In this document: one piece after another, positions 1 to 49,134 of the stretch | How positions within the stretch are numbered: position 1 is the stretch's first letter | Layout of the letters: each line of letters opens with the position of its first letter | Source: Oscillospiraceae bacterium | GTDB taxonomy: Bacteria > Bacillota > Clostridia > Oscillospirales > Ruminococcaceae | DNA length: 49,134 bases | Direction of reading: 5' to 3' | NCBI GenBank assembly: GCA_017436125.1 | Contig: JAFSDS010000046.1 | Span: 1 to 49,134, forward strand | Notes under the pieces: generated by a model | The model's input: only the letters and a program-made list of their open reading frames with translations | What the model was told of the DNA's origin: nothing | Databases searched by the model: none | Position numbers and translations under genes: made by a program

Positions 1-582
1 AAGGCGATATATGAAATCGTTCTTGAAAACATGAAAAGAGTTTTTATGAACGTAAATCTTTTCGAAGAGCAATTTGCCAAAAAGCAGATGGAATCCTATG
101 GTGAAGAAAAGAAGAAAGAACTTTTAGAAAAGCGGAAAGAACTGAACAAGGCCAAGAAACGAGTTTCTGAAATAGATAATCTTATCCAAAGAATCTATGA
201 GGACAACGCAAGCGGAAAACTTTCCGATGAACGTTATGCAACAATGTCTATGGCTTATGAGAAAGAACAGCAGGAGCTGAAAGAATCAATTCCAATCATG
301 GAAGAGTATTTGAGTACGGAAACAAACAAGACTGAAAATCTCCAAAGATTCATAGACAAAGTCAAACGGATAACGGAAATCAAAGAACTCACGCCCGAGC
401 TTATCCATGAGTTTATCGAAAAGATAGTGGTATCATCTCCAAGATACTTTGACGGAAAAAGATATCAGATAGTGGATATCTACTACAACGGAATCGGAAT
501 CATCCGAGGACTCACTCCGGAGGATATGGAAGAATCCTTTGAACGTGAACTCGAACAAAAGCAAAAAGAAAAGACGGCGTGA
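1..582 (+). CDS. Large serine recombinase, C-terminal part (5' end outside window)
   Basis: The reading frame is open from the first base, so only the C-terminal ~193 residues are seen. They are Lys/Glu-rich and helical, with a long coiled coil, and end in a block with the motifs ELTPELIHEFIEKIVV and VDIYYNGIG. That block is typical of the DUF4368-like tail of large serine recombinases of Tn4451/ICE-type elements, which cut and rejoin att sites through an N-terminal catalytic serine domain. That domain, and any zinc ribbon, lie outside the window. The stop codon lies inside a hairpin. The gene probably marks the end of a mobile element to the left. It is separated from the phage-like element by about 9 kb of ordinary genes, so I do not read it as that element's integrase. 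Confidence 0.8.
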   Translation, partial: KAIYEIVLENMKRVFMNVNLFEEQFAKKQMESYGEEKKKELLEKRKELNKAKKRVSEIDNLIQRIYEDNASGKLSDERYATMSMAYEKEQQELKESIPIMEEYLSTETNKTENLQRFIDKVKRITEIKELTPELIHEFIEKIVVSSPRYFDGKRYQIVDIYYNGIGIIRGLTPEDMEESFERELEQKQKEKTA

Positions 583-597
583 CAAAATCACGCCGTC
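559..597 (-). terminator. Rho-independent terminator for the minus-strand reductase gene
   Basis: A perfect 10-bp stem (GACGGCGTGA / TCACGCCGTC, 573-582 and 588-597) encloses a 5-nt loop. On the minus strand it is followed by a T-rich run (TTTTCTTTTTG), as expected for a terminator of the reductase gene that ends at 693. On the plus strand there is no T-tract, and the stem contains the recombinase stop codon. Confidence 0.75.
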
Positions 598-692
598 AAT
601 ACTAAAACTATTCACTTTACAAGAGCCTGCCCGAATCCGCACTTCCTTACGGAGGGGAGCCCAAAGCCGGACTTTTTTATATGCAAAGTTTT

Positions 693-2384
693 TTATTTAT
701 CCATTCCGCAGGGGAAAGCATTTTCCACAAGGCGGCGTTCGTTCATAACTGCGTCAAAAAAGCGGAAACCGCCGGAAAAATTATAGGCATCAAAACCGTT
801 TCCGGAAAGAATTCTGCAGGCGATATAGCTGCGAAGGCCGCTTTGGCAGATGACATAGACGGGTTTTCCTTTTTCAACTTCAAAAAGACGTTCCCGAAGG
901 TCATCAACGGGAATATTTTTAAAGCCTTCAATATGTCCACGGGCAAATTCCGCCGGGGTTCTGGTATCGAGCAGGGTGACGTTTTTGTTTTTAATGATGG
1001 AAGCAAGATCTTCTATGAACCACTGCTTCAAAATTCCGTTTTTGATGTTATCGATCATAAATCCGGCCATATTTACAGGGTCTTTTGCGGAAGAATAGGG
1101 CGGAGCATAGGCAAGATCAAGCTCTTTGAGTTCATTTGCTTTCATTCCTGCGCGGATCGCGGCTGCTATGACGTCAATGCGTTTATCAACGCCGTCATAG
1201 CCGACAATTTGTGCGCCAAGAAGGCGAAAACTCCGTTTTTCAAAAATAACTTTTACGGTCATTACTTTTCCTCCGGGATAATATCCGGCGTGGCTGAGGG
1301 GGGAAAGTATAACTTTTTCATAATCAAGGCCGGCGGCTTTTGCGGAAGTTTCATTAAGACCGGTGGCTGCGGCGGTGAGGGAGAAAACTTTTATTACTGA
1401 GCTTCCCTGAGAGCCGGTGTAGCGGCTGTTTCCTCCGCAGATGTTATCCGCGGCAATGCGGCCTTGTTTGTTTGCGGGGCCGGCAAGAGAAATAAGGGCC
1501 GGTTCGCCGGTAACGAAGTTTTTGATCTGGACAGCGTCGCCGACAGCATATATATCACGGACGGAGGTTTCCATTTTGTCGTTTACGACAATGCTTCCCC
1601 TGATACCGAGCCTTATACCGGCAGATTTTGCAAGGGAAGTTTCCGGAACGGCGCCTACGGCAAGAATCACAAGATCGGCGGAAATTGTGGGGCCGTTTTT
1701 GAGAGAAACCTCGATTTTGTTTTCTTTTTCAAAAAATCCGGTTACGGAATTTTTGAGGAACAGGGAAAGACCGTTTTTTCTTGCTTCGGAATGTATGAAG
1801 GAAGCCATATCGGAATCAAACGGAGCAAGAAGGTGATCGGACTGTTCAACTATTGAAACTTCCGTTCCAAGGGAGCGGAGATTTTCTGCCATTTCAAAGC
1901 CGACATAGCCGCCGCCGACAACAACCGCGGTTTTTGGCTTTGATTCTTCGATGTATTTTTTGATTCGGAAGGTATCTTCGACAGTACGCAGAGTAAAAAT
2001 TTTATCGGATTCAACGCCGGGTATTGGTGGAACAGCCGGTTTTGCGCCGGGAGCAAGGAGAAGGCGGTCGTAATTTTCTTCAAAAATTTTGCCGTTTTCA
2101 AGATTTTTAACGGTTACGGCTTTCTTTTCCGGATGGATGGCGGTGACTTCGTGTTTTATTTTTACGTTTATATTGAAGCGGCGGTTAAAACTTTCGGGCG
2201 TCTGAAGGGTGAGCTCATCCGGATCGGTGATAACTTCGCCAATATAATACGGAAGGCCGCAGTTTGCATAGGAAATATATCCGGAGCGTTCAAAAATTGT
2301 GATATCGGCTTTTTCGCTGAGTCTGCGGATTCTTGCGGCCGCGGTTGCGCCGCCGGCAACTCCGCCAACTATTACAACTTTCAT
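693..2384 (-). CDS. CoA-disulfide reductase / NADH oxidase-like flavoprotein with C-terminal rhodanese domain
   Basis: Cytoplasmic FAD- and NAD(P)H-dependent disulfide reductase, 563 residues. The N-terminus has the FAD dinucleotide motif GGVAGGATAAAR, then SYANCGLPYY with Cys42, the single redox cysteine typical of CoA-disulfide reductases and NADH oxidases. A second nucleotide-binding motif VVGGGYVGFEMAE and the FAD motif IYAVGDAV follow. The last ~100 residues are a rhodanese domain with the start motif LLDTRTPAEFARGHI and catalytic Cys513 in CQSGLRSY. This CoADR-rhodanese fusion is known from Firmicutes and is linked to reduction of CoA disulfide, persulfide or polysulfide and to redox homeostasis. 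The ATG follows AAAGGAG. It is a single gene divergent from the AEC permease. The substrate cannot be fixed from sequence. Confidence 0.9.
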   Translation of the reverse strand: MKVVIVGGVAGGATAAARIRRLSEKADITIFERSGYISYANCGLPYYIGEVITDPDELTLQTPESFNRRFNINVKIKHEVTAIHPEKKAVTVKNLENGKIFEENYDRLLLAPGAKPAVPPIPGVESDKIFTLRTVEDTFRIKKYIEESKPKTAVVVGGGYVGFEMAENLRSLGTEVSIVEQSDHLLAPFDSDMASFIHSEARKNGLSLFLKNSVTGFFEKENKIEVSLKNGPTISADLVILAVGAVPETSLAKSAGIRLGIRGSIVVNDKMETSVRDIYAVGDAVQIKNFVTGEPALISLAGPANKQGRIAADNICGGNSRYTGSQGSSVIKVFSLTAAATGLNETSAKAAGLDYEKVILSPLSHAGYYPGGKVMTVKVIFEKRSFRLLGAQIVGYDGVDKRIDVIAAAIRAGMKANELKELDLAYAPPYSSAKDPVNMAGFMIDNIKNGILKQWFIEDLASIIKNKNVTLLDTRTPAEFARGHIEGFKNIPVDDLRERLFEVEKGKPVYVICQSGLRSYIACRILSGNGFDAYNFSGGFRFFDAVMNERRLVENAFPCGMDK

Positions 2385-2425
2385 TTTTTATTCTCCTTTC
2401 AAATTATATTTATTTTGATGTTTTT

Positions 2426-2473
2426 ATTATAGCCGGAAAAGAGGGGATTTTCCGTGACTTTATCACGGAAAAA
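2426..2473 (-). promoter_or_regulatory. Promoter with a dyad near the -41 position, upstream of the reductase
   Basis: On the minus strand a TATAAT -10 lies at 2431-2426, with no good -35. In its place sits a near-perfect dyad (TTTTCCGTGA, 5-nt centre, TCACGGAAAA) centred at about 2460. This is roughly 41 nt from the expected start site, the position of a class II activator site of the CRP/FNR type. The half-site GTGA...TCAC resembles that family, but the spacer is 5 rather than 6, so the identity of the regulator is inference. Confidence 0.45.
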
Positions 2474-2519
2474 GATTTTTCAATTTTATTATACATCAAC
2501 GGGCAAAAAAATAAATAGC

Positions 2520-2548
2520 TAAACAAAAATAAAAAAATCTGATATAAT
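2520..2548 (+). promoter_or_regulatory. Sigma-A-like promoter of the AEC permease
   Basis: TAAACA (-35) and TATAAT (-10) are separated by 17 bp, placing the start site about 25 nt before the ribosome site of the permease gene. Confidence 0.55.
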
Positions 2549-2580
2549 GGGATGCGGATATTCTTTTGTTTGGAGGCAAT

Positions 2581-3561
2581 ATGGATTCTTTTATTTTTGC
2601 GGTAAACGCCGTTGCACCAATAATCGGGCTTGTTGCGGTTGGATATTTTCTTAAAAAGTTTGGAATGTTCGGAGAGGACTTTATTAAAACGGCCAACAGG
2701 CTTGTTTTTCGGGTGCTTTTGCCGGTGATGCTTTTTTCAAATGTATATAAAATAGAAAACATTAAAAACTTTGAACTGGGATATGTTTTATATGCCCTTA
2801 TTGGAGTGGCACTGTTTTTTGGAATTGCTGTTATAACAAGCGGTTTTATCACAAACGAAGGTTCAAAAAGGGGAACGCTTATTCAGGGGATGTTCCGTTC
2901 AAACTATGCGCTTATCGGTATTCCCCTTGCGGGAAGCCTTTTTGGCGAAGAGGGGATAAAAGTTGCGGCGGTTCTTTCTGCTTTTGCGATTCCGCTTTTC
3001 AACGTTCTTGCGGTTTCTGCTCTTTCTGTTTTTGGAAAAGGAACAGCAAAGCCGAAGGAGATAATCCGGGATATTTTGAAAAACCCTCTTATCCTTGGCG
3101 TTGCGGCGGGATTTTTTGCCCTTGTTATCCGAGAGATATTTGTGATCTGTTCCATAGATTTCCGGCTTTTTGATATAAAACCCGCGGCGGATATTGCGGG
3201 ATATCTTTCTTCCATGGCAACGCCGCTGGCGCTTATGGTTCTTGGAGCGCAGTTTGAATTTTCTGCAATGGATGAAATGAAAAAGGAGATAATATTCGGA
3301 ACGGTTATGCGCTGCGTTTTTGTTCCGGCTGTCGGGATAGGTGCCGCATATCTTTTCTTTGCCGATGTTTTTTCCGGCGCGCAGTTTGCAGCGCTGACGG
3401 CGCTTTTTGCAACGCCGGTTGCGGTTTCAAGCGTACCAATGGCGCAGGAAATGGGCGGAGACCCGAAGCTTGCGGGTCAGCTTATTGTCTGGACGACGGT
3501 TGCTTCCGCATTTTCGGTATTTTTTGCATCCTTTGCTCTTAAAGCGGTTGGTATATTCTAA
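2581..3561 (+). CDS. AEC (auxin efflux carrier) family permease
   Basis: Integral membrane protein of 326 residues with about ten hydrophobic segments in two halves, the usual size and layout of bacterial AEC/BASS-fold transporters (YfdV/MleP-like). The first segment contains NAVAPIIGLVAVGYFLKKFG. The second half has FATPVAVSSVPMAQEMGGD, typical of the family's conserved discontinuous-helix region. Members export or exchange organic anions such as malate, but the substrate here is unknown. The ATG at 2581 is chosen because TGGAGG lies 4 nt upstream; an in-frame TTG at 2566 has no ribosome site. It has its own promoter and ends at a strong terminator, so it is probably monocistronic. Confidence 0.85.
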   Translation: MDSFIFAVNAVAPIIGLVAVGYFLKKFGMFGEDFIKTANRLVFRVLLPVMLFSNVYKIENIKNFELGYVLYALIGVALFFGIAVITSGFITNEGSKRGTLIQGMFRSNYALIGIPLAGSLFGEEGIKVAAVLSAFAIPLFNVLAVSALSVFGKGTAKPKEIIRDILKNPLILGVAAGFFALVIREIFVICSIDFRLFDIKPAADIAGYLSSMATPLALMVLGAQFEFSAMDEMKKEIIFGTVMRCVFVPAVGIGAAYLFFADVFSGAQFAALTALFATPVAVSSVPMAQEMGGDPKLAGQLIVWTTVASAFSVFFASFALKAVGIF

Positions 3562-3570
3562 TTCGGAATA

Positions 3571-3607
3571 AAAAAGCACAATCCACCCTCTGTGGATTGT
3601 GCTTTTT
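3571..3607. terminator. Bidirectional terminator between convergent genes
   Basis: A perfect 16-bp stem (AAAAAGCACAATCCAC and its complement) with loop CCTCT has A- and T-runs at its ends. It serves the permease on the plus strand and the XRE regulator on the minus strand. Confidence 0.9.
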
Positions 3608-3637
3608 ATTTTATTGGAATATAGTAATACAGGAAGA

Positions 3638-3886
3638 CTATTTTTGAGGACGGAGAATTTCATCATAGGTGGTGCCGAGGGCATCCTTTATGGCGGCAAG
3701 CTGGCCGGCATAGATATGCTGGATACCTCTTTCTATTTTAACGAGGGTTTCGCGGGTCATATCAATTCCGCAAAGCTGAAGATTGCGGACAAGTTCCGTT
3801 TGGCCGATTTTTTTGCTTTTACGGATGCGGCGAATATTTTCGCCTATATGAATGCGGTCATCCTGTTTTATTTTCTGTTCTTCCAT
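3638..3886 (-). CDS. Small XRE-family transcriptional regulator
   Basis: Cytoplasmic DNA-binding protein of 82 residues consisting of little more than one Cro/CI helix-turn-helix (IGENIRRIRKSKKIGQTELV, then the recognition-helix region MTRETLVKIERG). It ends in YDEILRPQK, typical of stand-alone XRE regulators. The ATG at 3886 is chosen because AAGGGG lies 8 nt upstream; a GTG two codons earlier would leave only 2 nt to that site. Two dyads with GGACT/AGTCC arms lie just upstream of the start, suggesting autoregulation. No adjacent target gene is obvious; the divergent BlaI-type operon is about 250 bp away. Confidence 0.8.
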   Translation of the reverse strand: MEEQKIKQDDRIHIGENIRRIRKSKKIGQTELVRNLQLCGIDMTRETLVKIERGIQHIYAGQLAAIKDALGTTYDEILRPQK

Positions 3887-3909
3887 GCACACAGCCCCTT
3901 AATAAATAT

Positions 3910-3980
3910 GGACTGAAATCAGTCCGTTTATGTCTTGATTTTATAATACGGCTATGCTAAAATGGGACTGAAACTAGTCC
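3910..3980. promoter_or_regulatory. Twin operator dyads upstream of the XRE regulator
   Basis: Dyad 1 (3910-3925) is a perfect GGACTGA-AA-TCAGTCC. Dyad 2 (3965-3980) is GGACTGAAACTAGTCC with matching outer GGACT/AGTCC arms. Their centres are 55 bp apart, about five helical turns, and they flank AT-rich sequence that can hold the regulator's promoter. This arrangement fits cooperative binding by a small XRE dimer. Confidence 0.6.
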
Positions 3981-4069
3981 ACTTTTTACAAACAGGAGGC
4001 CCTTTAAAAGCTGTTTTTTAAAAAAGAGAAAAAATATAGGACAAATGTAAAAATATTTTTGAAAATCTA

Positions 4070-4123
4070 TTGACAAACATAATTAGACGAGTGTAAAATG
4101 AGGGTAAGATTAGACAGTTGTCA
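4070..4123 (+). promoter_or_regulatory. Promoter and paired operators of the BlaI-type operon
   Basis: TTGACA (4070-4075) and TAAAAT (4094-4099) are 18 bp apart. Two related imperfect dyads, TTAGACGAGTGTAA (4083-4096, overlapping the -10) and TTAGACAGTTGTCA (4110-4123, downstream of the start site), share TTAGAC half-sites 27 bp apart. BlaI/MecI repressors bind such tandem dyads in their own promoter, so this is most likely the autoregulatory site of the next gene. Confidence 0.65.
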
Positions 4124-4138
4124 AAAGGAGATATTATT

Positions 4139-4534
4139 ATGGCAGATAAAAAAGAGATAATTCATCTTCCGAACTCAGAACTCGAAATAATGATGGCTAT
4201 CTGGGAGGCGAAAGGCCCGGTTTCAAGAATCGATATCGACGAAAAAATAAAGGAAAAAAACTGGGCACCCACCACGGTACTCAAATTTCTTTCCCGCCTT
4301 ACCGAAAAAGGTTTTCTTCACTGTGATTCTGCAGCCAGCGGCAAAAAGAATCTTTATACTCCTCTCATCAGCGAAGAAGAATATCTTGAATTTGAAAGCG
4401 GAAGCGTTCTTGGAAAATTCTGCGGCAGAAGTGTAAAGGCTCTTGTTGCAAATCTTTATGAAAACAACACCATTGACGACAGCGAGCTTGATGAACTTCA
4501 GAAGTTCATTGAAAACGCGAAGAAAAAACGCTGA
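4139..4534 (+). CDS. BlaI/MecI-family transcriptional repressor
   Basis: Cytoplasmic winged-helix repressor of 131 residues, the usual family length. The N-terminal domain has LPNSELEIMMAIWEAKGPVS and WAPTTVLKFLSRLTEKG, matching the BlaI pattern (ELEVM..LW...T.TVxTLLxRLxxKG). The C-terminal dimerisation helix contains SVKALVANLYENNTIDDSELDELQKFIE. In the classical system the partner membrane metallopeptidase signals and the repressor is proteolysed. The partner here is the next gene, 47 bp downstream. The ATG follows AAAGGAG at 4124-4130; an upstream in-frame TTG is not used. Beta-lactam resistance is not implied, because no beta-lactamase or PBP2a gene is adjacent. Confidence 0.9.
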   Translation: MADKKEIIHLPNSELEIMMAIWEAKGPVSRIDIDEKIKEKNWAPTTVLKFLSRLTEKGFLHCDSAASGKKNLYTPLISEEEYLEFESGSVLGKFCGRSVKALVANLYENNTIDDSELDELQKFIENAKKKR

Positions 4535-4581
4535 TAACGTTTTTTAACTTTATCTTATTTTGAGGATAAGGAGGCGAAAAA

Positions 4582-7398
4582 GTGATCGAGGATCTGTTTA
4601 TAAATATACTTGAGATATCCATAACCTCTGCGGCGGCCATAGGAATAATACTTTTTATTTCCGGTCTTGCTGAAAGCCGTTTTCGTAAAAAATGGCGTTA
4701 TTGGGTTTGGCTTCTTCTTGCGATATATCTTATAATTCCGTTTAAGTTTGATTTTCCTGATGCTCCCATCCGGGTAGAAATCCCGCCGCATGAGATGATA
4801 ATCACCGAAAAAACGGAAAATATTTCAAAACCTGAGGATTATGAAATTATTTCCGGCGGTTTGAGCACGGGAATACAGAACGAGCACACAATCGGAACGG
4901 AAATAATCGGAACAGAGGAACAAAACAGTTCTTTGAGCACGGATGTTTCGCCAAAAGATGAAACCAGCGAAGAACCTTTGAGCACCACCCCGAGGATCTT
5001 TATATTCCCCCTTGTTTTTTTGGGCGCGGTTATCTGGGCAAGCGGTGCGGTTATTGTATGCGGATGGAATATCGCAATGTATCTTCGCTTTGTTACCCGC
5101 TCTGCACCATGGAACAGAGAGATAAAAAACGAAGAGGTTCTTTCGCTTTTTGAATGGATAAAAGAAGATATGGGCGTTTCAAAAAGAGTCAGAATCTTTG
5201 AAAACCGCCTTATAAAAAGTCCGATGATGGTCGGTTTTATAAAACCGAAGGTACTTCTTCCTGCGGAAGAACTTTTACCGGAAGAATATGAATTTGTTAT
5301 CCGCCACGAGCTTACCCATTTTAAGCGCGGCGATATATGGTATAAATTTTTGCTTATGCTGGCGGCATCGGTCCATTGGTTCAACCCGATGGTGGGAACC
5401 ATGTGCCGCTATGCGGAAAACGACATTGAAATAACCTGCGACGCCGCCGTTATGAAAGCGATGGAAGGCGACCGCAGACAGGAATACTGCGCAACCATTC
5501 TCAACATTATGAGAAGGGGACAGAACAGCCCGCTTTTGCTTTCAACAAGTTTTTACGGCGGAGCAAAGATCCTTAAAAAACGCTTTGCGGCGATTCTTGA
5601 ACCGAGAGCGCACAGAGGCATTGTTCTTTTCATCATCGCAATGCTTGTTATTGCCATAAGCGGAACCCTTGTTGCCTGCACCACTGCGGAAATTCCTTCC
5701 GTAAAGGAAGAACAGCAGCAGGAACAGCAGGAGCAGCAGGAAGATACCGTTCCGGTTGAGGAAGAGGTAAGGATACTTGCGGAAGATCTTATCGACAGCA
5801 TCTATCTTACAAAGAAGGGAATTGACGCAAAGATACCCGAAAATCTTTCAAAAGAAGCGAAAAAGAGCGTTGATGAGATTTTATCCGGAGCGAAGGACGG
5901 AATTTTTGAATATGACAGCAGCAGACACGGACTTGGAAAAATCCAGGAAAATCTTATTGAATGTGTTCGCTCTGAAAATACCGTAAGCATTGTTTTTGAA
6001 GTTGTTGAGGAATATGAAATAGAGGGAACCATCGAGAAGGACGTATATTTCAACACCTTTAAAGTTTCTTATGACATCGAAAAAGAGGAGTTTACCGAAG
6101 TTCGCCTTCGCGGATTCAACTGGTTTGAAGACGGCGCGGATAAACCCGCAGTTACCGGTCCGGATGAAGACGGAGTATTCCCGGCGATAAAAGCTGCGGA
6201 CTGGGACAGATGGGTAAACTATGAAGGCGAAGCGGATAAAGTTATGCCGGAAGCGGAAATACCTTCCGCAATGGAAAACGAAAAACTTTTAAGACATCTT
6301 AAATCGGATTATCCGAACATAGACGACTGGGAACTCATCTATGAGAAGAAGGGCTATACCCTTAAATCGTCCTATGACCCATATACCTACAGCCACAGAG
6401 GAATCTATCTTCCGGAATGGTTTGTTCTTCTTAAAACGGAACAGAGCGAAACTTTTGACCGCCTTATTATAAGATGGACGGAAGATTACGCTGTTTTCCT
6501 TAAAGAAGAAAAGGGTGAACAGGTTTATGTATGCCAGATTACCAACGGCTATAATGCTGTTGAGGCTTTTGAAAGCGAAATAAAATTCGGGGACATGAGA
6601 GAGGGCGTTATCTTTGCGCTGCATGACTTCCAGAGCGAAATAACCGGCGATATGATCTGGTTCCCGGGAAAGAACAGAATGGTGTTCTTTACCGGTTCCG
6701 CAAGGCTTGGAGCAGCCAACAGGGCCTTCGCCATTGAAGGCATAAACGAGCCGCTTTATATAAGACGCGTTTATATGGCTTTTTACGGCAGGGATCTTAA
6801 CGGAAATATTCCCGAAGTTCCCGCCGGAAGAGAAAACGATATGTTCTTTGAGGTTGATGTTTCTCCCAAAAAGAACAGCGAAAAGGGAACCGTTGCATAT
6901 TATGACGCGGAAACAAAGACCGTTGACCTTTATGAAAACTGTGTTGTCGATGGACTTTTTGAATATCCCCAGATATACTACCTTGATTCCGAAACGGTTA
7001 TGATCGAAGCGGGAAGCAGCCTTAGTTTTTATAAAGGCGCATCCCATAACCTTATAACTGAAGCTTTTGCGGAAATCGGAAATAGAGAACTTGGCGTTGC
7101 GGAAGAAATTGAGGATATTCTTCTTTTCGGAACGGACAAAACAAAGGGCGGAAGATACGCCATTATCTATACCGATACCGAAAAAGGAGAATATTCCGCT
7201 TGTACCTTTGATAAAAAGGGCAACGTTCTTTCAAACTTTGGTCTTGGGCTTTCTTCCGAAGGAAGCATCAGCATTACCGAATATAAGAGCGGAATAATTT
7301 ATTTCGGTTATTCCGAAAGCGAAGAAGATTCCGAAAAAGTAAATTATGCGGTGGATGCAAGACCGGATAAAAAGCATATTTTACAGGATATTTCCTGA
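4582..7398 (+). CDS. BlaR1/MecR1-like M56 membrane metallopeptidase with a large non-standard C-terminal domain
   Basis: Membrane sensor-protease of 938 residues. Transmembrane segments lie near residues 9-30, 38-54 and 139-167, followed by a cytoplasmic zinc protease with RHELTHFKRGD (His242, Glu243, His246) and a downstream NDIEITCDAAV block, as in M56 peptidases. A further segment near 346-366 is followed by a Gln/Glu-rich linker (about 374-390). The last ~550 residues are probably extracytoplasmic. They do not show the SxxK/SxN/KTG motifs expected of the penicillin-binding sensor of true BlaR1, so the signal is unknown. GTG start with AAGGAGG 7 nt upstream. It follows the BlaI-type repressor and precedes two lipoproteins, which suggests an envelope-stress response. 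Length is well above the ~600 residues of BlaR1. Confidence 0.85.
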   Translation: MIEDLFINILEISITSAAAIGIILFISGLAESRFRKKWRYWVWLLLAIYLIIPFKFDFPDAPIRVEIPPHEMIITEKTENISKPEDYEIISGGLSTGIQNEHTIGTEIIGTEEQNSSLSTDVSPKDETSEEPLSTTPRIFIFPLVFLGAVIWASGAVIVCGWNIAMYLRFVTRSAPWNREIKNEEVLSLFEWIKEDMGVSKRVRIFENRLIKSPMMVGFIKPKVLLPAEELLPEEYEFVIRHELTHFKRGDIWYKFLLMLAASVHWFNPMVGTMCRYAENDIEITCDAAVMKAMEGDRRQEYCATILNIMRRGQNSPLLLSTSFYGGAKILKKRFAAILEPRAHRGIVLFIIAMLVIAISGTLVACTTAEIPSVKEEQQQEQQEQQEDTVPVEEEVRILAEDLIDSIYLTKKGIDAKIPENLSKEAKKSVDEILSGAKDGIFEYDSSRHGLGKIQENLIECVRSENTVSIVFEVVEEYEIEGTIEKDVYFNTFKVSYDIEKEEFTEVRLRGFNWFEDGADKPAVTGPDEDGVFPAIKAADWDRWVNYEGEADKVMPEAEIPSAMENEKLLRHLKSDYPNIDDWELIYEKKGYTLKSSYDPYTYSHRGIYLPEWFVLLKTEQSETFDRLIIRWTEDYAVFLKEEKGEQVYVCQITNGYNAVEAFESEIKFGDMREGVIFALHDFQSEITGDMIWFPGKNRMVFFTGSARLGAANRAFAIEGINEPLYIRRVYMAFYGRDLNGNIPEVPAGRENDMFFEVDVSPKKNSEKGTVAYYDAETKTVDLYENCVVDGLFEYPQIYYLDSETVMIEAGSSLSFYKGASHNLITEAFAEIGNRELGVAEEIEDILLFGTDKTKGGRYAIIYTDTEKGEYSACTFDKKGNVLSNFGLGLSSEGSISITEYKSGIIYFGYSESEEDSEKVNYAVDARPDKKHILQDIS

Positions 7399-7424
7399 TA
7401 CGGATATAAAACCGATATTTTTAT

Positions 7425-7452
7425 AAAAAGGGCGGAAAAAACCGCACCTTTT
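7425..7452 (+). terminator. Hairpin between the M56 gene and the first lipoprotein gene, possibly an attenuator
   Basis: AAAAGG-GCGG and CCGC-A-CCTTTT pair around an A6 loop with one bulged A, and are followed by TTTTG. It is weaker than the other terminators here, so it may set the ratio of protease to lipoproteins rather than stop transcription fully. A good ribosome site follows 25 nt later. Confidence 0.4.
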
Positions 7453-7493
7453 GAAAAGCTTACCTAAATTTAAAGAAAAGGAGGTTTTTGAAG

Positions 7494-8786
7494 ATGAAAA
7501 AAACAGTATTTACCGTAATTATGGCAGTTATATTTGTTATGCTTTTTGCTTCATGCGGATGGGATATAGAGATTATAAATCCCCTTGATTTTATAGTCAG
7601 CAGCGAAAGCGGATCTTCTGAAACCTCCGAGGATATTTCGGAGAGTGAACAAAGCGAAGAAACACCGGAAAGCGACCCCGTTGAGAGCGTTCCTTTCTAT
7701 GAAGAAGGAGAAAAATACAGCGCAAAATCTGTTCTTAAAGAGGACGCAGAGGAGTTTTTAAAAACCGAGGAAGCCTTTGATTACATAAAGCTTTTTACAT
7801 CAAGGGCAGGACATCTTGATTTTGAAAAGACGAATGATATTGTTTCTTCAAATGTTCTTTTCTGGTTTGGAGAAGAGATTTTTGAAGAGGCGGGAGAAGA
7901 TTCCCTTTCTGACGACGGAAATTTTATCGAAGTTAAAAAATCCCTCGGCGATAAATACATCAAAAAATATTTTGGCATAGATTATTCTCCGGCGGAGAGC
8001 GATTTTGGCTTTGACAGGGAAACGGGAATATATAAAATCCCGGAAGCAGGAGGAAAGGGTCGGAATAAATTTTTAAGCTGTGAAATTTATATGACCGGCG
8101 GAAATGAAGTTCGATGCAGCATCCTTATGGAAGGAGCATCGGACGAAATAGGAAAGCAGTTTATCATTTCTGAAATGACGTTCAGCGTTATGGAGGACGA
8201 AGACGGAAAATATCTTCGCCTTCGTTCCAATAAGGTTACTGATATTTTCAGGGAAGCATCTTTTGAGGAACAGGCAAAATGCCTTACCAAACAGATGGTG
8301 GAACAGATAGGGAAAGAAGGATTTTCTGACGGCGTTCTTGAAATCAATAACGAAAGGGCTATTGATTTTATCAGAAAAATGCAGACCTCTGTGAATATGG
8401 GTAACGGTTTTAACAGAAACTCGCCCTACATAGGGGAATTTTATCGGGACGATGAAGGCTATCATTTTCCGGCAAGCTCCATGAAAAAGGTTGCGAAAGA
8501 GGTTTTCGGTATAGGAAATCTTGAGATCGCTTCGGACAATTATTTCAAATATGACAAAAAGGAAAAGGAATATGTTTCCGCTCTTGATAAGGAAGATATC
8601 ATAACCTCCACGGCAGGGGTTATGGAAACTTACATAAGCGGAAATACATATATAGTCCGTTTTACGCTTTTTACCCTTGAAACAGAGGATGACCGGGAGG
8701 TTTTTGCCTCTCAGGGTGAATATAAGATGACTTTTGAGCTTATAAACGGTACTTATCTTAAATATTCCGGCCTTGATAAAGCATAG
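7494..8786 (+). CDS. Lipoprotein of unknown function, BlaI/M56 operon
   Basis: I do not recognise the family. The 430-residue product starts with a lipoprotein signal peptide (MKKTVFTVIMAVIFV then LFASC, lipid-modified Cys21), followed by a Ser/Glu-rich acidic linker of about 45 residues and then a mixed alpha/beta domain, so it should be anchored outside the membrane. The ATG at 7494 is preferred over a TTG six bases earlier because AAAGGAGG lies 9 nt upstream. It sits in the same operon as the M56 sensor and its stop overlaps the ribosome site of the next lipoprotein gene. A role as ligand sensor, or as a target of the stress response, is inference. Confidence 0.7.
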   Translation: MKKTVFTVIMAVIFVMLFASCGWDIEIINPLDFIVSSESGSSETSEDISESEQSEETPESDPVESVPFYEEGEKYSAKSVLKEDAEEFLKTEEAFDYIKLFTSRAGHLDFEKTNDIVSSNVLFWFGEEIFEEAGEDSLSDDGNFIEVKKSLGDKYIKKYFGIDYSPAESDFGFDRETGIYKIPEAGGKGRNKFLSCEIYMTGGNEVRCSILMEGASDEIGKQFIISEMTFSVMEDEDGKYLRLRSNKVTDIFREASFEEQAKCLTKQMVEQIGKEGFSDGVLEINNERAIDFIRKMQTSVNMGNGFNRNSPYIGEFYRDDEGYHFPASSMKKVAKEVFGIGNLEIASDNYFKYDKKEKEYVSALDKEDIITSTAGVMETYISGNTYIVRFTLFTLETEDDREVFASQGEYKMTFELINGTYLKYSGLDKA

Positions 8787-8797
8787 GAGGGAATAGG

Positions 8798-9394
8798 ATG
8801 AAAAAGCTGTTTTGCATTTTAATGGCGATACTTATGCTTTCCGCCTGCAGCGGAGAAGCTGCGGTGGATAAAAATAAAATGCCGCCGGAAAAAATCTTTA
8901 CTCTTGGCGCTCATATGGAAGACAGCAAAATCATTATTCCCTTTACAGAAAAAGGCGCACGTCTTGACGGCGGAAGAATTACAGCAATACAAAACGGATT
9001 TACCGTCAGGTATCTGAATGAAGAAAACGAGCTTTTGGAAGAAATAAATCTTTCTGCAAAAAGCCTTGAGAAACCGGCAAAATGTGTTTTTTCAAATCAC
9101 GGTATCTTCATGGGAACAGAAAACGAAAAAGTTCCGGAAGGCGAAACGGCGGTTTGTTTTATCGAAGGAGAATGGAAGCTTTGCGGCGGAGTTTTTTTCG
9201 ATAGGGAAGGAAATATTTTAAGAGAGCTTCCGCATATTGCGAAAATTCCTGAAGAGGATATTATTCCTGTAAAACGCGCCCGCTGGCTTGGCGAGGACGT
9301 TATGGCTTTTATAAATGAGGGAAGTTTTTTCTTTTACAGAATAAGCGAGGACAAACTTTATTTTTCGGCGGATTCTGCTGAGGCGGAAATTTAA
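8798..9394 (+). CDS. Small lipoprotein of unknown function, last gene of BlaI/M56 operon
   Basis: 198 residues with a clear lipoprotein signal (MKKLFCILMAILMLSAC, lipobox LSAC, Cys17). The remainder looks beta-rich and contains no motif I recognise. AGGAGGG sits over the stop of the preceding lipoprotein gene with 6 nt to the ATG, so the two are translationally linked. A strong terminator follows directly, making this the end of the operon. Two secreted lipoproteins after a BlaR-like sensor lacking the usual ligand domain suggest an envelope-monitoring system, but this rests only on position. Confidence 0.65.
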   Translation: MKKLFCILMAILMLSACSGEAAVDKNKMPPEKIFTLGAHMEDSKIIIPFTEKGARLDGGRITAIQNGFTVRYLNEENELLEEINLSAKSLEKPAKCVFSNHGIFMGTENEKVPEGETAVCFIEGEWKLCGGVFFDREGNILRELPHIAKIPEEDIIPVKRARWLGEDVMAFINEGSFFFYRISEDKLYFSADSAEAEI

Positions 9395-9400
9395 GACAAT

Positions 9401-9433
9401 AAAAAGCGGTGCGCAAAGCGCACCGCTTTTTTT
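9401..9433. terminator. Bidirectional terminator at the left edge of the phage-like element
   Basis: A perfect stem GCGGTGCGC / GCGCACCGC with an AAA loop is flanked by A5 and T7. It separates the lipoprotein operon from the convergent repressor gene. Confidence 0.9.
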
Positions 9434-9440
9434 ATTTGTA

Positions 9441-10058
9441 TCAGTATTTTTGGCGGCATTCGACAACTTTTCCGAAAATGCGGACAGGAAGATTTTCAAC
9501 TTCGGAGCTGCTGTAGAAAAGAGGCTCAAATTCCGAATTGAAGGGCTGGAGAAGGATTCCGTCTTTAAGGAATTTTACCTTTTTAACGGTGGCTTCGCTG
9601 CCGTCTATCATAACGACAGCAACCTCGCCGTGTTCGACGGTATCCTGGACGCGGACGATTACAACGTCGCCCTCGAACATTCTCGGTTCCATACTGCGTC
9701 CCTTTATCTGGAGAGCAACATAGTCGCCGGAGGAGGCCATTTCGGAAGAAATTTCTTCATAATCAAGGATGTTTTCAACGGCGGTTATGGGGATGCCTGC
9801 GGCAACTTTTCCGAGGACGGGGATCTTTACGCCGACAATGGAATTATTTGAAACAACGGATTCCTTACCAAGGAGATAATTTATATTAACGCCGAAAAAA
9901 CCTGCGATGCGCTCGAGCTTTTCAAAATCCGGTTCCCTTTCGGCGCGTTCATACATACCGATGGTGCTTGGCGCAAGGCCGAGCTTTTTTCCAAGTTCAC
10001 CCTGGGTAAGCTCATTCTGGAGGCGAAGGTCTTTTAATATTTCGTTAAATTTCGGCAT
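9441..10058 (-). CDS. CI/LexA-type phage repressor (XRE helix-turn-helix plus S24 peptidase)
   Basis: 205 residues. Residues ~4-60 form a Cro/CI helix-turn-helix (LTQGELGKKLGLAPSTIGMYE). A linker holds a likely self-cleavage site Ala87-Gly88 in VAAGIP. Residues ~105-205 form an S24 peptidase domain with nucleophile Ser122 (GRSMEPRMFEGD) and general base Lys159 (EATVKKVKF). Such repressors bind operators as dimers, and RecA filaments trigger autocleavage after DNA damage. It is not LexA itself, whose DNA-binding domain is a winged helix. The ATG at 10058 follows AAGGTGG. It diverges from the terminase operon across a region with several copies of one dyad, the presumed operators. It is the only regulatory gene of the element. 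Confidence 0.9.
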   Translation of the reverse strand: MPKFNEILKDLRLQNELTQGELGKKLGLAPSTIGMYERAEREPDFEKLERIAGFFGVNINYLLGKESVVSNNSIVGVKIPVLGKVAAGIPITAVENILDYEEISSEMASSGDYVALQIKGRSMEPRMFEGDVVIVRVQDTVEHGEVAVVMIDGSEATVKKVKFLKDGILLQPFNSEFEPLFYSSSEVENLPVRIFGKVVECRQKY

Positions 10059-10093
10059 AAAGTTTCCACCTTTTTTTGATGATTTCATAATAT

Positions 10094-10121
10094 ATGATAA
10101 CACAAATTGTGAAAAAGTCAA
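10094..10121 (-). promoter_or_regulatory. Repressor maintenance promoter with operator A in its spacer
   Basis: On the minus strand TTGACT (10121-10116) and TATCAT (10099-10094) are 16 bp apart. The dyad CACAAATTGTG (10101-10111) fills most of the spacer, so the repressor would shut off its own promoter. Confidence 0.6.
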
Positions 10122-10141
10122 GTGTTGGGACGAAAAAACCC

Positions 10142-10200
10142 CACAAAATGTGTTGACAAATTTGTAAAAGAGTGCTATACTGCGAATCACACGAAATGTG
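10142..10200 (+). promoter_or_regulatory. Rightward promoter with operators B and C, drives the terminase operon
   Basis: A consensus promoter: TTGACA (10153-10158), 17 bp, TATACT (10176-10181). Operator B, CACAAAATGTG (10142-10152), abuts the -35. Operator C, CACGAAATGTG (10190-10200), covers the start site. A LexA box follows immediately. No early genes lie between this promoter and terS. Confidence 0.75.
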
Positions 10201-10214
10201 CGAACATACGTTCG
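10201..10214. promoter_or_regulatory. LexA (SOS) box
   Basis: CGAACATACGTTCG matches the Gram-positive LexA consensus CGAACRNRYGTTYG at every position. It lies about 13-26 nt downstream of the expected start site of the rightward promoter, so host LexA should block it directly in addition to the element's own repressor. Confidence 0.85.
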
Positions 10215-10247
10215 CCTTTCCGGATAATGCAGAAATCGGGCGGAAAT

Positions 10248-10448
10248 ATGAGATGCGCCGACGGAATTTTTGCAGAAGGAAATGCGGATATTCGTAAAAA
10301 CCTTCTCCGCATAAAGCAGGGGCAGCTTTTGTCAAAGAGGAAAATATATGCGGGAGAAAAATTTTTACGAAGCAATAACACATATCGTGTTAATTTAGCG
10401 AAGGAGGGATCCTATGAAAAAGGATATTTAGAAAGGCTGGAGGGATGA
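10248..10448 (+). CDS. Possible small leader-region protein, doubtful
   Basis: An open frame of 66 residues (MRCADGIFAEGNADIR...) lies in the 393-base interval between the repressor and terS. The frame is open further upstream, and the start given is the second of two in-frame ATGs, since neither has a good ribosome site. The product is basic and matches nothing I recognise. A strong ribosome site inside the frame at 10401-10408 serves a different frame, which argues against this being translated. The interval also holds operator D and a weak hairpin near 10284-10313. Confidence 0.2.
   Translation: MRCADGIFAEGNADIRKNLLRIKQGQLLSKRKIYAGEKFLRSNNTYRVNLAKEGSYEKGYLERLEG
10379..10389. promoter_or_regulatory. 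Operator D (repressor-type dyad) in the terS leader
   Basis: CACATATCGTG with flanks giving the perfect arms TAACAC-N5-GTGTTA, the most symmetric copy of the dyad. It is about 190 bp downstream of the start site, so it could act by looping or as a roadblock. Confidence 0.55.
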
Positions 10449-10451
10449 AAA

Positions 10452-10892
10452 ATGTCGCTTTGCGAAAAAAGGGAGCGGTTTTGTGAGGAATATATAAACG
10501 ATTATAACGCCATGAGGGCGGCTCTTCGGGCGGGGTATTCTTCAAAAACCGCAAGGAGCTATGGATATCAGCTTTTGAAAAACAAAAATGTTGTTGCAAG
10601 GATATGCGAGCTTCAGGAGGAATACATAAAAAAACGTCTTTTTGATGACAAGAACCGCGTTATCAAGGAGCTTTGGGAAATGTATGAAAAGGCTATGCAG
10701 GCAAAACCGGTTACAGTATGGGATAAAGAACTTAAAGATTATGTTGAAACCGGGGAATATCAGTTTGACGACAAGATCGCCATGAAATGCCTTGAATTTA
10801 TCATAAGGCTTTGCGCTATGACCGCGGAAAAGGAAAACGAAAAGGCCGGAAGCGTTGAGATTTTTGTAAAGGTGGAAAAAGATGAGAGTTGA
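10452..10892 (+). CDS. terS: Terminase small subunit
   Basis: DNA-recognition subunit of the packaging motor, 146 residues. The N-terminus CEKRERFCEEYINDYNAMRAALRAGYSSKTARSYGYQLLKNKNVVARI is spread over residues 4-51 and is the classic Terminase_2 pattern, a helix-turn-helix that binds the packaging site. The C-terminal part is helical and acidic and should contact TerL. GGAGGG lies 8 nt before the ATG, and the gene overlaps terL by 11 bases. It is the first confident gene after the SOS/CI-controlled promoter, so packaging genes are expressed directly on induction. Confidence 0.9.
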   Translation: MSLCEKRERFCEEYINDYNAMRAALRAGYSSKTARSYGYQLLKNKNVVARICELQEEYIKKRLFDDKNRVIKELWEMYEKAMQAKPVTVWDKELKDYVETGEYQFDDKIAMKCLEFIIRLCAMTAEKENEKAGSVEIFVKVEKDES

Positions 10893-12219
10893 ACTTGGGC
10901 TTTTTCCGAAACAGATGGATTTTGTTGATTCCACCGGAAAGGCGGATGAAGTTCTTTACGGAGGAGCAGCCGGAGGAGGAAAAAGCTATGGGCAGCTTTG
11001 TGATGCGCTTATCTATGCGGTGAACTATCCCAAAAGCAAGCAGCTTATTTTACGAAGGACCCTCCCGGAACTTGAAAAAAGCCTTGTTAGAGTTTCTCTT
11101 GAGCTTTTTCCGAAGGAGATATACAAATACAGCGAATCGAAGCATACGGGAAATTTTTCTAACGGTTCGGTCATCGACTTTGGCTACTGCGACAGCGAAA
11201 CGGATGTTTACCGCTACCAGTCAGCGGAATATGACGTTATCCGTTTTGATGAGCTTACACATTTTACCGAGCAGATGTATCTCTATCTTATGAGCCGCCT
11301 TAGGGGAGTTACGGATTTTCCCAGGGCGATGAAAAGCTCCACGAATCCCGGAGGCATCGGACACAGCTGGGTAAAAAGAAGATTTATCGATATCGGAGAG
11401 GCGGGAAAAATTCATAAAACAAAAACCGGAAGAAGGCTTTTTATTCCGGCAACGGTTTTTGAAAACAGGGCCATTATGAAAAGCGACCCGGGATACGTTA
11501 AAAGGCTTGAAAATCTTTCCGAAAAGGACAGAAGACAGCTTTTGGACGGGGACTGGGATGTTAACGAAGGACAGTATTTTTCCGAATGGAGAAGGGAGCT
11601 TCACGTTATAAAACCTTTTGAAATTCCGAAAAGCTGGCGAAGGTATTTTGCCATGGACTACGGCCTTGATATGCTGGCAGGATACTGGATAGCCGTTGAC
11701 CCTTTTGAAAACGCCTATGTTTACCGGGAAATTTATCAAAGCGGACTTATCATCAGCGAGGCGGCGAAAAAGATACTCTCCGCCGAAGGGAATGACATAC
11801 CGGAAATATATATAGCGCCGCCGGATATGTGGAACAGGAGGCAGGATACCGGAAAAAGCGTTGCGGAGCTTTTCTTTGAGCACGGGATAACTCTTTATAA
11901 AGCAGGAAACGACAGGGTACAGGGCTGGTACAGCCTTAAAGAATGGCTGCATCCGCGAAAAGACGAATTCGGGGATATAAAACCGAGGCTCAGGATCTTT
12001 GAAAACTGCACAGAGGTTATAAGGACCCTTCCGGCGCTTTGTTTTGATGAGCACAACCCGAACGACGTTGGGGACAGGGTGCATGAATACACCCATGCGG
12101 CGGATGCGTTAAGGTATTGGGCGGCGGCAAGGCCGTTTTCAAAAATCGCGGAACCGGAAGACGAAGAGGAAGAAATGGAAGAACAGATAGAGAATTTTTT
12201 GGGGTTTGGAATAAATTAA
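10882..12219 (+). CDS. terL: Terminase large subunit (packaging ATPase and nuclease)
   Basis: 445 residues, normal for a short-tailed or siphophage TerL. The ATPase domain has a Walker A motif GGAAGGGKS at residues 27-35 and Walker B RFDE at about 121-124, followed by the coupling motif STNPGG. The nuclease domain begins near 255 with AMDYG (Asp259), a metal-binding acidic position, and ends with HAADALRY, typical of the third acidic site. TerL translocates DNA into the procapsid through the portal and cuts it. The start is the ATG after GGTGG, inside the end of terS. All key residues seem intact, so the motor is probably functional. Confidence 0.93.
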   Translation: MRVELGLFPKQMDFVDSTGKADEVLYGGAAGGGKSYGQLCDALIYAVNYPKSKQLILRRTLPELEKSLVRVSLELFPKEIYKYSESKHTGNFSNGSVIDFGYCDSETDVYRYQSAEYDVIRFDELTHFTEQMYLYLMSRLRGVTDFPRAMKSSTNPGGIGHSWVKRRFIDIGEAGKIHKTKTGRRLFIPATVFENRAIMKSDPGYVKRLENLSEKDRRQLLDGDWDVNEGQYFSEWRRELHVIKPFEIPKSWRRYFAMDYGLDMLAGYWIAVDPFENAYVYREIYQSGLIISEAAKKILSAEGNDIPEIYIAPPDMWNRRQDTGKSVAELFFEHGITLYKAGNDRVQGWYSLKEWLHPRKDEFGDIKPRLRIFENCTEVIRTLPALCFDEHNPNDVGDRVHEYTHAADALRYWAAARPFSKIAEPEDEEEEMEEQIENFLGFGIN

Positions 12220-12247
12220 AAACCGCAGGGAGGAAAGGAGAGAAAGA

Positions 12248-13111
12248 ATGGAAAAAGAGAAAAAAGAGCTTGAAAAAGCCGTTTTTGAAAAGCTTTTTGA
12301 GGAAAAAAACCTTGAAAAAGCAGAAGAAAAGGCGGATACCGAGTTTTTTGGCGAAGAGGATTTTGAAGAAAAAGAAGACCTTGAGCACGAAGAAGCAAAG
12401 GAAGAAAACCCTGAGCACGGGGATTATCTTTTTAATGAGCACGGAATGGATTTTTCTGCGGATAAGAAGGCCGTTGAAGCCTTTGCAAAGGCGGTTGGCA
12501 GAAGACCGGAAGAAGTCATCCGTATTTATGAAAACGGATGCCGCTATGAAAAGGTTTTTGAAGAACTTTTGGAAGCAAGAAAAGATTCCGAATCTTTTGA
12601 AAAACTTGCAAAATTGCGCGGCCTTTCAAAAGAAAAGATGAAGGCGGAAATCTTTGGCGCCATTGAAAAGGCGAAAACCGAAAAAATCGTTGAAAAACTT
12701 ATGGAAGAAAATCCCGGCATGAACCGCGAAACCGCCGTTGAACTTGCAAAATTCCGCATCAATGCAAAAAAGCCGGAGGCAAAGGAAAAAGAAGTGGACA
12801 TGACCGAAAAGCTGGAAGCCATGCTTCGTGAAATGGAGATCTTTGCTTCAAGACACAGGGATATTGAAAATCTTGATAACGAGGTCATTGAGGAATGGGA
12901 AAAGGGCGTTCCCCTTGAAAAGGCTTTTTTGAATTTTTACGCAGAGGCGGAAAAGAAAAAGCTTATTGATGAAATTGAAAAAATGAAACTTGAAAAAGAG
13001 AAAAACGAAAGAAAGGCATATATGAAGGAACACAGCCCCGGTTCCGCAACTTCTGCCGCAGGAACTGCCGTAAAGGATGCCTTTATTGAGGGGCTTTTTA
13101 AAGAATATTGA
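12248..13111 (+). CDS. Putative capsid scaffolding protein
   Basis: 287 residues, strongly charged (Glu/Lys), with an N-terminal acidic region (residues ~1-80) and long predicted coiled-coil segments. The C-terminus (EKNERKAYMKEH followed by a flexible tail) is basic, as in scaffolds that bind coat protein. There is no enzymatic motif. Position between terL and the major capsid gene is the usual place for a scaffold. AAAGGAG precedes the ATG. The call rests on composition and position, since scaffolds share little sequence. TTGAGCAC or the related TGAGCAC occurs three times in its first 200 bases. Confidence 0.65.
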   Translation: MEKEKKELEKAVFEKLFEEKNLEKAEEKADTEFFGEEDFEEKEDLEHEEAKEENPEHGDYLFNEHGMDFSADKKAVEAFAKAVGRRPEEVIRIYENGCRYEKVFEELLEARKDSESFEKLAKLRGLSKEKMKAEIFGAIEKAKTEKIVEKLMEENPGMNRETAVELAKFRINAKKPEAKEKEVDMTEKLEAMLREMEIFASRHRDIENLDNEVIEEWEKGVPLEKAFLNFYAEAEKKKLIDEIEKMKLEKEKNERKAYMKEHSPGSATSAAGTAVKDAFIEGLFKEY

Positions 13112-13165
13112 TTTTAAAGAAATTTTTAATGCCCGAAAAGGGCAAATGAAAGGAGATTTTTAATT

Positions 13166-14245
13166 ATGGCAATTAATCTTGCAAGCAAATACGCAAAAGA
13201 ACTTGCGCAGGCATTTACCCAGAAATCCGTTGTTGACGGCGTTGCCTGCAAAGACTATGAATTTACCGGTGTTAAAAACCTTAAGGTTTATACCGCTGTT
13301 TCCCAGCCGCTGAACGATTATCAGCGCACCGGCACCAACCGTTACGGCACTCCCACCGAGGCACAGGATACTGTTCAGGATATGGTTGTTGAAAAGGACA
13401 GATCCTTTTCCATTACCGTTGACAAGGGCAACAATTCCGAACAGATGGGCGCAAAGGAGGCATCCAAAATCCTTGCCATTGAGATGAACGAACAGGCTAT
13501 TCCCGAAATGGACAGATACGCTCTTCGCAAATTCCTTGACTATGCGGGCACCGTTAAAGAAGCGGAAGCCGAACCCACCGAGGATACCATTGTAAAAATG
13601 ATTTCCGACGGCATGGTGGAAATGGGCAACAAAAAAGTTCCCGCAGAAGGAAGATATATCTTCATCGGCTGGAGCTGGTTCGGTATGCTTCGACTTTCCA
13701 AACAGTTTATCGGTGTTGAAGCTCTTGCAAAAGAGGCTCTTGTTAAAGGCGCTGTCGGTACTTTTATGGGCGCACAGGTTGTTACCGTTCCGGACGATTA
13801 TCTTATGAAAGGAAACAACAAAGCATATTTCCTTATTGTTTACAAAAACTCCGTTCTTCAGCCTAAAAAAGTTCAGGACTATTTTGTAAAGGAAAATCCT
13901 GCAGGTATCAACGGCGCGCTTATTGAAGGCAGATTTATCTATGATGCATTCGTAATCGGCGCAAAATGCGACGGCGTTTATGCCGTTGTTGAAAACGGCA
14001 GCGTTCAGGCAATGCCTGAATTCAGCCTTTCCGGCAGCGACCTTACCGTAACTTCCGCAGGCGCAAATAAAATCAGAGTTACCCTTGACGGAACCGACCC
14101 CAGATTCAGCGATTCCGCTGTTGAAACCACCAGCGGCGGCAAGGTTGCCCTTTCTTCCGGAAAGGTCAGTGCAAAGGCGGTTGCTTTTGACGATGAACTT
14201 TTTACCTCCGCTGTTGCGGCTGATGAAGAAAGAACCATCGCCTGA
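13166..14245 (+). CDS. Major capsid protein with C-terminal Ig-like extension
   Basis: 359 residues. The body (1-285) has the HK97-fold feel of Firmicute coat proteins: an N-terminal helix, the loop DMVVEKDRSFSITVDKGNN, a long spine helix EQAIPEMDRYALRKFLDYAG, and VYKNSVLQPKKVQDYFVKEN near the end. Residues ~290-359 form a separate beta module (VTLDGTDPRF ... KVSAKAVAFD) resembling CHB_HEX_C/Ig-like decoration domains. Codon choice is biased towards C-ending codons, as in a highly expressed gene. AAAGGAG precedes the ATG, and a stable hairpin follows the stop. The assignment rests on position after the scaffold, size and expression signature; a search would confirm the fold. Confidence 0.8.
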   Translation: MAINLASKYAKELAQAFTQKSVVDGVACKDYEFTGVKNLKVYTAVSQPLNDYQRTGTNRYGTPTEAQDTVQDMVVEKDRSFSITVDKGNNSEQMGAKEASKILAIEMNEQAIPEMDRYALRKFLDYAGTVKEAEAEPTEDTIVKMISDGMVEMGNKKVPAEGRYIFIGWSWFGMLRLSKQFIGVEALAKEALVKGAVGTFMGAQVVTVPDDYLMKGNNKAYFLIVYKNSVLQPKKVQDYFVKENPAGINGALIEGRFIYDAFVIGAKCDGVYAVVENGSVQAMPEFSLSGSDLTVTSAGANKIRVTLDGTDPRFSDSAVETTSGGKVALSSGKVSAKAVAFDDELFTSAVAADEERTIA

Positions 14246-14259
14246 TAAAACTTTTGATA

Positions 14260-14287
14260 TTTCGGGGCAGAGTTTTCTGCCCCGAAA
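14260..14287 (+). terminator. Post-capsid hairpin, probably attenuator or RNA stabiliser
   Basis: An 11-bp perfect stem TTTCGGGGCAG / CTGCCCCGAAA with a 6-nt loop lies between the capsid gene and the next ribosome site. It is followed by AAAACTG rather than a T-run, so partial termination or protection of the capsid mRNA 3' end is more likely than a full stop. Confidence 0.5.
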
Positions 14288-14308
14288 ACTGAAGAAAGGA
14301 GAAAAGCT

Positions 14309-14881
14309 ATGAATATTAAAAGCAAAGAATATGACGAAGTTCGCCCGGGCGTTACCCTTGAAAACACGGGCGAAGGCGGGATGATTCTTGAACTTGGGAC
14401 CGGCGGAAGCAGAAAACCGGAAGAAAACGGTGTTATTCAGCTTATTCCGACCCAGCCGGAAAAACCGGATCCGGAAACAAGGGCGGAAACCGCCATTGCA
14501 GATCTTCACGACAGATATGCCGCAAAATTAAGAGAGCAGTATGATTTTTCCATGGGAAGACTTCGCGATGAGAGGGACGAGGCTCTTCGTGAAAACTGGA
14601 TACTTAATCAGCAGGCAAAGGCCGCCCTTCCGGAACAGCTTGCGGCGGCGGGAATAAACGGCGGAGCTTCTGAAACGACCATTGCAAACCTTGATGCACA
14701 GTATCAGCAAGGCAGAAACGATATCCGCGGAGATTATATGGAAGAAATGGCAAAGGCGGCGGAAAACCAAAGCGAAAAACTTTCAGAAAGTGCGGAAAAT
14801 TATAACGAAAAATGGATCGAATATCTTCTTTCTCTTGCAAAAATGGAAGAGGAATATGAGAAAAAGGCCGAACTTAAATAA
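14309..14881 (+). CDS. Phage structural protein of unknown function, coiled coil
   Basis: 190 residues. An N-terminal segment (residues ~1-50) contains RPGVTLENTGEGGMILELG. The rest is almost entirely charged helix (DLHDRYAAKLREQYDFSMGRLRDERDEAL and a second helix from residue ~130). There is no signal peptide and no membrane segment. It lies between the capsid gene and the beta-propeller tail protein with tight spacing (GGAG 9 nt upstream, 11 bp to the next gene), so a head-completion, internal or tail-assembly role is likely. I do not recognise the family. Confidence 0.6.
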   Translation: MNIKSKEYDEVRPGVTLENTGEGGMILELGTGGSRKPEENGVIQLIPTQPEKPDPETRAETAIADLHDRYAAKLREQYDFSMGRLRDERDEALRENWILNQQAKAALPEQLAAAGINGGASETTIANLDAQYQQGRNDIRGDYMEEMAKAAENQSEKLSESAENYNEKWIEYLLSLAKMEEEYEKKAELK

Positions 14882-14892
14882 GGGGGGATTTT

Positions 14893-16932
14893 ATGCCGGG
14901 AATTTTTAATTTTGAAAAGCCCGGGGCGATTTCAAAAAAGGTTTTTGAAATAACCTCCTTTGCGGGAATAGACCTTTCCTCAGCACCGACGGATATCAGC
15001 GAAAAAAGAAGCCCGGATGCGCTCAATATGATGCCGGACAGCAAGGGGAACCCCATTAAGCGAACCGGTTTTTCCGTGACCGGAAATTATGGCGGAAGGA
15101 TAAACGGATGCTTTTTTCTTGGAAAACACAGAGTTATCCATGCGGGAAAGAACCTTTTTGTTGACGGAAAGCTTTTTTGGAGCGGCATGGCGGATGAAAT
15201 TTCCTCTGCGCAGGTCATCGGGGAAAAGCTTTATATTTTTGATGGCCAGGAGGCCCTTTGTTTTGACGGGGCACAGGTTGTTCCCCTTTGTGATCTGGCG
15301 TATATACCGACGGTTCTTATTTCAAAAAACGCGGATTTTTATGAAAAGGAAACGGCTTTCAGCGGTGACGGGGAAAGCACGGAATTCATCCTTGATGCGA
15401 TGCCCTATGAGGTAAAATCCGTTTCTGTTAATGATACGGCGACGGAATGCATCTGTGTTGACGAAAAAATCATTTTTGGAACTGCGCCGGGAAAGGATGC
15501 AAAAATCGTTATCAGCGCGGTTTTTGAACAGGAACCGGGCGGAAATATTAAAGAGGAATTCAACCTTATATCGAGAAGATGGAAGGAAAGCTTTATCTGT
15601 GAAACCGGAACAGAAAGGGTTTTTACCCTTTCAAAAACCGATCTTTCCAAGGGAAGGGTAAAGGCGTTCATCCGTGACAAAAACGGGGACTGGCAGGAGA
15701 AAACAGAGGGTATTGATTTTTCCGTTGACAGAGAAAAAGGAAAAATCGTTTTTGAAAAACCTATAGATAAAACGCCTGTTGCCGGTGAGGATAACCTTAT
15801 TATCGAGGCGGAAAAATATTTTGACGGATATGAAAACAGGATAAACAGATGCAGAAAAAGCATTGCTTTTGATACCGGCGGCACTGCGAACAGGATTTTT
15901 GTCTGCGGAAATCCGGATGAGCCGAACAGGGATCACTGGTGCATGACCGGAGATCCGACCTACTGGCCGGATACTTATTATTCCGAACTTGGAACGGCGA
16001 ACACCAAAATTATCGGATACAGCATTGTTGACGGATATCTTGGGGCGCATATTGCGCCTGCTTTTGACGGAAGAAGCGTTGTTTTAAGGGAAGCGGCCCT
16101 TGATGAAAACGGGAATGCGGTTTTTCCGATAGCAAAGCATCTTCAGGGAGAGGAAGCATCGGCGCCGAATTCTTTTGTATATATGGAAAACGAACCGCTT
16201 TTTCTTACGAAAAGGGGAGTTTACGCCATAACGGCGGCGGATATTTCCGGAGAAAAATACACCCAGAACAGAAGCTATTTTATCAATAAAGTTCTTTGCG
16301 ATGAGGATATTGAAAATGCTTTCTGTGCAAAATGGAAGCAGTTTTATGTTATCTCCGCAGGAAGAAAACTCTATCTTCTTGATACGGGCCAAAAGAGCTT
16401 TGAAAGAGCGGAACCCCAAAGCGCTTTTCAGTATGAATGTTATCTTTGGGACGGATTTGACGCAAGGATACTTTGGGAAGAAAACGGTGCACTCTTTTTC
16501 GGGGATAACGGGGGAAAAGTATGCCGCTTTGAGGAGGATATTTATTCCGATAACGGAAAGGCGATAAACGCATACTGGACTATTCCGGATTTTTGCGGCG
16601 ACGCTTTTTGGCGCAACAAAACCATTCGCACCGTTGCCGTTCAGACGGCGGCATATCCTCTCAACAAGCTGAGGATAGAATGCAGAAGGAACGGAATCTG
16701 GGAAGTTCTTAAAGAATGGACGGACAGGCTTTCTTTTTTTGCATGGAATGCGGTAAGCTGGGCGGAATTTACCTGGAGCGGAAACAAAACCGCAAAGACC
16801 CTTGCCTTTAAAACCAAAATCAAAAAATTTGATAAAGTTGGGTTCCGGGTAGTTTGTGATGAAAATAATAAGGCCTTTGGGCTTTGCGGCTTTGCCGCAG
16901 AATTTACCGAGGGCGGAAGATATAAAAAATAA
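14893..16932 (+). CDS. Large beta-rich tail/head-completion protein, possible P22 gp10-like propeller
   Basis: 679 residues. The start (GIDLSSAPTDISEKRSPDALNMMPD) is the opening seen in phage proteins that begin with an extended arm followed by a beta-propeller. Repeated short units of the type LFVDGKLFWSG, LYIFDGQEALCFDG and LYLLDTGQ suggest propeller blades. A central insertion (about residues 160-310) looks like an Ig-type module. The gp10-like stopper of short-tailed phages plugs the portal vertex and carries the tail. Absence of tape-measure, sheath and tube genes in the element supports a short tail. Family assignment is inference from the domain pattern. GGGGGG precedes the ATG. Confidence 0.6.
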   Translation: MPGIFNFEKPGAISKKVFEITSFAGIDLSSAPTDISEKRSPDALNMMPDSKGNPIKRTGFSVTGNYGGRINGCFFLGKHRVIHAGKNLFVDGKLFWSGMADEISSAQVIGEKLYIFDGQEALCFDGAQVVPLCDLAYIPTVLISKNADFYEKETAFSGDGESTEFILDAMPYEVKSVSVNDTATECICVDEKIIFGTAPGKDAKIVISAVFEQEPGGNIKEEFNLISRRWKESFICETGTERVFTLSKTDLSKGRVKAFIRDKNGDWQEKTEGIDFSVDREKGKIVFEKPIDKTPVAGEDNLIIEAEKYFDGYENRINRCRKSIAFDTGGTANRIFVCGNPDEPNRDHWCMTGDPTYWPDTYYSELGTANTKIIGYSIVDGYLGAHIAPAFDGRSVVLREAALDENGNAVFPIAKHLQGEEASAPNSFVYMENEPLFLTKRGVYAITAADISGEKYTQNRSYFINKVLCDEDIENAFCAKWKQFYVISAGRKLYLLDTGQKSFERAEPQSAFQYECYLWDGFDARILWEENGALFFGDNGGKVCRFEEDIYSDNGKAINAYWTIPDFCGDAFWRNKTIRTVAVQTAAYPLNKLRIECRRNGIWEVLKEWTDRLSFFAWNAVSWAEFTWSGNKTAKTLAFKTKIKKFDKVGFRVVCDENNKAFGLCGFAAEFTEGGRYKK

Positions 16933-16949
16933 GAGGGGAAGGAGAATAT

Positions 16950-17729
16950 ATGGAACTTTTAAAAATTCTTGAAAAGGATCTTGAGGGTAAAGGCGTTTTG
17001 GGTCAGCCGGAAGTTCCGGGGCTTTCTGCTTTTGAAATGCAGAGAAAAGTTGAGGAAATAGTACGCGATGTTGCCATCGTTAAAATAAACGAGATCATCG
17101 CCTATCTTATGGAAGACGGGGCAACAAAAGAAGACCTTGAAAAACTTCTTATAAAAGCCGGAGCGGTGAGCTCCGTTTTCGGAAGGGCAGGCGATATTGT
17201 TCCGATGAAAGGAGATTATACCTGTGATATGGTTGGCGCCGCAAGGGAAAAACATTCCGCGGAGCATTTTACCGGAGGGGATGACCCTATTGCACCGGAA
17301 AAAATCGGCGCGGCGGAAAAGGAACATATTCACGGAAATATTGACAGCGGCGGCTGCATCGGAAGCACCAACGGAAAAATCATTATGACCGGCGTTGGCG
17401 GAAAACTTGTTGCAAAAGATAAAAGTGAAAGCGGATTTTGTGAAAAGGCAAAAGTTTTTTCCACCACCGGCGCTGTTTCTTTTACTGCCGAGGATAATGC
17501 GGAATATGACTATAGGGGTGTTACTTCGTTCAGGATGAACGGAGCGCCGGTTGAGTGTCACGGATTTGTGACATTCGGGAACATTACTTCCGTACCGGTA
17601 ATTACAGGATTCTATTATAGCGGTGATGATATTACCGAAGCGGTGAGCATGGAAACCTGGGAATTTTCCGTCTTTGAGCACGGCGGAAAGCCTTTTTCCA
17701 TATTTAAAAACTGGGGTGTTGTTTTATGA
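16950..17729 (+). CDS. Tail fibre-like protein
   Basis: 259 residues. Residues ~1-70 are helical. Residues ~74-100 have the motif SVFGRAGDIVPMKGDYTCDM, the widespread tail-fibre element (SVFGRtGaV...GDYta..VGA). A trimer-like repeat with GAAxxxH ends (GAAREKHSAEHF, GAAEKEHIHG) follows. The C-terminal ~90 residues look like a beta-sandwich and may bind a surface ligand. Such proteins form trimeric fibres for adsorption. It is translationally coupled to the next gene by ATGA overlap. It starts with the same codons (MELLK) and a similar ribosome site as the long fibre gene at 18229. Confidence 0.7.
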   Translation: MELLKILEKDLEGKGVLGQPEVPGLSAFEMQRKVEEIVRDVAIVKINEIIAYLMEDGATKEDLEKLLIKAGAVSSVFGRAGDIVPMKGDYTCDMVGAAREKHSAEHFTGGDDPIAPEKIGAAEKEHIHGNIDSGGCIGSTNGKIIMTGVGGKLVAKDKSESGFCEKAKVFSTTGAVSFTAEDNAEYDYRGVTSFRMNGAPVECHGFVTFGNITSVPVITGFYYSGDDITEAVSMETWEFSVFEHGGKPFSIFKNWGVVL

Positions 17730-18217
17730 GCATGAAAAACAGAAGAAGACTTTTGAAAACACTGTTTTCTGTTTTACCCCTTTTTGTTTTTGAGCACGGA
17801 AATGCCGGCCTTTCAAACGGAACAAAACATGATAAAGGTTCGAGCCATATTGACGGAACGGTTTTTGAAGAGGGCGTTATCAAGGTTGAAAAAGACTATC
17901 GCAGCATAGCCGAAGAATATGAGGCGGGATATATAGATATCGGCGGCATTGATTTTGGACCTTATAAAACTCTTTTTATAGAATGCAGGACCAATGTTCA
18001 GGATTATGACGAGAATAAACCGTTTTTTTACGTCGGATACGGAAAAAAGAACGGTGCTTATCATACTTCATATACGGAATATGAATATGCACCTTCTATG
18101 TTTGGAGTTGTTTCTTTTGATATTTCCGATGTTTTTGGAAAGGATTATTTCATTAAAGGCACTTCATATAACACCGGTTCCGCCCATCTTGAAATAAAAA
18201 ATATATGGCTTGAATAA
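17726..18217 (+). CDS. Small tail-associated protein of unknown function
   Basis: 163 residues. A basic N-terminal stretch ([20 protein letters not shown]) could be a membrane or signal-like segment but may simply be a docking helix. The rest (from ~40) is beta-rich, with [13 protein letters not shown] and [10 protein letters not shown], like a lectin-type jelly roll. It overlaps the preceding fibre gene by four bases and is 11 bp before the long fibre gene, which suggests an accessory fibre tip or chaperone. No family is recognised. Confidence 0.55.
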
Positions 18218-18228
18218 GGAGGGAAAGA

Positions 18229-21200
18229 ATGGAACTTTTAAAATTTATTGTCAGAAATCAAAAGCTTTTGGGCGGCGAGGCCACCGTTATTTCCGGAAGT
18301 ATCGACTATATTGAGGCTTTTTTTGATTTCAGGACCTCGGATTGGAACGGTCTTGATAAATGGGCACATTTTAAAAAAGACGAAACGATTTATGACATAA
18401 ACCTTGATGAAGACAGGATCACAAGGGAAATGCATCTTAATCTTGAGCCTGGTATCTGGGAAGTTAAACTTCACGGCGACGAAAATATTGAGGGCGAGGT
18501 TTCCATGAGGATCACTACCTCTGCGGTTTATATAACCGTTGAGGACTTTGGCGAGCTGCATGAAGGCGGCGTTCTTCCGGAGGTTGCGGCAAGCGCCGCG
18601 GAGCAGATTGCCGCAAAAGCGGAAAATGCAAACGAAAATGCAAAAGAGGCTCTTGCCAAAGCGGAGGCGATTTTTACTGCGGCGGCAAACGGAGAATTTG
18701 ACGGAGAAAAAGGCGAGCCTTTTACATACGAAGATTTTACCGAAGAACAGCTTGAATCTCTTCGGGGACCGCAGGGTATTCAGGGCGAAAAAGGCGAAAC
18801 CGGCCCGCACGGACCCATGGGAGCAGCATTTACATACGAGGATTTTACCGAAGAACAGCTTATGGCCCTTATTGGACCGGAAGGCCGGAAAGGCGAAGAC
18901 GGCGTTGGAATCCGCGATTTTTATTACGAACAGTCACTTTTGGACGACGGTACAAATAAACTTCATATCTATCTTACCAATGGTGAAGAAAGAACTTTTT
19001 ATATCAAAAACGGCAGCAAAGGAAGCAAAGGAGAACAGGGTCCGCAGGGTATCCAGGGCCTTCAGGGTGAACAGGGACCAAAAGGAAGTGCGGGATATTC
19101 GCCTCTTATACAGGTTGAAACCGTTGACGGAGTACATCAAGTTACTGTTGTTGATATTAACGGAACAAAAAGTTTTGAAATCAAAGACGGAGAGAACGGC
19201 AAAGACGGAATGACCGAAGCCCTTAAATTTACCGGTCTTGCAGAAGGAACCTATGACGGAACGGAAGAGAAAACCGTAAACATCAAAAATCCGGTTTACC
19301 CGATAAATATCGGGCATGGTTCGGACGGATACTATGCGGATAAAACTTTTGACGAAATTTATGAGGCATACGGCAAAGGATATGAAATTTTTTGTAATCT
19401 GCTTATTACAAGCGATAACGACACTTACCACTATTATCAAAGGGTGCCTTTTGAAGCCATGTGGCAGTATTCCGCAACGGAGAAGCCGATGTATCTTATT
19501 TTCAGTTCTTTCAGTCCGGAGGACCTTTCCGGCGAAAGACCGAGGGGAATTCTCATCCGCATCGGTGCTGATGAAAAAGTTTATGTTTCCAAAGGTATTG
19601 ACGGCGTTAAAAATCCCTATGCGCTGACCTTTACCGGAGCTGTCAGCGGAACATATAACGGAAGCGAAGCTGTTACTATCGAAATTCCGAAAGGAGGTTC
19701 AGAAAACGGAGCCGCCGATTGGGCAGTCAATGATCCGGAAGCGGAGGGATATGTAAAAAACAGGACCCATTGGATGGAAACGACCGTTCATCAGAATTTT
19801 GAGTTTGACGGGGTTCTTGACGGAAAAGAATATATCCACCTGAATGAAGGAACCAACCCGGAGGAGGTTGGACAGGAATATATTATAAGACTTTCGGAAT
19901 TTTTCCCTGCATCCGTTGATGAAATCATCGGTACAAAAATCACATACAGGGAACCCTGGGCCGGACAGCATGAATTTGTTGTTGCGGAAGGAGATATAGC
20001 AGGCAGGGAACTTGGTGAAGAAAAATGCTGGGTAATAAGCGACCCGGACGGAAACGGAGCCGAGATGTATATAGCTTCTGCGGATGATAAATTCAAAAAA
20101 TCCGGCAGCGACAAATATATACCGAAAGGCATAAGTGTGTATTACCTTGACAGCGGAACTTATATGGAGAAGATCGAATTTTCTCAGCCTATCAAGGTTG
20201 AAGAGATATATCACAAGATCGACAGAAAGTATCTGCCGGATGATATAGGAACAGGAGGTTCGGATAACGGAGAAAGTTCCGGCGGGGTTACTTCCTGGGA
20301 TGACCTTCCTGCACCGCTTCCGAACAGCCATCTTCCCGAGGGATATCCTTATGTTGAAGGAGAGAGCAAGGAAACTGTTATCTTTGAAGAAGCAACTGTA
20401 ACTTGCGGTGAAGCGGCTATAAGTGAAGTTCTTCCGCTTGTTTTAGGCGGTATTTATAAAGTCAAGTGGAACGGAACGGAATATACTTGCGTTGCGTATG
20501 AGTTTGATGCAACGGCAATGGGCGTGGGAGTTCTTACTGTTATCGGAAACGGTGTTAACTTTGGACTTCCCGACACAGGAGAACCGTTTGTTATTGCTCC
20601 GCTTGAAGTTGGCGGAGTAACTTTAGTTGCTCCGATTGACGATTCTGAAACCGCTGTTGTTAAAATTACAGAAAACAGCGAAGTTATCCATAAGCTCGAT
20701 AATAAATTTATTGATTCGGAATGGATGGCAACATCAAGCATTGTAAGAAGTACCTTTATCCCGGAAACCACATTGAACTATACCGACGGAGCCGCAGGAA
20801 CCAGTTTGGCAGTCGATAATGTTCCAAGCCAGATTTTGAAAAACGGCGCGGAAGTTTATGTCACCTTTGATGGAACGGAATATAAAGTAAATACTTTAAC
20901 TCTTTTTCTGGGAAGCGATGGCATCAGCTTTATAGGAAACTGGGAATTGTTTGGCACGATTCCGGAGGCAGTTCCTCCCAATGTTCCGTTTTGCATCATG
21001 ATAGACCTGACAAATGGGGTGGCGGAATCGCCGATCAGTATTTACCGTTCTGAGGAATATTACTCTTCTGCGGCCTTGACGATAAAAGTTGAATTTAAAG
21101 AAACAGCATACAACAAGATACCGGAATATTTTCTGCCGGATAAGGCTCTTAAAAAATATTATCAGTTTCCCGTTGACCTTGCGGATTGTTATATTGAAAA

Positions 21201-21519
21201 TTCTACAGCGTTTACTTCGGAAACCAAGGCGGCCATGAAAGAAGCAGCCGATGCGCTTGCAGAAGGACTTCTCGTCATAGGAAACTATGGCGGGATCCCG
21301 TGTATTTTTAAAAGTGTTGGATATTATCCGGGTGACGGAATGTACAGCATGACGTTTGCGCCTCTTTCGGAAGAAATAGACTTCAGCAACGCCACCACTC
21401 CCCGAAGATATACGGGCAAAAAAGAGCTTATCCTGGCTTCTTCAACAGAGGGCAGCACGAAACAGTTTAAAATCACCGTTGACGACAGCGGAACTTTGAC
21501 AGCGACAGAGATTACTTAA
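18229..21519 (+). CDS. Long mosaic tail fibre / receptor-binding protein with collagen-like repeats
   Basis: 1096 residues. The N-terminal ~100 residues are a beta domain seen at the start of Firmicute fibre proteins, followed by an Ala/Glu coiled coil ([18 protein letters not shown]). Two units of the phrase [11 protein letters not shown] each lead into Gly-X-Y collagen-like tracts ([16 protein letters not shown] and [15 protein letters not shown]). Then come two ~25-residue repeats ([14 protein letters not shown] / [14 protein letters not shown]) and three larger modules that each end in a linker of the form [20 protein letters not shown] or [11 protein letters not shown]. This modular build is typical of receptor-binding fibres that evolve by shuffling. 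GGAGGG precedes the ATG, and a terminator follows. Confidence 0.8.
18721..18861 (+). repeat. Internal direct repeat in the fibre gene
   Basis: A 33-bp unit at 18721-18753 recurs at 18829-18861 with one mismatch, both encoding [11 protein letters not shown] in frame. Each copy leads into a Gly-X-Y stretch. Confidence 0.85.
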
Positions 21520-21539
21520 TAACAAAAGCCCCATCGAAG

Positions 21540-21568
21540 GCGGCGGGGAAATTCTCCGCCGCTTTTTT
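21540..21568 (+). terminator. Terminator inside the late gene cluster
   Basis: GCGGCGG / CCGCCGC (extended inward by GGA/TCT) is followed by T6. It lies between the long fibre gene and the portal module. No promoter fits in the 20 bases before the next gene, so the portal, toxin and lysis genes need read-through, antitermination or an unseen upstream start. Confidence 0.8.
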
Positions 21569-21588
21569 GATATAAAGGAGGAACGAAT

Positions 21589-21789
21589 ATGAAAGATATC
21601 ATTGAAAAGATTTTTTCTTTTTTTAAAAAAGAAGAGACCACAGCTAAAAGCGAGGAAAAAGAAGAGGCTGTTATTTTACGCAACGGTTTTGGAGTTACAA
21701 AGGATAAAGACGCAAACATTGCGGAACAATGGGTCAACATTATGAACTATAACGGCCAAAGCCAAAGGGAGGAAGATTATGAACAATAA
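21589..21789 (+). CDS. Small acidic phage protein upstream of the portal
   Basis: 66 residues. An amphipathic N-terminal helix (MKDIIEKIFSFFKKEE) is followed by an acidic stretch and VILRNGFGVTKDKDANIAEQW. There is no known motif. AAAGGAGG lies 6 nt before the ATG, and the 3' end overlaps the portal start by 11 bases, so it is coupled to portal translation. A minor head or assembly factor is possible. Confidence 0.6.
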   Translation: MKDIIEKIFSFFKKEETTAKSEEKEEAVILRNGFGVTKDKDANIAEQWVNIMNYNGQSQREEDYEQ

Positions 21790-23314
21790 AAAAATAACCC
21801 CGGAGGGCATCTGGGAGGAATATATTGAAGGCGAAAACTATCACCGAATGATAAACCTTCATGAAACGGTAAAGAAAAATGAAAAATTTTATAACGGAGA
21901 GCAATGGGAAGGGGTAAATGCTCCGGATCTTGAAAAACCCGTAATCAACGTTCTTAAAAGGGCGGTGGATTACCTTGGAAGCCAGATAATCAGCAGCGAT
22001 ATAGGCATCGGCCTTGAAAGTTACGGAGGGGAAGAGGAAGAAAGAGAATGCAAAATTCTTGAAAAACAGGTTAACAGGGTCATTGAAAAAACAAAGGCAA
22101 AGTCCAAAAACCGCGACATCATCAAGGACGCGGCCATCAGCGGAGACGGAATTTTTTATGCATGGTTCGATCCGGAAAAGGGAAAAAACGGCGAAGTTGA
22201 TCTTGAAATTGTCGATAACGAAAAGGTCATCTTTAAAAATCCTTTTGAAAAAGACGTTCAGAAACAAAAAAGCATAATCATTGTAAAAAGGATGATGCTT
22301 GATGAAGCAAGGGAGCTTGCGGAAAAATACGGACTTTCCGCCGAAGAAAGAGAACAAATCGTTCCGGATGATTCTGCTGACTATGCGGGCGAAAACAAAG
22401 ATATCGGAAAAAGCCTTGTTACCGTTCTTTTAAGATTTTGGAAAGAGGACGGAGTCATCTGGTTCTGCGAAAGCTGCAGGGATGTTTTTATCAGAAAACC
22501 GGTAAAGACAAAGGCAAAACTTTATCATATCGCATGGATGCAGTGGGACAGGGTCAAAGACGGATATCACGGCGCTGCGGCCATTACTCCTTACATACAG
22601 AACCAGATCTATGTAAACAAAATGTGGGCGCTGGCGATGGTGCACAGCAGCAAAATGGCCTGGCCCCAGCGTTTTTATGACGCAACAAAAATCCGCGGCG
22701 GACTTTCCAACAAGGTGGGACAGGCCATCGGCGTTGCGGGCGACCCGAAAAGCGCCGTTTATTTTGATGCGCCGGCGGGCAACATGAGCGCCCAGGTGCT
22801 TGAACTTGTTGAGCGCACCGTAAGATATACCAGAGAGAGCCTTGGGGTAACTGACGTTGCACTTGGCGATATCAAGCCGGAAAACACCTCCGCAATCGTT
22901 GCGGCGGCGGAACAGGCTTCTGCGCCTCTTGTTTTCCAGCGGCTTGCAAACCACCAGCTTTGGGAGGACCTTGTTAACATCATCATTGATATCATCCGGG
23001 AGATGTACGGAAAAAGAGAGATCATTGATGAGAGGAAAACCGAAAACGGAAAGATCATCCGCAAAAAGATGGAATACGATTTTTCAAAAATCGATTATGA
23101 CGGATTTGGCATAAGGGTGGACATCGGAACGGCAAGCTATTGGAGCCAGCTTATGCAGGTGCAGACCATGGATTCCTTCTTCAAAAACGGAATCATCGAC
23201 GACGCGGTCCTTTATCTTGAGCACCTTCCCGAAGGACTTGTTTCCGGAAAAGACGAAATTATTGAGGAAATCAAAAAGAAAAAGAGCGGCGTGAGCACCG
23301 AACAGAAACTTTGA
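21779..23314 (+). CDS. Portal protein
   Basis: 511 residues, in the range of P22-like portals. N-terminal RMINLHETVKKNEKFYNGEQW and VINVLKRAVDYLGSQI are typical portal-wing features. GVTDVALGDIKPENTSA followed by IVAAAEQASAPLVFQRLANHQLWEDL is the conserved stem/crown region of the P22 gp1-like family. The portal forms the dodecameric ring through which TerL packs DNA. Its position, ~9.5 kb after terL and beyond the fibre genes, is unusual. GGAGG lies 7 nt before the ATG. The stop codon overlaps a copy of TTTGAGCACGG. Confidence 0.85.
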   Translation: MNNKKITPEGIWEEYIEGENYHRMINLHETVKKNEKFYNGEQWEGVNAPDLEKPVINVLKRAVDYLGSQIISSDIGIGLESYGGEEEERECKILEKQVNRVIEKTKAKSKNRDIIKDAAISGDGIFYAWFDPEKGKNGEVDLEIVDNEKVIFKNPFEKDVQKQKSIIIVKRMMLDEARELAEKYGLSAEEREQIVPDDSADYAGENKDIGKSLVTVLLRFWKEDGVIWFCESCRDVFIRKPVKTKAKLYHIAWMQWDRVKDGYHGAAAITPYIQNQIYVNKMWALAMVHSSKMAWPQRFYDATKIRGGLSNKVGQAIGVAGDPKSAVYFDAPAGNMSAQVLELVERTVRYTRESLGVTDVALGDIKPENTSAIVAAAEQASAPLVFQRLANHQLWEDLVNIIIDIIREMYGKREIIDERKTENGKIIRKKMEYDFSKIDYDGFGIRVDIGTASYWSQLMQVQTMDSFFKNGIIDDAVLYLEHLPEGLVSGKDEIIEEIKKKKSGVSTEQKL

Positions 23315-23336
23315 GCACGGAAGGAGGTGAACGAGC

Positions 23337-23711
23337 ATGACTGTAAAGGAATGTTATGAAGCGGCGGTAAGTTTTCTTCCGGAAAAGCCGGAAGAAAATG
23401 TTGAGGTGCAGAAATTTATGGTAAGCTGGTGCAATATTCTTCTTGCGGAGCTTATGGAATATGAAAACGTTTACCGCGCGGTAAACGGCATTGAAGAACT
23501 TTTATCTCCGCTTACGGTATCCGGAAAAGAGGACGTTATTCCGTATAACGAAAGACTTGTTAAAAAGGCTTTTCCCTATGGAATGGCAAGATGGGTATTC
23601 AGAGAAAATGAGGATATTGCGGCGAGCCATGAATACTATAATCTTTATGTTTTTGCGGCAAGGGAGGCAACTCCCCTGCTTGAAAGCGAGGTGATGGATA
23701 TTTATGGTTAA
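23337..23711 (+). CDS. Probable head-tail connector/adaptor
   Basis: 124 residues, all helical in appearance (MTVKECYEAAVSFLPEKPEENVEVQKFMV...). Its size and place right after the portal match the small adaptor proteins (gp4-like or gp6-like) that form the ring under the portal. There is no catalytic motif. AAGGAGGTG lies 7 nt upstream. The 3' end overlaps the next gene by 8 bases. Confidence 0.55.
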   Translation: MTVKECYEAAVSFLPEKPEENVEVQKFMVSWCNILLAELMEYENVYRAVNGIEELLSPLTVSGKEDVIPYNERLVKKAFPYGMARWVFRENEDIAASHEYYNLYVFAAREATPLLESEVMDIYG

Positions 23712-24963
23712 CCCGATAGCAAAGAAAAGGTTTGAGGACCAGAGAAATACATACATCGCCGAGGACAGAAAACTCAGGGAACTTGGAGAAAAAAGAAAGA
23801 CCGAAGAAAAGGAAAGGGAAGAATTTGTAAAAGGACTTGCTGAAGAAATGCCCATGAAGATGGTAACGGAGCCGATGAGCTCCGTTACCGCACCGGGCGA
23901 AGGAAAGCTTTTTGAGGAGATAAAGGATTTTGCCGGAATCGGCGACAAAAAAGACGAAAAATGGGAACAGGAATTTATCTCGGGGTTTAAGGAAAACGAA
24001 GGCATAGAGGTAAAGGAAGAAAAGAAACCCAAAACCACAAATCAGAAAAACATAGTGATAAATCAGCGAAACGATACAATAATGGCTGCTTATGAGTCCG
24101 GAGAGAAATGGCTTATGAGCGAGGGAGAGGATGATTTTATCAAAGCGTTGATAAATAACTTTCGTTCGGCCATGGGAAAAGCCGTTGAAGATCTTGCGTA
24201 TGCGATAAACGATATTGCGCCATGGTATAAACCTGCGGGAAATGTTTTGGAAAAAAACACCGCCGGAAAGATAAACGATATGGCGGAAAAGCAATTTGGA
24301 AACGCAAAGGAAAAAACCGGAGATTTTGGAGATAGTATGATCGACCTTGCGGATATGGCTTCTGAAGAATTGGGGTACATGGTTTTTGGACCAAAGGCGG
24401 GAAGTTTTATTTCGGATCTTGGTCAGGGCTTTGCAAAATACCAAAATTTAAGGGAACAGGGCTATGGAAAAGACGAAGCGCTTTTTGAATCCTCAAAAGA
24501 CCTTGCACGCGCAATTGCAACGGAAAATGTCGGCAATAAGTTTTGGAGAAACGGCAAGGTTGATGAAAGGCTTTTTGGAAAAAACGGTATCGTTGACAAG
24601 GCAGTTGATATTGAATACAATAGAGCTAATGAAATAGGTAGTCTAAAAAATGAGTTTTATAAAGAACTGACGCCAAAACAGTGGAGTAAATATTATAAAA
24701 AAATAGCAGAAACAGGAAGGCTGAATAGTCCTGTTGGGGATACTTTTGTATATCAAACCGGCGGTAAAATAATCATTTCCGAAAGAGTTTATATGGGAAA
24801 CGGAGTACATGATTACCAGGTTCAGAAAATATACAAAATAAAAGGACCAAATTCAAGCGAAATTGCTAAAGATGCAGCAAAAATTATGGAAAGGACCGGT
24901 AACTATTATGACGGAGAAAGAATTCTCGAGTTGCGTGGATTTATTACTAGAGAAAATGGTTGA
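23704..24963 (+). CDS. Phage-encoded polymorphic toxin-like protein with swappable C-terminal domain
   Basis: 419 residues. The N-terminal ~245 residues are highly charged and helical, with the host-like codon use of the other structural genes, so this part is probably carried in the virion. Residues 246-308 (YQNLREQGYGKDEALFESSK to DIEYNRA) are a pre-toxin block whose DNA recurs twice downstream. Residues 309-419 differ sharply, with AT-rich codons and an unrecognised basic domain ending in ERILELRGFITRENG. A constant body plus a foreign C-terminal domain, with small immunity-like genes next door, is the pattern of polymorphic toxins. Phage MuF-toxin fusions are known, but I see no MuF motif. 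An alternative is an ejection protein with a variable tail. The gene overlaps the connector gene. Confidence 0.7.
   Translation: MVNPIAKKRFEDQRNTYIAEDRKLRELGEKRKTEEKEREEFVKGLAEEMPMKMVTEPMSSVTAPGEGKLFEEIKDFAGIGDKKDEKWEQEFISGFKENEGIEVKEEKKPKTTNQKNIVINQRNDTIMAAYESGEKWLMSEGEDDFIKALINNFRSAMGKAVEDLAYAINDIAPWYKPAGNVLEKNTAGKINDMAEKQFGNAKEKTGDFGDSMIDLADMASEELGYMVFGPKAGSFISDLGQGFAKYQNLREQGYGKDEALFESSKDLARAIATENVGNKFWRNGKVDERLFGKNGIVDKAVDIEYNRANEIGSLKNEFYKELTPKQWSKYYKKIAETGRLNSPVGDTFVYQTGGKIIISERVYMGNGVHDYQVQKIYKIKGPNSSEIAKDAAKIMERTGNYYDGERILELRGFITRENG
24438..24629 (+). repeat. Pre-toxin repeat, copy 1 (expressed)
   Basis: Encodes residues 246-308 of the full-length protein. It is nearly identical to copies 2 (25651) and 3 (27191). 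Copies 1 and 3 share variants (AACGGCAAGG; AGAGCTAA at the end), while copies 2 and 3 share AAAAATGGCATCG, so the copies look like recombination mosaics. Confidence 0.95.
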
Positions 24964-25135
24964 CAGACGATATTCACAGGACACAGTTGAAGGAATACTT
25001 ATTATGATTATGACAACAAAACCGGAATTTCGTGAGGAGGCTGTGCTCCACGTCTTGGATCTACTTGAAGAATACAACGATGAGAAAAAGTTTTGGCATG
25101 CGATGAGTCGGTATTATGTTACTGTGTGGATGTAA
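24908..25135 (+). CDS. Putative cognate immunity protein
   Basis: 75 residues (MTEKEFSSCVDLLLEKMVDRRYS...), helical, without signal peptide, so cytoplasmic. It overlaps the 3' end of the toxin-like gene by 56 bases, with a GAAAGGA ribosome site somewhat distant. An in-frame ATG at 24956, overlapping the toxin stop by 8 bases, is an alternative start. The overlap, small size and AT-rich codons shared with the toxin's C-terminal domain indicate an immunity gene that travels with it. No database check was possible. Confidence 0.6.
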   Translation: MTEKEFSSCVDLLLEKMVDRRYSQDTVEGILIMIMTTKPEFREEAVLHVLDLLEEYNDEKKFWHAMSRYYVTVWM

Positions 25136-25163
25136 AAGGTTGTATTTAGAGGAGGAGCCAATA

Positions 25164-25478
25164 ATGATTGGTTTAAGAACATGCGAAGGAAAAAAGTTTG
25201 AAAAATTTTTTGAATTAGTGCAGCAGGAAGCAAAGAAAAAAGGCGGTGTGTTTTTTGCGGACTGCGGAGAAGGAAATGAATTTTCAAATGACCATATGGA
25301 AAGAGAAAATTTATCCGGTTGGCTTATTCCTATTGAAATTGCAGAAGAGTTCGAGAAAGAGTTTTTGGAAAAAACGGATCCTGAAGGTTGGGATAAGTTT
25401 TTGTGTTGGGCACTTTGGGAAAATGCAGACAATCCAAAAATAAGTTTCGATTGGTGTAAATATTCAAGCGGATTTTAA
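25164..25478 (+). CDS. Second immunity-like protein
   Basis: 104 residues, acidic (pattern VFFADCGEGNEF ... SGWLIPIEIAEEFEKEFLEK ... DKFLCWALWENADN), resembling small immunity proteins found beside Firmicute secreted toxins. GAGGAGG at 25150-25156 lies 7 nt before the ATG. The toxin in front already has an overlapping partner, so this gene may guard against a C-terminal domain that has since been lost or replaced. Confidence 0.55.
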   Translation: MIGLRTCEGKKFEKFFELVQQEAKKKGGVFFADCGEGNEFSNDHMERENLSGWLIPIEIAEEFEKEFLEKTDPEGWDKFLCWALWENADNPKISFDWCKYSSGF

Positions 25479-25548
25479 GTGGAATAAAATATAATTGGTT
25501 TTAGAACCTCTAAAATTAAAAGAATAAACGAGAAAATTTTCAAAAACA

Positions 25549-25650
25549 TATAACACAAAACGTGCGATATATTAAAAACGGCATTTCCACAAAGTGAACC
25601 TTGAAAAGTGAACAGGGCCGCGGAGAAATCCGCGGCCGGGCCTAAAGCAG
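25549..25650 (+). repeat. Cassette-boundary repeat unit 1, with operator-like dyad and GC-rich hairpin
   Basis: Shared with 27103-27190. It starts with the dyad CACAAAACGTG (25554-25564), runs through ATTAAAAACGGCATTT and AAAGTGAAC (here duplicated in part), and holds an 8-bp stem GGCCGCGG / CCGCGGCC (25616-25623 and 25630-25637). The stem is followed by GGGCCTAAAGCAG, and the unit ends exactly where the pre-toxin repeat starts. An in-frame TAA lies just before the repeat. Confidence 0.85.
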
Positions 25651-26125
25651 ATACCAAAATTTAAGGGAACAGGGCTATGGAAAAGACGAAGCGCTTTTTG
25701 AATCCTCAAAAGACCTTGCACGCGCAATTGCAACGGAAAATGTCGGCAATAAGCTTTGGAGAAACAGCACGATTGATGAAAGGCTTTTTGGAAAAAATGG
25801 CATCGTTGACAAGGCAGTTGATATTGAATACAATAAAAACGAAAAGTATTTGCAAAAAAGATTGGACTGTTTATTTAATGGAGAAAAAATATTTATTCCA
25901 AAGAACACACAATTTGAAAAAGTAAAAACTATTGCAGGAAACGGTTCGCAAAAAGCAATAAGGGATGTTAATAGATTAGTTTCGTTATATGGAGGAAACG
26001 AGAAAGATTGGAAAAAACAATCAGGAAAAATCAAAAGTGAAAAATATATATTTGATATTCATTGGTATGAATATGATTCAAATCAATATGAAGTAAAATT
26101 AAAATATAGGAGTGATTCAGAATGA
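25646..26125 (+). pseudogene. Silent orphan toxin cassette 1 (pre-toxin block plus alternative C-terminal domain, no start codon)
   Basis: The frame opens right after TAA at 25643-25645, with no ATG, GTG or TTG before or within the pre-toxin block, which matches residues 246 onward of the full-length protein. After the shared ...DIEYN the sequence changes to a new ~95-residue domain: a lead-in with IPKNTQFEKVKTIAGNG, then KAIRDVNRLVSLYGG and the ending FDIHWYEYDSNQYEVKLKYRS. A small basic domain with a C-terminal HWYE beta-strand fits small RNase-like (BECR-type) toxin ends, but this is inference. It is intact to its stop, which overlaps the next gene by ATGA. It cannot be translated as it stands but could replace the active C-terminus by recombination in the shared block. 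Confidence 0.75.
25651..25835 (+). repeat. Pre-toxin repeat, copy 2 (silent)
   Basis: About 185 bp, nearly identical to copy 1, in the same coding frame, and joined directly to the alternative C-terminal domain of orphan cassette 1. Confidence 0.95.
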
Positions 26126-26316
26126 AGCTAAGATATATTGGGGAATCTTTTGGAGTGGACAGCCTTACGAACGGAAAAATTTATGATGCAACAGAAGAAT
26201 ATGGTATGTATCGGGTAATTGATGACAGTGGGGAAGATTACTTGTATTCAATGGATAACCCAGCGCCTTTGGATGGAAGTTCGATTGGTGGGCGATGGGA
26301 AATTGTTGAAAAATGA
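26122..26316 (+). CDS. Immunity-like protein of orphan cassette 1
   Basis: 64 residues, MKLRYIGESFGVDSLTNGKIYDATE...YRVIDDSGEDYLYSMDNPAP, a small SH3-like beta protein pattern that is common in Firmicutes near toxins. The ATG overlaps the stop of the orphan toxin domain (ATGA), as in toxin-immunity pairs. GGAG at 26109-26112 gives a usable ribosome site, so it could be translated from any transcript through the region even though its toxin is silent. Confidence 0.6.
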   Translation: MKLRYIGESFGVDSLTNGKIYDATEEYGMYRVIDDSGEDYLYSMDNPAPLDGSSIGGRWEIVEK

Positions 26317-26589
26317 GTTTCGCAGAAAGTTTGTGTCAAGACGAAACCCAAAAATTATAACCAATCTTCCGGATCATTAAAAAAAGGTATAAGACACCTA
26401 GAGAAAAAGATAGAGCTGCATAAACTGAAAATAAAAAACCCTGAAAAATATGATGAAGGATGGAGCAATAAGATGGAATCAGAAAAAATAGGACTTATAA
26501 GACATTGGAAAAAAGAAATCCAAAATTATAATGAATCAATAAATAATAGAATCGAAGAACTGAAGAAAAGAGGCGAGAAAGATGAATGA
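26317..26589 (+). pseudogene. Truncated toxin C-terminal domain remnant
   Basis: Directly after the immunity stop the same frame continues without a start codon for about 90 codons (TKPKNYNQSSGSLKKGIRHLEKKIELH ... HWKKEIQNYNESINNRIEELKKRGEKDE, split here). The helical, basic pattern matches C-terminal ends of secreted Firmicute toxins as I remember them. The pre-toxin block is missing. The stop overlaps the next small gene by 8 bases, the same layout as the other pairs. It looks like the 3' half of an older cassette cut by a recombination event. Confidence 0.6.
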
Positions 26590-26800
26590 TTTGGCTTTTC
26601 AATATATTGTTGAAAGAATTATAAAAAATGCCGAAGAATCAATAAAAGATGCCAGAAATAATCCGAAAGATGAATATTTTATTGGACATAAGGTTGCTCA
26701 TTATGAAATACTTGATATAATCAAAACAGAACTTGAAGTTAGAGATGAGAATCTTGAGGAATATGGCCTTAATATAGACCTTGAAAAAAACTTTCTCTAA
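26582..26800 (+). CDS. Immunity-like protein paired with the truncated toxin remnant
   Basis: 72 residues (MNDLAFQYIVERIIKNAEESIKDARNN...DIIKTELEVRDENLEEYGLNIDLEK), helical and acidic at the end, cytoplasmic. GAGG lies just upstream of the ATG, which sits inside the 3' end of the toxin remnant. Codon use is AT-rich and unlike the structural genes. It probably survives as an orphan immunity gene. Confidence 0.55.
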   Translation: MNDLAFQYIVERIIKNAEESIKDARNNPKDEYFIGHKVAHYEILDIIKTELEVRDENLEEYGLNIDLEKNFL

Positions 26801-26801
26801 A

Positions 26802-26867
26802 TGTTCAAGCAGAAAAATGGCCCAACTTATTAATCCGTTATCATCAAAGAAAGGAAAAAGGCAATGA
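26802..26867 (+). pseudogene. Short remnant of another toxin C-terminus
   Basis: A frame ending AQLINPLSSKKGKRQ-stop overlaps the next ATG (ATGA), the same junction as in the other toxin-immunity pairs. Only about 20 codons remain before the previous gene. The evidence is the junction style and the basic C-terminus, so this is tentative. Confidence 0.3.
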
Positions 26868-27082
26868 TAATTTCGAAGGAACAAAGAAATATATTAAACG
26901 AATATATTAAGAATTTGGATGCGCTGGTTGAAAATGATTGTTTGGATCAAATTTTGGAAGAGATTTCTAAACTGCAATTAAAAGAAGGGTTTACGGATGA
27001 CCAAGAATGGTTAACACCTTTCGGTCTGAAACTCCAGGAGATATATGATGATATATACTTGAAAAATGAAACCGTAGAGTAA
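26864..27082 (+). CDS. Third orphan immunity-like protein
   Basis: 72 residues, MIISKEQRNILNEYIKNLDALVEND...WLTPFGLKLQEIYDDIYLKNE. The ending GLKLQ.IYDDIY resembles small immunity proteins of Firmicute toxin loci. AAAGGAAAAAGG precedes the ATG. It is acidic and helical without signal or membrane segment. Together with its neighbours it forms a run of immunity-like genes whose toxins are cut short. Confidence 0.55.
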   Translation: MIISKEQRNILNEYIKNLDALVENDCLDQILEEISKLQLKEGFTDDQEWLTPFGLKLQEIYDDIYLKNETVE

Positions 27083-27102
27083 AAATTATTTTATTATCAA
27101 AC

Positions 27103-27190
27103 AATAACACGAAATGTGCGATGCATTAAAAACGGCATTTTTCCAAAGTGAACAGGGCCGCGGAGAAATCCGCGGCCGGGCCTAAAGCAG
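27103..27190 (+). repeat. Cassette-boundary repeat unit 2
   Basis: Second copy of the unit at 25549: dyad CACGAAATGTG (27108-27118), ATTAAAAACGGCATTT, AAAGTGAAC, stem GGCCGCGG / CCGCGGCC (27156-27163 and 27170-27177), then GGGCCTAAAGCAG up to the pre-toxin repeat. It lacks the 14-bp partial duplication present in unit 1. Confidence 0.85.
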
Positions 27191-27677
27191 ATACCAAAAT
27201 TTAAGGGAACAGGGCTATGGAAAAGACGAAGCGCTTTTTGAATCCTCAAAAGACCTTGCATACGCAATTGCAGCGGAAAATGTCGGCAATAAGTTTTGGA
27301 GAAACGGCAAGGTTGATGAAAGGCTTTTTGGAAAAAATGGCATCGTTGACAAGGCAGTTGATATCGAATACAATAGAGCTAACGTATTCAGAGAGAAAGG
27401 AGAACGAAGATTTTATATAAAAAAAGAAAGAATAAGGGAAATTGTTGAAAATATGGTTGACCTTATTGATTTCGTATATGATGAAAAATGGGGAAATGTT
27501 GAATATATTTATTTTCCCGAGGAAAATAAAACAAAATGTTTACTGTATTTTGATGGCTATGAAATCTGGGTTGAAACAATGGATGAAATTATGAACACTC
27601 CTTTTATTGACGGTAAAAGCTTTAATGAGGTGGCAGACGACATTGTATTTTATTGGGGCCAGGAAGAACTTTTTTAA
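27186..27677 (+). pseudogene. Silent orphan cassette 2: pre-toxin block joined in frame to an immunity-like sequence
   Basis: The frame opens after TAA at 27183-27185 and has no start codon ahead of the repeat. The pre-toxin block is followed, after NRANVFREKGERRFYIKK, by an immunity-like domain (VDLIDFVYDEKWGNVEYIYF ... MDEIMNTPFIDGKSFNEVADD). Its C-terminus is similar to the next gene (MKTPFIEGKSLEEM). The toxin domain therefore seems deleted. An internal ATG at 27453 could still give a 74-residue immunity protein, but its ribosome site is weak. Confidence 0.6.
27191..27382 (+). repeat. Pre-toxin repeat, copy 3 (silent)
   Basis: About 190 bp. It matches copy 1 in the middle and at the 3' end, and copy 2 at other variant positions, indicating past recombination between copies. 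Confidence 0.95.
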
Positions 27678-27701
27678 GAATAAGGAGGATAACGACATAT
27701 T

Positions 27702-27947
27702 ATGACGTTGGAGGAACTGAGAGCACTCATTAAAAGATGCTTTACGACCATTTTTTTTGAATACAAAGGCATAGAGGGTTATGTAAGCCCTTTTCATGAC
27801 AGCGATATAGACAGCTTTGTATACGTTCTGTTTTATAATAACTCGGATGTAACTGTCTACGACATTGATGATGCTATGAAAACACCATTTATAGAGGGAA
27901 AATCGCTTGAAGAAATGATAGACCAGCTTGAGAATTTTGGGTGGTGA
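27702..27947 (+). CDS. Immunity-like protein closing the cassette array
   Basis: 81 residues (MTLEELRALIKRCFTTIFFEYKG...DIDDAMKTPFIEGKSLEEMIDQLENFGW), a paralogue of the C-terminal part of the preceding fused cassette through the shared phrase TPFI(D/E)GKS. AAGGAGG lies a rather long 13 nt before the ATG. It is small, acidic and cytoplasmic. A terminator follows at once, ending the array. Confidence 0.6.
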   Translation: MTLEELRALIKRCFTTIFFEYKGIEGYVSPFHDSDIDSFVYVLFYNNSDVTVYDIDDAMKTPFIEGKSLEEMIDQLENFGW

Positions 27948-27974
27948 AAAAAGGCGCTTTGCCGGCGCCTTTTT
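27948..27974 (+). terminator. Terminator at the end of the toxin-cassette array
   Basis: AAAAAGGCGC / GCGCCTTTTT pair around a 7-nt loop. It separates the cassettes from the lysis genes. Confidence 0.85.
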
Positions 27975-27990
27975 GTTTGAAAACGTAAAA

Positions 27991-28001
27991 CACGAAATGT
28001 G
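27991..28001. promoter_or_regulatory. Operator-like dyad upstream of the lysis module
   Basis: CACGAAATGTG with arms AACAC-N5-GTGTT, the same core as operator C at 10190. A TATAAT at 28051-28056 lacks a clear -35, so whether this dyad controls a local promoter or blocks read-through is open. Confidence 0.5.
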
Positions 28002-28072
28002 TTATCAGCTCGAATCAAAAAAACCAACAGTAAGGCGAGGTGCAAAACCATATAATGAAAGGAGAGGATGAA

Positions 28073-28369
28073 ATGGATGTTGAAGAAATTGTAAGGGAGC
28101 ACCAGCGTATTTTTGACCTTGCAAAATCCAACAAAAAACGAATAGATACTCTTGAAGAAGAACAAAAGGAACTGCGCGAACTTACAAAGGCGGTCACAGA
28201 AATGGCCGTTGAACAGAAAAATATGCGCGGCGACCTTGCGGAAATGAAAAACGACGTTAAACAGATAAAAGAAAAACCGGCAAGAAGATGGGACGCTATG
28301 GCGGAAAAAGTGCTTAATCTTATAACCGCCGCGGTGGTTGCATGGATGCTGGGACAGATAGGACTTTAA
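28073..28369 (+). CDS. XhlA-like holin accessory protein
   Basis: 98 residues: a coiled coil (EHQRIFDLAKSNKKRIDTLEEEQKELRELTKAVTEMAVEQ, spread over residues ~9-48) and one C-terminal membrane segment (VLNLITAAVVAWMLGQIGL). This is the layout of the XhlA/haemolysin family, which sits in the cell membrane and helps the holin release the endolysin. The ATG at 28073 is chosen because AAAGGAG lies 8 nt upstream; upstream in-frame ATGs lie before or inside that site. The holin gene follows after 12 bp. Confidence 0.8.
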   Translation: MDVEEIVREHQRIFDLAKSNKKRIDTLEEEQKELRELTKAVTEMAVEQKNMRGDLAEMKNDVKQIKEKPARRWDAMAEKVLNLITAAVVAWMLGQIGL

Positions 28370-28381
28370 GGAGGAAAAATT

Positions 28382-28675
28382 ATGAACATTATTAAAAATA
28401 TCAACTGGAAAGTAAGAATGAGAAACCCGGTTTTCTGGATGACGGTTATTCCGGCGGCGGTAAGTTTTGTTTACTGCATGCTGGGTGCTTTCGAGATCGT
28501 TCCGGCCCTTGGCGAAAATGCGTTGCTGAATATCGTAAGCTCGGTAATTACCGCCCTTACGACTCTCGGTGTTCTTGTTGATCCGACCACCGCGGGAGTT
28601 GGGGATTCTGCCCTCGCTATGACCTATATTGCACCGCGAAAGGACGATATTGGGGAAGAGGTCGTTTTTGAATGA
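28382..28675 (+). CDS. Phage holin, phi LC3 family
   Basis: 97 residues. NWKVRMRNPVFWMTVIPAAV and LTTLGVLVDPTTAGVGDSALAMTY are the signature of phi LC3-type holins, with two membrane segments (about 19-38 and 48-66). It forms lesions in the membrane at the set lysis time. It is translationally coupled to the endolysin (ATGA). AAGGAGG lies 5-6 nt before the ATG. Confidence 0.92.
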   Translation: MNIIKNINWKVRMRNPVFWMTVIPAAVSFVYCMLGAFEIVPALGENALLNIVSSVITALTTLGVLVDPTTAGVGDSALAMTYIAPRKDDIGEEVVFE

Positions 28676-29385
28676 AAGCGATAATCGGCATAGACGCAGG
28701 CCACGGAGGGAGTTCCTCCGGAACCTATTCGGTGAACACCGTTTTTGACGGACTTTTTGAAAAGGATTTTGCCCTTGAACAGGCGCTTTTGATAGAACAA
28801 AAGCTTTTGAAAAACGGCTTTGGTGTTATTATGACAAGAAGAAGCGACGTGAACCCGGGAACAGTTTCTGAAAGGGCAAAGAAAATGAAGGAGGGAAAAG
28901 CGGATTTTGCGCTTTCCATACATTTTAACGGTTTTGGAAGCGAAAGCGCAAACGGCTGCGAGATTTATGTTCCCTATGCGGAAAGAGCGGCGGGGATAGA
29001 AACAGGTTTTCGCGGCCTTTTGGAAAAATATTTTCGCCGCAGGGAGCCTTTTGCAAGGAGCAACAGCTACAGCGACAGAAACGTGATTTTTGATAAAAAG
29101 CTGAACGCAAAAACAAAAAAATTCGATGCCTTTGACGATGAGAAAGATTATTTCGGATTCATCCGCGACTGCTGGGCAGGAGGAATTTCTGCCGATCTTG
29201 TTGAAATTTGTTTTTTGACGAACAAAAATGATTTTGAAACTTACAGAAAAAACAGAGAAGAAATCGCCGACGGAATTGCAAGAAGCATTGTTGAGGCATT
29301 TGGCGAAAAATATATATCCGAAAAAACGGAAGAAATTTCTGCCGCAAAACCGCGCATCAAAAGAAAATTTGACGTTATAAACTGA
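28672..29385 (+). CDS. Endolysin, N-acetylmuramoyl-L-alanine amidase (Amidase_3)
   Basis: 237 residues. The zinc amidase domain spans ~4-195 with ligands His11 (DAGHGG), Glu30 (GLFEKDF) and His84 (SIHFNG), and catalytic Glu178 (LVEICFLTN). It cleaves the amide bond between MurNAc and the stem peptide after passing the holin lesions. There is no signal peptide. A ~40-residue basic tail (AAKPRIKRKFDVIN) stands where other endolysins have a wall-binding domain, so binding may be weak or ionic. All active-site residues are present. Confidence 0.92.
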   Translation: MKAIIGIDAGHGGSSSGTYSVNTVFDGLFEKDFALEQALLIEQKLLKNGFGVIMTRRSDVNPGTVSERAKKMKEGKADFALSIHFNGFGSESANGCEIYVPYAERAAGIETGFRGLLEKYFRRREPFARSNSYSDRNVIFDKKLNAKTKKFDAFDDEKDYFGFIRDCWAGGISADLVEICFLTNKNDFETYRKNREEIADGIARSIVEAFGEKYISEKTEEISAAKPRIKRKFDVIN

Positions 29386-29409
29386 ATTATCCGAACAAAA
29401 TGCGGAACA

Positions 29410-29428
29410 ATAATCACGAGGTGATTAT
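29410..29428 (+). promoter_or_regulatory. Hairpin enclosing a ribosome-binding site
   Basis: Perfect 8-bp arms ATAATCAC / GTGATTAT around GAG. The ribosome site GAGGTG lies in the loop and arm, directly before the ATG at 29429. It could hold translation off, or be a protein-binding dyad. Confidence 0.5.
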
Positions 29429-29650
29429 ATGGATAATTCTCAGAATAAAAAAACGCCCATTCCGCACCACGGAAGAAAGGTAAACGATTGGGAAACATTG
29501 CGCCCCTATGTTGAAGAAGGCGCGCCTCCTCTTGATAACAATATTTCTGAAAAAGGGGAAGAGAATATTAAAATCGACCCCAAATGGGGATTCGGATACA
29601 GCGCGGAACTTTCCGGCAACAACTCCACTTTTGATCCGAAAGAGGAATGA
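29429..29650 (+). CDS. Small hypothetical protein after the endolysin
   Basis: 73 residues, hydrophilic, Pro/Asn/Glu-rich (IPHHGRKVNDWETLRPYVEEG ... WGFGYSAELSGNN). It has no membrane segment or known motif and is likely partly disordered. GAGGTG precedes the ATG within a hairpin. A strong terminator starts two bases after the stop, so it closes the late operon. Confidence 0.5.
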   Translation: MDNSQNKKTPIPHHGRKVNDWETLRPYVEEGAPPLDNNISEKGEENIKIDPKWGFGYSAELSGNNSTFDPKEE

Positions 29651-29652
29651 CA

Positions 29653-29687
29653 AAAACCCCGTGCTCAAAAAACGAGCACGGGGTTTT
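29653..29687. terminator. Terminator with GTGCTC/GAGCAC stem, end of the late operon
   Basis: AAAACCCCGTGCTC / GAGCACGGGGTTTT around a 7-nt loop. The same stem core is used at 32544 and 46291. Confidence 0.9.
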
Positions 29688-29722
29688 ATTATGAGCACAG
29701 CTTTTAAAAGAAAGGAAAAAAG

Positions 29723-29896
29723 ATGAAAAACGATAAAGATTATTATATGAAAAAGATAGCTCCGCCCCAGAAAGAATACCGTTCCGAAGCGGCAAAAAGA
29801 GGAGAAAGGATTTCGCCCACATGGATGCCGGATGACATTGGAACGGAGAATTTTTATAAAAGCGATTCCACGGCCTATTTAAGAAAAATAAATTAA
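29723..29896 (+). CDS. Small hypothetical protein (57 residues)
   Basis: MKNDKDYYMKKIAPPQKEYR...RISPTWMPDDIGTENFYKSDS..., hydrophilic, 57 residues, with AAAGGAAAAA before the ATG. It lies between two strong terminators, so it has no obvious promoter except read-through. No family is recognised. It may be the last gene of the phage-like element, or a host leftover at its right edge. Confidence 0.45.
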   Translation: MKNDKDYYMKKIAPPQKEYRSEAAKRGERISPTWMPDDIGTENFYKSDSTAYLRKIN

Positions 29897-29925
29897 AAAC
29901 GGGCGGAAAAACCGCCCGTTTTTTT
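29896..29925. terminator. Bidirectional terminator at the right edge of the phage-like element
   Basis: AAAACGGGCGG / CCGCCCGTTTT around A5, followed by more T. It serves the small gene on the plus strand and the channel gene on the minus strand. Confidence 0.9.
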
Positions 29926-30562
29926 ATTTCATATCAATGTCCGATTTGGGAAGGCTCCAGCGATATTTTGCAGCAAGAAGACGAAGAATTATCACAACTG
30001 CGGCTCCGCAGTAAATTGCTGCGGCGGAATTAAAAAAGCGCCAGAGAACTATGCAGGCAAGAGCACCGATAAGCGATGCGGTTGCATAAAAATGCTTTAC
30101 AAAGATATAGGGAGTGTTTCCCGCAAGGGCATCGCGGATAACTCCGCCGCCGATACCGGTTATCATGCCTACAAAAACAAGAAGAAAAACGTTTCTGTGA
30201 TCCATAAGATATGCGGTTTCTATGCCGACGGCAGTAAAAATTCCAAGACCTATGGAATCCATAATAAGCAATATCTTATCGTATGCCTTTTGGTTTTTAA
30301 AAAGAAAACGCCGCACCGCAGGAAAGAATACTATAACGGAAGTTACTATTGCAAAAACGGCATATACGGGATTTTGAAAAGTTGCGGGAGGGGTATTACC
30401 GAGGATAAGGTCGCGGATAACTCCTCCGCCGACGGCAGTTATTGTGCCGAGGGTCACAACGCCGAAAATATCCATCTTTTTGGAAAGGCCAACCATTGCA
30501 CCGGAAACGGCAAAGGCAACGGTACCTATTATTTCAAAGAAAAGAAGAAGCTCTTCCAGCAA
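29924..30562 (-). CDS. TRIC-like cation channel (UPF0126/YicG family)
   Basis: 212 residues with seven hydrophobic segments in two homologous halves. Each half carries the hallmark: TAVGGGVIRDLILGNTPP (about 40-57) and TGIGGGVIRDALAGNTPY (about 135-152). Bacterial members of this family are homotrimeric K+-permeable channels related to animal TRIC. The start is TTG, preceded by AAAGGAGG, and it lies 30 bp after the dITPase stop, so the two are in one operon. Confidence 0.9.
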   Translation of the reverse strand: MLEELLLFFEIIGTVAFAVSGAMVGLSKKMDIFGVVTLGTITAVGGGVIRDLILGNTPPATFQNPVYAVFAIVTSVIVFFPAVRRFLFKNQKAYDKILLIMDSIGLGIFTAVGIETAYLMDHRNVFLLVFVGMITGIGGGVIRDALAGNTPYIFVKHFYATASLIGALACIVLWRFFNSAAAIYCGAAVVIILRLLAAKYRWSLPKSDIDMK

Positions 30563-30592
30563 GGAAAATCCTCCTTTTTAAACGAGATTTAA

Positions 30593-31174
30593 TTACTGGT
30601 TTTTAATCTTTTCAACAAGGGCACGGATGGCGTTTGCTCTGTGGCTTATCTTGTTTTTGATTTCAGGGTCAAGTTCAGCGGTAGTGCAGCCGTATTCCGG
30701 AAGATAGAAATAGGGGTCATAGCCAAATCCGTTTTTGCCGGCGCGGTTTTCGGTTATCTCACCGTGGAGGTAACCCTCTGCGGAGATGGTTTTTCCGTCC
30801 GGATATACAAGAACAATGGCGCAGGTATAATGGGCTTTGCGGTTTTCTTCATTTTTCATTTTTTCAAGAAGGAGCTGATTGTTTGCTTCATCATCACCGT
30901 GGCGGCCGCAAAAACGGGCGGAATAAATGCCCGGAGCTCCGTCAAGAGCGTCAACGCAAATGCCGCTGTCATCCGCAATGGCGCAGCAGCCGGAAATTTC
31001 GGCAATTTCTCTTGCTTTTTTCTCTGCATTTTCAAGGAAGGTGGTTCCGTCCTCAATGGTTTCGTGATCGATTCCGGATTCGCGAAGAGAAAGAATATCG
31101 TCAAAATATTCGCCGAGTATGGCTTTCATTTCAATAAGTTTATGGGCATTGTTGGATGCAATAATAAGTTTCAT
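30593..31174 (-). CDS. rdgB: XTP/dITP diphosphatase (RdgB/HAM1)
   Basis: House-cleaning enzyme that hydrolyses dITP, XTP and related non-canonical purine nucleotides to monophosphates, 193 residues (family ~195-200). The N-terminal motif is IASNNAHKLIEM, the metal site is AIADDSGICVDAL, then APGIYSARF, FGYDPYFY, and the ending SHRANAIRAL. All standard motifs are present. AAAGGTG lies 8 nt before the ATG. First gene of a two-gene operon with the TRIC-like channel. Confidence 0.95.
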   Translation of the reverse strand: MKLIIASNNAHKLIEMKAILGEYFDDILSLRESGIDHETIEDGTTFLENAEKKAREIAEISGCCAIADDSGICVDALDGAPGIYSARFCGRHGDDEANNQLLLEKMKNEENRKAHYTCAIVLVYPDGKTISAEGYLHGEITENRAGKNGFGYDPYFYLPEYGCTTAELDPEIKNKISHRANAIRALVEKIKNQ

Positions 31175-31308
31175 GTTTTAAACACCTTTCAGAAAAGTCC
31201 GATTATTTTTCCGATTTTTTCAACATTTGCAATTTCTGCGATTTCGGTTATAGGCTTTATTTTGCAGTAATGAGCAATTTACATTCCATTGTGTATATTT
31301 AATTTAAC

Positions 31309-31330
31309 ATTGACAAAGAGCCTTTGTCAA
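31309..31330. promoter_or_regulatory. Perfect 22-bp dyad in the divergent region
   Basis: TTGACAAAG-AGCC-CTTTGTCAA, 9-bp perfect arms. Each arm contains a TTGACA hexamer, so it could overlap the -35 of a leftward promoter for rdgB. It lies about 27 bp upstream of the -35 of the peptidase promoter. No regulator is identified. Confidence 0.55.
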
Positions 31331-31356
31331 GGGAGAAAAAAGTCGTTTCGCTCACC

Positions 31357-31384
31357 TTGAAAGAAAACAAAAGAGTGGTATAAT
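31357..31384 (+). promoter_or_regulatory. Promoter of the M42 peptidase gene
   Basis: TTGAAA and TATAAT are 16 bp apart. The ~75-base leader that follows contains CCCTT/AAGGG and GGGATTT-AAATCCC self-complementary segments. Confidence 0.6.
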
Positions 31385-31466
31385 TAAATAAATACCCTTT
31401 GAAAAAACAAGGGGCCAAAAGGGGATTTTAAATCCCTATTCTTTGTAAAATGTGAGGTGCTTTTTC

Positions 31467-32507
31467 ATGAAATTCAATGTTGATGAAAAATTTATTGTGG
31501 ATTGCTTCAGGGATATAGTCAACACCCCGAGCCCCGTAGGATATTATGTAAAAATGAATCCGCTGCTTGAAGAATATGCGGCAAAATTCGGCCATAAAGT
31601 GACCTATGACAACAAGAGCACCGCTTATATCACCCTTGAGGGCGAGGATAACTCCAAAACTGTTCTCGTTGGTGCACATCCCGATACGCTTGGAATGGTT
31701 GTTCGCACCATTGATGCGGACGGCATGATCCGCGTTCGCCAGCTTGGCGGCGTAAACTACAGCAGCTTTGAGGGCGAAACCGTAACCGTACATACCCGCG
31801 ACGGAAGAGAATACACCGGTCTTATGACCTGCCAGAGCCATTCCGTCCATGTTTTCGACGATGCGCGCACTCTTCCGAGGGATGAAAACACCATGATAGT
31901 CATTCTTGACGAGAAGGTAAAAAGCAAGGAAGACGTAAAAGCCCTCGGTATCCGCCACGGCGATTTTATCTCCGTTGACCCCAGATGCCAGGTTACCGAA
32001 AACGGATATATCAAATCCCGTTTTATTGATGACAAAGGCGCCATTGCCTGTGTTTTCGCAATGCTTAAATATCTCAGCGAAAACAATCTTAAACCGAAAT
32101 ACAGAACCATCCTTGCATTCCCCTATTCCGAAGAAATCGGCATGGGAGGCACCTATGTTCCTCCGGAAGTTTCCGAATATGTTGCCATTGATATCGGCCT
32201 TATCGGTCCCGGCTATGACGGAAATGAATACGCTGTTTCCATCTGCGCAAAAGATGCGGCGGCGCCCTATGATTTTGAACTTACCAACCGCCTTATCGCA
32301 TACGCGGAAAAAGCGGAATGTGACTATGAAGTGGATATCTATTACCACTACGGAACCGACGCGACCGGAGCGGTAAGAGCGGGTAACAACCTCAGAGCGG
32401 GAACCTTTGGCATGGCGGTATGGTGCAGCCACGGCATGGAAAGAACCCATATTTCCGGCCTTCTCAACACAACAAATCTTCTTCTTGCATACGTTCTTGA
32501 TATTTGA
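31467..32507 (+). CDS. M42-family metallopeptidase (glutamyl aminopeptidase/endoglucanase-type)
   Basis: Cytoplasmic di-metal aminopeptidase of 346 residues, normal for the family, whose members form large dodecameric shells. Ligands are visible at His71 (GAHPDT), Asp188 (FIDDKGA), Glu222/Glu223 (PYSEEIGMGG), Asp242 (AIDIG) and the C-terminal His in CSHGMERTH. The ATG at 31467 is used because TGAGGTG lies 7 nt upstream; a GTG five codons earlier lies inside that site. It is monocistronic and ends at a terminator with the GTGCTC stem. Substrate preference cannot be told. Confidence 0.9.
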   Translation: MKFNVDEKFIVDCFRDIVNTPSPVGYYVKMNPLLEEYAAKFGHKVTYDNKSTAYITLEGEDNSKTVLVGAHPDTLGMVVRTIDADGMIRVRQLGGVNYSSFEGETVTVHTRDGREYTGLMTCQSHSVHVFDDARTLPRDENTMIVILDEKVKSKEDVKALGIRHGDFISVDPRCQVTENGYIKSRFIDDKGAIACVFAMLKYLSENNLKPKYRTILAFPYSEEIGMGGTYVPPEVSEYVAIDIGLIGPGYDGNEYAVSICAKDAAAPYDFELTNRLIAYAEKAECDYEVDIYYHYGTDATGAVRAGNNLRAGTFGMAVWCSHGMERTHISGLLNTTNLLLAYVLDI

Positions 32508-32543
32508 GAATTTTCTTGTTTTGAAATAATGTGACATAAAAAG

Positions 32544-32570
32544 ACCCCGTGCTCAAAATGAGCACGGGGT
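32544..32570. terminator. Bidirectional terminator with GTGCTC/GAGCAC stem
   Basis: ACCCCGTGCTCA / TGAGCACGGGGT around an AAA loop, followed by T-rich sequence. It lies between the convergent peptidase and aldolase genes. Confidence 0.9.
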
Positions 32571-32582
32571 TTTGCTTTTTAA

Positions 32583-33227
32583 TTATTTTTTCTGGCCGTA
32601 ATCCTTGACGGTTACGTTTACCATATATTCAACTTTATCCTGGGGAATGGGTTTCGGGGTGCCGATGCATTTTGCCATGTAATAGATCTGGGAAGACATT
32701 TCAAGAATGGTACAGACTTTGAAAGCGGTTTCGATATCTTTGCCAACACCGACTGCGCCGTGGTTTGCGATAAGGCAGGATGCGTCGTTTCCGAGGGTTT
32801 TGATTACGTTTTCGGCCATTTCAACAGAACCGGGAAGAGCATATTCGGTGATGCGGACGGGGCTTGCGCCAAGAGCCTGGGCTGCTTCGTCGATTACGGG
32901 CGGAATCTCCTCATGGAGAAGAGCAAAAATCTGGGAATAAATGGGGTGGGTATGGATAACCGCGTTTACATCCGGGCGGTTTTTCATAATGCCAAGGTGC
33001 ATAAGATATTCGATGGTGGGTCTTCTTTCGCCTTCAATGCGGTTTGCGTCAAGGTCCATAACGACTATATCATCTTCGGTAAGAGTATCATAGGGCATAC
33101 CGGAGGGGGTGAGATAAACATATCCGGTTTCGGGGTCACGGATGCTGATATTGCCCCAGGTTCCAACGGTAAGACCGGAATGGAGCATTCTTTTGCCGGC
33201 TTCTATAAGAAAAGCTTTATAGTTCAT
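32583..33227 (-). CDS. Class II aldolase/adducin family protein, fuculose-phosphate aldolase-like
   Basis: 214 residues, the size of L-fuculose-1-phosphate aldolase. Zinc ligands His92 and His94 (VIHTHPIY) and His156 (ANHGAVGVG) with acid/base Glu73 (PTIEYLMH) match the FucA layout. TVGTWGNISIR and LTPSGMPYDTL are the substrate phosphate-binding region. It cleaves or epimerises a phosphorylated sugar, but whether fuculose, ribulose or another substrate is not decidable here. AGGAGG lies 6 nt before the ATG at 33227. It stands alone, with no sugar kinase or isomerase nearby. Confidence 0.88.
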   Translation of the reverse strand: MNYKAFLIEAGKRMLHSGLTVGTWGNISIRDPETGYVYLTPSGMPYDTLTEDDIVVMDLDANRIEGERRPTIEYLMHLGIMKNRPDVNAVIHTHPIYSQIFALLHEEIPPVIDEAAQALGASPVRITEYALPGSVEMAENVIKTLGNDASCLIANHGAVGVGKDIETAFKVCTILEMSSQIYYMAKCIGTPKPIPQDKVEYMVNVTVKDYGQKK

Positions 33228-33260
33228 AAAAAACCTCCTGAAAAAACATTCTTCGGCATT

Positions 33261-33290
33261 ATTATACATTATAAAGAGGTCCTTTGTAAA
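33261..33290 (-). promoter_or_regulatory. Promoter of the class II aldolase gene
   Basis: On the minus strand TTTACA (33290-33285) and TATAAT (33266-33261) are 18 bp apart. Confidence 0.6.
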
Positions 33291-33385
33291 TCAAAAATCA
33301 ATTATTCTTGAACTTTGGTTTACAGAGATTTAAAATAATAGCAGTATAATAAAAGCGAAAATTAAAATAAGGGAGATTTTGCCTT

Positions 33386-34057
33386 ATGTTCAAAATACTT
33401 ATTGCGGAGGACGACAGAGAACTTCGCCAACTGTTCCAACACGTTCTTACAAAAAACGGTTATGCGGTAAAAGGCGTTTCCGATGGAAAAGAGGCACTTG
33501 ATGCCATTGACGGGGATTATTATGACCTTATAATTTCCGATATCATGATGCCGGTTATGGACGGATACGAACTTGTTCGTTCTCTCCGCGATTCCGGAAG
33601 CACCATTCCGGTCATGATGATAACCGCGAAGGATGCCTTTGATGATATGCGCCTTGGTTTTATTTCCGGAACGGACGATTTTATGGTAAAACCGGTAAAC
33701 GTAAATGAAATGGTTTTAAGGGTCGGTGCGCTTTTAAGAAGGGCACAGATGATAAACGAACGCCGCCAGACTGTGGGTTCGACTGTTATGGAATGTGACT
33801 CCCTGACGGTAACAACTCCGAAGGAGAGCATGGTCCTTCCCCAAAAAGAATTTATGCTGCTTTATAAAATGGCCTCTTTCCCGGGGAAAATATTTACCCG
33901 CCAGCAGCTTATGGACGATATCTGGGGATATGAAAACGAAAGCGATACACATACAGTTGACGTACATATCGGCCGCCTTCGCGAAAGGTTCCGCGATAAC
34001 CCGGATTTTAAAATCGTGACCATAAGAGGGGTCGGATATAAGGTGGTAAAATCATGA
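33386..34057 (+). CDS. Two-component response regulator, OmpR/PhoB family
   Basis: 223 residues. The receiver domain (1-120) has acidic pocket Glu8-Asp9-Asp10, phosphoacceptor Asp52 (ISDIMMP), a switch Thr in MITAKD and Lys in MVKPVN. The winged-helix DNA-binding domain (about 125-223) ends in DTHTVDVHIGRLRERF and TIRGVGYKVV, the OmpR signature. It overlaps the kinase gene by ATGA, so the pair is coupled. A TATAAT at 33345 probably belongs to its promoter. No target genes are adjacent. Confidence 0.93.
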   Translation: MFKILIAEDDRELRQLFQHVLTKNGYAVKGVSDGKEALDAIDGDYYDLIISDIMMPVMDGYELVRSLRDSGSTIPVMMITAKDAFDDMRLGFISGTDDFMVKPVNVNEMVLRVGALLRRAQMINERRQTVGSTVMECDSLTVTTPKESMVLPQKEFMLLYKMASFPGKIFTRQQLMDDIWGYENESDTHTVDVHIGRLRERFRDNPDFKIVTIRGVGYKVVKS

Positions 34058-35094
34058 GCGTAAAATCTTCTGCAGAAACAGGAAAAAGCGTTCGCCGGAG
34101 CACAAGGCTTTGGTTCACGCTCACCATGATGGCGGAACTTTTGGTTTCGTTTATATTTTCGGTAAGCCTTGCGATGCTTATCGGACATATTTTTGATATA
34201 AAAGAAACTATTCTTCTGATAATCTGGCTTGTTATTTTTAACCTTATCATCGGTTATACGGCAACGTTTTATCTTGGAAAAATGTTTTTTGGCCCAATAA
34301 CAAAACTCAGCAAGGCCATGAACGAGGTATCGAAAGGAAATTTTGATATCCGGCTTGAAACAAAAAGCCCCTTTGGCGAAATAAAGGAAATGTATAATAA
34401 CTTTAACCTTATGACAAAGGAACTTGGCGCAACGGAGATTTTACAGACGGACTTTGTTTCAAACGTTTCTCATGAATTTAAAACCCCGATCAATGCCATT
34501 GAGGGATATGCGACCCTTCTCCAGTGCAACCCTGACTGTTCCCCGGAGGAAGAAGTTTATACCCAAAAGATACTTTTCAATACAAAAAGACTTTCCTCCC
34601 TTGTTGGCAATATCCTTCTTCTTTCAAAAGTCGATAACAAGGCCATACAGTCGGATATTAAGAAATACCGCCTTGATGAACAGGTTCGCCAGTCCGTTCT
34701 TGCTTTTGAAAGGGAATGGGACGAAAAGGATATCGAACTTGATATCGACCTTGAGGAAACGGAATTTATCGGTAACGAAAATCTTATGTTCCACGTTTGG
34801 AACAACCTTATTTCCAATGCAATAAAATTTAATCCCGCCGGCGGACTTTTAAAAATAAGAATGTTCCGTGAAAACGAAAACATAGTCTGTACCGTTGAAG
34901 ACAGCGGTCCGGGACTTGATGAAAACAGCATCGAGCATCTTTTCGACAGATTCTATCAAAGCGATTCTTCCCATAAAGAAGAGGGAAACGGCCTTGGGCT
35001 TGCCCTTGTTAAAAACATTCTTGCCCTTTTCGGCGGAAAGGTTTTTGCAGAAAACCGCCCGGAAGGCGGCGCAAAATTTATCGTAAAACTTTAA
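34054..35094 (+). CDS. Sensor histidine kinase
   Basis: 346 residues. Two membrane helices (about 26-47 and 53-74) are separated by only a few residues, so there is hardly any extracellular domain and the signal is probably sensed in or near the membrane. A HAMP linker follows (FGPITKLSKAMNEVSKGNFDI, about 76-96), then HisKA with phosphoacceptor His140 (NVSHEFKTPI). The HATPase domain has N-box NNLISNAIKF, G1 EDSGPGLDE and G2 GNGLGLALVKN. It pairs with the OmpR-type regulator just upstream. The short input region resembles intramembrane-sensing kinases of Firmicutes that respond to envelope stress. Confidence 0.93.
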   Translation: MSVKSSAETGKSVRRSTRLWFTLTMMAELLVSFIFSVSLAMLIGHIFDIKETILLIIWLVIFNLIIGYTATFYLGKMFFGPITKLSKAMNEVSKGNFDIRLETKSPFGEIKEMYNNFNLMTKELGATEILQTDFVSNVSHEFKTPINAIEGYATLLQCNPDCSPEEEVYTQKILFNTKRLSSLVGNILLLSKVDNKAIQSDIKKYRLDEQVRQSVLAFEREWDEKDIELDIDLEETEFIGNENLMFHVWNNLISNAIKFNPAGGLLKIRMFRENENIVCTVEDSGPGLDENSIEHLFDRFYQSDSSHKEEGNGLGLALVKNILALFGGKVFAENRPEGGAKFIVKL

Positions 35095-35101
35095 AAAATA
35101 G

Positions 35102-35131
35102 GAGCCTTTGCCATAGCAAGGGCTCTTTTTT
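35102..35131 (+). terminator. Terminator of the two-component operon
   Basis: GAGCCTTTGC / GCAAGGGCTC (one G-T pair) around CATA, followed by T6. Confidence 0.85.
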
Positions 35132-35154
35132 GCAAAAAAACTAACAAAAAACTA

Positions 35155-35242
35155 TTGACAACTTTATGCATAAATGATATACTGATTAACGGTTAGGGAG
35201 TCCTAACTTTTATTACAGCTCCCTGGTTAGCCAAGGCTAACC
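35155..35242 (+). promoter_or_regulatory. feo promoter with two metal-regulator-type dyads
   Basis: TTGACA (35155-35160), 17 bp, TATACT (35178-35183). Dyad 1, GTTAGG-GAGT-CCTAAC (35192-35207), covers the start site. Dyad 2, GGTTAGCC-AA-GGCTAACC (35225-35242), lies 18 bp on. The TTAG/CTAA half-sites resemble those of DtxR/IdeR-family iron regulators, fitting iron repression of ferrous transport. Confidence 0.7.
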
Positions 35243-35272
35243 GATTACTATTTAACAGGTCAGGTGATAAAC

Positions 35273-35491
35273 GTGAATCTTAAGCTTGCTGAAGAAGGCA
35301 AAGAATATATCATCAAGGCTATTGAAACCGACGATGAAGAACTCGATGCATTCCTCTTCTCTCTCGGCTGTTACAGCGGCGAGCCGATTACGGTTGTTTC
35401 CCACCTTAAAAAAAGCTGCAATGTTGCAATAAAAGACGGCAGATACAACATTGATAACCAGCTTGCGGAAGCAATCATCGTTGAGGATTGA
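35273..35491 (+). CDS. feoA: FeoA, ferrous iron transport accessory protein
   Basis: 72 residues with an SH3-like fold: LKLAEEGKEYIIKAIETDDE, FLFSLGCYSGEPITVVSHLKKSCNV, and ending LAEAIIVED. FeoA binds the cytosolic side of FeoB and modulates it. The GTG at 35273 gives the usual FeoA N-terminus, with AGGTGAT 5 nt upstream; a GTG three codons earlier lies within that site. feoB follows in the same operon. Confidence 0.92.
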   Translation: MNLKLAEEGKEYIIKAIETDDEELDAFLFSLGCYSGEPITVVSHLKKSCNVAIKDGRYNIDNQLAEAIIVED

Positions 35492-35527
35492 TTTTTTGTT
35501 AAAAGGCTGCGGCCTTTTCTGCCGTTG

Positions 35528-35545
35528 GGTTAGCATAGACTAACC
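35528..35545. promoter_or_regulatory. Third metal-regulator-type dyad, between feoA and feoB
   Basis: GGTTAG-CATAGA-CTAACC, the same half-site as in the feo promoter. There is no clear promoter here, so it may be an auxiliary site. Confidence 0.45.
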
Positions 35546-35584
35546 TTTTTGAATTTGTTTTATGACATAAAGGAGATTGATTAC

Positions 35585-37588
35585 ATGAGAATTGCCCTTA
35601 CAGGCAACCCCAACAGCGGTAAAACAACAATGTATAATGCCATAACCGGCCGCAACGAAAAAGTCGGCAACTGGGCGGGCGTTACCGTTGAGAAAAAAGA
35701 ACATCCCATCAAAAAAGCGTTTTATGACGGAACAGAAGAACTTATCGCGGTTGACCTTCCGGGCGCATATTCCATGTCCCCCTTCACTTCTGAAGAAAGC
35801 GTTACAAGTGATTATGTAAAAAACGAAAATCCGGACGTTATCATCAACATCGTTGATGCGACCAACCTTTCAAGAAGCCTTTTCTTTACCACCCAGATTC
35901 TCGAACTCGGCGTTCCGGTAGTTGTTGCCCTTAATAAAGCGGACGTTAACGCAAAGAAAGAAACCGTTATCGATTCCAGAAAGCTTTCCGAAAAACTCGG
36001 ATGCCCGGTTATCGATACTGTTTCAACCTCTGCGGAAGGCCTTAAAGAGGTTGTAAAAACCGCCGCGGAACAGTATGGAAAAGGCCAGAAGGCCCCCTAT
36101 GAACAGGGCGACATCGACCTTACCGATAAAGAGGCTGTTCTTGCGGAGGACAGAAAGCGCTTTGATTTTGTAAACAAAATCGTAAAGGACGTTGAAAAAA
36201 GAAAAGTTCTTACAAGCCAGAAAAACGCAGGCGATAAGATTGATGAGCTTCTTACCAACAAATGGCTCGGAATCCCGATCTTTGCTGTTGTAATGACCCT
36301 TGTTTTCCTTATTTCCCAGCATGAAAAAGGTCTTGGTGTCATCATTGCGGATATCCTTGTGGGCTGGATAGAAACTTTCCAAGGCTGGGTAGGCGAAATG
36401 CTTTCCGGCGCAAGCCCCATTCTTTCCGCGCTTCTTGTTGACGGAATCATCGGCGGCGTTGGCGCGGTTGTCGGTTTCCTCCCCCTTGTTATGGTAATGT
36501 ATTTCCTCATTGCGCTTCTTGAGGATTGCGGATATATGGCAAGGGCCGCCGTTGTTCTTGACCCGATTTTTAAAAAAGTCGGCCTTTCCGGTAAATCCGT
36601 TATTCCCTTTGTAATCACCATCGGATGTGCCGTTCCCGGTGTTATGGCAAGCCGTACCATCAGAAACGAACGCGAAAGAAGAGCCACCGCAATGCTTGCA
36701 CCCTTTATGCCCTGCGGCGCAAAGATTCCGGTTATTTCCCTTTTTGCCGGCGCATTCTTTGATAATGCGGGCTGGGTAAGCGCACTTATGTATTTTGCGG
36801 GAATCGCCCTTATTTTCCTCGGTGCACTTCTTATAAATGCCATTACCGGCTATAAAGCGAAGAAATCCTTCTTCATCATCGAACTTCCGGAATATAAAGT
36901 TCCGAGCCTTGGAAGAGCATTCAAATCCATGTGCTCCCGCGGCTGGGCATATATCGTAAAAGCGGCAACCATCATCCTTCTCTGCAACACCGCTGTTCAG
37001 ATCATGCAGACATTTGACTGGGGCTTCCGGGTTGCGGAAAGCGCGGATGCATCCATCCTCGCTTCCGTTGCAGGACCCTTTGCATACGTTCTTGTTCCGG
37101 TAGCCGGAGTACTTTCCTGGGAACTTGCTGCTGCGGCAGTAACCGGCTTTATCGCAAAAGAAAACGTAGTCGGAACCCTTGCAGTATGCTTTGTCGGTCT
37201 TGATAACCTTATCGATACCGAAGAACTTGCCCTTATGGAAGGCGCAGGCGCAGAGGTTGCTGGCGTTATGGCTATTACCAAAGCCGCCGCACTTGCATAT
37301 CTTATGTTCAACCTCTATACTCCTCCCTGCTTTGCGACTATCGGAGCCATGAATGCTGAAATGAAGAGCGCAAAATGGCTCTGGGGCGGAATCGGCCTTC
37401 AGTTCGGTGTTGGTTATACTGTTTCTTATCTTGTATATCAGATCGGAACTCTTATTACCGAAGGCACCTTCGGAACCGGATTTGTTCCCGGTCTTGCGGT
37501 TGTTCTTGTATTCGCGGCAGTTATAACTTACCTTTGCCTGACGGCTGAAAAAAGAATAAAAAAAGAAAAAAACGCTAAAAAAGCATAA
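35585..37588 (+). CDS. feoB: FeoB, ferrous iron transporter with GTPase domain
   Basis: 667 residues. The N-terminal G domain has G1 GNPNSGKT (residues 7-14), a G2 region GNWAGVTVEKK, G3 DLPGAYS and G4 NKAD. A helical domain and a membrane part of about eight segments follow, with the gate-like blocks GYMARAAVVLDP, GCAVPGVMASRTI and MPCGAKIPV. It moves Fe2+ across the membrane with GTP hydrolysis. The ATG at 35585 is chosen for AAAGGAG 9 nt upstream, since TTG 12 codons earlier lacks a site. It lies in an operon with feoA and a small Cys-rich membrane protein. Confidence 0.96.
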   Translation: MRIALTGNPNSGKTTMYNAITGRNEKVGNWAGVTVEKKEHPIKKAFYDGTEELIAVDLPGAYSMSPFTSEESVTSDYVKNENPDVIINIVDATNLSRSLFFTTQILELGVPVVVALNKADVNAKKETVIDSRKLSEKLGCPVIDTVSTSAEGLKEVVKTAAEQYGKGQKAPYEQGDIDLTDKEAVLAEDRKRFDFVNKIVKDVEKRKVLTSQKNAGDKIDELLTNKWLGIPIFAVVMTLVFLISQHEKGLGVIIADILVGWIETFQGWVGEMLSGASPILSALLVDGIIGGVGAVVGFLPLVMVMYFLIALLEDCGYMARAAVVLDPIFKKVGLSGKSVIPFVITIGCAVPGVMASRTIRNERERRATAMLAPFMPCGAKIPVISLFAGAFFDNAGWVSALMYFAGIALIFLGALLINAITGYKAKKSFFIIELPEYKVPSLGRAFKSMCSRGWAYIVKAATIILLCNTAVQIMQTFDWGFRVAESADASILASVAGPFAYVLVPVAGVLSWELAAAAVTGFIAKENVVGTLAVCFVGLDNLIDTEELALMEGAGAEVAGVMAITKAAALAYLMFNLYTPPCFATIGAMNAEMKSAKWLWGGIGLQFGVGYTVSYLVYQIGTLITEGTFGTGFVPGLAVVLVFAAVITYLCLTAEKRIKKEKNAKKA

Positions 37589-37625
37589 AATATAATAAGC
37601 AAATCGAACGAAAGGAACAGTCACC

Positions 37626-37799
37626 ATGGAAAATATCATTGCAATCGTAATAATTGTTCTTATAGTTGGTCTTGCGGGCCTTTATGTTTTTAAAAAGAAG
37701 AAAAAAGGCAGCAGATGCATAGGATGCCCCTATGGAGATGAATGCTGTTCAAAAAGTGAAGACGGCTGTTTTTGCAGCCATTCCGATAATAGAGCCTAA
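37626..37799 (+). CDS. FeoB-associated Cys-rich membrane protein
   Basis: 57 residues: one N-terminal membrane helix (IIAIVIIVLIVGLAGLYVF), a KKKKK stop-transfer, then a Cys-rich tail (RCIGCPYGDECC ... GCFC) with seven cysteines. This is the layout of the small FeoB-associated family found after feoB in Firmicutes, possibly replacing FeoC. AAAGGA lies upstream of the ATG. It is followed directly by the operon's terminator. Confidence 0.9.
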   Translation: MENIIAIVIIVLIVGLAGLYVFKKKKKGSRCIGCPYGDECCSKSEDGCFCSHSDNRA

Positions 37800-37813
37800 T
37801 GAGAACCTTATGG

Positions 37814-37846
37814 AAAAACACCGCGGAAATCTTCCGCGGTGTTTTT
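37814..37846 (+). terminator. Terminator of the feo operon
   Basis: AAAAACACCGCGGAA-type stem with 15 paired positions including the A/T ends, loop ATC, and a T-run. Confidence 0.92.
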
Positions 37847-37861
37847 CTGTGCTTCGATTTG

Positions 37862-37870
37862 TGGTATAAT
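37862..37870 (+). promoter_or_regulatory. Extended -10 promoter of the AlkD-like gene
   Basis: TGG-TATAAT, an extended -10, without a good -35 because the preceding bases belong to the feo terminator. It lies ~26 bp before the ATG. Confidence 0.5.
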
Positions 37871-37895
37871 GTTTTTATAAAAAGGGGGCGGCAAT

Positions 37896-38603
37896 ATGGA
37901 TGAACTGAAAAAGATTTTATTTTCCATGGCGGATGAAAAATACAGGGATTTTCAAAGCGCCCTTATGCCCACCGTTCCAAAGGAGAAAATAATCGGAATA
38001 AGAACGCCTCTTCTCAGAAAATTTTCAAAGGAATATTCCAAAACGGAAAAGGCAAAGGAGTTCCTCAAAAATCTTCCCCATGAATATTATGAGGAAAACA
38101 ATCTTCATGCGTTTTTGCTGGGATATATGACAAATTTTAAAGAATGCGCAAGGGCTGTCACGGATTTTTTGCCATACGTTGATAACTGGGCAACCTGCGA
38201 TTCAATGTCGCCGAAAGTTTTTAAAAATCATAAGGAAGAACTTTTGGAATATATAAAAATCTGGCTTTCAAAAGATGATATTTATTCCGTCCGCTTCGGA
38301 ATAAAAATGCTGATGGAGCATTTTCTTGATTCCGATTTTAAAACGGAATATGCAAAAACCGTTGCGGATATAAAATCAGAGGAATATTATGTCCGGATGA
38401 TGCAGGCTTGGTATTTTGCGACGGCCCTTGCAAAACAGTATGATGCGGTTTTGCCCTTTATTGAGAACCGCCGTCTTGAAAAATGGACCCATAATAAGGC
38501 CATTCAAAAATCTATAGAAAGCTACCGAATTACCGAAGAGAAGAAAGAGTATCTTAGAAAACTTAAAATCCCCGGGAAAAAACAAAGCGGAAATAAAAGT
38601 TAA
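37896..38603 (+). CDS. DNA alkylation repair protein, AlkD-like HEAT-repeat family
   Basis: 235 residues, nearly all helical in HEAT-like pairs. Typical family phrases: IIGIRTPLLRKFSKEY, LPYVDNWATCDSMSP (the conserved Asp/Trp region near the DNA-binding groove) and VRFGIKMLMEHFLD. AlkD excises bulky or cationic alkylated bases without flipping them out; many relatives are uncharacterised. GGGGGCGG lies just before the ATG. It has its own promoter and stands between feo and recG. Confidence 0.88.
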   Translation: MDELKKILFSMADEKYRDFQSALMPTVPKEKIIGIRTPLLRKFSKEYSKTEKAKEFLKNLPHEYYEENNLHAFLLGYMTNFKECARAVTDFLPYVDNWATCDSMSPKVFKNHKEELLEYIKIWLSKDDIYSVRFGIKMLMEHFLDSDFKTEYAKTVADIKSEEYYVRMMQAWYFATALAKQYDAVLPFIENRRLEKWTHNKAIQKSIESYRITEEKKEYLRKLKIPGKKQSGNKS

Positions 38604-38673
38604 CAAAATCTGCCTTGCTTTTTTATAAAGGCGGAGTAAAATATTTGTATAAAATGCGAAAGGAGGCGCTTTA

Positions 38674-40701
38674 ATGGATCTTTATTCACCGCTTACGGCG
38701 CTTAAAGGCGTTGGCGAAAAAAGACAGAAACTTTATCAGAAGCTTGGAATAAATACCGTCGGCGACCTTCTGGAACATTATCCGAGGGGATATCTCGATC
38801 TTACCGGAAGCCTTGCCATAAGGGATGCTTCCGATGAACGACCCTCTGCGGTAAAAGCGGTAGTTACGCAAAAAAGCCAGCCAAAGCTTATCCGCAGGGG
38901 CCTTACGGTCTCAAAAGTTAGGGCAACGGATATGGAAAGGGATATCCTTATCACTTTTTTTAACGCAAAATATACCGTTGAAGCCCTCGAAGTCGGAAAA
39001 GAATATATCTTTTACGGCGATTTTACAAAGCGCCTTACAGGCGGAGAAATGAATTCACCGGCGGTTATATCCCCGGAGGAAAGCGGCTTTTTGCCCCAGT
39101 ATCCTTTGACGGAGGGGCTTTCATCAAAAATGGTTTCTGTCCAGATGAAAACCGCCATAGAAAACTGCGGCCACCTTATCAAAGAAACTTTGAGCACCGA
39201 TATTCTTGAGGAATACGGCCTGTGCTCAAAGGAAGAGGCGATCCGCTCCATTCACTTCCCAAAGGGTCAGGAGGACCTTGAAAAGGCAAAAAAACGCCTC
39301 ATTTTTGAAGAATTTCTCACCTTTACCCTCGGCATGAGCCTTACAAAAGGAAAAACAAGAACAGCAAGCGGAAATGCGTTTTCTGATTTGAGCACCGATG
39401 ATTTTGAAAAATCCCTTGGCTTTGAACTGACCGGTGCTCAAAAACGTGTTATTGCGGAATGCAAAAGAGATATGTGCTCAAGCGTTCCCATGAGCCGCCT
39501 TATTCAGGGCGACGTTGGAAGCGGAAAAACCGCCGTTGCCGCTTCATGCATGTATTTTGCGGCAAAAAACGGCTTTCAAAGCGCAATGATGGCGCCGACG
39601 GAGGTTCTTGCCGCCCAGCATAAAGCAACCCTTGAAAAAATGTTTGCCCCATTCGGAATAAAGGTCGGGCTTCTTACCGGTTCCATGAAGGCATCCGAAA
39701 AAGCGGCGGTAAAATCCGCGGTAAAAAGCGGAGAAATAACGATTGTTACCGGAACTCACGCCCTTATTCAGGAGGACGTTGAATTTGAAAATCTCGGTCT
39801 TATCATCACCGATGAACAGCATCGCTTTGGTGTTCGCCAGCGAATGGCCCTTGGCAAAAAGGGGCGCTCTCCCCATACGATAGTAATGTCCGCAACTCCT
39901 ATTCCGAGGACCCTTGCCTTTGTTCTTTACGGTGACCTTGATGTTTCCATTCTTGATGAAATGCCGAAAAACCGCATACCGGTAAAGACGTATCTGGTCG
40001 GCCCGGAACTTTCTCAAAGGGCCCTTGGTTTTGTCAGGAATTTTGCAAAAGAGGGAAAACAAAGCTATATCGTCTGCCCGCTGGTGGAGCGGAATGAGGA
40101 TTCCCTTCCGCTCGAAGCCGCCGCGGATCTTGCGGAACAGATAGCCGGGCAGGAACTTGTTGACTGCAACGTGGGCCTTCTTCACGGAAGAATGAAGCCT
40201 GCGGAAAAAGAGAGAGTAATGGAAGCTTTTGCGGAAAACCGCCTTCAGGTACTTGTTTCAACAACGGTAATCGAAGTCGGCGTCGATGTTCCGAATGCAG
40301 TCTGCATGGTCATAGAAAATGCTGACCGCTTCGGTCTTTCCCAGCTGCACCAGCTTAGGGGAAGAGTTGGCAGAGGAAAGGAACAGAGCTATTGCATCCT
40401 TATTTCCGGCAACAAAAATCCGGAAACAAAGCGCCGCCTTGAGGTAATCGCAAAAACTACCGACGGCTTTAAGGTTGCTGAAGAGGACCTTAAACTTCGC
40501 GGTCCCGGCGACTTTTTCGGATATCGCCAGAGCGGCCTTCCGATGCTTAAAATGGCGGATATGATGACGGATATAAAACTCCTCGAACTTGCAAAAAAAG
40601 CCGCGGCAGAGATCCTTGAAAAAGATCCGAAGCTTGAAAGAAAGGAATATTCCGTTCTTTCGGCAAATATCCAAAGGCTTCTTGAAGAAACAGCCATGTA
40701 A
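38674..40701 (+). CDS. recG: ATP-dependent DNA helicase RecG
   Basis: 675 residues, the family length. An N-terminal wedge/OB domain (1-150) is followed by Walker A GDVGSGKTAVA, motif Ia MMAPTEVLAAQH, DEQH box, motif III MSATPIPRTLA, and C-terminal helicase motifs VGLLHGRMK, VSTTVIEVGVDVPNA and QLRGRVGRG. RecG remodels stalled replication forks and Holliday junctions. AAAGGAGGCG precedes the ATG. The gene carries five copies of the TTGAGCAC word, in both orientations. Confidence 0.97.
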   Translation: MDLYSPLTALKGVGEKRQKLYQKLGINTVGDLLEHYPRGYLDLTGSLAIRDASDERPSAVKAVVTQKSQPKLIRRGLTVSKVRATDMERDILITFFNAKYTVEALEVGKEYIFYGDFTKRLTGGEMNSPAVISPEESGFLPQYPLTEGLSSKMVSVQMKTAIENCGHLIKETLSTDILEEYGLCSKEEAIRSIHFPKGQEDLEKAKKRLIFEEFLTFTLGMSLTKGKTRTASGNAFSDLSTDDFEKSLGFELTGAQKRVIAECKRDMCSSVPMSRLIQGDVGSGKTAVAASCMYFAAKNGFQSAMMAPTEVLAAQHKATLEKMFAPFGIKVGLLTGSMKASEKAAVKSAVKSGEITIVTGTHALIQEDVEFENLGLIITDEQHRFGVRQRMALGKKGRSPHTIVMSATPIPRTLAFVLYGDLDVSILDEMPKNRIPVKTYLVGPELSQRALGFVRNFAKEGKQSYIVCPLVERNEDSLPLEAAADLAEQIAGQELVDCNVGLLHGRMKPAEKERVMEAFAENRLQVLVSTTVIEVGVDVPNAVCMVIENADRFGLSQLHQLRGRVGRGKEQSYCILISGNKNPETKRRLEVIAKTTDGFKVAEEDLKLRGPGDFFGYRQSGLPMLKMADMMTDIKLLELAKKAAAEILEKDPKLERKEYSVLSANIQRLLEETAM

Positions 40702-40716
40702 AAATCCGGCATCCGC

Positions 40717-40745
40717 TTGCCATATAAAGATATAGGTAGTATAAT
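40717..40745 (+). promoter_or_regulatory. Promoter of the ECF S-component gene
   Basis: TTGCCA and TATAAT are 17 bp apart, 40 bp before the ATG. The leader is too short for a riboswitch. Confidence 0.65.
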
Positions 40746-40785
40746 TATATAATTAAGTATTTTTTTCTTAAAAGAAGGAAAAACA

Positions 40786-41415
40786 ATGATCAGAAGCAAA
40801 AAAACATCCGAAATGGTAAAAATGGCGCTTTTTATTGCGCTTATAATATTGCTTTCGGTAACGCCATTGGGATATATCCCTTTGGGCGCCGTTAATGCCA
40901 CAACCATCCAGATGCCTGTTATCATCGGAGCGGTTCTTTTCGGATGGAAAAAAGGCGCTGTTCTCGGCGGTGTTTTCGGGCTTACGAGCCTTATTAAAAA
41001 CACCCTTCAGCCGAACGCAACCTCCTTTGTTTTTTCTCCGTTTATTCCGGTTTTCGGTGAAGAGAGCGGAAGCCTTTGGGCAATAGTTATCTGCCTTTTG
41101 CCGAGGATTATGATAGGCGTTACCGCCGCGGCGGTTTTTGCCGGTCTTTCAAAAATAAAAGTGAATAAAACTTTCGCATCCGCCGCCGCGGGATTCTGCG
41201 GTTCCCTTATCAACACGGTTCTTGTTATGGGCGGAATATATCTCTTCTTCGGCGAAAGTTATTCCTCCGCAAAGGATATCGCGTATAACACTCTTATGGC
41301 CGCAGTTTCCGCAACCATAACCGGAGCGGGCATAACCGAAGCAGTCGTTTCCGCAGTTGTATGCGGGGCTGTCTGTACGGCACTTTTTAAATATCTTAAA
41401 CGAAACGGAAACTGA
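40786..41415 (+). CDS. ECF transporter S component (substrate-binding membrane subunit)
   Basis: 209 residues, six hydrophobic segments. VKMALFIALIILLSVTPLGYIPLGAVNATTIQMPVIIGA is spread over residues 11-49; the helix-1 Ala-rich AxxxA-like face and GxIPxG...IP pattern are typical of S components. FGWKKGAVLGGVFGLTSL follows. It binds a vitamin or other micronutrient and works with a shared EcfAA'T module encoded elsewhere. The substrate is not evident, and no vitamin-synthesis gene or riboswitch is adjacent. GAAGGA precedes the ATG. It may be transcribed on into the DUF5711-like, cvpA and pgsA genes. Confidence 0.85.
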   Translation: MIRSKKTSEMVKMALFIALIILLSVTPLGYIPLGAVNATTIQMPVIIGAVLFGWKKGAVLGGVFGLTSLIKNTLQPNATSFVFSPFIPVFGEESGSLWAIVICLLPRIMIGVTAAAVFAGLSKIKVNKTFASAAAGFCGSLINTVLVMGGIYLFFGESYSSAKDIAYNTLMAAVSATITGAGITEAVVSAVVCGAVCTALFKYLKRNGN

Positions 41416-41434
41416 AAAAAGGAGGCAGAGCGTT

Positions 41435-42610
41435 TTGGCAAAAAAAGAACAGAACGAATTTGAAATAGCCAGAAAAAAACGCCGCAAAAAATTTGCCGCC
41501 CAGCGGCAGAGAAAATTTATCGGCGCGGTGCTTGCGCTTATGCTTCTTTGCACCGGGATTTATTTCTTTATCCGTGAGGACGTTGCGGGCATCATTGGCG
41601 ACAGAATCGCCGCATCATCTTCCGGAGCGGCAGTTATGCCCGTTGATATCTCTGGCCTTACGGTGCTCGATACCTTTACCGTCGGCGAACATATCGGAGT
41701 TATGACCGATGCTGTTTATTATCTTTATGCCGAAAACGGAAAACAGCTTTTATCCGAACAGCACGGTTTTGCAAACCCGATAGTTGAAGCCGCAGGAAGA
41801 AGATTCCTCATTTATGACCAGGGCGGAAACAAACTTATCGTAAGAATGAGGGATAAAATTCTTTTTGAAAAGGAATTTGAATATAAAATCATAAGCGCGG
41901 ATATTTCGGAGGACGGTTGGCTTTCCGTAATAACTTCCGCCCAGCGCTATGCTTCCCAGCTCCATGTTTTCGATGCAGGCTATGAGGAAGAGATCTTTAC
42001 CTGGTCCTCCTCCGATGAATATATCGTTTGCGCAAGTTCCTTTGCGGGCAGCAAAAACGTTGCCGCGGCGGCCCTTTCCGCAAGTGAATCCGGCGAAATG
42101 GTAACGACTGTTCATATCTTTACAACAGAAGCCGCCATCGAACTTGCCGCAAAAGAATTTAAAGGCGCATCCGCTCTTAACCTTGAATATGACAGCAACG
42201 GGGATATAAAGCTTATCTGCGATACCGTTTCTGCGGTTATCAGCAGGGAGGGCAATGTCCTCGGAAGCTATTATTATAATTCCGTTCCCGCCGCAAGCAT
42301 CAATATGACCGGAAAAGACGGCGCAGTCGTTATTTTTGACCGTTTTACCGAAGCAAGAGCAACGGACGTTGTCTTCCTCGGCGAAAATTTTGCGGAACCT
42401 AAAATCGTTTCCGTAAGCGGAAAATACACCTGCTCTGACGGAAGCGAAAACAATACCGCGGTATATTGTTCCGGCGCCGCAAGCATTTTTGACAATGCCG
42501 GAGAACGCACCGCGTATTTTGAATCGGAGCAGGATGCTCTTCTTATCGAACTTGGCAAGGAAAGTCTTTTTGCCGTTACCCGCGACCAGCTTTGTGAAAT
42601 AAAGGAATGA
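41435..42610 (+). CDS. Membrane-anchored beta-propeller-like protein, DUF5711-type
   Basis: 391 residues. A basic cytoplasmic N-terminus (FEIARKKRRKKFAAQRQRKF), one membrane helix (FIGAVLALMLLCTGIYFFI, about 28-46) and an extracytoplasmic beta-rich region with repeating blade-like units (VYYLYAENGKQLL, FLIYDQGGNKL, LHVFDAGYEE). This matches the DUF5711 family, which often precedes cvpA in Clostridia; the function is unknown. The start is TTG at 41435, with AAAAAAGGAGG 9 nt upstream. It lies 19 bp after the S-component stop. Confidence 0.75.
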   Translation: MAKKEQNEFEIARKKRRKKFAAQRQRKFIGAVLALMLLCTGIYFFIREDVAGIIGDRIAASSSGAAVMPVDISGLTVLDTFTVGEHIGVMTDAVYYLYAENGKQLLSEQHGFANPIVEAAGRRFLIYDQGGNKLIVRMRDKILFEKEFEYKIISADISEDGWLSVITSAQRYASQLHVFDAGYEEEIFTWSSSDEYIVCASSFAGSKNVAAAALSASESGEMVTTVHIFTTEAAIELAAKEFKGASALNLEYDSNGDIKLICDTVSAVISREGNVLGSYYYNSVPAASINMTGKDGAVVIFDRFTEARATDVVFLGENFAEPKIVSVSGKYTCSDGSENNTAVYCSGAASIFDNAGERTAYFESEQDALLIELGKESLFAVTRDQLCEIKE

Positions 42611-42648
42611 TTTTATTATAAAAACAAAAAAGGAGTGAAAACCCGTCT

Positions 42649-43356
42649 TTGGATCTTATTGCAATAATCTATGACCTTCTTGCGGTGGTCATTATCATAA
42701 ACTGCATAGCAAAAGGCGCAAAAAACGGCTTTGCGAAAACCGCGATCCAAACAGTCGGTTATATCTGCTCCATTGTTGCGGCCCTTGTTATAAGCCGCAT
42801 CTGTGCTTCGATTTTATATACAACCGTTATCCAGCCGGCAGTTGTTTCCAGTATGGAAGCTTCTCTTGCAAACGCGGTGGATACAGAAACTGTTATAAAC
42901 GGCCTTACCGAGGCGGTCGAAAGTCTTCCGGCTATATCACTTCTTCTTTTTGATTTCAGCGGTGTTGCAGAAAATCTTGTGGCTTCCGTCGGTCTTGATT
43001 ATGCGGCTATCGCTTCTGCTGTTGAGGAAAGCGTTATAAATCCGGTTGTTGAACCCATTCTTGAAACTTTTATCTTTGCTATCTCGCTGATAATTCTTGT
43101 ATCTGTTGTTTCCCTTGTTGCGGGCGGTTCAAAGGTTATAAACAAAGTTCCGGTCATCGGCGGAGTCAACAGCTTTTTCGGCGGTGTTTTCGGTATCTTT
43201 AACGGTGCTTTGGAGCTTTGTGTTGCCGCGGCGATCCTTCGCTTTGTTATTTCTGCAAATCTTTTTCCGGAATATTTTTCGGAAGAGATTATTTCAAAAA
43301 CTTATCTCTTTAAATGGATATATTTTGCCCTTTGGGGCGATACTTTCTCCATATAG
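42649..43356 (+). CDS. CvpA-family membrane protein
   Basis: 235 residues, four membrane segments. The N-terminal DLIAIIYDLLAVVIIINCIAKGAKNGFAK (residues 2-30) and the PVIGGVNSFFGGVFGIFNG region near residue 170 are the CvpA signature. The family name comes from colicin V production; in most bacteria the role is envelope-related and not defined. The start is TTG with AAAAGGAGTG ~12 nt upstream. pgsA follows after about 18 bp. Confidence 0.85.
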   Translation: MDLIAIIYDLLAVVIIINCIAKGAKNGFAKTAIQTVGYICSIVAALVISRICASILYTTVIQPAVVSSMEASLANAVDTETVINGLTEAVESLPAISLLLFDFSGVAENLVASVGLDYAAIASAVEESVINPVVEPILETFIFAISLIILVSVVSLVAGGSKVINKVPVIGGVNSFFGGVFGIFNGALELCVAAAILRFVISANLFPEYFSEEIISKTYLFKWIYFALWGDTFSI

Positions 43357-43374
43357 ACCTATGGAGGTAAAATG

Positions 43375-43935
43375 ATGAACAAAAAGATGATGAATATTCC
43401 AAATGCAATATCTGTTTTAAGGATAATCCTTGTTCCGGTTTTTGCGGCTATATATCTTGGGGCAAAAACAAATGCGGATTATCTTTTGGCCGGAGCAGTT
43501 CTTGCCTTTTCAGGGATTACGGATATGCTCGACGGAAAAATAGCAAGAAGATTCAATATGATAACCGACCTTGGAAAAGTGCTTGATCCCCTTGCGGATA
43601 AGCTTACCCAGGGAACGGTATGCGTATGTCTTGCAATAAAACACCCGTCCCTTGCGGTGATACTCGGAATACTTATAGTAAAAGAAGTTCTTATTTTTAC
43701 AGGCGGTATTTTAATTTATAAGAAAAAAGACTATGTTGTTTCGCCGAACATCTTCGGAAAGATATATACTGCGCTTTTCTTTGTCGTAATGTGTGTTGTT
43801 GTTGCATTTCCGCAAACGGAGCCGATTTTAAGATATGTTCTTTTCGGCCTTCTTATATGCAACATCTATACTTTTATAAAATATGTCGGCGACTTTATTA
43901 ACCTTAATAAAAAACCAAAACCGGATAAAATCTGA
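43375..43935 (+). CDS. pgsA: CDP-diacylglycerol-glycerol-3-phosphate 3-phosphatidyltransferase
   Basis: Membrane enzyme that makes phosphatidylglycerol phosphate, the first committed step to PG and cardiolipin. 186 residues, normal length. NIPNAISVLRIILVPVFA opens the protein. The CDP-alcohol phosphotransferase motif D-x2-DG-x2-AR-x8-G-x3-D-x3-D is complete in DMLDGKIARR followed by DLGKVLDPLAD. The ATG at 43375 gives 7 nt to GGAGG; the adjacent ATG at 43372 is also possible. It is in an operon after cvpA. Confidence 0.93.
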   Translation: MNKKMMNIPNAISVLRIILVPVFAAIYLGAKTNADYLLAGAVLAFSGITDMLDGKIARRFNMITDLGKVLDPLADKLTQGTVCVCLAIKHPSLAVILGILIVKEVLIFTGGILIYKKKDYVVSPNIFGKIYTALFFVVMCVVVAFPQTEPILRYVLFGLLICNIYTFIKYVGDFINLNKKPKPDKI

Positions 43936-43986
43936 TGACCGGATTTTTGGAAAACATATATTGATTTTCTCCATGGAGGATTTTTG

Positions 43987-46284
43987 ATGAACAGTATGCT
44001 TTGTTCAAGATGCAAAAAAAGAATGGCGGTTGTTTTTGTTACCCGCATGGAGGGTGACAAAACTTTTAACGAGGGACTTTGCCTCCAGTGTGCAAAGGAA
44101 CTTGGGATAAAACCCGTCGAAGACCTTATGAATAAAATGGGCATTTCCGGAGATGAGCTGGACGCTATCAGCGAACAGATGATGGCCATGGATGAGGAGG
44201 GCGACCCCAATTTTGAAATGGGCGGAGCCCAGGCTTTTCCGTTCCTCAACAGCATTTTCGGTGACGGAATGATGCCTTCCGAACAGCCTGCACCTTCTGC
44301 GGATGCACCGAAAAACCCAAAGAAAACCGGCAAAAAGGGAAAACAGGAGGAAAAGAAATTTCTTAACCTCTATTGTGAAAACCTTACCGAAAGGGCAAAA
44401 AACGGGGGCTTTGACCCAATAATCGGCCGTGACAGAGAAATCGGAAGGGTAGTCCAGATCCTTAACCGCCGCACCAAAAATAACCCCTGCCTTATCGGTG
44501 AACCCGGCGTTGGTAAAACCGCCATTGCTGAAGGCATTGCGCAGAAGATAGCTTCCGCAGAAGTTCCCGCAAAGCTTGCCGGAAAAGAGATATGGCGCCT
44601 TGACCTAACGGCTCTTGTTGCCGGAACCCAGTTCCGCGGACAGTTTGAGAGCAGGGTAAAGGGCCTTGTTGACGAAGTTAAGCGCGAAGGCAATATCATC
44701 CTCTTCATCGACGAGATACATAACCTCGTTGGAACAGGGGATGCCGAAGGTAGCATGAACGCCGCCAACATCCTTAAACCCGCCCTTTCAAGGGGCGAAC
44801 TCCAGGTAGTTGGCGCAACGACTTTTAACGAATACCGCAAGCATATCGAAAAGGATGCGGCTCTTGAACGCCGCTTCCAGCCCGTTACCGTTGAGGAACC
44901 TTCCATTAAGGACAGCATTGAGATCCTTAAAGGTGTTGCACCAAACTATGAAAAATTCCACCATGTAAAAATAAGCGAAGAACTTATCGAAAGCTGCGTC
45001 CGACTTTCCGAAAGATATATCACCGACCGCTTCCTTCCCGATAAGGCCATCGACCTTCTTGACGAAGCCTGTTCCTGCAGCGCCCTTGCTAACAAGGAAC
45101 TTGCGGAATACGAGATAAGCGGACAGAAGCTCCGGGCTGTTCAGGAAAAGATAGAAGCCCTTGAACAGGAAGAAACCATTGATTACGAAGCCCTTGCCAC
45201 CGCAAAAGCGGAAGCAATGCAGCTTGAAATGGAGCATAACCGCCTTGAGCCCATTGCTCTTGCGGCGGAAGTTAAGCCGAAGGACCTTGCAACCGTAATC
45301 GAGCTTTGGACCGGAATCCCCGCAAGCAAGGTGCAGGAAAGCGACCTCAGAAAACTCGGCGAACTTGAGGCCACCCTTAAGCAGCACGTCATCGGCCAGG
45401 ACGAAGCCTGTAAGCTTGTTGCCGCGGCTGTAAAACGCTCAAGAGTCCAGATTTCCGCACGCCGCCGTCCGGCATCTTTCATATTTGTTGGCCCCACCGG
45501 TGTTGGTAAAACGGAGCTTGTAAAAGTTCTTGCAAACGAAATGTTCCAGACCGAAGATCCCCTCATCCGCCTTGATATGTCCGAATTTATGGAAAAACAC
45601 GCGGTTTCAAGGATCGTAGGTTCTCCTCCCGGTTATGTTGGCTATGATGAAGCCGGCCAGCTTACGGAAAAAGTTCGCAGAAAACCCTATTCCGTAATCC
45701 TTTTCGATGAAATCGAAAAAGCCCATCCGGACGTTATGAACATCCTTCTCCAGATTCTCGATGAAGGAAAAATCGCCGACGCCCACGGAAGAACAGTTTC
45801 TTTTGCAAATACCGTTATCGTTATGACTTCCAACGCAGGAAGCGAAAATAAGGAAAAAGCCCTTGGCTTTGGAAGGGATTCCTATGCCCTTGAAAAAGAT
45901 AAGGTGTATAAGGCTCTTGCCCAGTTCCTCCGTCCGGAATTTATCGGAAGAGTTGACGAGATAGTTGTTTTCCATGACCTTACCGTTGAGGATTACGAGC
46001 GCATTGCGGCCCTTCGCCTTGATGAACTTCGCATGCCCCTTGCGGAAAAAGGCATAAGCCTTTCCTATGACGATGCTGCTCTTAAAGCTATTGCGAAAAA
46101 ATCCCATGGAAACAAGGGAGGCGCAAGGGATCTTGTCCGCGTGATCCGCAAGGATATCGAGGATAAAGTCTGTGAACTTATCGTTGACAATGCGGATAAA
46201 AAACTTTCCGGAATCGCCGTTTCCGCAGAGGACGGCGTTATAACCGTTAAAGAAAGCTTTAAAACTTTGGAACTTGAAGCATAA
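43987..46284 (+). CDS. clpE: ClpE-like AAA+ unfoldase with N-terminal zinc finger
   Basis: 765 residues. The N-terminus carries a four-cysteine zinc finger, Cys6/Cys9 and Cys32/Cys35 (MLCSRCKKR, GLCLQCAKE), as in ClpE and McsA. A flexible Pro/Lys linker follows, then two AAA+ modules: D1 with Walker A GEPGVGKT and Walker B LFIDEIH; D2 with GPTGVGKT, ILFDEIEKAH and MTSNAGS. A short loop with LGF (KALGFGRDS) fits the ClpP-docking motif. It unfolds damaged proteins for ClpP. No Clp-N repeats are seen. GGAGGA lies 6 nt before the ATG. No CtsR site is obvious upstream; it is probably co-transcribed with pgsA. Confidence 0.88.
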   Translation: MNSMLCSRCKKRMAVVFVTRMEGDKTFNEGLCLQCAKELGIKPVEDLMNKMGISGDELDAISEQMMAMDEEGDPNFEMGGAQAFPFLNSIFGDGMMPSEQPAPSADAPKNPKKTGKKGKQEEKKFLNLYCENLTERAKNGGFDPIIGRDREIGRVVQILNRRTKNNPCLIGEPGVGKTAIAEGIAQKIASAEVPAKLAGKEIWRLDLTALVAGTQFRGQFESRVKGLVDEVKREGNIILFIDEIHNLVGTGDAEGSMNAANILKPALSRGELQVVGATTFNEYRKHIEKDAALERRFQPVTVEEPSIKDSIEILKGVAPNYEKFHHVKISEELIESCVRLSERYITDRFLPDKAIDLLDEACSCSALANKELAEYEISGQKLRAVQEKIEALEQEETIDYEALATAKAEAMQLEMEHNRLEPIALAAEVKPKDLATVIELWTGIPASKVQESDLRKLGELEATLKQHVIGQDEACKLVAAAVKRSRVQISARRRPASFIFVGPTGVGKTELVKVLANEMFQTEDPLIRLDMSEFMEKHAVSRIVGSPPGYVGYDEAGQLTEKVRRKPYSVILFDEIEKAHPDVMNILLQILDEGKIADAHGRTVSFANTVIVMTSNAGSENKEKALGFGRDSYALEKDKVYKALAQFLRPEFIGRVDEIVVFHDLTVEDYERIAALRLDELRMPLAEKGISLSYDDAALKAIAKKSHGNKGGARDLVRVIRKDIEDKVCELIVDNADKKLSGIAVSAEDGVITVKESFKTLELEA

Positions 46285-46290
46285 AAATAA

Positions 46291-46326
46291 AAAAGCCCCG
46301 TGCTCATTTTGAGCACGGGGCTTTTT
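46291..46326. terminator. Bidirectional terminator with GTGCTC/GAGCAC stem
   Basis: AAAAGCCCCGTGCTCA / TGAGCACGGGGCTTTT around TTT. It lies between the convergent clpE and rimI genes and has the same stem core as at 29653 and 32544. Confidence 0.93.
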
Positions 46327-46329
46327 GCT

Positions 46330-46809
46330 TTATTCTTCATCGTCCCAGTCTTCGTATTCCTGGGTTCCGTCAAAGGCAAGACGCATCAAAATTGCGTTTT
46401 CCTTCGGGTCGTCATAATAATCTTTTCGGATTCCGCAGAAAACAAATCCGCATTTTTCATAAAGGTTTATTGCACCGAGGTTGCTGGTTCGAACTTCGAG
46501 GAAAATGACCTGAGTTTCTTTTTCCCGAACGGTTTTGATAAAATTTTCAATAAGTGCCTTTGCAATTCCGTTGCGGCGGAATTTTGGCAAAACGGCAACG
46601 TTAAAAATCTCCGTTTCTCCGGCAATGGTCCTTCCGCCGATGTATCCGGCAAGTTCATCACCGCAGAAAGCGCCGAAAAAATCGGAAAAACGGTTATCCA
46701 TCTCGGAGGAAAGGGTTGCTTCGCTCCAGGGATGGGAAAAACATTCTTTTTCTATTTCCGAAACGGCAAAGGCATTTTTGGCATCAAGGCGGCAAAGTTC
46801 AAAATTCAT
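46330..46809 (-). CDS. rimI: Ribosomal protein S18 alanine N-acetyltransferase
   Basis: 159 residues, GNAT fold. ECFSHPWSEATL is the RimI start motif, and FNVAVLPKFRRNGIAKALIENF holds the acetyl-CoA pyrophosphate loop R/Q-x-x-G-x-A. FLEVRTSNLGAINLYEKCGF completes the fold. It acetylates the N-terminal alanine of S18; relatives in Firmicutes are often grouped with tsaB/tsaD, which are not seen here. The ATG at 46809 has GGTGGAGAG upstream and overlaps the alr stop (ATGA). Confidence 0.88.
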   Translation of the reverse strand: MNFELCRLDAKNAFAVSEIEKECFSHPWSEATLSSEMDNRFSDFFGAFCGDELAGYIGGRTIAGETEIFNVAVLPKFRRNGIAKALIENFIKTVREKETQVIFLEVRTSNLGAINLYEKCGFVFCGIRKDYYDDPKENAILMRLAFDGTQEYEDWDDEE

Positions 46810-48011
46810 TTTTCTCTCCACCTTGCATAGTCAAAGTTATGGATGTTTTCGCCGTGGAGATAATAACAGCGGGGAACACGGCGGGAAACAGCGCAGATTA
46901 TCTCATAGTTGATGGTGCCCGCAAGGGTTGCAACTTCATCAACGGAAACAAAAGCATCTCCGTCCCGGCCGAAAACGGTTACAATATCGCCCTCTTCCGC
47001 TTCAGGAATTGCGGAAACGTCCAGCATGGTCTGGTCCATGCATACGCTGCCAACAACGGGGGCGTATTTTCCGCGGACTATCATTCTTCCCTTGTTGGTA
47101 AGAAGACGGTGATATCCGTCCGCATAGCCGATGGCGGTGGAAGCTATTTTCGTATCGCTTGGCGCGGTAAAGCGGCGGCCGTAACTTATGCAGCAGCCTT
47201 TTTCAAAATCTTTTGTCATACTTACAACGGTGCGAAGTTCCATCGCAGGGCGAAGCTTTATGCGGCAGGTAACTTCCTCGTTGGAGGAGGGATAAAGTCC
47301 GTAAAGGATAACGCCCGGACGCACCATATCAAGATGCATCTCAGGATAGCAGAGAACAGCGGCACTGTTGCAGCAATGGCGGATGCCAACATCAATGCCT
47401 TCCGCTTTAAGGGCGTCGCATACGCGGCAGAAACGGTCAAACTGGAGCTTTGTATATTCAACGCCGTCCGGGTCTGGTTCGTCCGCGGAAGCAAAATGAG
47501 TGAACGCGCCGGTAACTTTTATATTGGGGAGCATGGAAGCTTCCTTCGCCTGTGCAACGGCAACATCAAAATCATTCTCGGAGCATACAAAACCGATGCG
47601 GCCCATGCCGGTATCAAATTTAAGATGAACGTCGAGAGTGATACCGAGTTTTTCCGCCTCTGCGGAAAGTTCCTTTGCATAGTGAAGGGAATAGACCGTC
47701 TGGGTGATGTTCCATTTTGCAAGGTCGGCAACGCATTCCGCAGGGGTGTTGCCAAAGATAAGAATGGGCTTTGTAACGCCGCTTTCACGGATACCGAGAG
47801 CTTCGCCAAGGTTGGAAACGCCGAACCAGTCCGCACCCGCATCCTCAAGAAAAGGCGCAGTCATTCTGTCGCCGTGGCCATAGGCATCCGCTTTAACAAC
47901 GGCCATGACCATGGCTTTTCCCACATGGGCTTTTATTTTTCTGAAGTTATAGTCGATAGCATCAAGGGAGATATCGACCCAGGTCCTTCTAAGAACCTCA
48001 CTCTTTGTCAT
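46806..48011 (-). CDS. alr: Alanine racemase
   Basis: PLP enzyme making D-alanine for peptidoglycan, 401 residues. Lys40 in VVKADAYGHG binds PLP. RHCCNSAAVLCYPEMHLDMVRPGVILYG is spread over ~30 residues in the barrel. The C-terminal domain has the catalytic Tyr in ISYGRRF and VGSVCMDQTMLDV. The ATG follows AGGAGGG. Operon on the minus strand: lipoprotein gene, small membrane protein, alr, rimI, with overlaps at the last junctions. Confidence 0.96.
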   Translation of the reverse strand: MTKSEVLRRTWVDISLDAIDYNFRKIKAHVGKAMVMAVVKADAYGHGDRMTAPFLEDAGADWFGVSNLGEALGIRESGVTKPILIFGNTPAECVADLAKWNITQTVYSLHYAKELSAEAEKLGITLDVHLKFDTGMGRIGFVCSENDFDVAVAQAKEASMLPNIKVTGAFTHFASADEPDPDGVEYTKLQFDRFCRVCDALKAEGIDVGIRHCCNSAAVLCYPEMHLDMVRPGVILYGLYPSSNEEVTCRIKLRPAMELRTVVSMTKDFEKGCCISYGRRFTAPSDTKIASTAIGYADGYHRLLTNKGRMIVRGKYAPVVGSVCMDQTMLDVSAIPEAEEGDIVTVFGRDGDAFVSVDEVATLAGTINYEIICAVSRRVPRCYYLHGENIHNFDYARWREK

Positions 48012-48222
48012 TTTTGTCCCTCCTGTCTTTTATCCACATAAGGATATACAGGCCAATTATATTAAACCCAAGGGAAAAATATAGCAGAACCGTTGAAAAA
48101 ATGCTTTCGGTGAAAATAAGAAGAATAAGGCAGCCGATAAGGCATATCATGCCCGCAAGGATAAAAATAAGCCCGCGTTTTTTATTTGAAAGCCCTTCCC
48201 AAAATCTTATGACTTTGTCCAT
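47998..48222 (-). CDS. Small two-helix membrane protein
   Basis: 74 residues with two hydrophobic helices (GLIFILAGMICLIGCLILLIF and STVLLYFSLGFNIIGLYILMW) and a charged C-terminal tail (KDRRDKNDKE). The family is unknown. The ATG at 48222 is chosen because AAAGGA lies ~6 nt upstream; earlier ATGs overlap that site. It overlaps the alr start by 14 bases, so the two are coupled. Confidence 0.7.
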   Translation of the reverse strand: MDKVIRFWEGLSNKKRGLIFILAGMICLIGCLILLIFTESIFSTVLLYFSLGFNIIGLYILMWIKDRRDKNDKE

Positions 48223-48240
48223 ACTTTTTCCTTTCATCAA

Positions 48241-48774
48241 TCAGGGAATGTAATAGTCGATGATTTCTTTTGCGGCGGCTTTATCATCTTCGGAAAGAAG
48301 AAGCATTACAACAAGTTCCCCCGCCTGATAAATTTCGCCCTCAAGGGCGATATCATAGGAATCATATACATCATAGTTGAGGAATTCGTTTATGCGGTCG
48401 TCCTTTCTCATTTCAAGAGAATCCATAACATCGTTTGCCTTGCCATCTTTAACATGAAGGATAACAACATCCGCAAGACCGTATTTTCCGTCGGCGGAGC
48501 GGACTTCGTGGCTGATTATATTACTAAGGTCAAGGTAAAACTGTTCGGAAAGAACAAGTTCGTCCGTTATTACTTCAACGCTTTCTGCGGTAAGTTCGCT
48601 TATATCCAAAGCGGCATAGACCTCATCCGCAACAAAGGAAAGATCAAGCATATCGTAATCATATTCGTTTGGATTGATTTCTTCTTCTGCTTCGTTTTCG
48701 CCGGAACAGGAGCAAAGACATAAAACAGCAAGAATAGCGATAAGGGCGGTTATGGCAAAAAATTTCTTTTTCAT
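48241..48774 (-). CDS. DUF4358-like lipoprotein
   Basis: 177 residues. Lipoprotein signal (MKKKFFAITALIAILAVL, lipobox near CLCSC) followed by an acidic linker. The domain has LDISELTAESVEVITDE and the pattern SADGKYGLADVVILHVKDGKANDVMDSLEMRKDDR, typical of the DUF4358 family of Firmicute lipoproteins of unknown role. The ATG at 48774 follows GGAGG at ~9 nt. It is the first gene of the leftward operon that includes alr. Confidence 0.8.
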   Translation of the reverse strand: MKKKFFAITALIAILAVLCLCSCSGENEAEEEINPNEYDYDMLDLSFVADEVYAALDISELTAESVEVITDELVLSEQFYLDLSNIISHEVRSADGKYGLADVVILHVKDGKANDVMDSLEMRKDDRINEFLNYDVYDSYDIALEGEIYQAGELVVMLLLSEDDKAAAKEIIDYYIP

Positions 48775-48954
48775 CAAAAACGCCTCCTTTCATGCAAACT
48801 ATCATACCCTTTTCCACGCACTTTTTGGTTAACTCTTTGTGAATAATGGGCATAATATGGTATTATAATAAAGTAATTATATATTATTTTCTTCTTTTAT
48901 ACAATATCTATTATATTCCTTTTAAAATTTTCTTAAATAAAAGGATAATTTTTG

Positions 48955-48983
48955 TTGACAAATCGAAAAGGGTTTGGTATAAT
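48955..48983 (+). promoter_or_regulatory. tRNA operon promoter
   Basis: Full consensus: TTGACA, 17 bp, TGG-TATAAT (extended -10), 14 bp before the tRNA-Gly gene. The ~180 bases between the lipoprotein start and here are AT-rich and show no gene. Confidence 0.9.
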
Positions 48984-48997
48984 AATTCGTGCATTAT

Positions 48998-49071
48998 GCG
49001 GATGTAATTCATTGGTAGAATGCCAGCCTTCCAAGCTGGATAGGGGGGTTCGATTCCCCTCATCCGCTCCA
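48998..49071 (+). tRNA. tRNA-Gly (anticodon TCC)
   Basis: 74 nt including an encoded CCA. Acceptor GCGGATG / CATCCGC, anticodon stem CCAGC / GCTGG with loop CTTCCAA (anticodon at 49030-49032), and T-loop GGTTCGATTCC. All arms pair. Confidence 0.97.
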
Positions 49072-49075
49072 ACTT

Positions 49076-49134
49076 GCGCCGTTAGCTCAGCTGGATAGAG
49101 CATCTGCCTTCTAAGCAGAGGGCCGGGGGTTCGA
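49076..49134 (+). tRNA. tRNA-Arg (anticodon TCT), 3' end outside window
   Basis: Begins GCGCCGT, D-arm GCTCAGCTGGATAGAGC, anticodon stem TCTGC / GCAGA with loop CTTCTAA (anticodon at 49110-49112). It is cut in the T-loop by the window end. It is co-transcribed with tRNA-Gly, 4 nt downstream. Confidence 0.95.

What the first reader, a model, noticed from the sequence alone, without database searches (positions are those of the whole stretch)
23704..27947. Polymorphic toxin with a silent cassette array in a phage late operon
Seen: a full-length gene with a 63-residue pre-toxin block, then three copies of the block's DNA (24438, 25651, 27191). The last two have an in-frame stop two codons upstream and no start codon. 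One leads into a different C-terminal domain, and each is followed by small genes overlapping by ATGA or a few bases. Known: CDI, Rhs and MafB loci carry orphan C-terminal modules that can replace the active one, and temperate phages can encode MuF-linked toxins. Inference: this is a similar swap system whose toxin may be carried in, or released with, a virion of a Clostridia phage. I know of no described orphan array in this setting.
Basis: partly seen in the sequence, partly recalled or inferred. Interest (0 to 1): 0.87.

Follow-up and report, generated by a model that had tools for sequence, protein, structure and literature searches.

The report
Toxin cassette array in domesticated phage
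Species of one genus of ruminant-gut bacteria carry an old phage without integrase, nearly always beside the same host gene, and just before its lysis genes sits a swappable toxin-like gene followed by silent toxin tails and immunity genes, which suggests that phage-like particles have been turned into toxin carriers.

Summary
The repeats are real: three copies of a ~63-codon block, the last two with an in-frame stop and no start. One copy leads into a different toxin-like tail plus its immunity gene. The other leads only into an immunity-like gene, and the stretch holds further left-over immunity genes.

Relatives support swapping: the same tail is active in one genome, silent in another, and sits on different carriers. 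The silent tail at 25832 is the C-terminal part of MuF or minor-capsid proteins in phages, where its immunity gene follows in 18 of 19 loci.

The host element is not an ordinary prophage. It lacks integrase and replication genes, was recognised in 14 of 15 genus genomes, has the same host gene beside its right end in 10 of 11 genomes where that could be read, and is under purifying selection. It resembles a podovirus-type gene transfer agent. Most silent cassettes start with a likely repressor operator and a hairpin, which also occurs inside most carrier genes.

Toxicity, packaging and delivery are inferred, not shown. New variant of a known kind.

The parts
9441..10058 (-). Repressor of the element: helix-turn-helix plus S24 (LexA-like) peptidase
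   Evidence: Pfam HTH_3 4.5e-15, Peptidase_S24 2.8e-28; found at the element's left end in relatives
10099..10391 (.). Three near-copies of the palindrome AACACAAAACGTGTT (10099, 10140, 10377; 1-2 mismatches), likely repressor operators, in the repressor-terS gap
10452..12219 (+). Small and large terminase
   Evidence: Pfam Terminase_2 8e-22, Terminase_6N 1.6e-13
12248..14245 (+). Scaffold-like gene and major capsid gene
   Evidence: phrog_422 1.6e-41 for the capsid gene; capsid gene in 15 of 15 genus genomes; scaffold named by position
14309..21519 (+). Virion genes including a gp10-like structural protein (14893-16932) and a collagen-like tail fibre (18229-21519)
   Evidence: phrog_3287 1.6e-28 and tail-fibre phrogs; 'gp10' is my label
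21779..23711 (+). P22-type portal and a small head gene (called gp4 by position)
   Evidence: Pfam P22_portal 1.5e-11, phrog_156 1.9e-21; the small gene has no family match
23704..24963 (+). Full-length carrier with toxin-like tail I (about 24628-24960)
   Evidence: relatives; no Pfam, NCBIfam or PHROG hit
23866..23885 (+). Hairpin inside the carrier gene, 7-bp stem
   Evidence: in the window alone hardly distinct from chance, 15 of 400 shuffles reach it
24438..24626 (+). Shared block, copy in the carrier
24908..25135 (+). Immunity-like gene for tail I
   Evidence: position and overlap only
25164..25478 (+). Immunity-like gene of type A, whose tail A is active in G001, G002, G011, G014 and absent here: likely left by an earlier swap
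   Evidence: 54-64% identity to relatives
25552..25637 (+). Cassette header 1: operator-like palindrome, spacer, hairpin GGCCGCGGA(gaaa)TCCGCGGCC
25643..25840 (+). In-frame stop and block copy 2
25832..26125 (+). Silent toxin-like tail E
   Evidence: 60% to the active tail of G007; tail of MuF and Phage_min_cap2 proteins in phages
26122..26316 (+). Immunity gene E
   Evidence: homologue directly downstream of tail E in 18 of 19 phage or viral loci
26359..26800 (+). Toxin-immunity remnant D without block
   Evidence: 60% and 75% to G002
26864..27082 (+). Immunity-like gene of type B, no toxin
   Evidence: 52% to the gene after the active toxin of G009
27106..27177 (+). Cassette header 2
27183..27380 (+). 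In-frame stop and block copy 3, no toxin tail behind it
27453..27947 (+). Two further immunity-like genes (types Y and M-like)
   Evidence: 56% and 39% to relatives
27989..28003 (.). Palindrome upstream of the lysis module
28064..29385 (+). Coiled-coil-like gene, holin, N-acetylmuramoyl-L-alanine amidase
   Evidence: Phage_holin_1 1.3e-23, Amidase_3 6.5e-30
29429..29896 (+). Two small genes at the right end of the element, next to the host TRIC-like gene
   Evidence: conserved in relatives; TRIC named from reading the translation

Best explanation
This is a polymorphic toxin locus with an array of silent tails and spare immunity genes, carried by an integrase-less, podovirus-type phage element that most species of a genus of gut Oscillospiraceae keep beside the same host gene. 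Shown by comparison: carriers are conserved up to a block and vary after it; the same tails occur active, silent and on different carriers; immunity gene E follows its tail; the element's structural genes are open and under purifying selection. Inferred: on induction (the repressor is LexA-like) the element makes particles, the carrier is loaded and delivered to related cells, its tail harms cells lacking the matching immunity gene, and recombination in the block moves a silent tail into the carrier while older immunity genes stay as a protective stock.
For: Swapping: tail A on type I carriers (G002, G011, G014) and on a type II carrier (G001); the type II carrier of G007 bears tail E, which is silent in the window; tail C is active in G005 and silent in G002 and G008. 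Toxin identity: a silent tail in G006 is Ntox50 (2e-20), tail H is DUF6883 (6e-13); of 10 chosen proteins that end in tail E, 9 have a Phage_Mu_F or Phage_min_cap2 front part. Immunity pairing: 18 of 19 phage or viral loci, several of them near-identical. Silent tails have dN/dS of 0.09-0.26 in the pairs where it could be computed. Element: gene content and site, no integrase seen in 11 flank gaps, dN/dS 0.10 capsid, 0.11 terL, 0.12 portal with synonymous divergence like host genes, Mantel r 0.79 against the host gene recG. Carrier place: in the integrase-bearing sister prophage of G010 the same place holds a 2888-aa polyvalent protein, a class predicted to be packaged and injected (PMC5512222, passages). 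G003 lacks the carrier while its portal, capsid, terminase and lysis genes remain, so it is likely cargo.
Against: No toxicity, packaging or delivery was measured. The tail of the window's carrier has no relative found. The carrier has no virion domain, and only 1 of 16 carrier sequences matched the polyvalent protein at E below 1e-3. Inheritance is not purely vertical: within G004, G006, G009, G012, G014 the phage tree disagrees with recG and is much deeper, G000 is placed differently in the two trees, and gp4 gives Mantel p 0.06. In G008 the TRIC-like gene has only a 46% relative of the last small gene beside it and then a host gene, no lysis genes, so the site is not universal. A TTG at 25850 lies in frame in silent tail E, so weak translation is not excluded. 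The genomes are draft assemblies; those named are all metagenome bins.
Confidence: 0.7

Rival explanations
1. Immunity stock: the array mainly serves to store immunity genes against relatives' toxins, and the silent toxin pieces are debris of past replacements.
For: The window holds one active tail but immunity-like genes of seven types (I, A, E, D, B, Y, M-like); the third block copy has lost its toxin. Acquired orphan immunity genes are known for T6SS (PMC10470768, PMC12247911; search listing only).
Against: Silent tails E, C, D and J have low dN/dS, though several pairs are near saturation and one J stretch held a stop. Tails occur in silent and active places. The block is 97% identical between carrier and silent copy.
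Confidence: 0.2
2. An ordinary defective prophage that happens to carry a toxin gene and is on its way out.
For: No integrase or replication genes seen; G013 lacks this element; phage genes disagree with the host tree in one clade; G008 differs at the right flank.
Against: Open structural genes in 13-14 genomes, dN/dS near 0.1 over the divergence of the genus, same host gene at the right end in 10 of 11 genomes readable there.
Confidence: 0.12
3. A still mobile temperate phage or satellite that enters one attachment site by a recombinase in trans.
For: Shallow phage-host disagreement; a related integrase-bearing prophage exists in G010.
Against: No integrase or replication gene seen in the element or in 11 flank gaps; distances follow the host gene; no relative of the carrier in viral contigs, where the best capsid relatives reach 55-59%.
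Confidence: 0.12
4. The tails are non-toxic structural variants of an ejected protein.
For: Toxin activity untested; the tail of the window's carrier has no known relative.
Against: Ntox50 and MuF-tail matches and close pairing of tail E with a small downstream gene.
Confidence: 0.08

Closest known systems
MuF polymorphic toxins of temperate phages (PMC5576092: abstract, outline, Discussion and passages read)
   Same: Phage-encoded, variable toxin tail, Firmicutes, proposed delivery with phage DNA; tail E is shared with MuF and minor-capsid proteins
   Different: The carrier has no MuF domain, lies two genes after the portal gene, is in an element without integrase, and has an array; the words orphan, silent and recombin do not occur in that main text
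MafB and CDI/Rhs orphan modules (PMC4287609: passages read)
   Same: Silent tails without start codon that carry an immunity gene and share a stretch with the full-length gene
   Different: Those are secretion systems; here the setting is a phage head and lysis region, with an operator-like palindrome and hairpin in front of most cassettes
FpGTA of Faecalibacterium, podovirus-like gene transfer agent (PMC12946183: section 9 and passages read)
   Same: Related gut bacteria; terS, terL, portal, scaffold, capsid, tail fibre, holin and lysin; no replication genes; present across a genus
   Different: FpGTA is two operons, the word toxin has 0 occurrences in the main text, particles with DNA were shown there; sequence relation to the present element was not tested
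Polyvalent proteins (PMC5512222: passages read)
   Same: Place of the carrier in the sister prophage; predicted virion packaging
   Different: The window's carrier is short and has no polyvalent domain match
Capsid-packaging-like toxin delivery proposed for MuF prophage remnants (PMC3482391: passages read)
   Same: The idea that toxins are loaded in a capsid-like structure and delivered
   Different: There inferred from gene neighbourhoods; here a genus-wide element with swap array

Membership tests
Polymorphic toxin system | Constant front part and variable toxin tail | tested here: met
Polymorphic toxin system | Immunity gene directly downstream | tested here: met
   for tail E (18 of 19 phage or viral loci); position only for tail I
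Polymorphic toxin system | Tails belong to known toxin families | tested here: inconclusive
   Ntox50 and DUF6883 in relatives, PBECR2 weak; tail of the window's carrier has no match
Polymorphic toxin system | Toxic activity and protection | not testable with these tools
   needs bench work
MuF toxin | MuF domain (PF04233) in the front part | tested here: not met
   no Pfam match in the carrier
MafB/CDI-type orphan module | Silent tails without start, sharing a block with the full gene | tested here: met
   a TTG inside tail E is in frame
MafB/CDI-type orphan module | MafB, FHA or Rhs front part | tested here: not met
   no Pfam match in the carrier
Gene transfer agent | Phage morphogenesis genes without integrase and replication | tested here: met
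   absence of integrase rests partly on reading translations
Gene transfer agent | Long vertical inheritance | tested here: inconclusive
   same neighbour in 10 of 11 and distances that follow the host, but conflict in the trees and G008
Gene transfer agent | Particles packaging host DNA | not testable with these tools
   needs induction and sequencing of particles
Polyvalent protein | Polyvalent or LPD domains | tested here: not met
   no match in the window's carrier; LPD3 only in the sister prophage of G010
Integron-like cassette array | Cassette integrase next to the array | tested here: not met
   none seen in the element or 11 flank gaps

The most novel reading that the evidence does not exclude
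A gene-transfer-agent-like particle has become a toxin weapon whose cargo is renewed by hairpin-bounded cassettes. New toxin-immunity modules enter at a hairpin near the 5' end of the carrier gene and push older ones into an ordered array, each behind a repressor operator and the same lineage-specific hairpin, so that the array is a record of past toxins and a stock of immunity.
Probability: 0.2. Interest if true: 0.92.

Novelty: new variant of a known kind. Interest (0 to 1): 0.78.

Why it matters
If true, it joins two ideas that I did not find together in print (searches, in open-licence papers only): gene transfer agents, and polymorphic toxins with swap arrays. It would give a reason why gut bacteria keep phage particles that cannot reproduce, namely competition among kin, and it makes the proposal of capsid-borne toxin delivery (PMC3482391) testable in a natural series of species with the carrier present or, as in G003, absent.

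Tried and rejected
Led nowhere: viral-contig scans with the carrier, a carrier alignment and tail I; genome-contig scan with the carrier; first viral scan with the capsid protein alone (the alignment found 44 loci, two at 55-59% and the rest at 35% or less); Pfam and NCBIfam on the small genes of the window (nothing above cut-off); solved-structure searches with tails I and E and the carrier (nothing convincing); Rfam over the element, no match.

Considered and rejected: the hairpin as a genome-wide repeat. The pattern GGCCGCGGANANATCCGCGGCC has 11 hits in 5 of 15 genomes, all 11 on contigs of this locus. The hairpin as an intrinsic terminator: no run of T behind it on the plus strand. Codon choice as its cause: 11 of 13 carriers have such a hairpin in their first 240 nt against 0.38 expected from synonymous shuffles; the misses are G008 (imperfect stem) and G010. 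The criterion was set after the hairpins had been seen, and the carriers are related, so this is not a clean probability. Stops flagged in the repressor and in the scaffold gene of G003 and G004 came from my reading upstream of the start. A weak sub-threshold Pfam match of one silent tail to a domain of a listed toxin was not followed.
Full report
OBSERVATION. The block repeats are as described. Two downstream copies carry an in-frame stop two codons before the block and no start between. They share a longer leader with each other than with the full gene: a 50-nt stretch (86% identical) and a hairpin. One leads into a new tail; the other leads into an immunity-like gene only.

THE ELEMENT. The window is one whole contig of a 1.75-Mb draft genome, 86.8% complete. 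From 9441 to 29896 lie a LexA-like repressor, terminases, scaffold-like gene, capsid, gp10-like protein, fibre, P22-type portal, a small head gene, the toxin region, holin and amidase. Portal relatives in phage records (14) are at 25-27% identity, 13 of them Bacillus phages such as Page and Pony; capsid relatives there (14) reach 40%. The capsid gene occurs in 15 of 15 genomes of the genus, mostly at 84-88%. The element was recognised in 14 of 15; the exception is G013, whose related genes lie in another order. G005 is known from fragments only, and in G002 and G003 the portal gene lies elsewhere within the element. Right end: lysis genes lie within about 2 kb of the same host TRIC-like gene in 10 genomes (G000, G001, G002, G003, G006, G007, G010, G011, G012, G014); in four of them (G001, G002, G003, G006) a pair of sigma-factor-like genes lies between, as I read the translations. 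In G008 that host gene has only a 46% relative of the last small gene beside it and then another host gene. In G005 and G009 the contig ends too soon to tell; G004 and G013 have no TRIC match. The left neighbours differ between genomes. In 11 flank gaps I saw host-type ORFs and no integrase. Records of these genomes are Oscillospiraceae MAGs, mostly from ruminant gut.

AGE AND SELECTION. Median synonymous difference of element genes is 0.52-0.70, against 0.50-0.58 for four host genes. Median dN/dS is 0.10 for capsid, 0.11 terL, 0.12 portal, 0.14 repressor. Distances follow the host gene recG (Mantel r 0.79, p 0.0001, 13 genomes). G001, G007, G011 form a group in both trees, as do G002, G003, G004, G006, G009, G012, G014 (weakly supported for recG). 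But G000 is placed differently; within G004, G006, G009, G012 and G014 the phage genes are far more diverged than recG and branch otherwise; and gp4 gives p 0.06. So horizontal replacement has happened too.

THE TOXIN REGION. A carrier follows the small head gene in 13 of the 14 genomes; in G014 its front and tail lie on two contigs, and in G004 the tail is cut off. G003 has none: there the head gene and the coiled-coil gene lie about 20-30 bases apart. Front parts fall in several types; the type of the window was found by sequence in 9 of 15 genus genomes and, in a sample of 297 family genomes, in 3, all of this genus and the own one among them. Tails by my own letters: active I (G000), A (G001, G002, G011, G014), C (G005), H (G006, G012), E (G007), K (G008), B (G009), M (G010). 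Tails A, B, C, E, H and M were also seen as silent copies or pieces in other genomes or beside the active one; A and H only as pieces. In the window the order is I, immunity I, immunity A, E, immunity E, D, immunity D, immunity B, immunity Y, immunity M-like.

WHAT THE TAILS ARE. Ntox50 (2e-20), DUF6883 (6e-13) and a weak PBECR2 match (0.001) were found in relatives. Tail E was found in 12 of 394 genomes of the order, own included, in 18 viral contigs and in Streptococcus phage Javan173. Of 10 such proteins that I chose, 5 have Phage_Mu_F, 4 Phage_min_cap2, 1 neither. An immunity E homologue follows in 18 of 19 phage or viral loci, several near-identical; the miss is a cut contig. It also matched in 9 of 11 further genome loci. 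Silent tails are conserved (dN/dS 0.09-0.26; several pairs saturated or nearly so; one tail J stretch held a stop).

HEADERS. A 15-nt palindrome occurs, with at most two mismatches, 71 times by my count of the listing: 35 between repressor and terS, 21 in the toxin region, 12 before the lysis module, 3 elsewhere. In the repressor-terS gap it flanks TTGACA...TATA-type sequences, so I read it as the repressor's operator. In the window 6 matches of the 13-nt core stand against 0.78 expected. One search lists 12 hairpins in carrier starts, none with the palindrome within 70 nt upstream, and 26 further hairpins in toxin regions, 19 with it; 5 of the 7 without are of another, terminator-like type (AAGGCGC...GCGCCTT and the like). 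The hairpin differs between lineages but is identical or nearly so between carrier and silent cassettes within G001, G005, G006, G007, G009, G012 and, less exactly, G002 and G014; it differs in G000 and G008. It is more frequent in carriers than codon shuffles give (11 of 13 against 0.38), with the caveat that the criterion was set afterwards. This is the basis for the bolder cassette reading.

THE CARRIER'S ORIGIN. G010 also has a related prophage with a serine integrase. At the carrier's place it has a 2888-aa open frame with ART-PolyVal and LPD3 domains, followed by the same coiled-coil, holin and amidase genes. LPD3 was found in 1 of 15 genus genomes. Polyvalent proteins are predicted to be packaged and injected (PMC5512222). 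Sequence similarity to the carriers is weak: 1 of 16 at E below 1e-3. So the shared place is the main argument.

MECHANISM. Most likely: SOS-type induction, particle assembly, delivery of the carrier, damage by the tail in cells without the matching immunity gene, and renewal of the tail by recombination in the block. Induction, delivery and damage are inferences.

PRIOR WORK. MuF toxins (PMC5576092), capsid-like delivery (PMC3482391), MafB silent cassettes (PMC4287609) and a podovirus-like gene transfer agent in Faecalibacterium (PMC12946183) each cover one part. My searches did not show the combination in the listed results; the library holds open-licence papers only.

CHECK. Mended: the site claim (now 10 of 11, with G008 against), the tree statement, the hairpin counts, the gene order and the scaffold stops.

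Noticed in passing
window 24593-24621, 25806-25834, 27346-27374: A promoter-like site (TTGACA, 17 nt, TACAAT; 11 of 12) lies at the end of each block copy, just before the tail; it could drive the immunity genes. Being part of the repeat it is one observation, not three.
   Followed up: no
L197:20-8686, L159:6103-7575: Related prophage in G010 with serine integrase and a 2888-aa polyvalent protein at the carrier's place.
   Followed up: partly
G009, G012, G014 toxin regions (L029, L035, L030): Open frames of about 360-420 aa that look like a tail B fused to its immunity gene.
   Followed up: no
L185:6590-6775: In a viral contig an immunity-B-like gene (38%) follows immunity E, so spare immunity genes may also occur behind such toxins in phages.
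   Followed up: no
L031, toxin site of G003: Carrier absent while the rest of the element is there.
   Followed up: yes
L049:5678-7659 (G008): The host gene at the usual right end has a relative of the last small gene beside it but no lysis genes; the element of G008 may sit elsewhere or be rearranged.
   Followed up: partly
window 31-582: A serine-recombinase-like fragment near the contig edge, separated from the element by several host-type genes; named from reading the translation.
   Followed up: no
window 4118-7398: A BlaI/BlaR-like regulator pair left of the element, also near it in G010; named from reading the translation.
   Followed up: no
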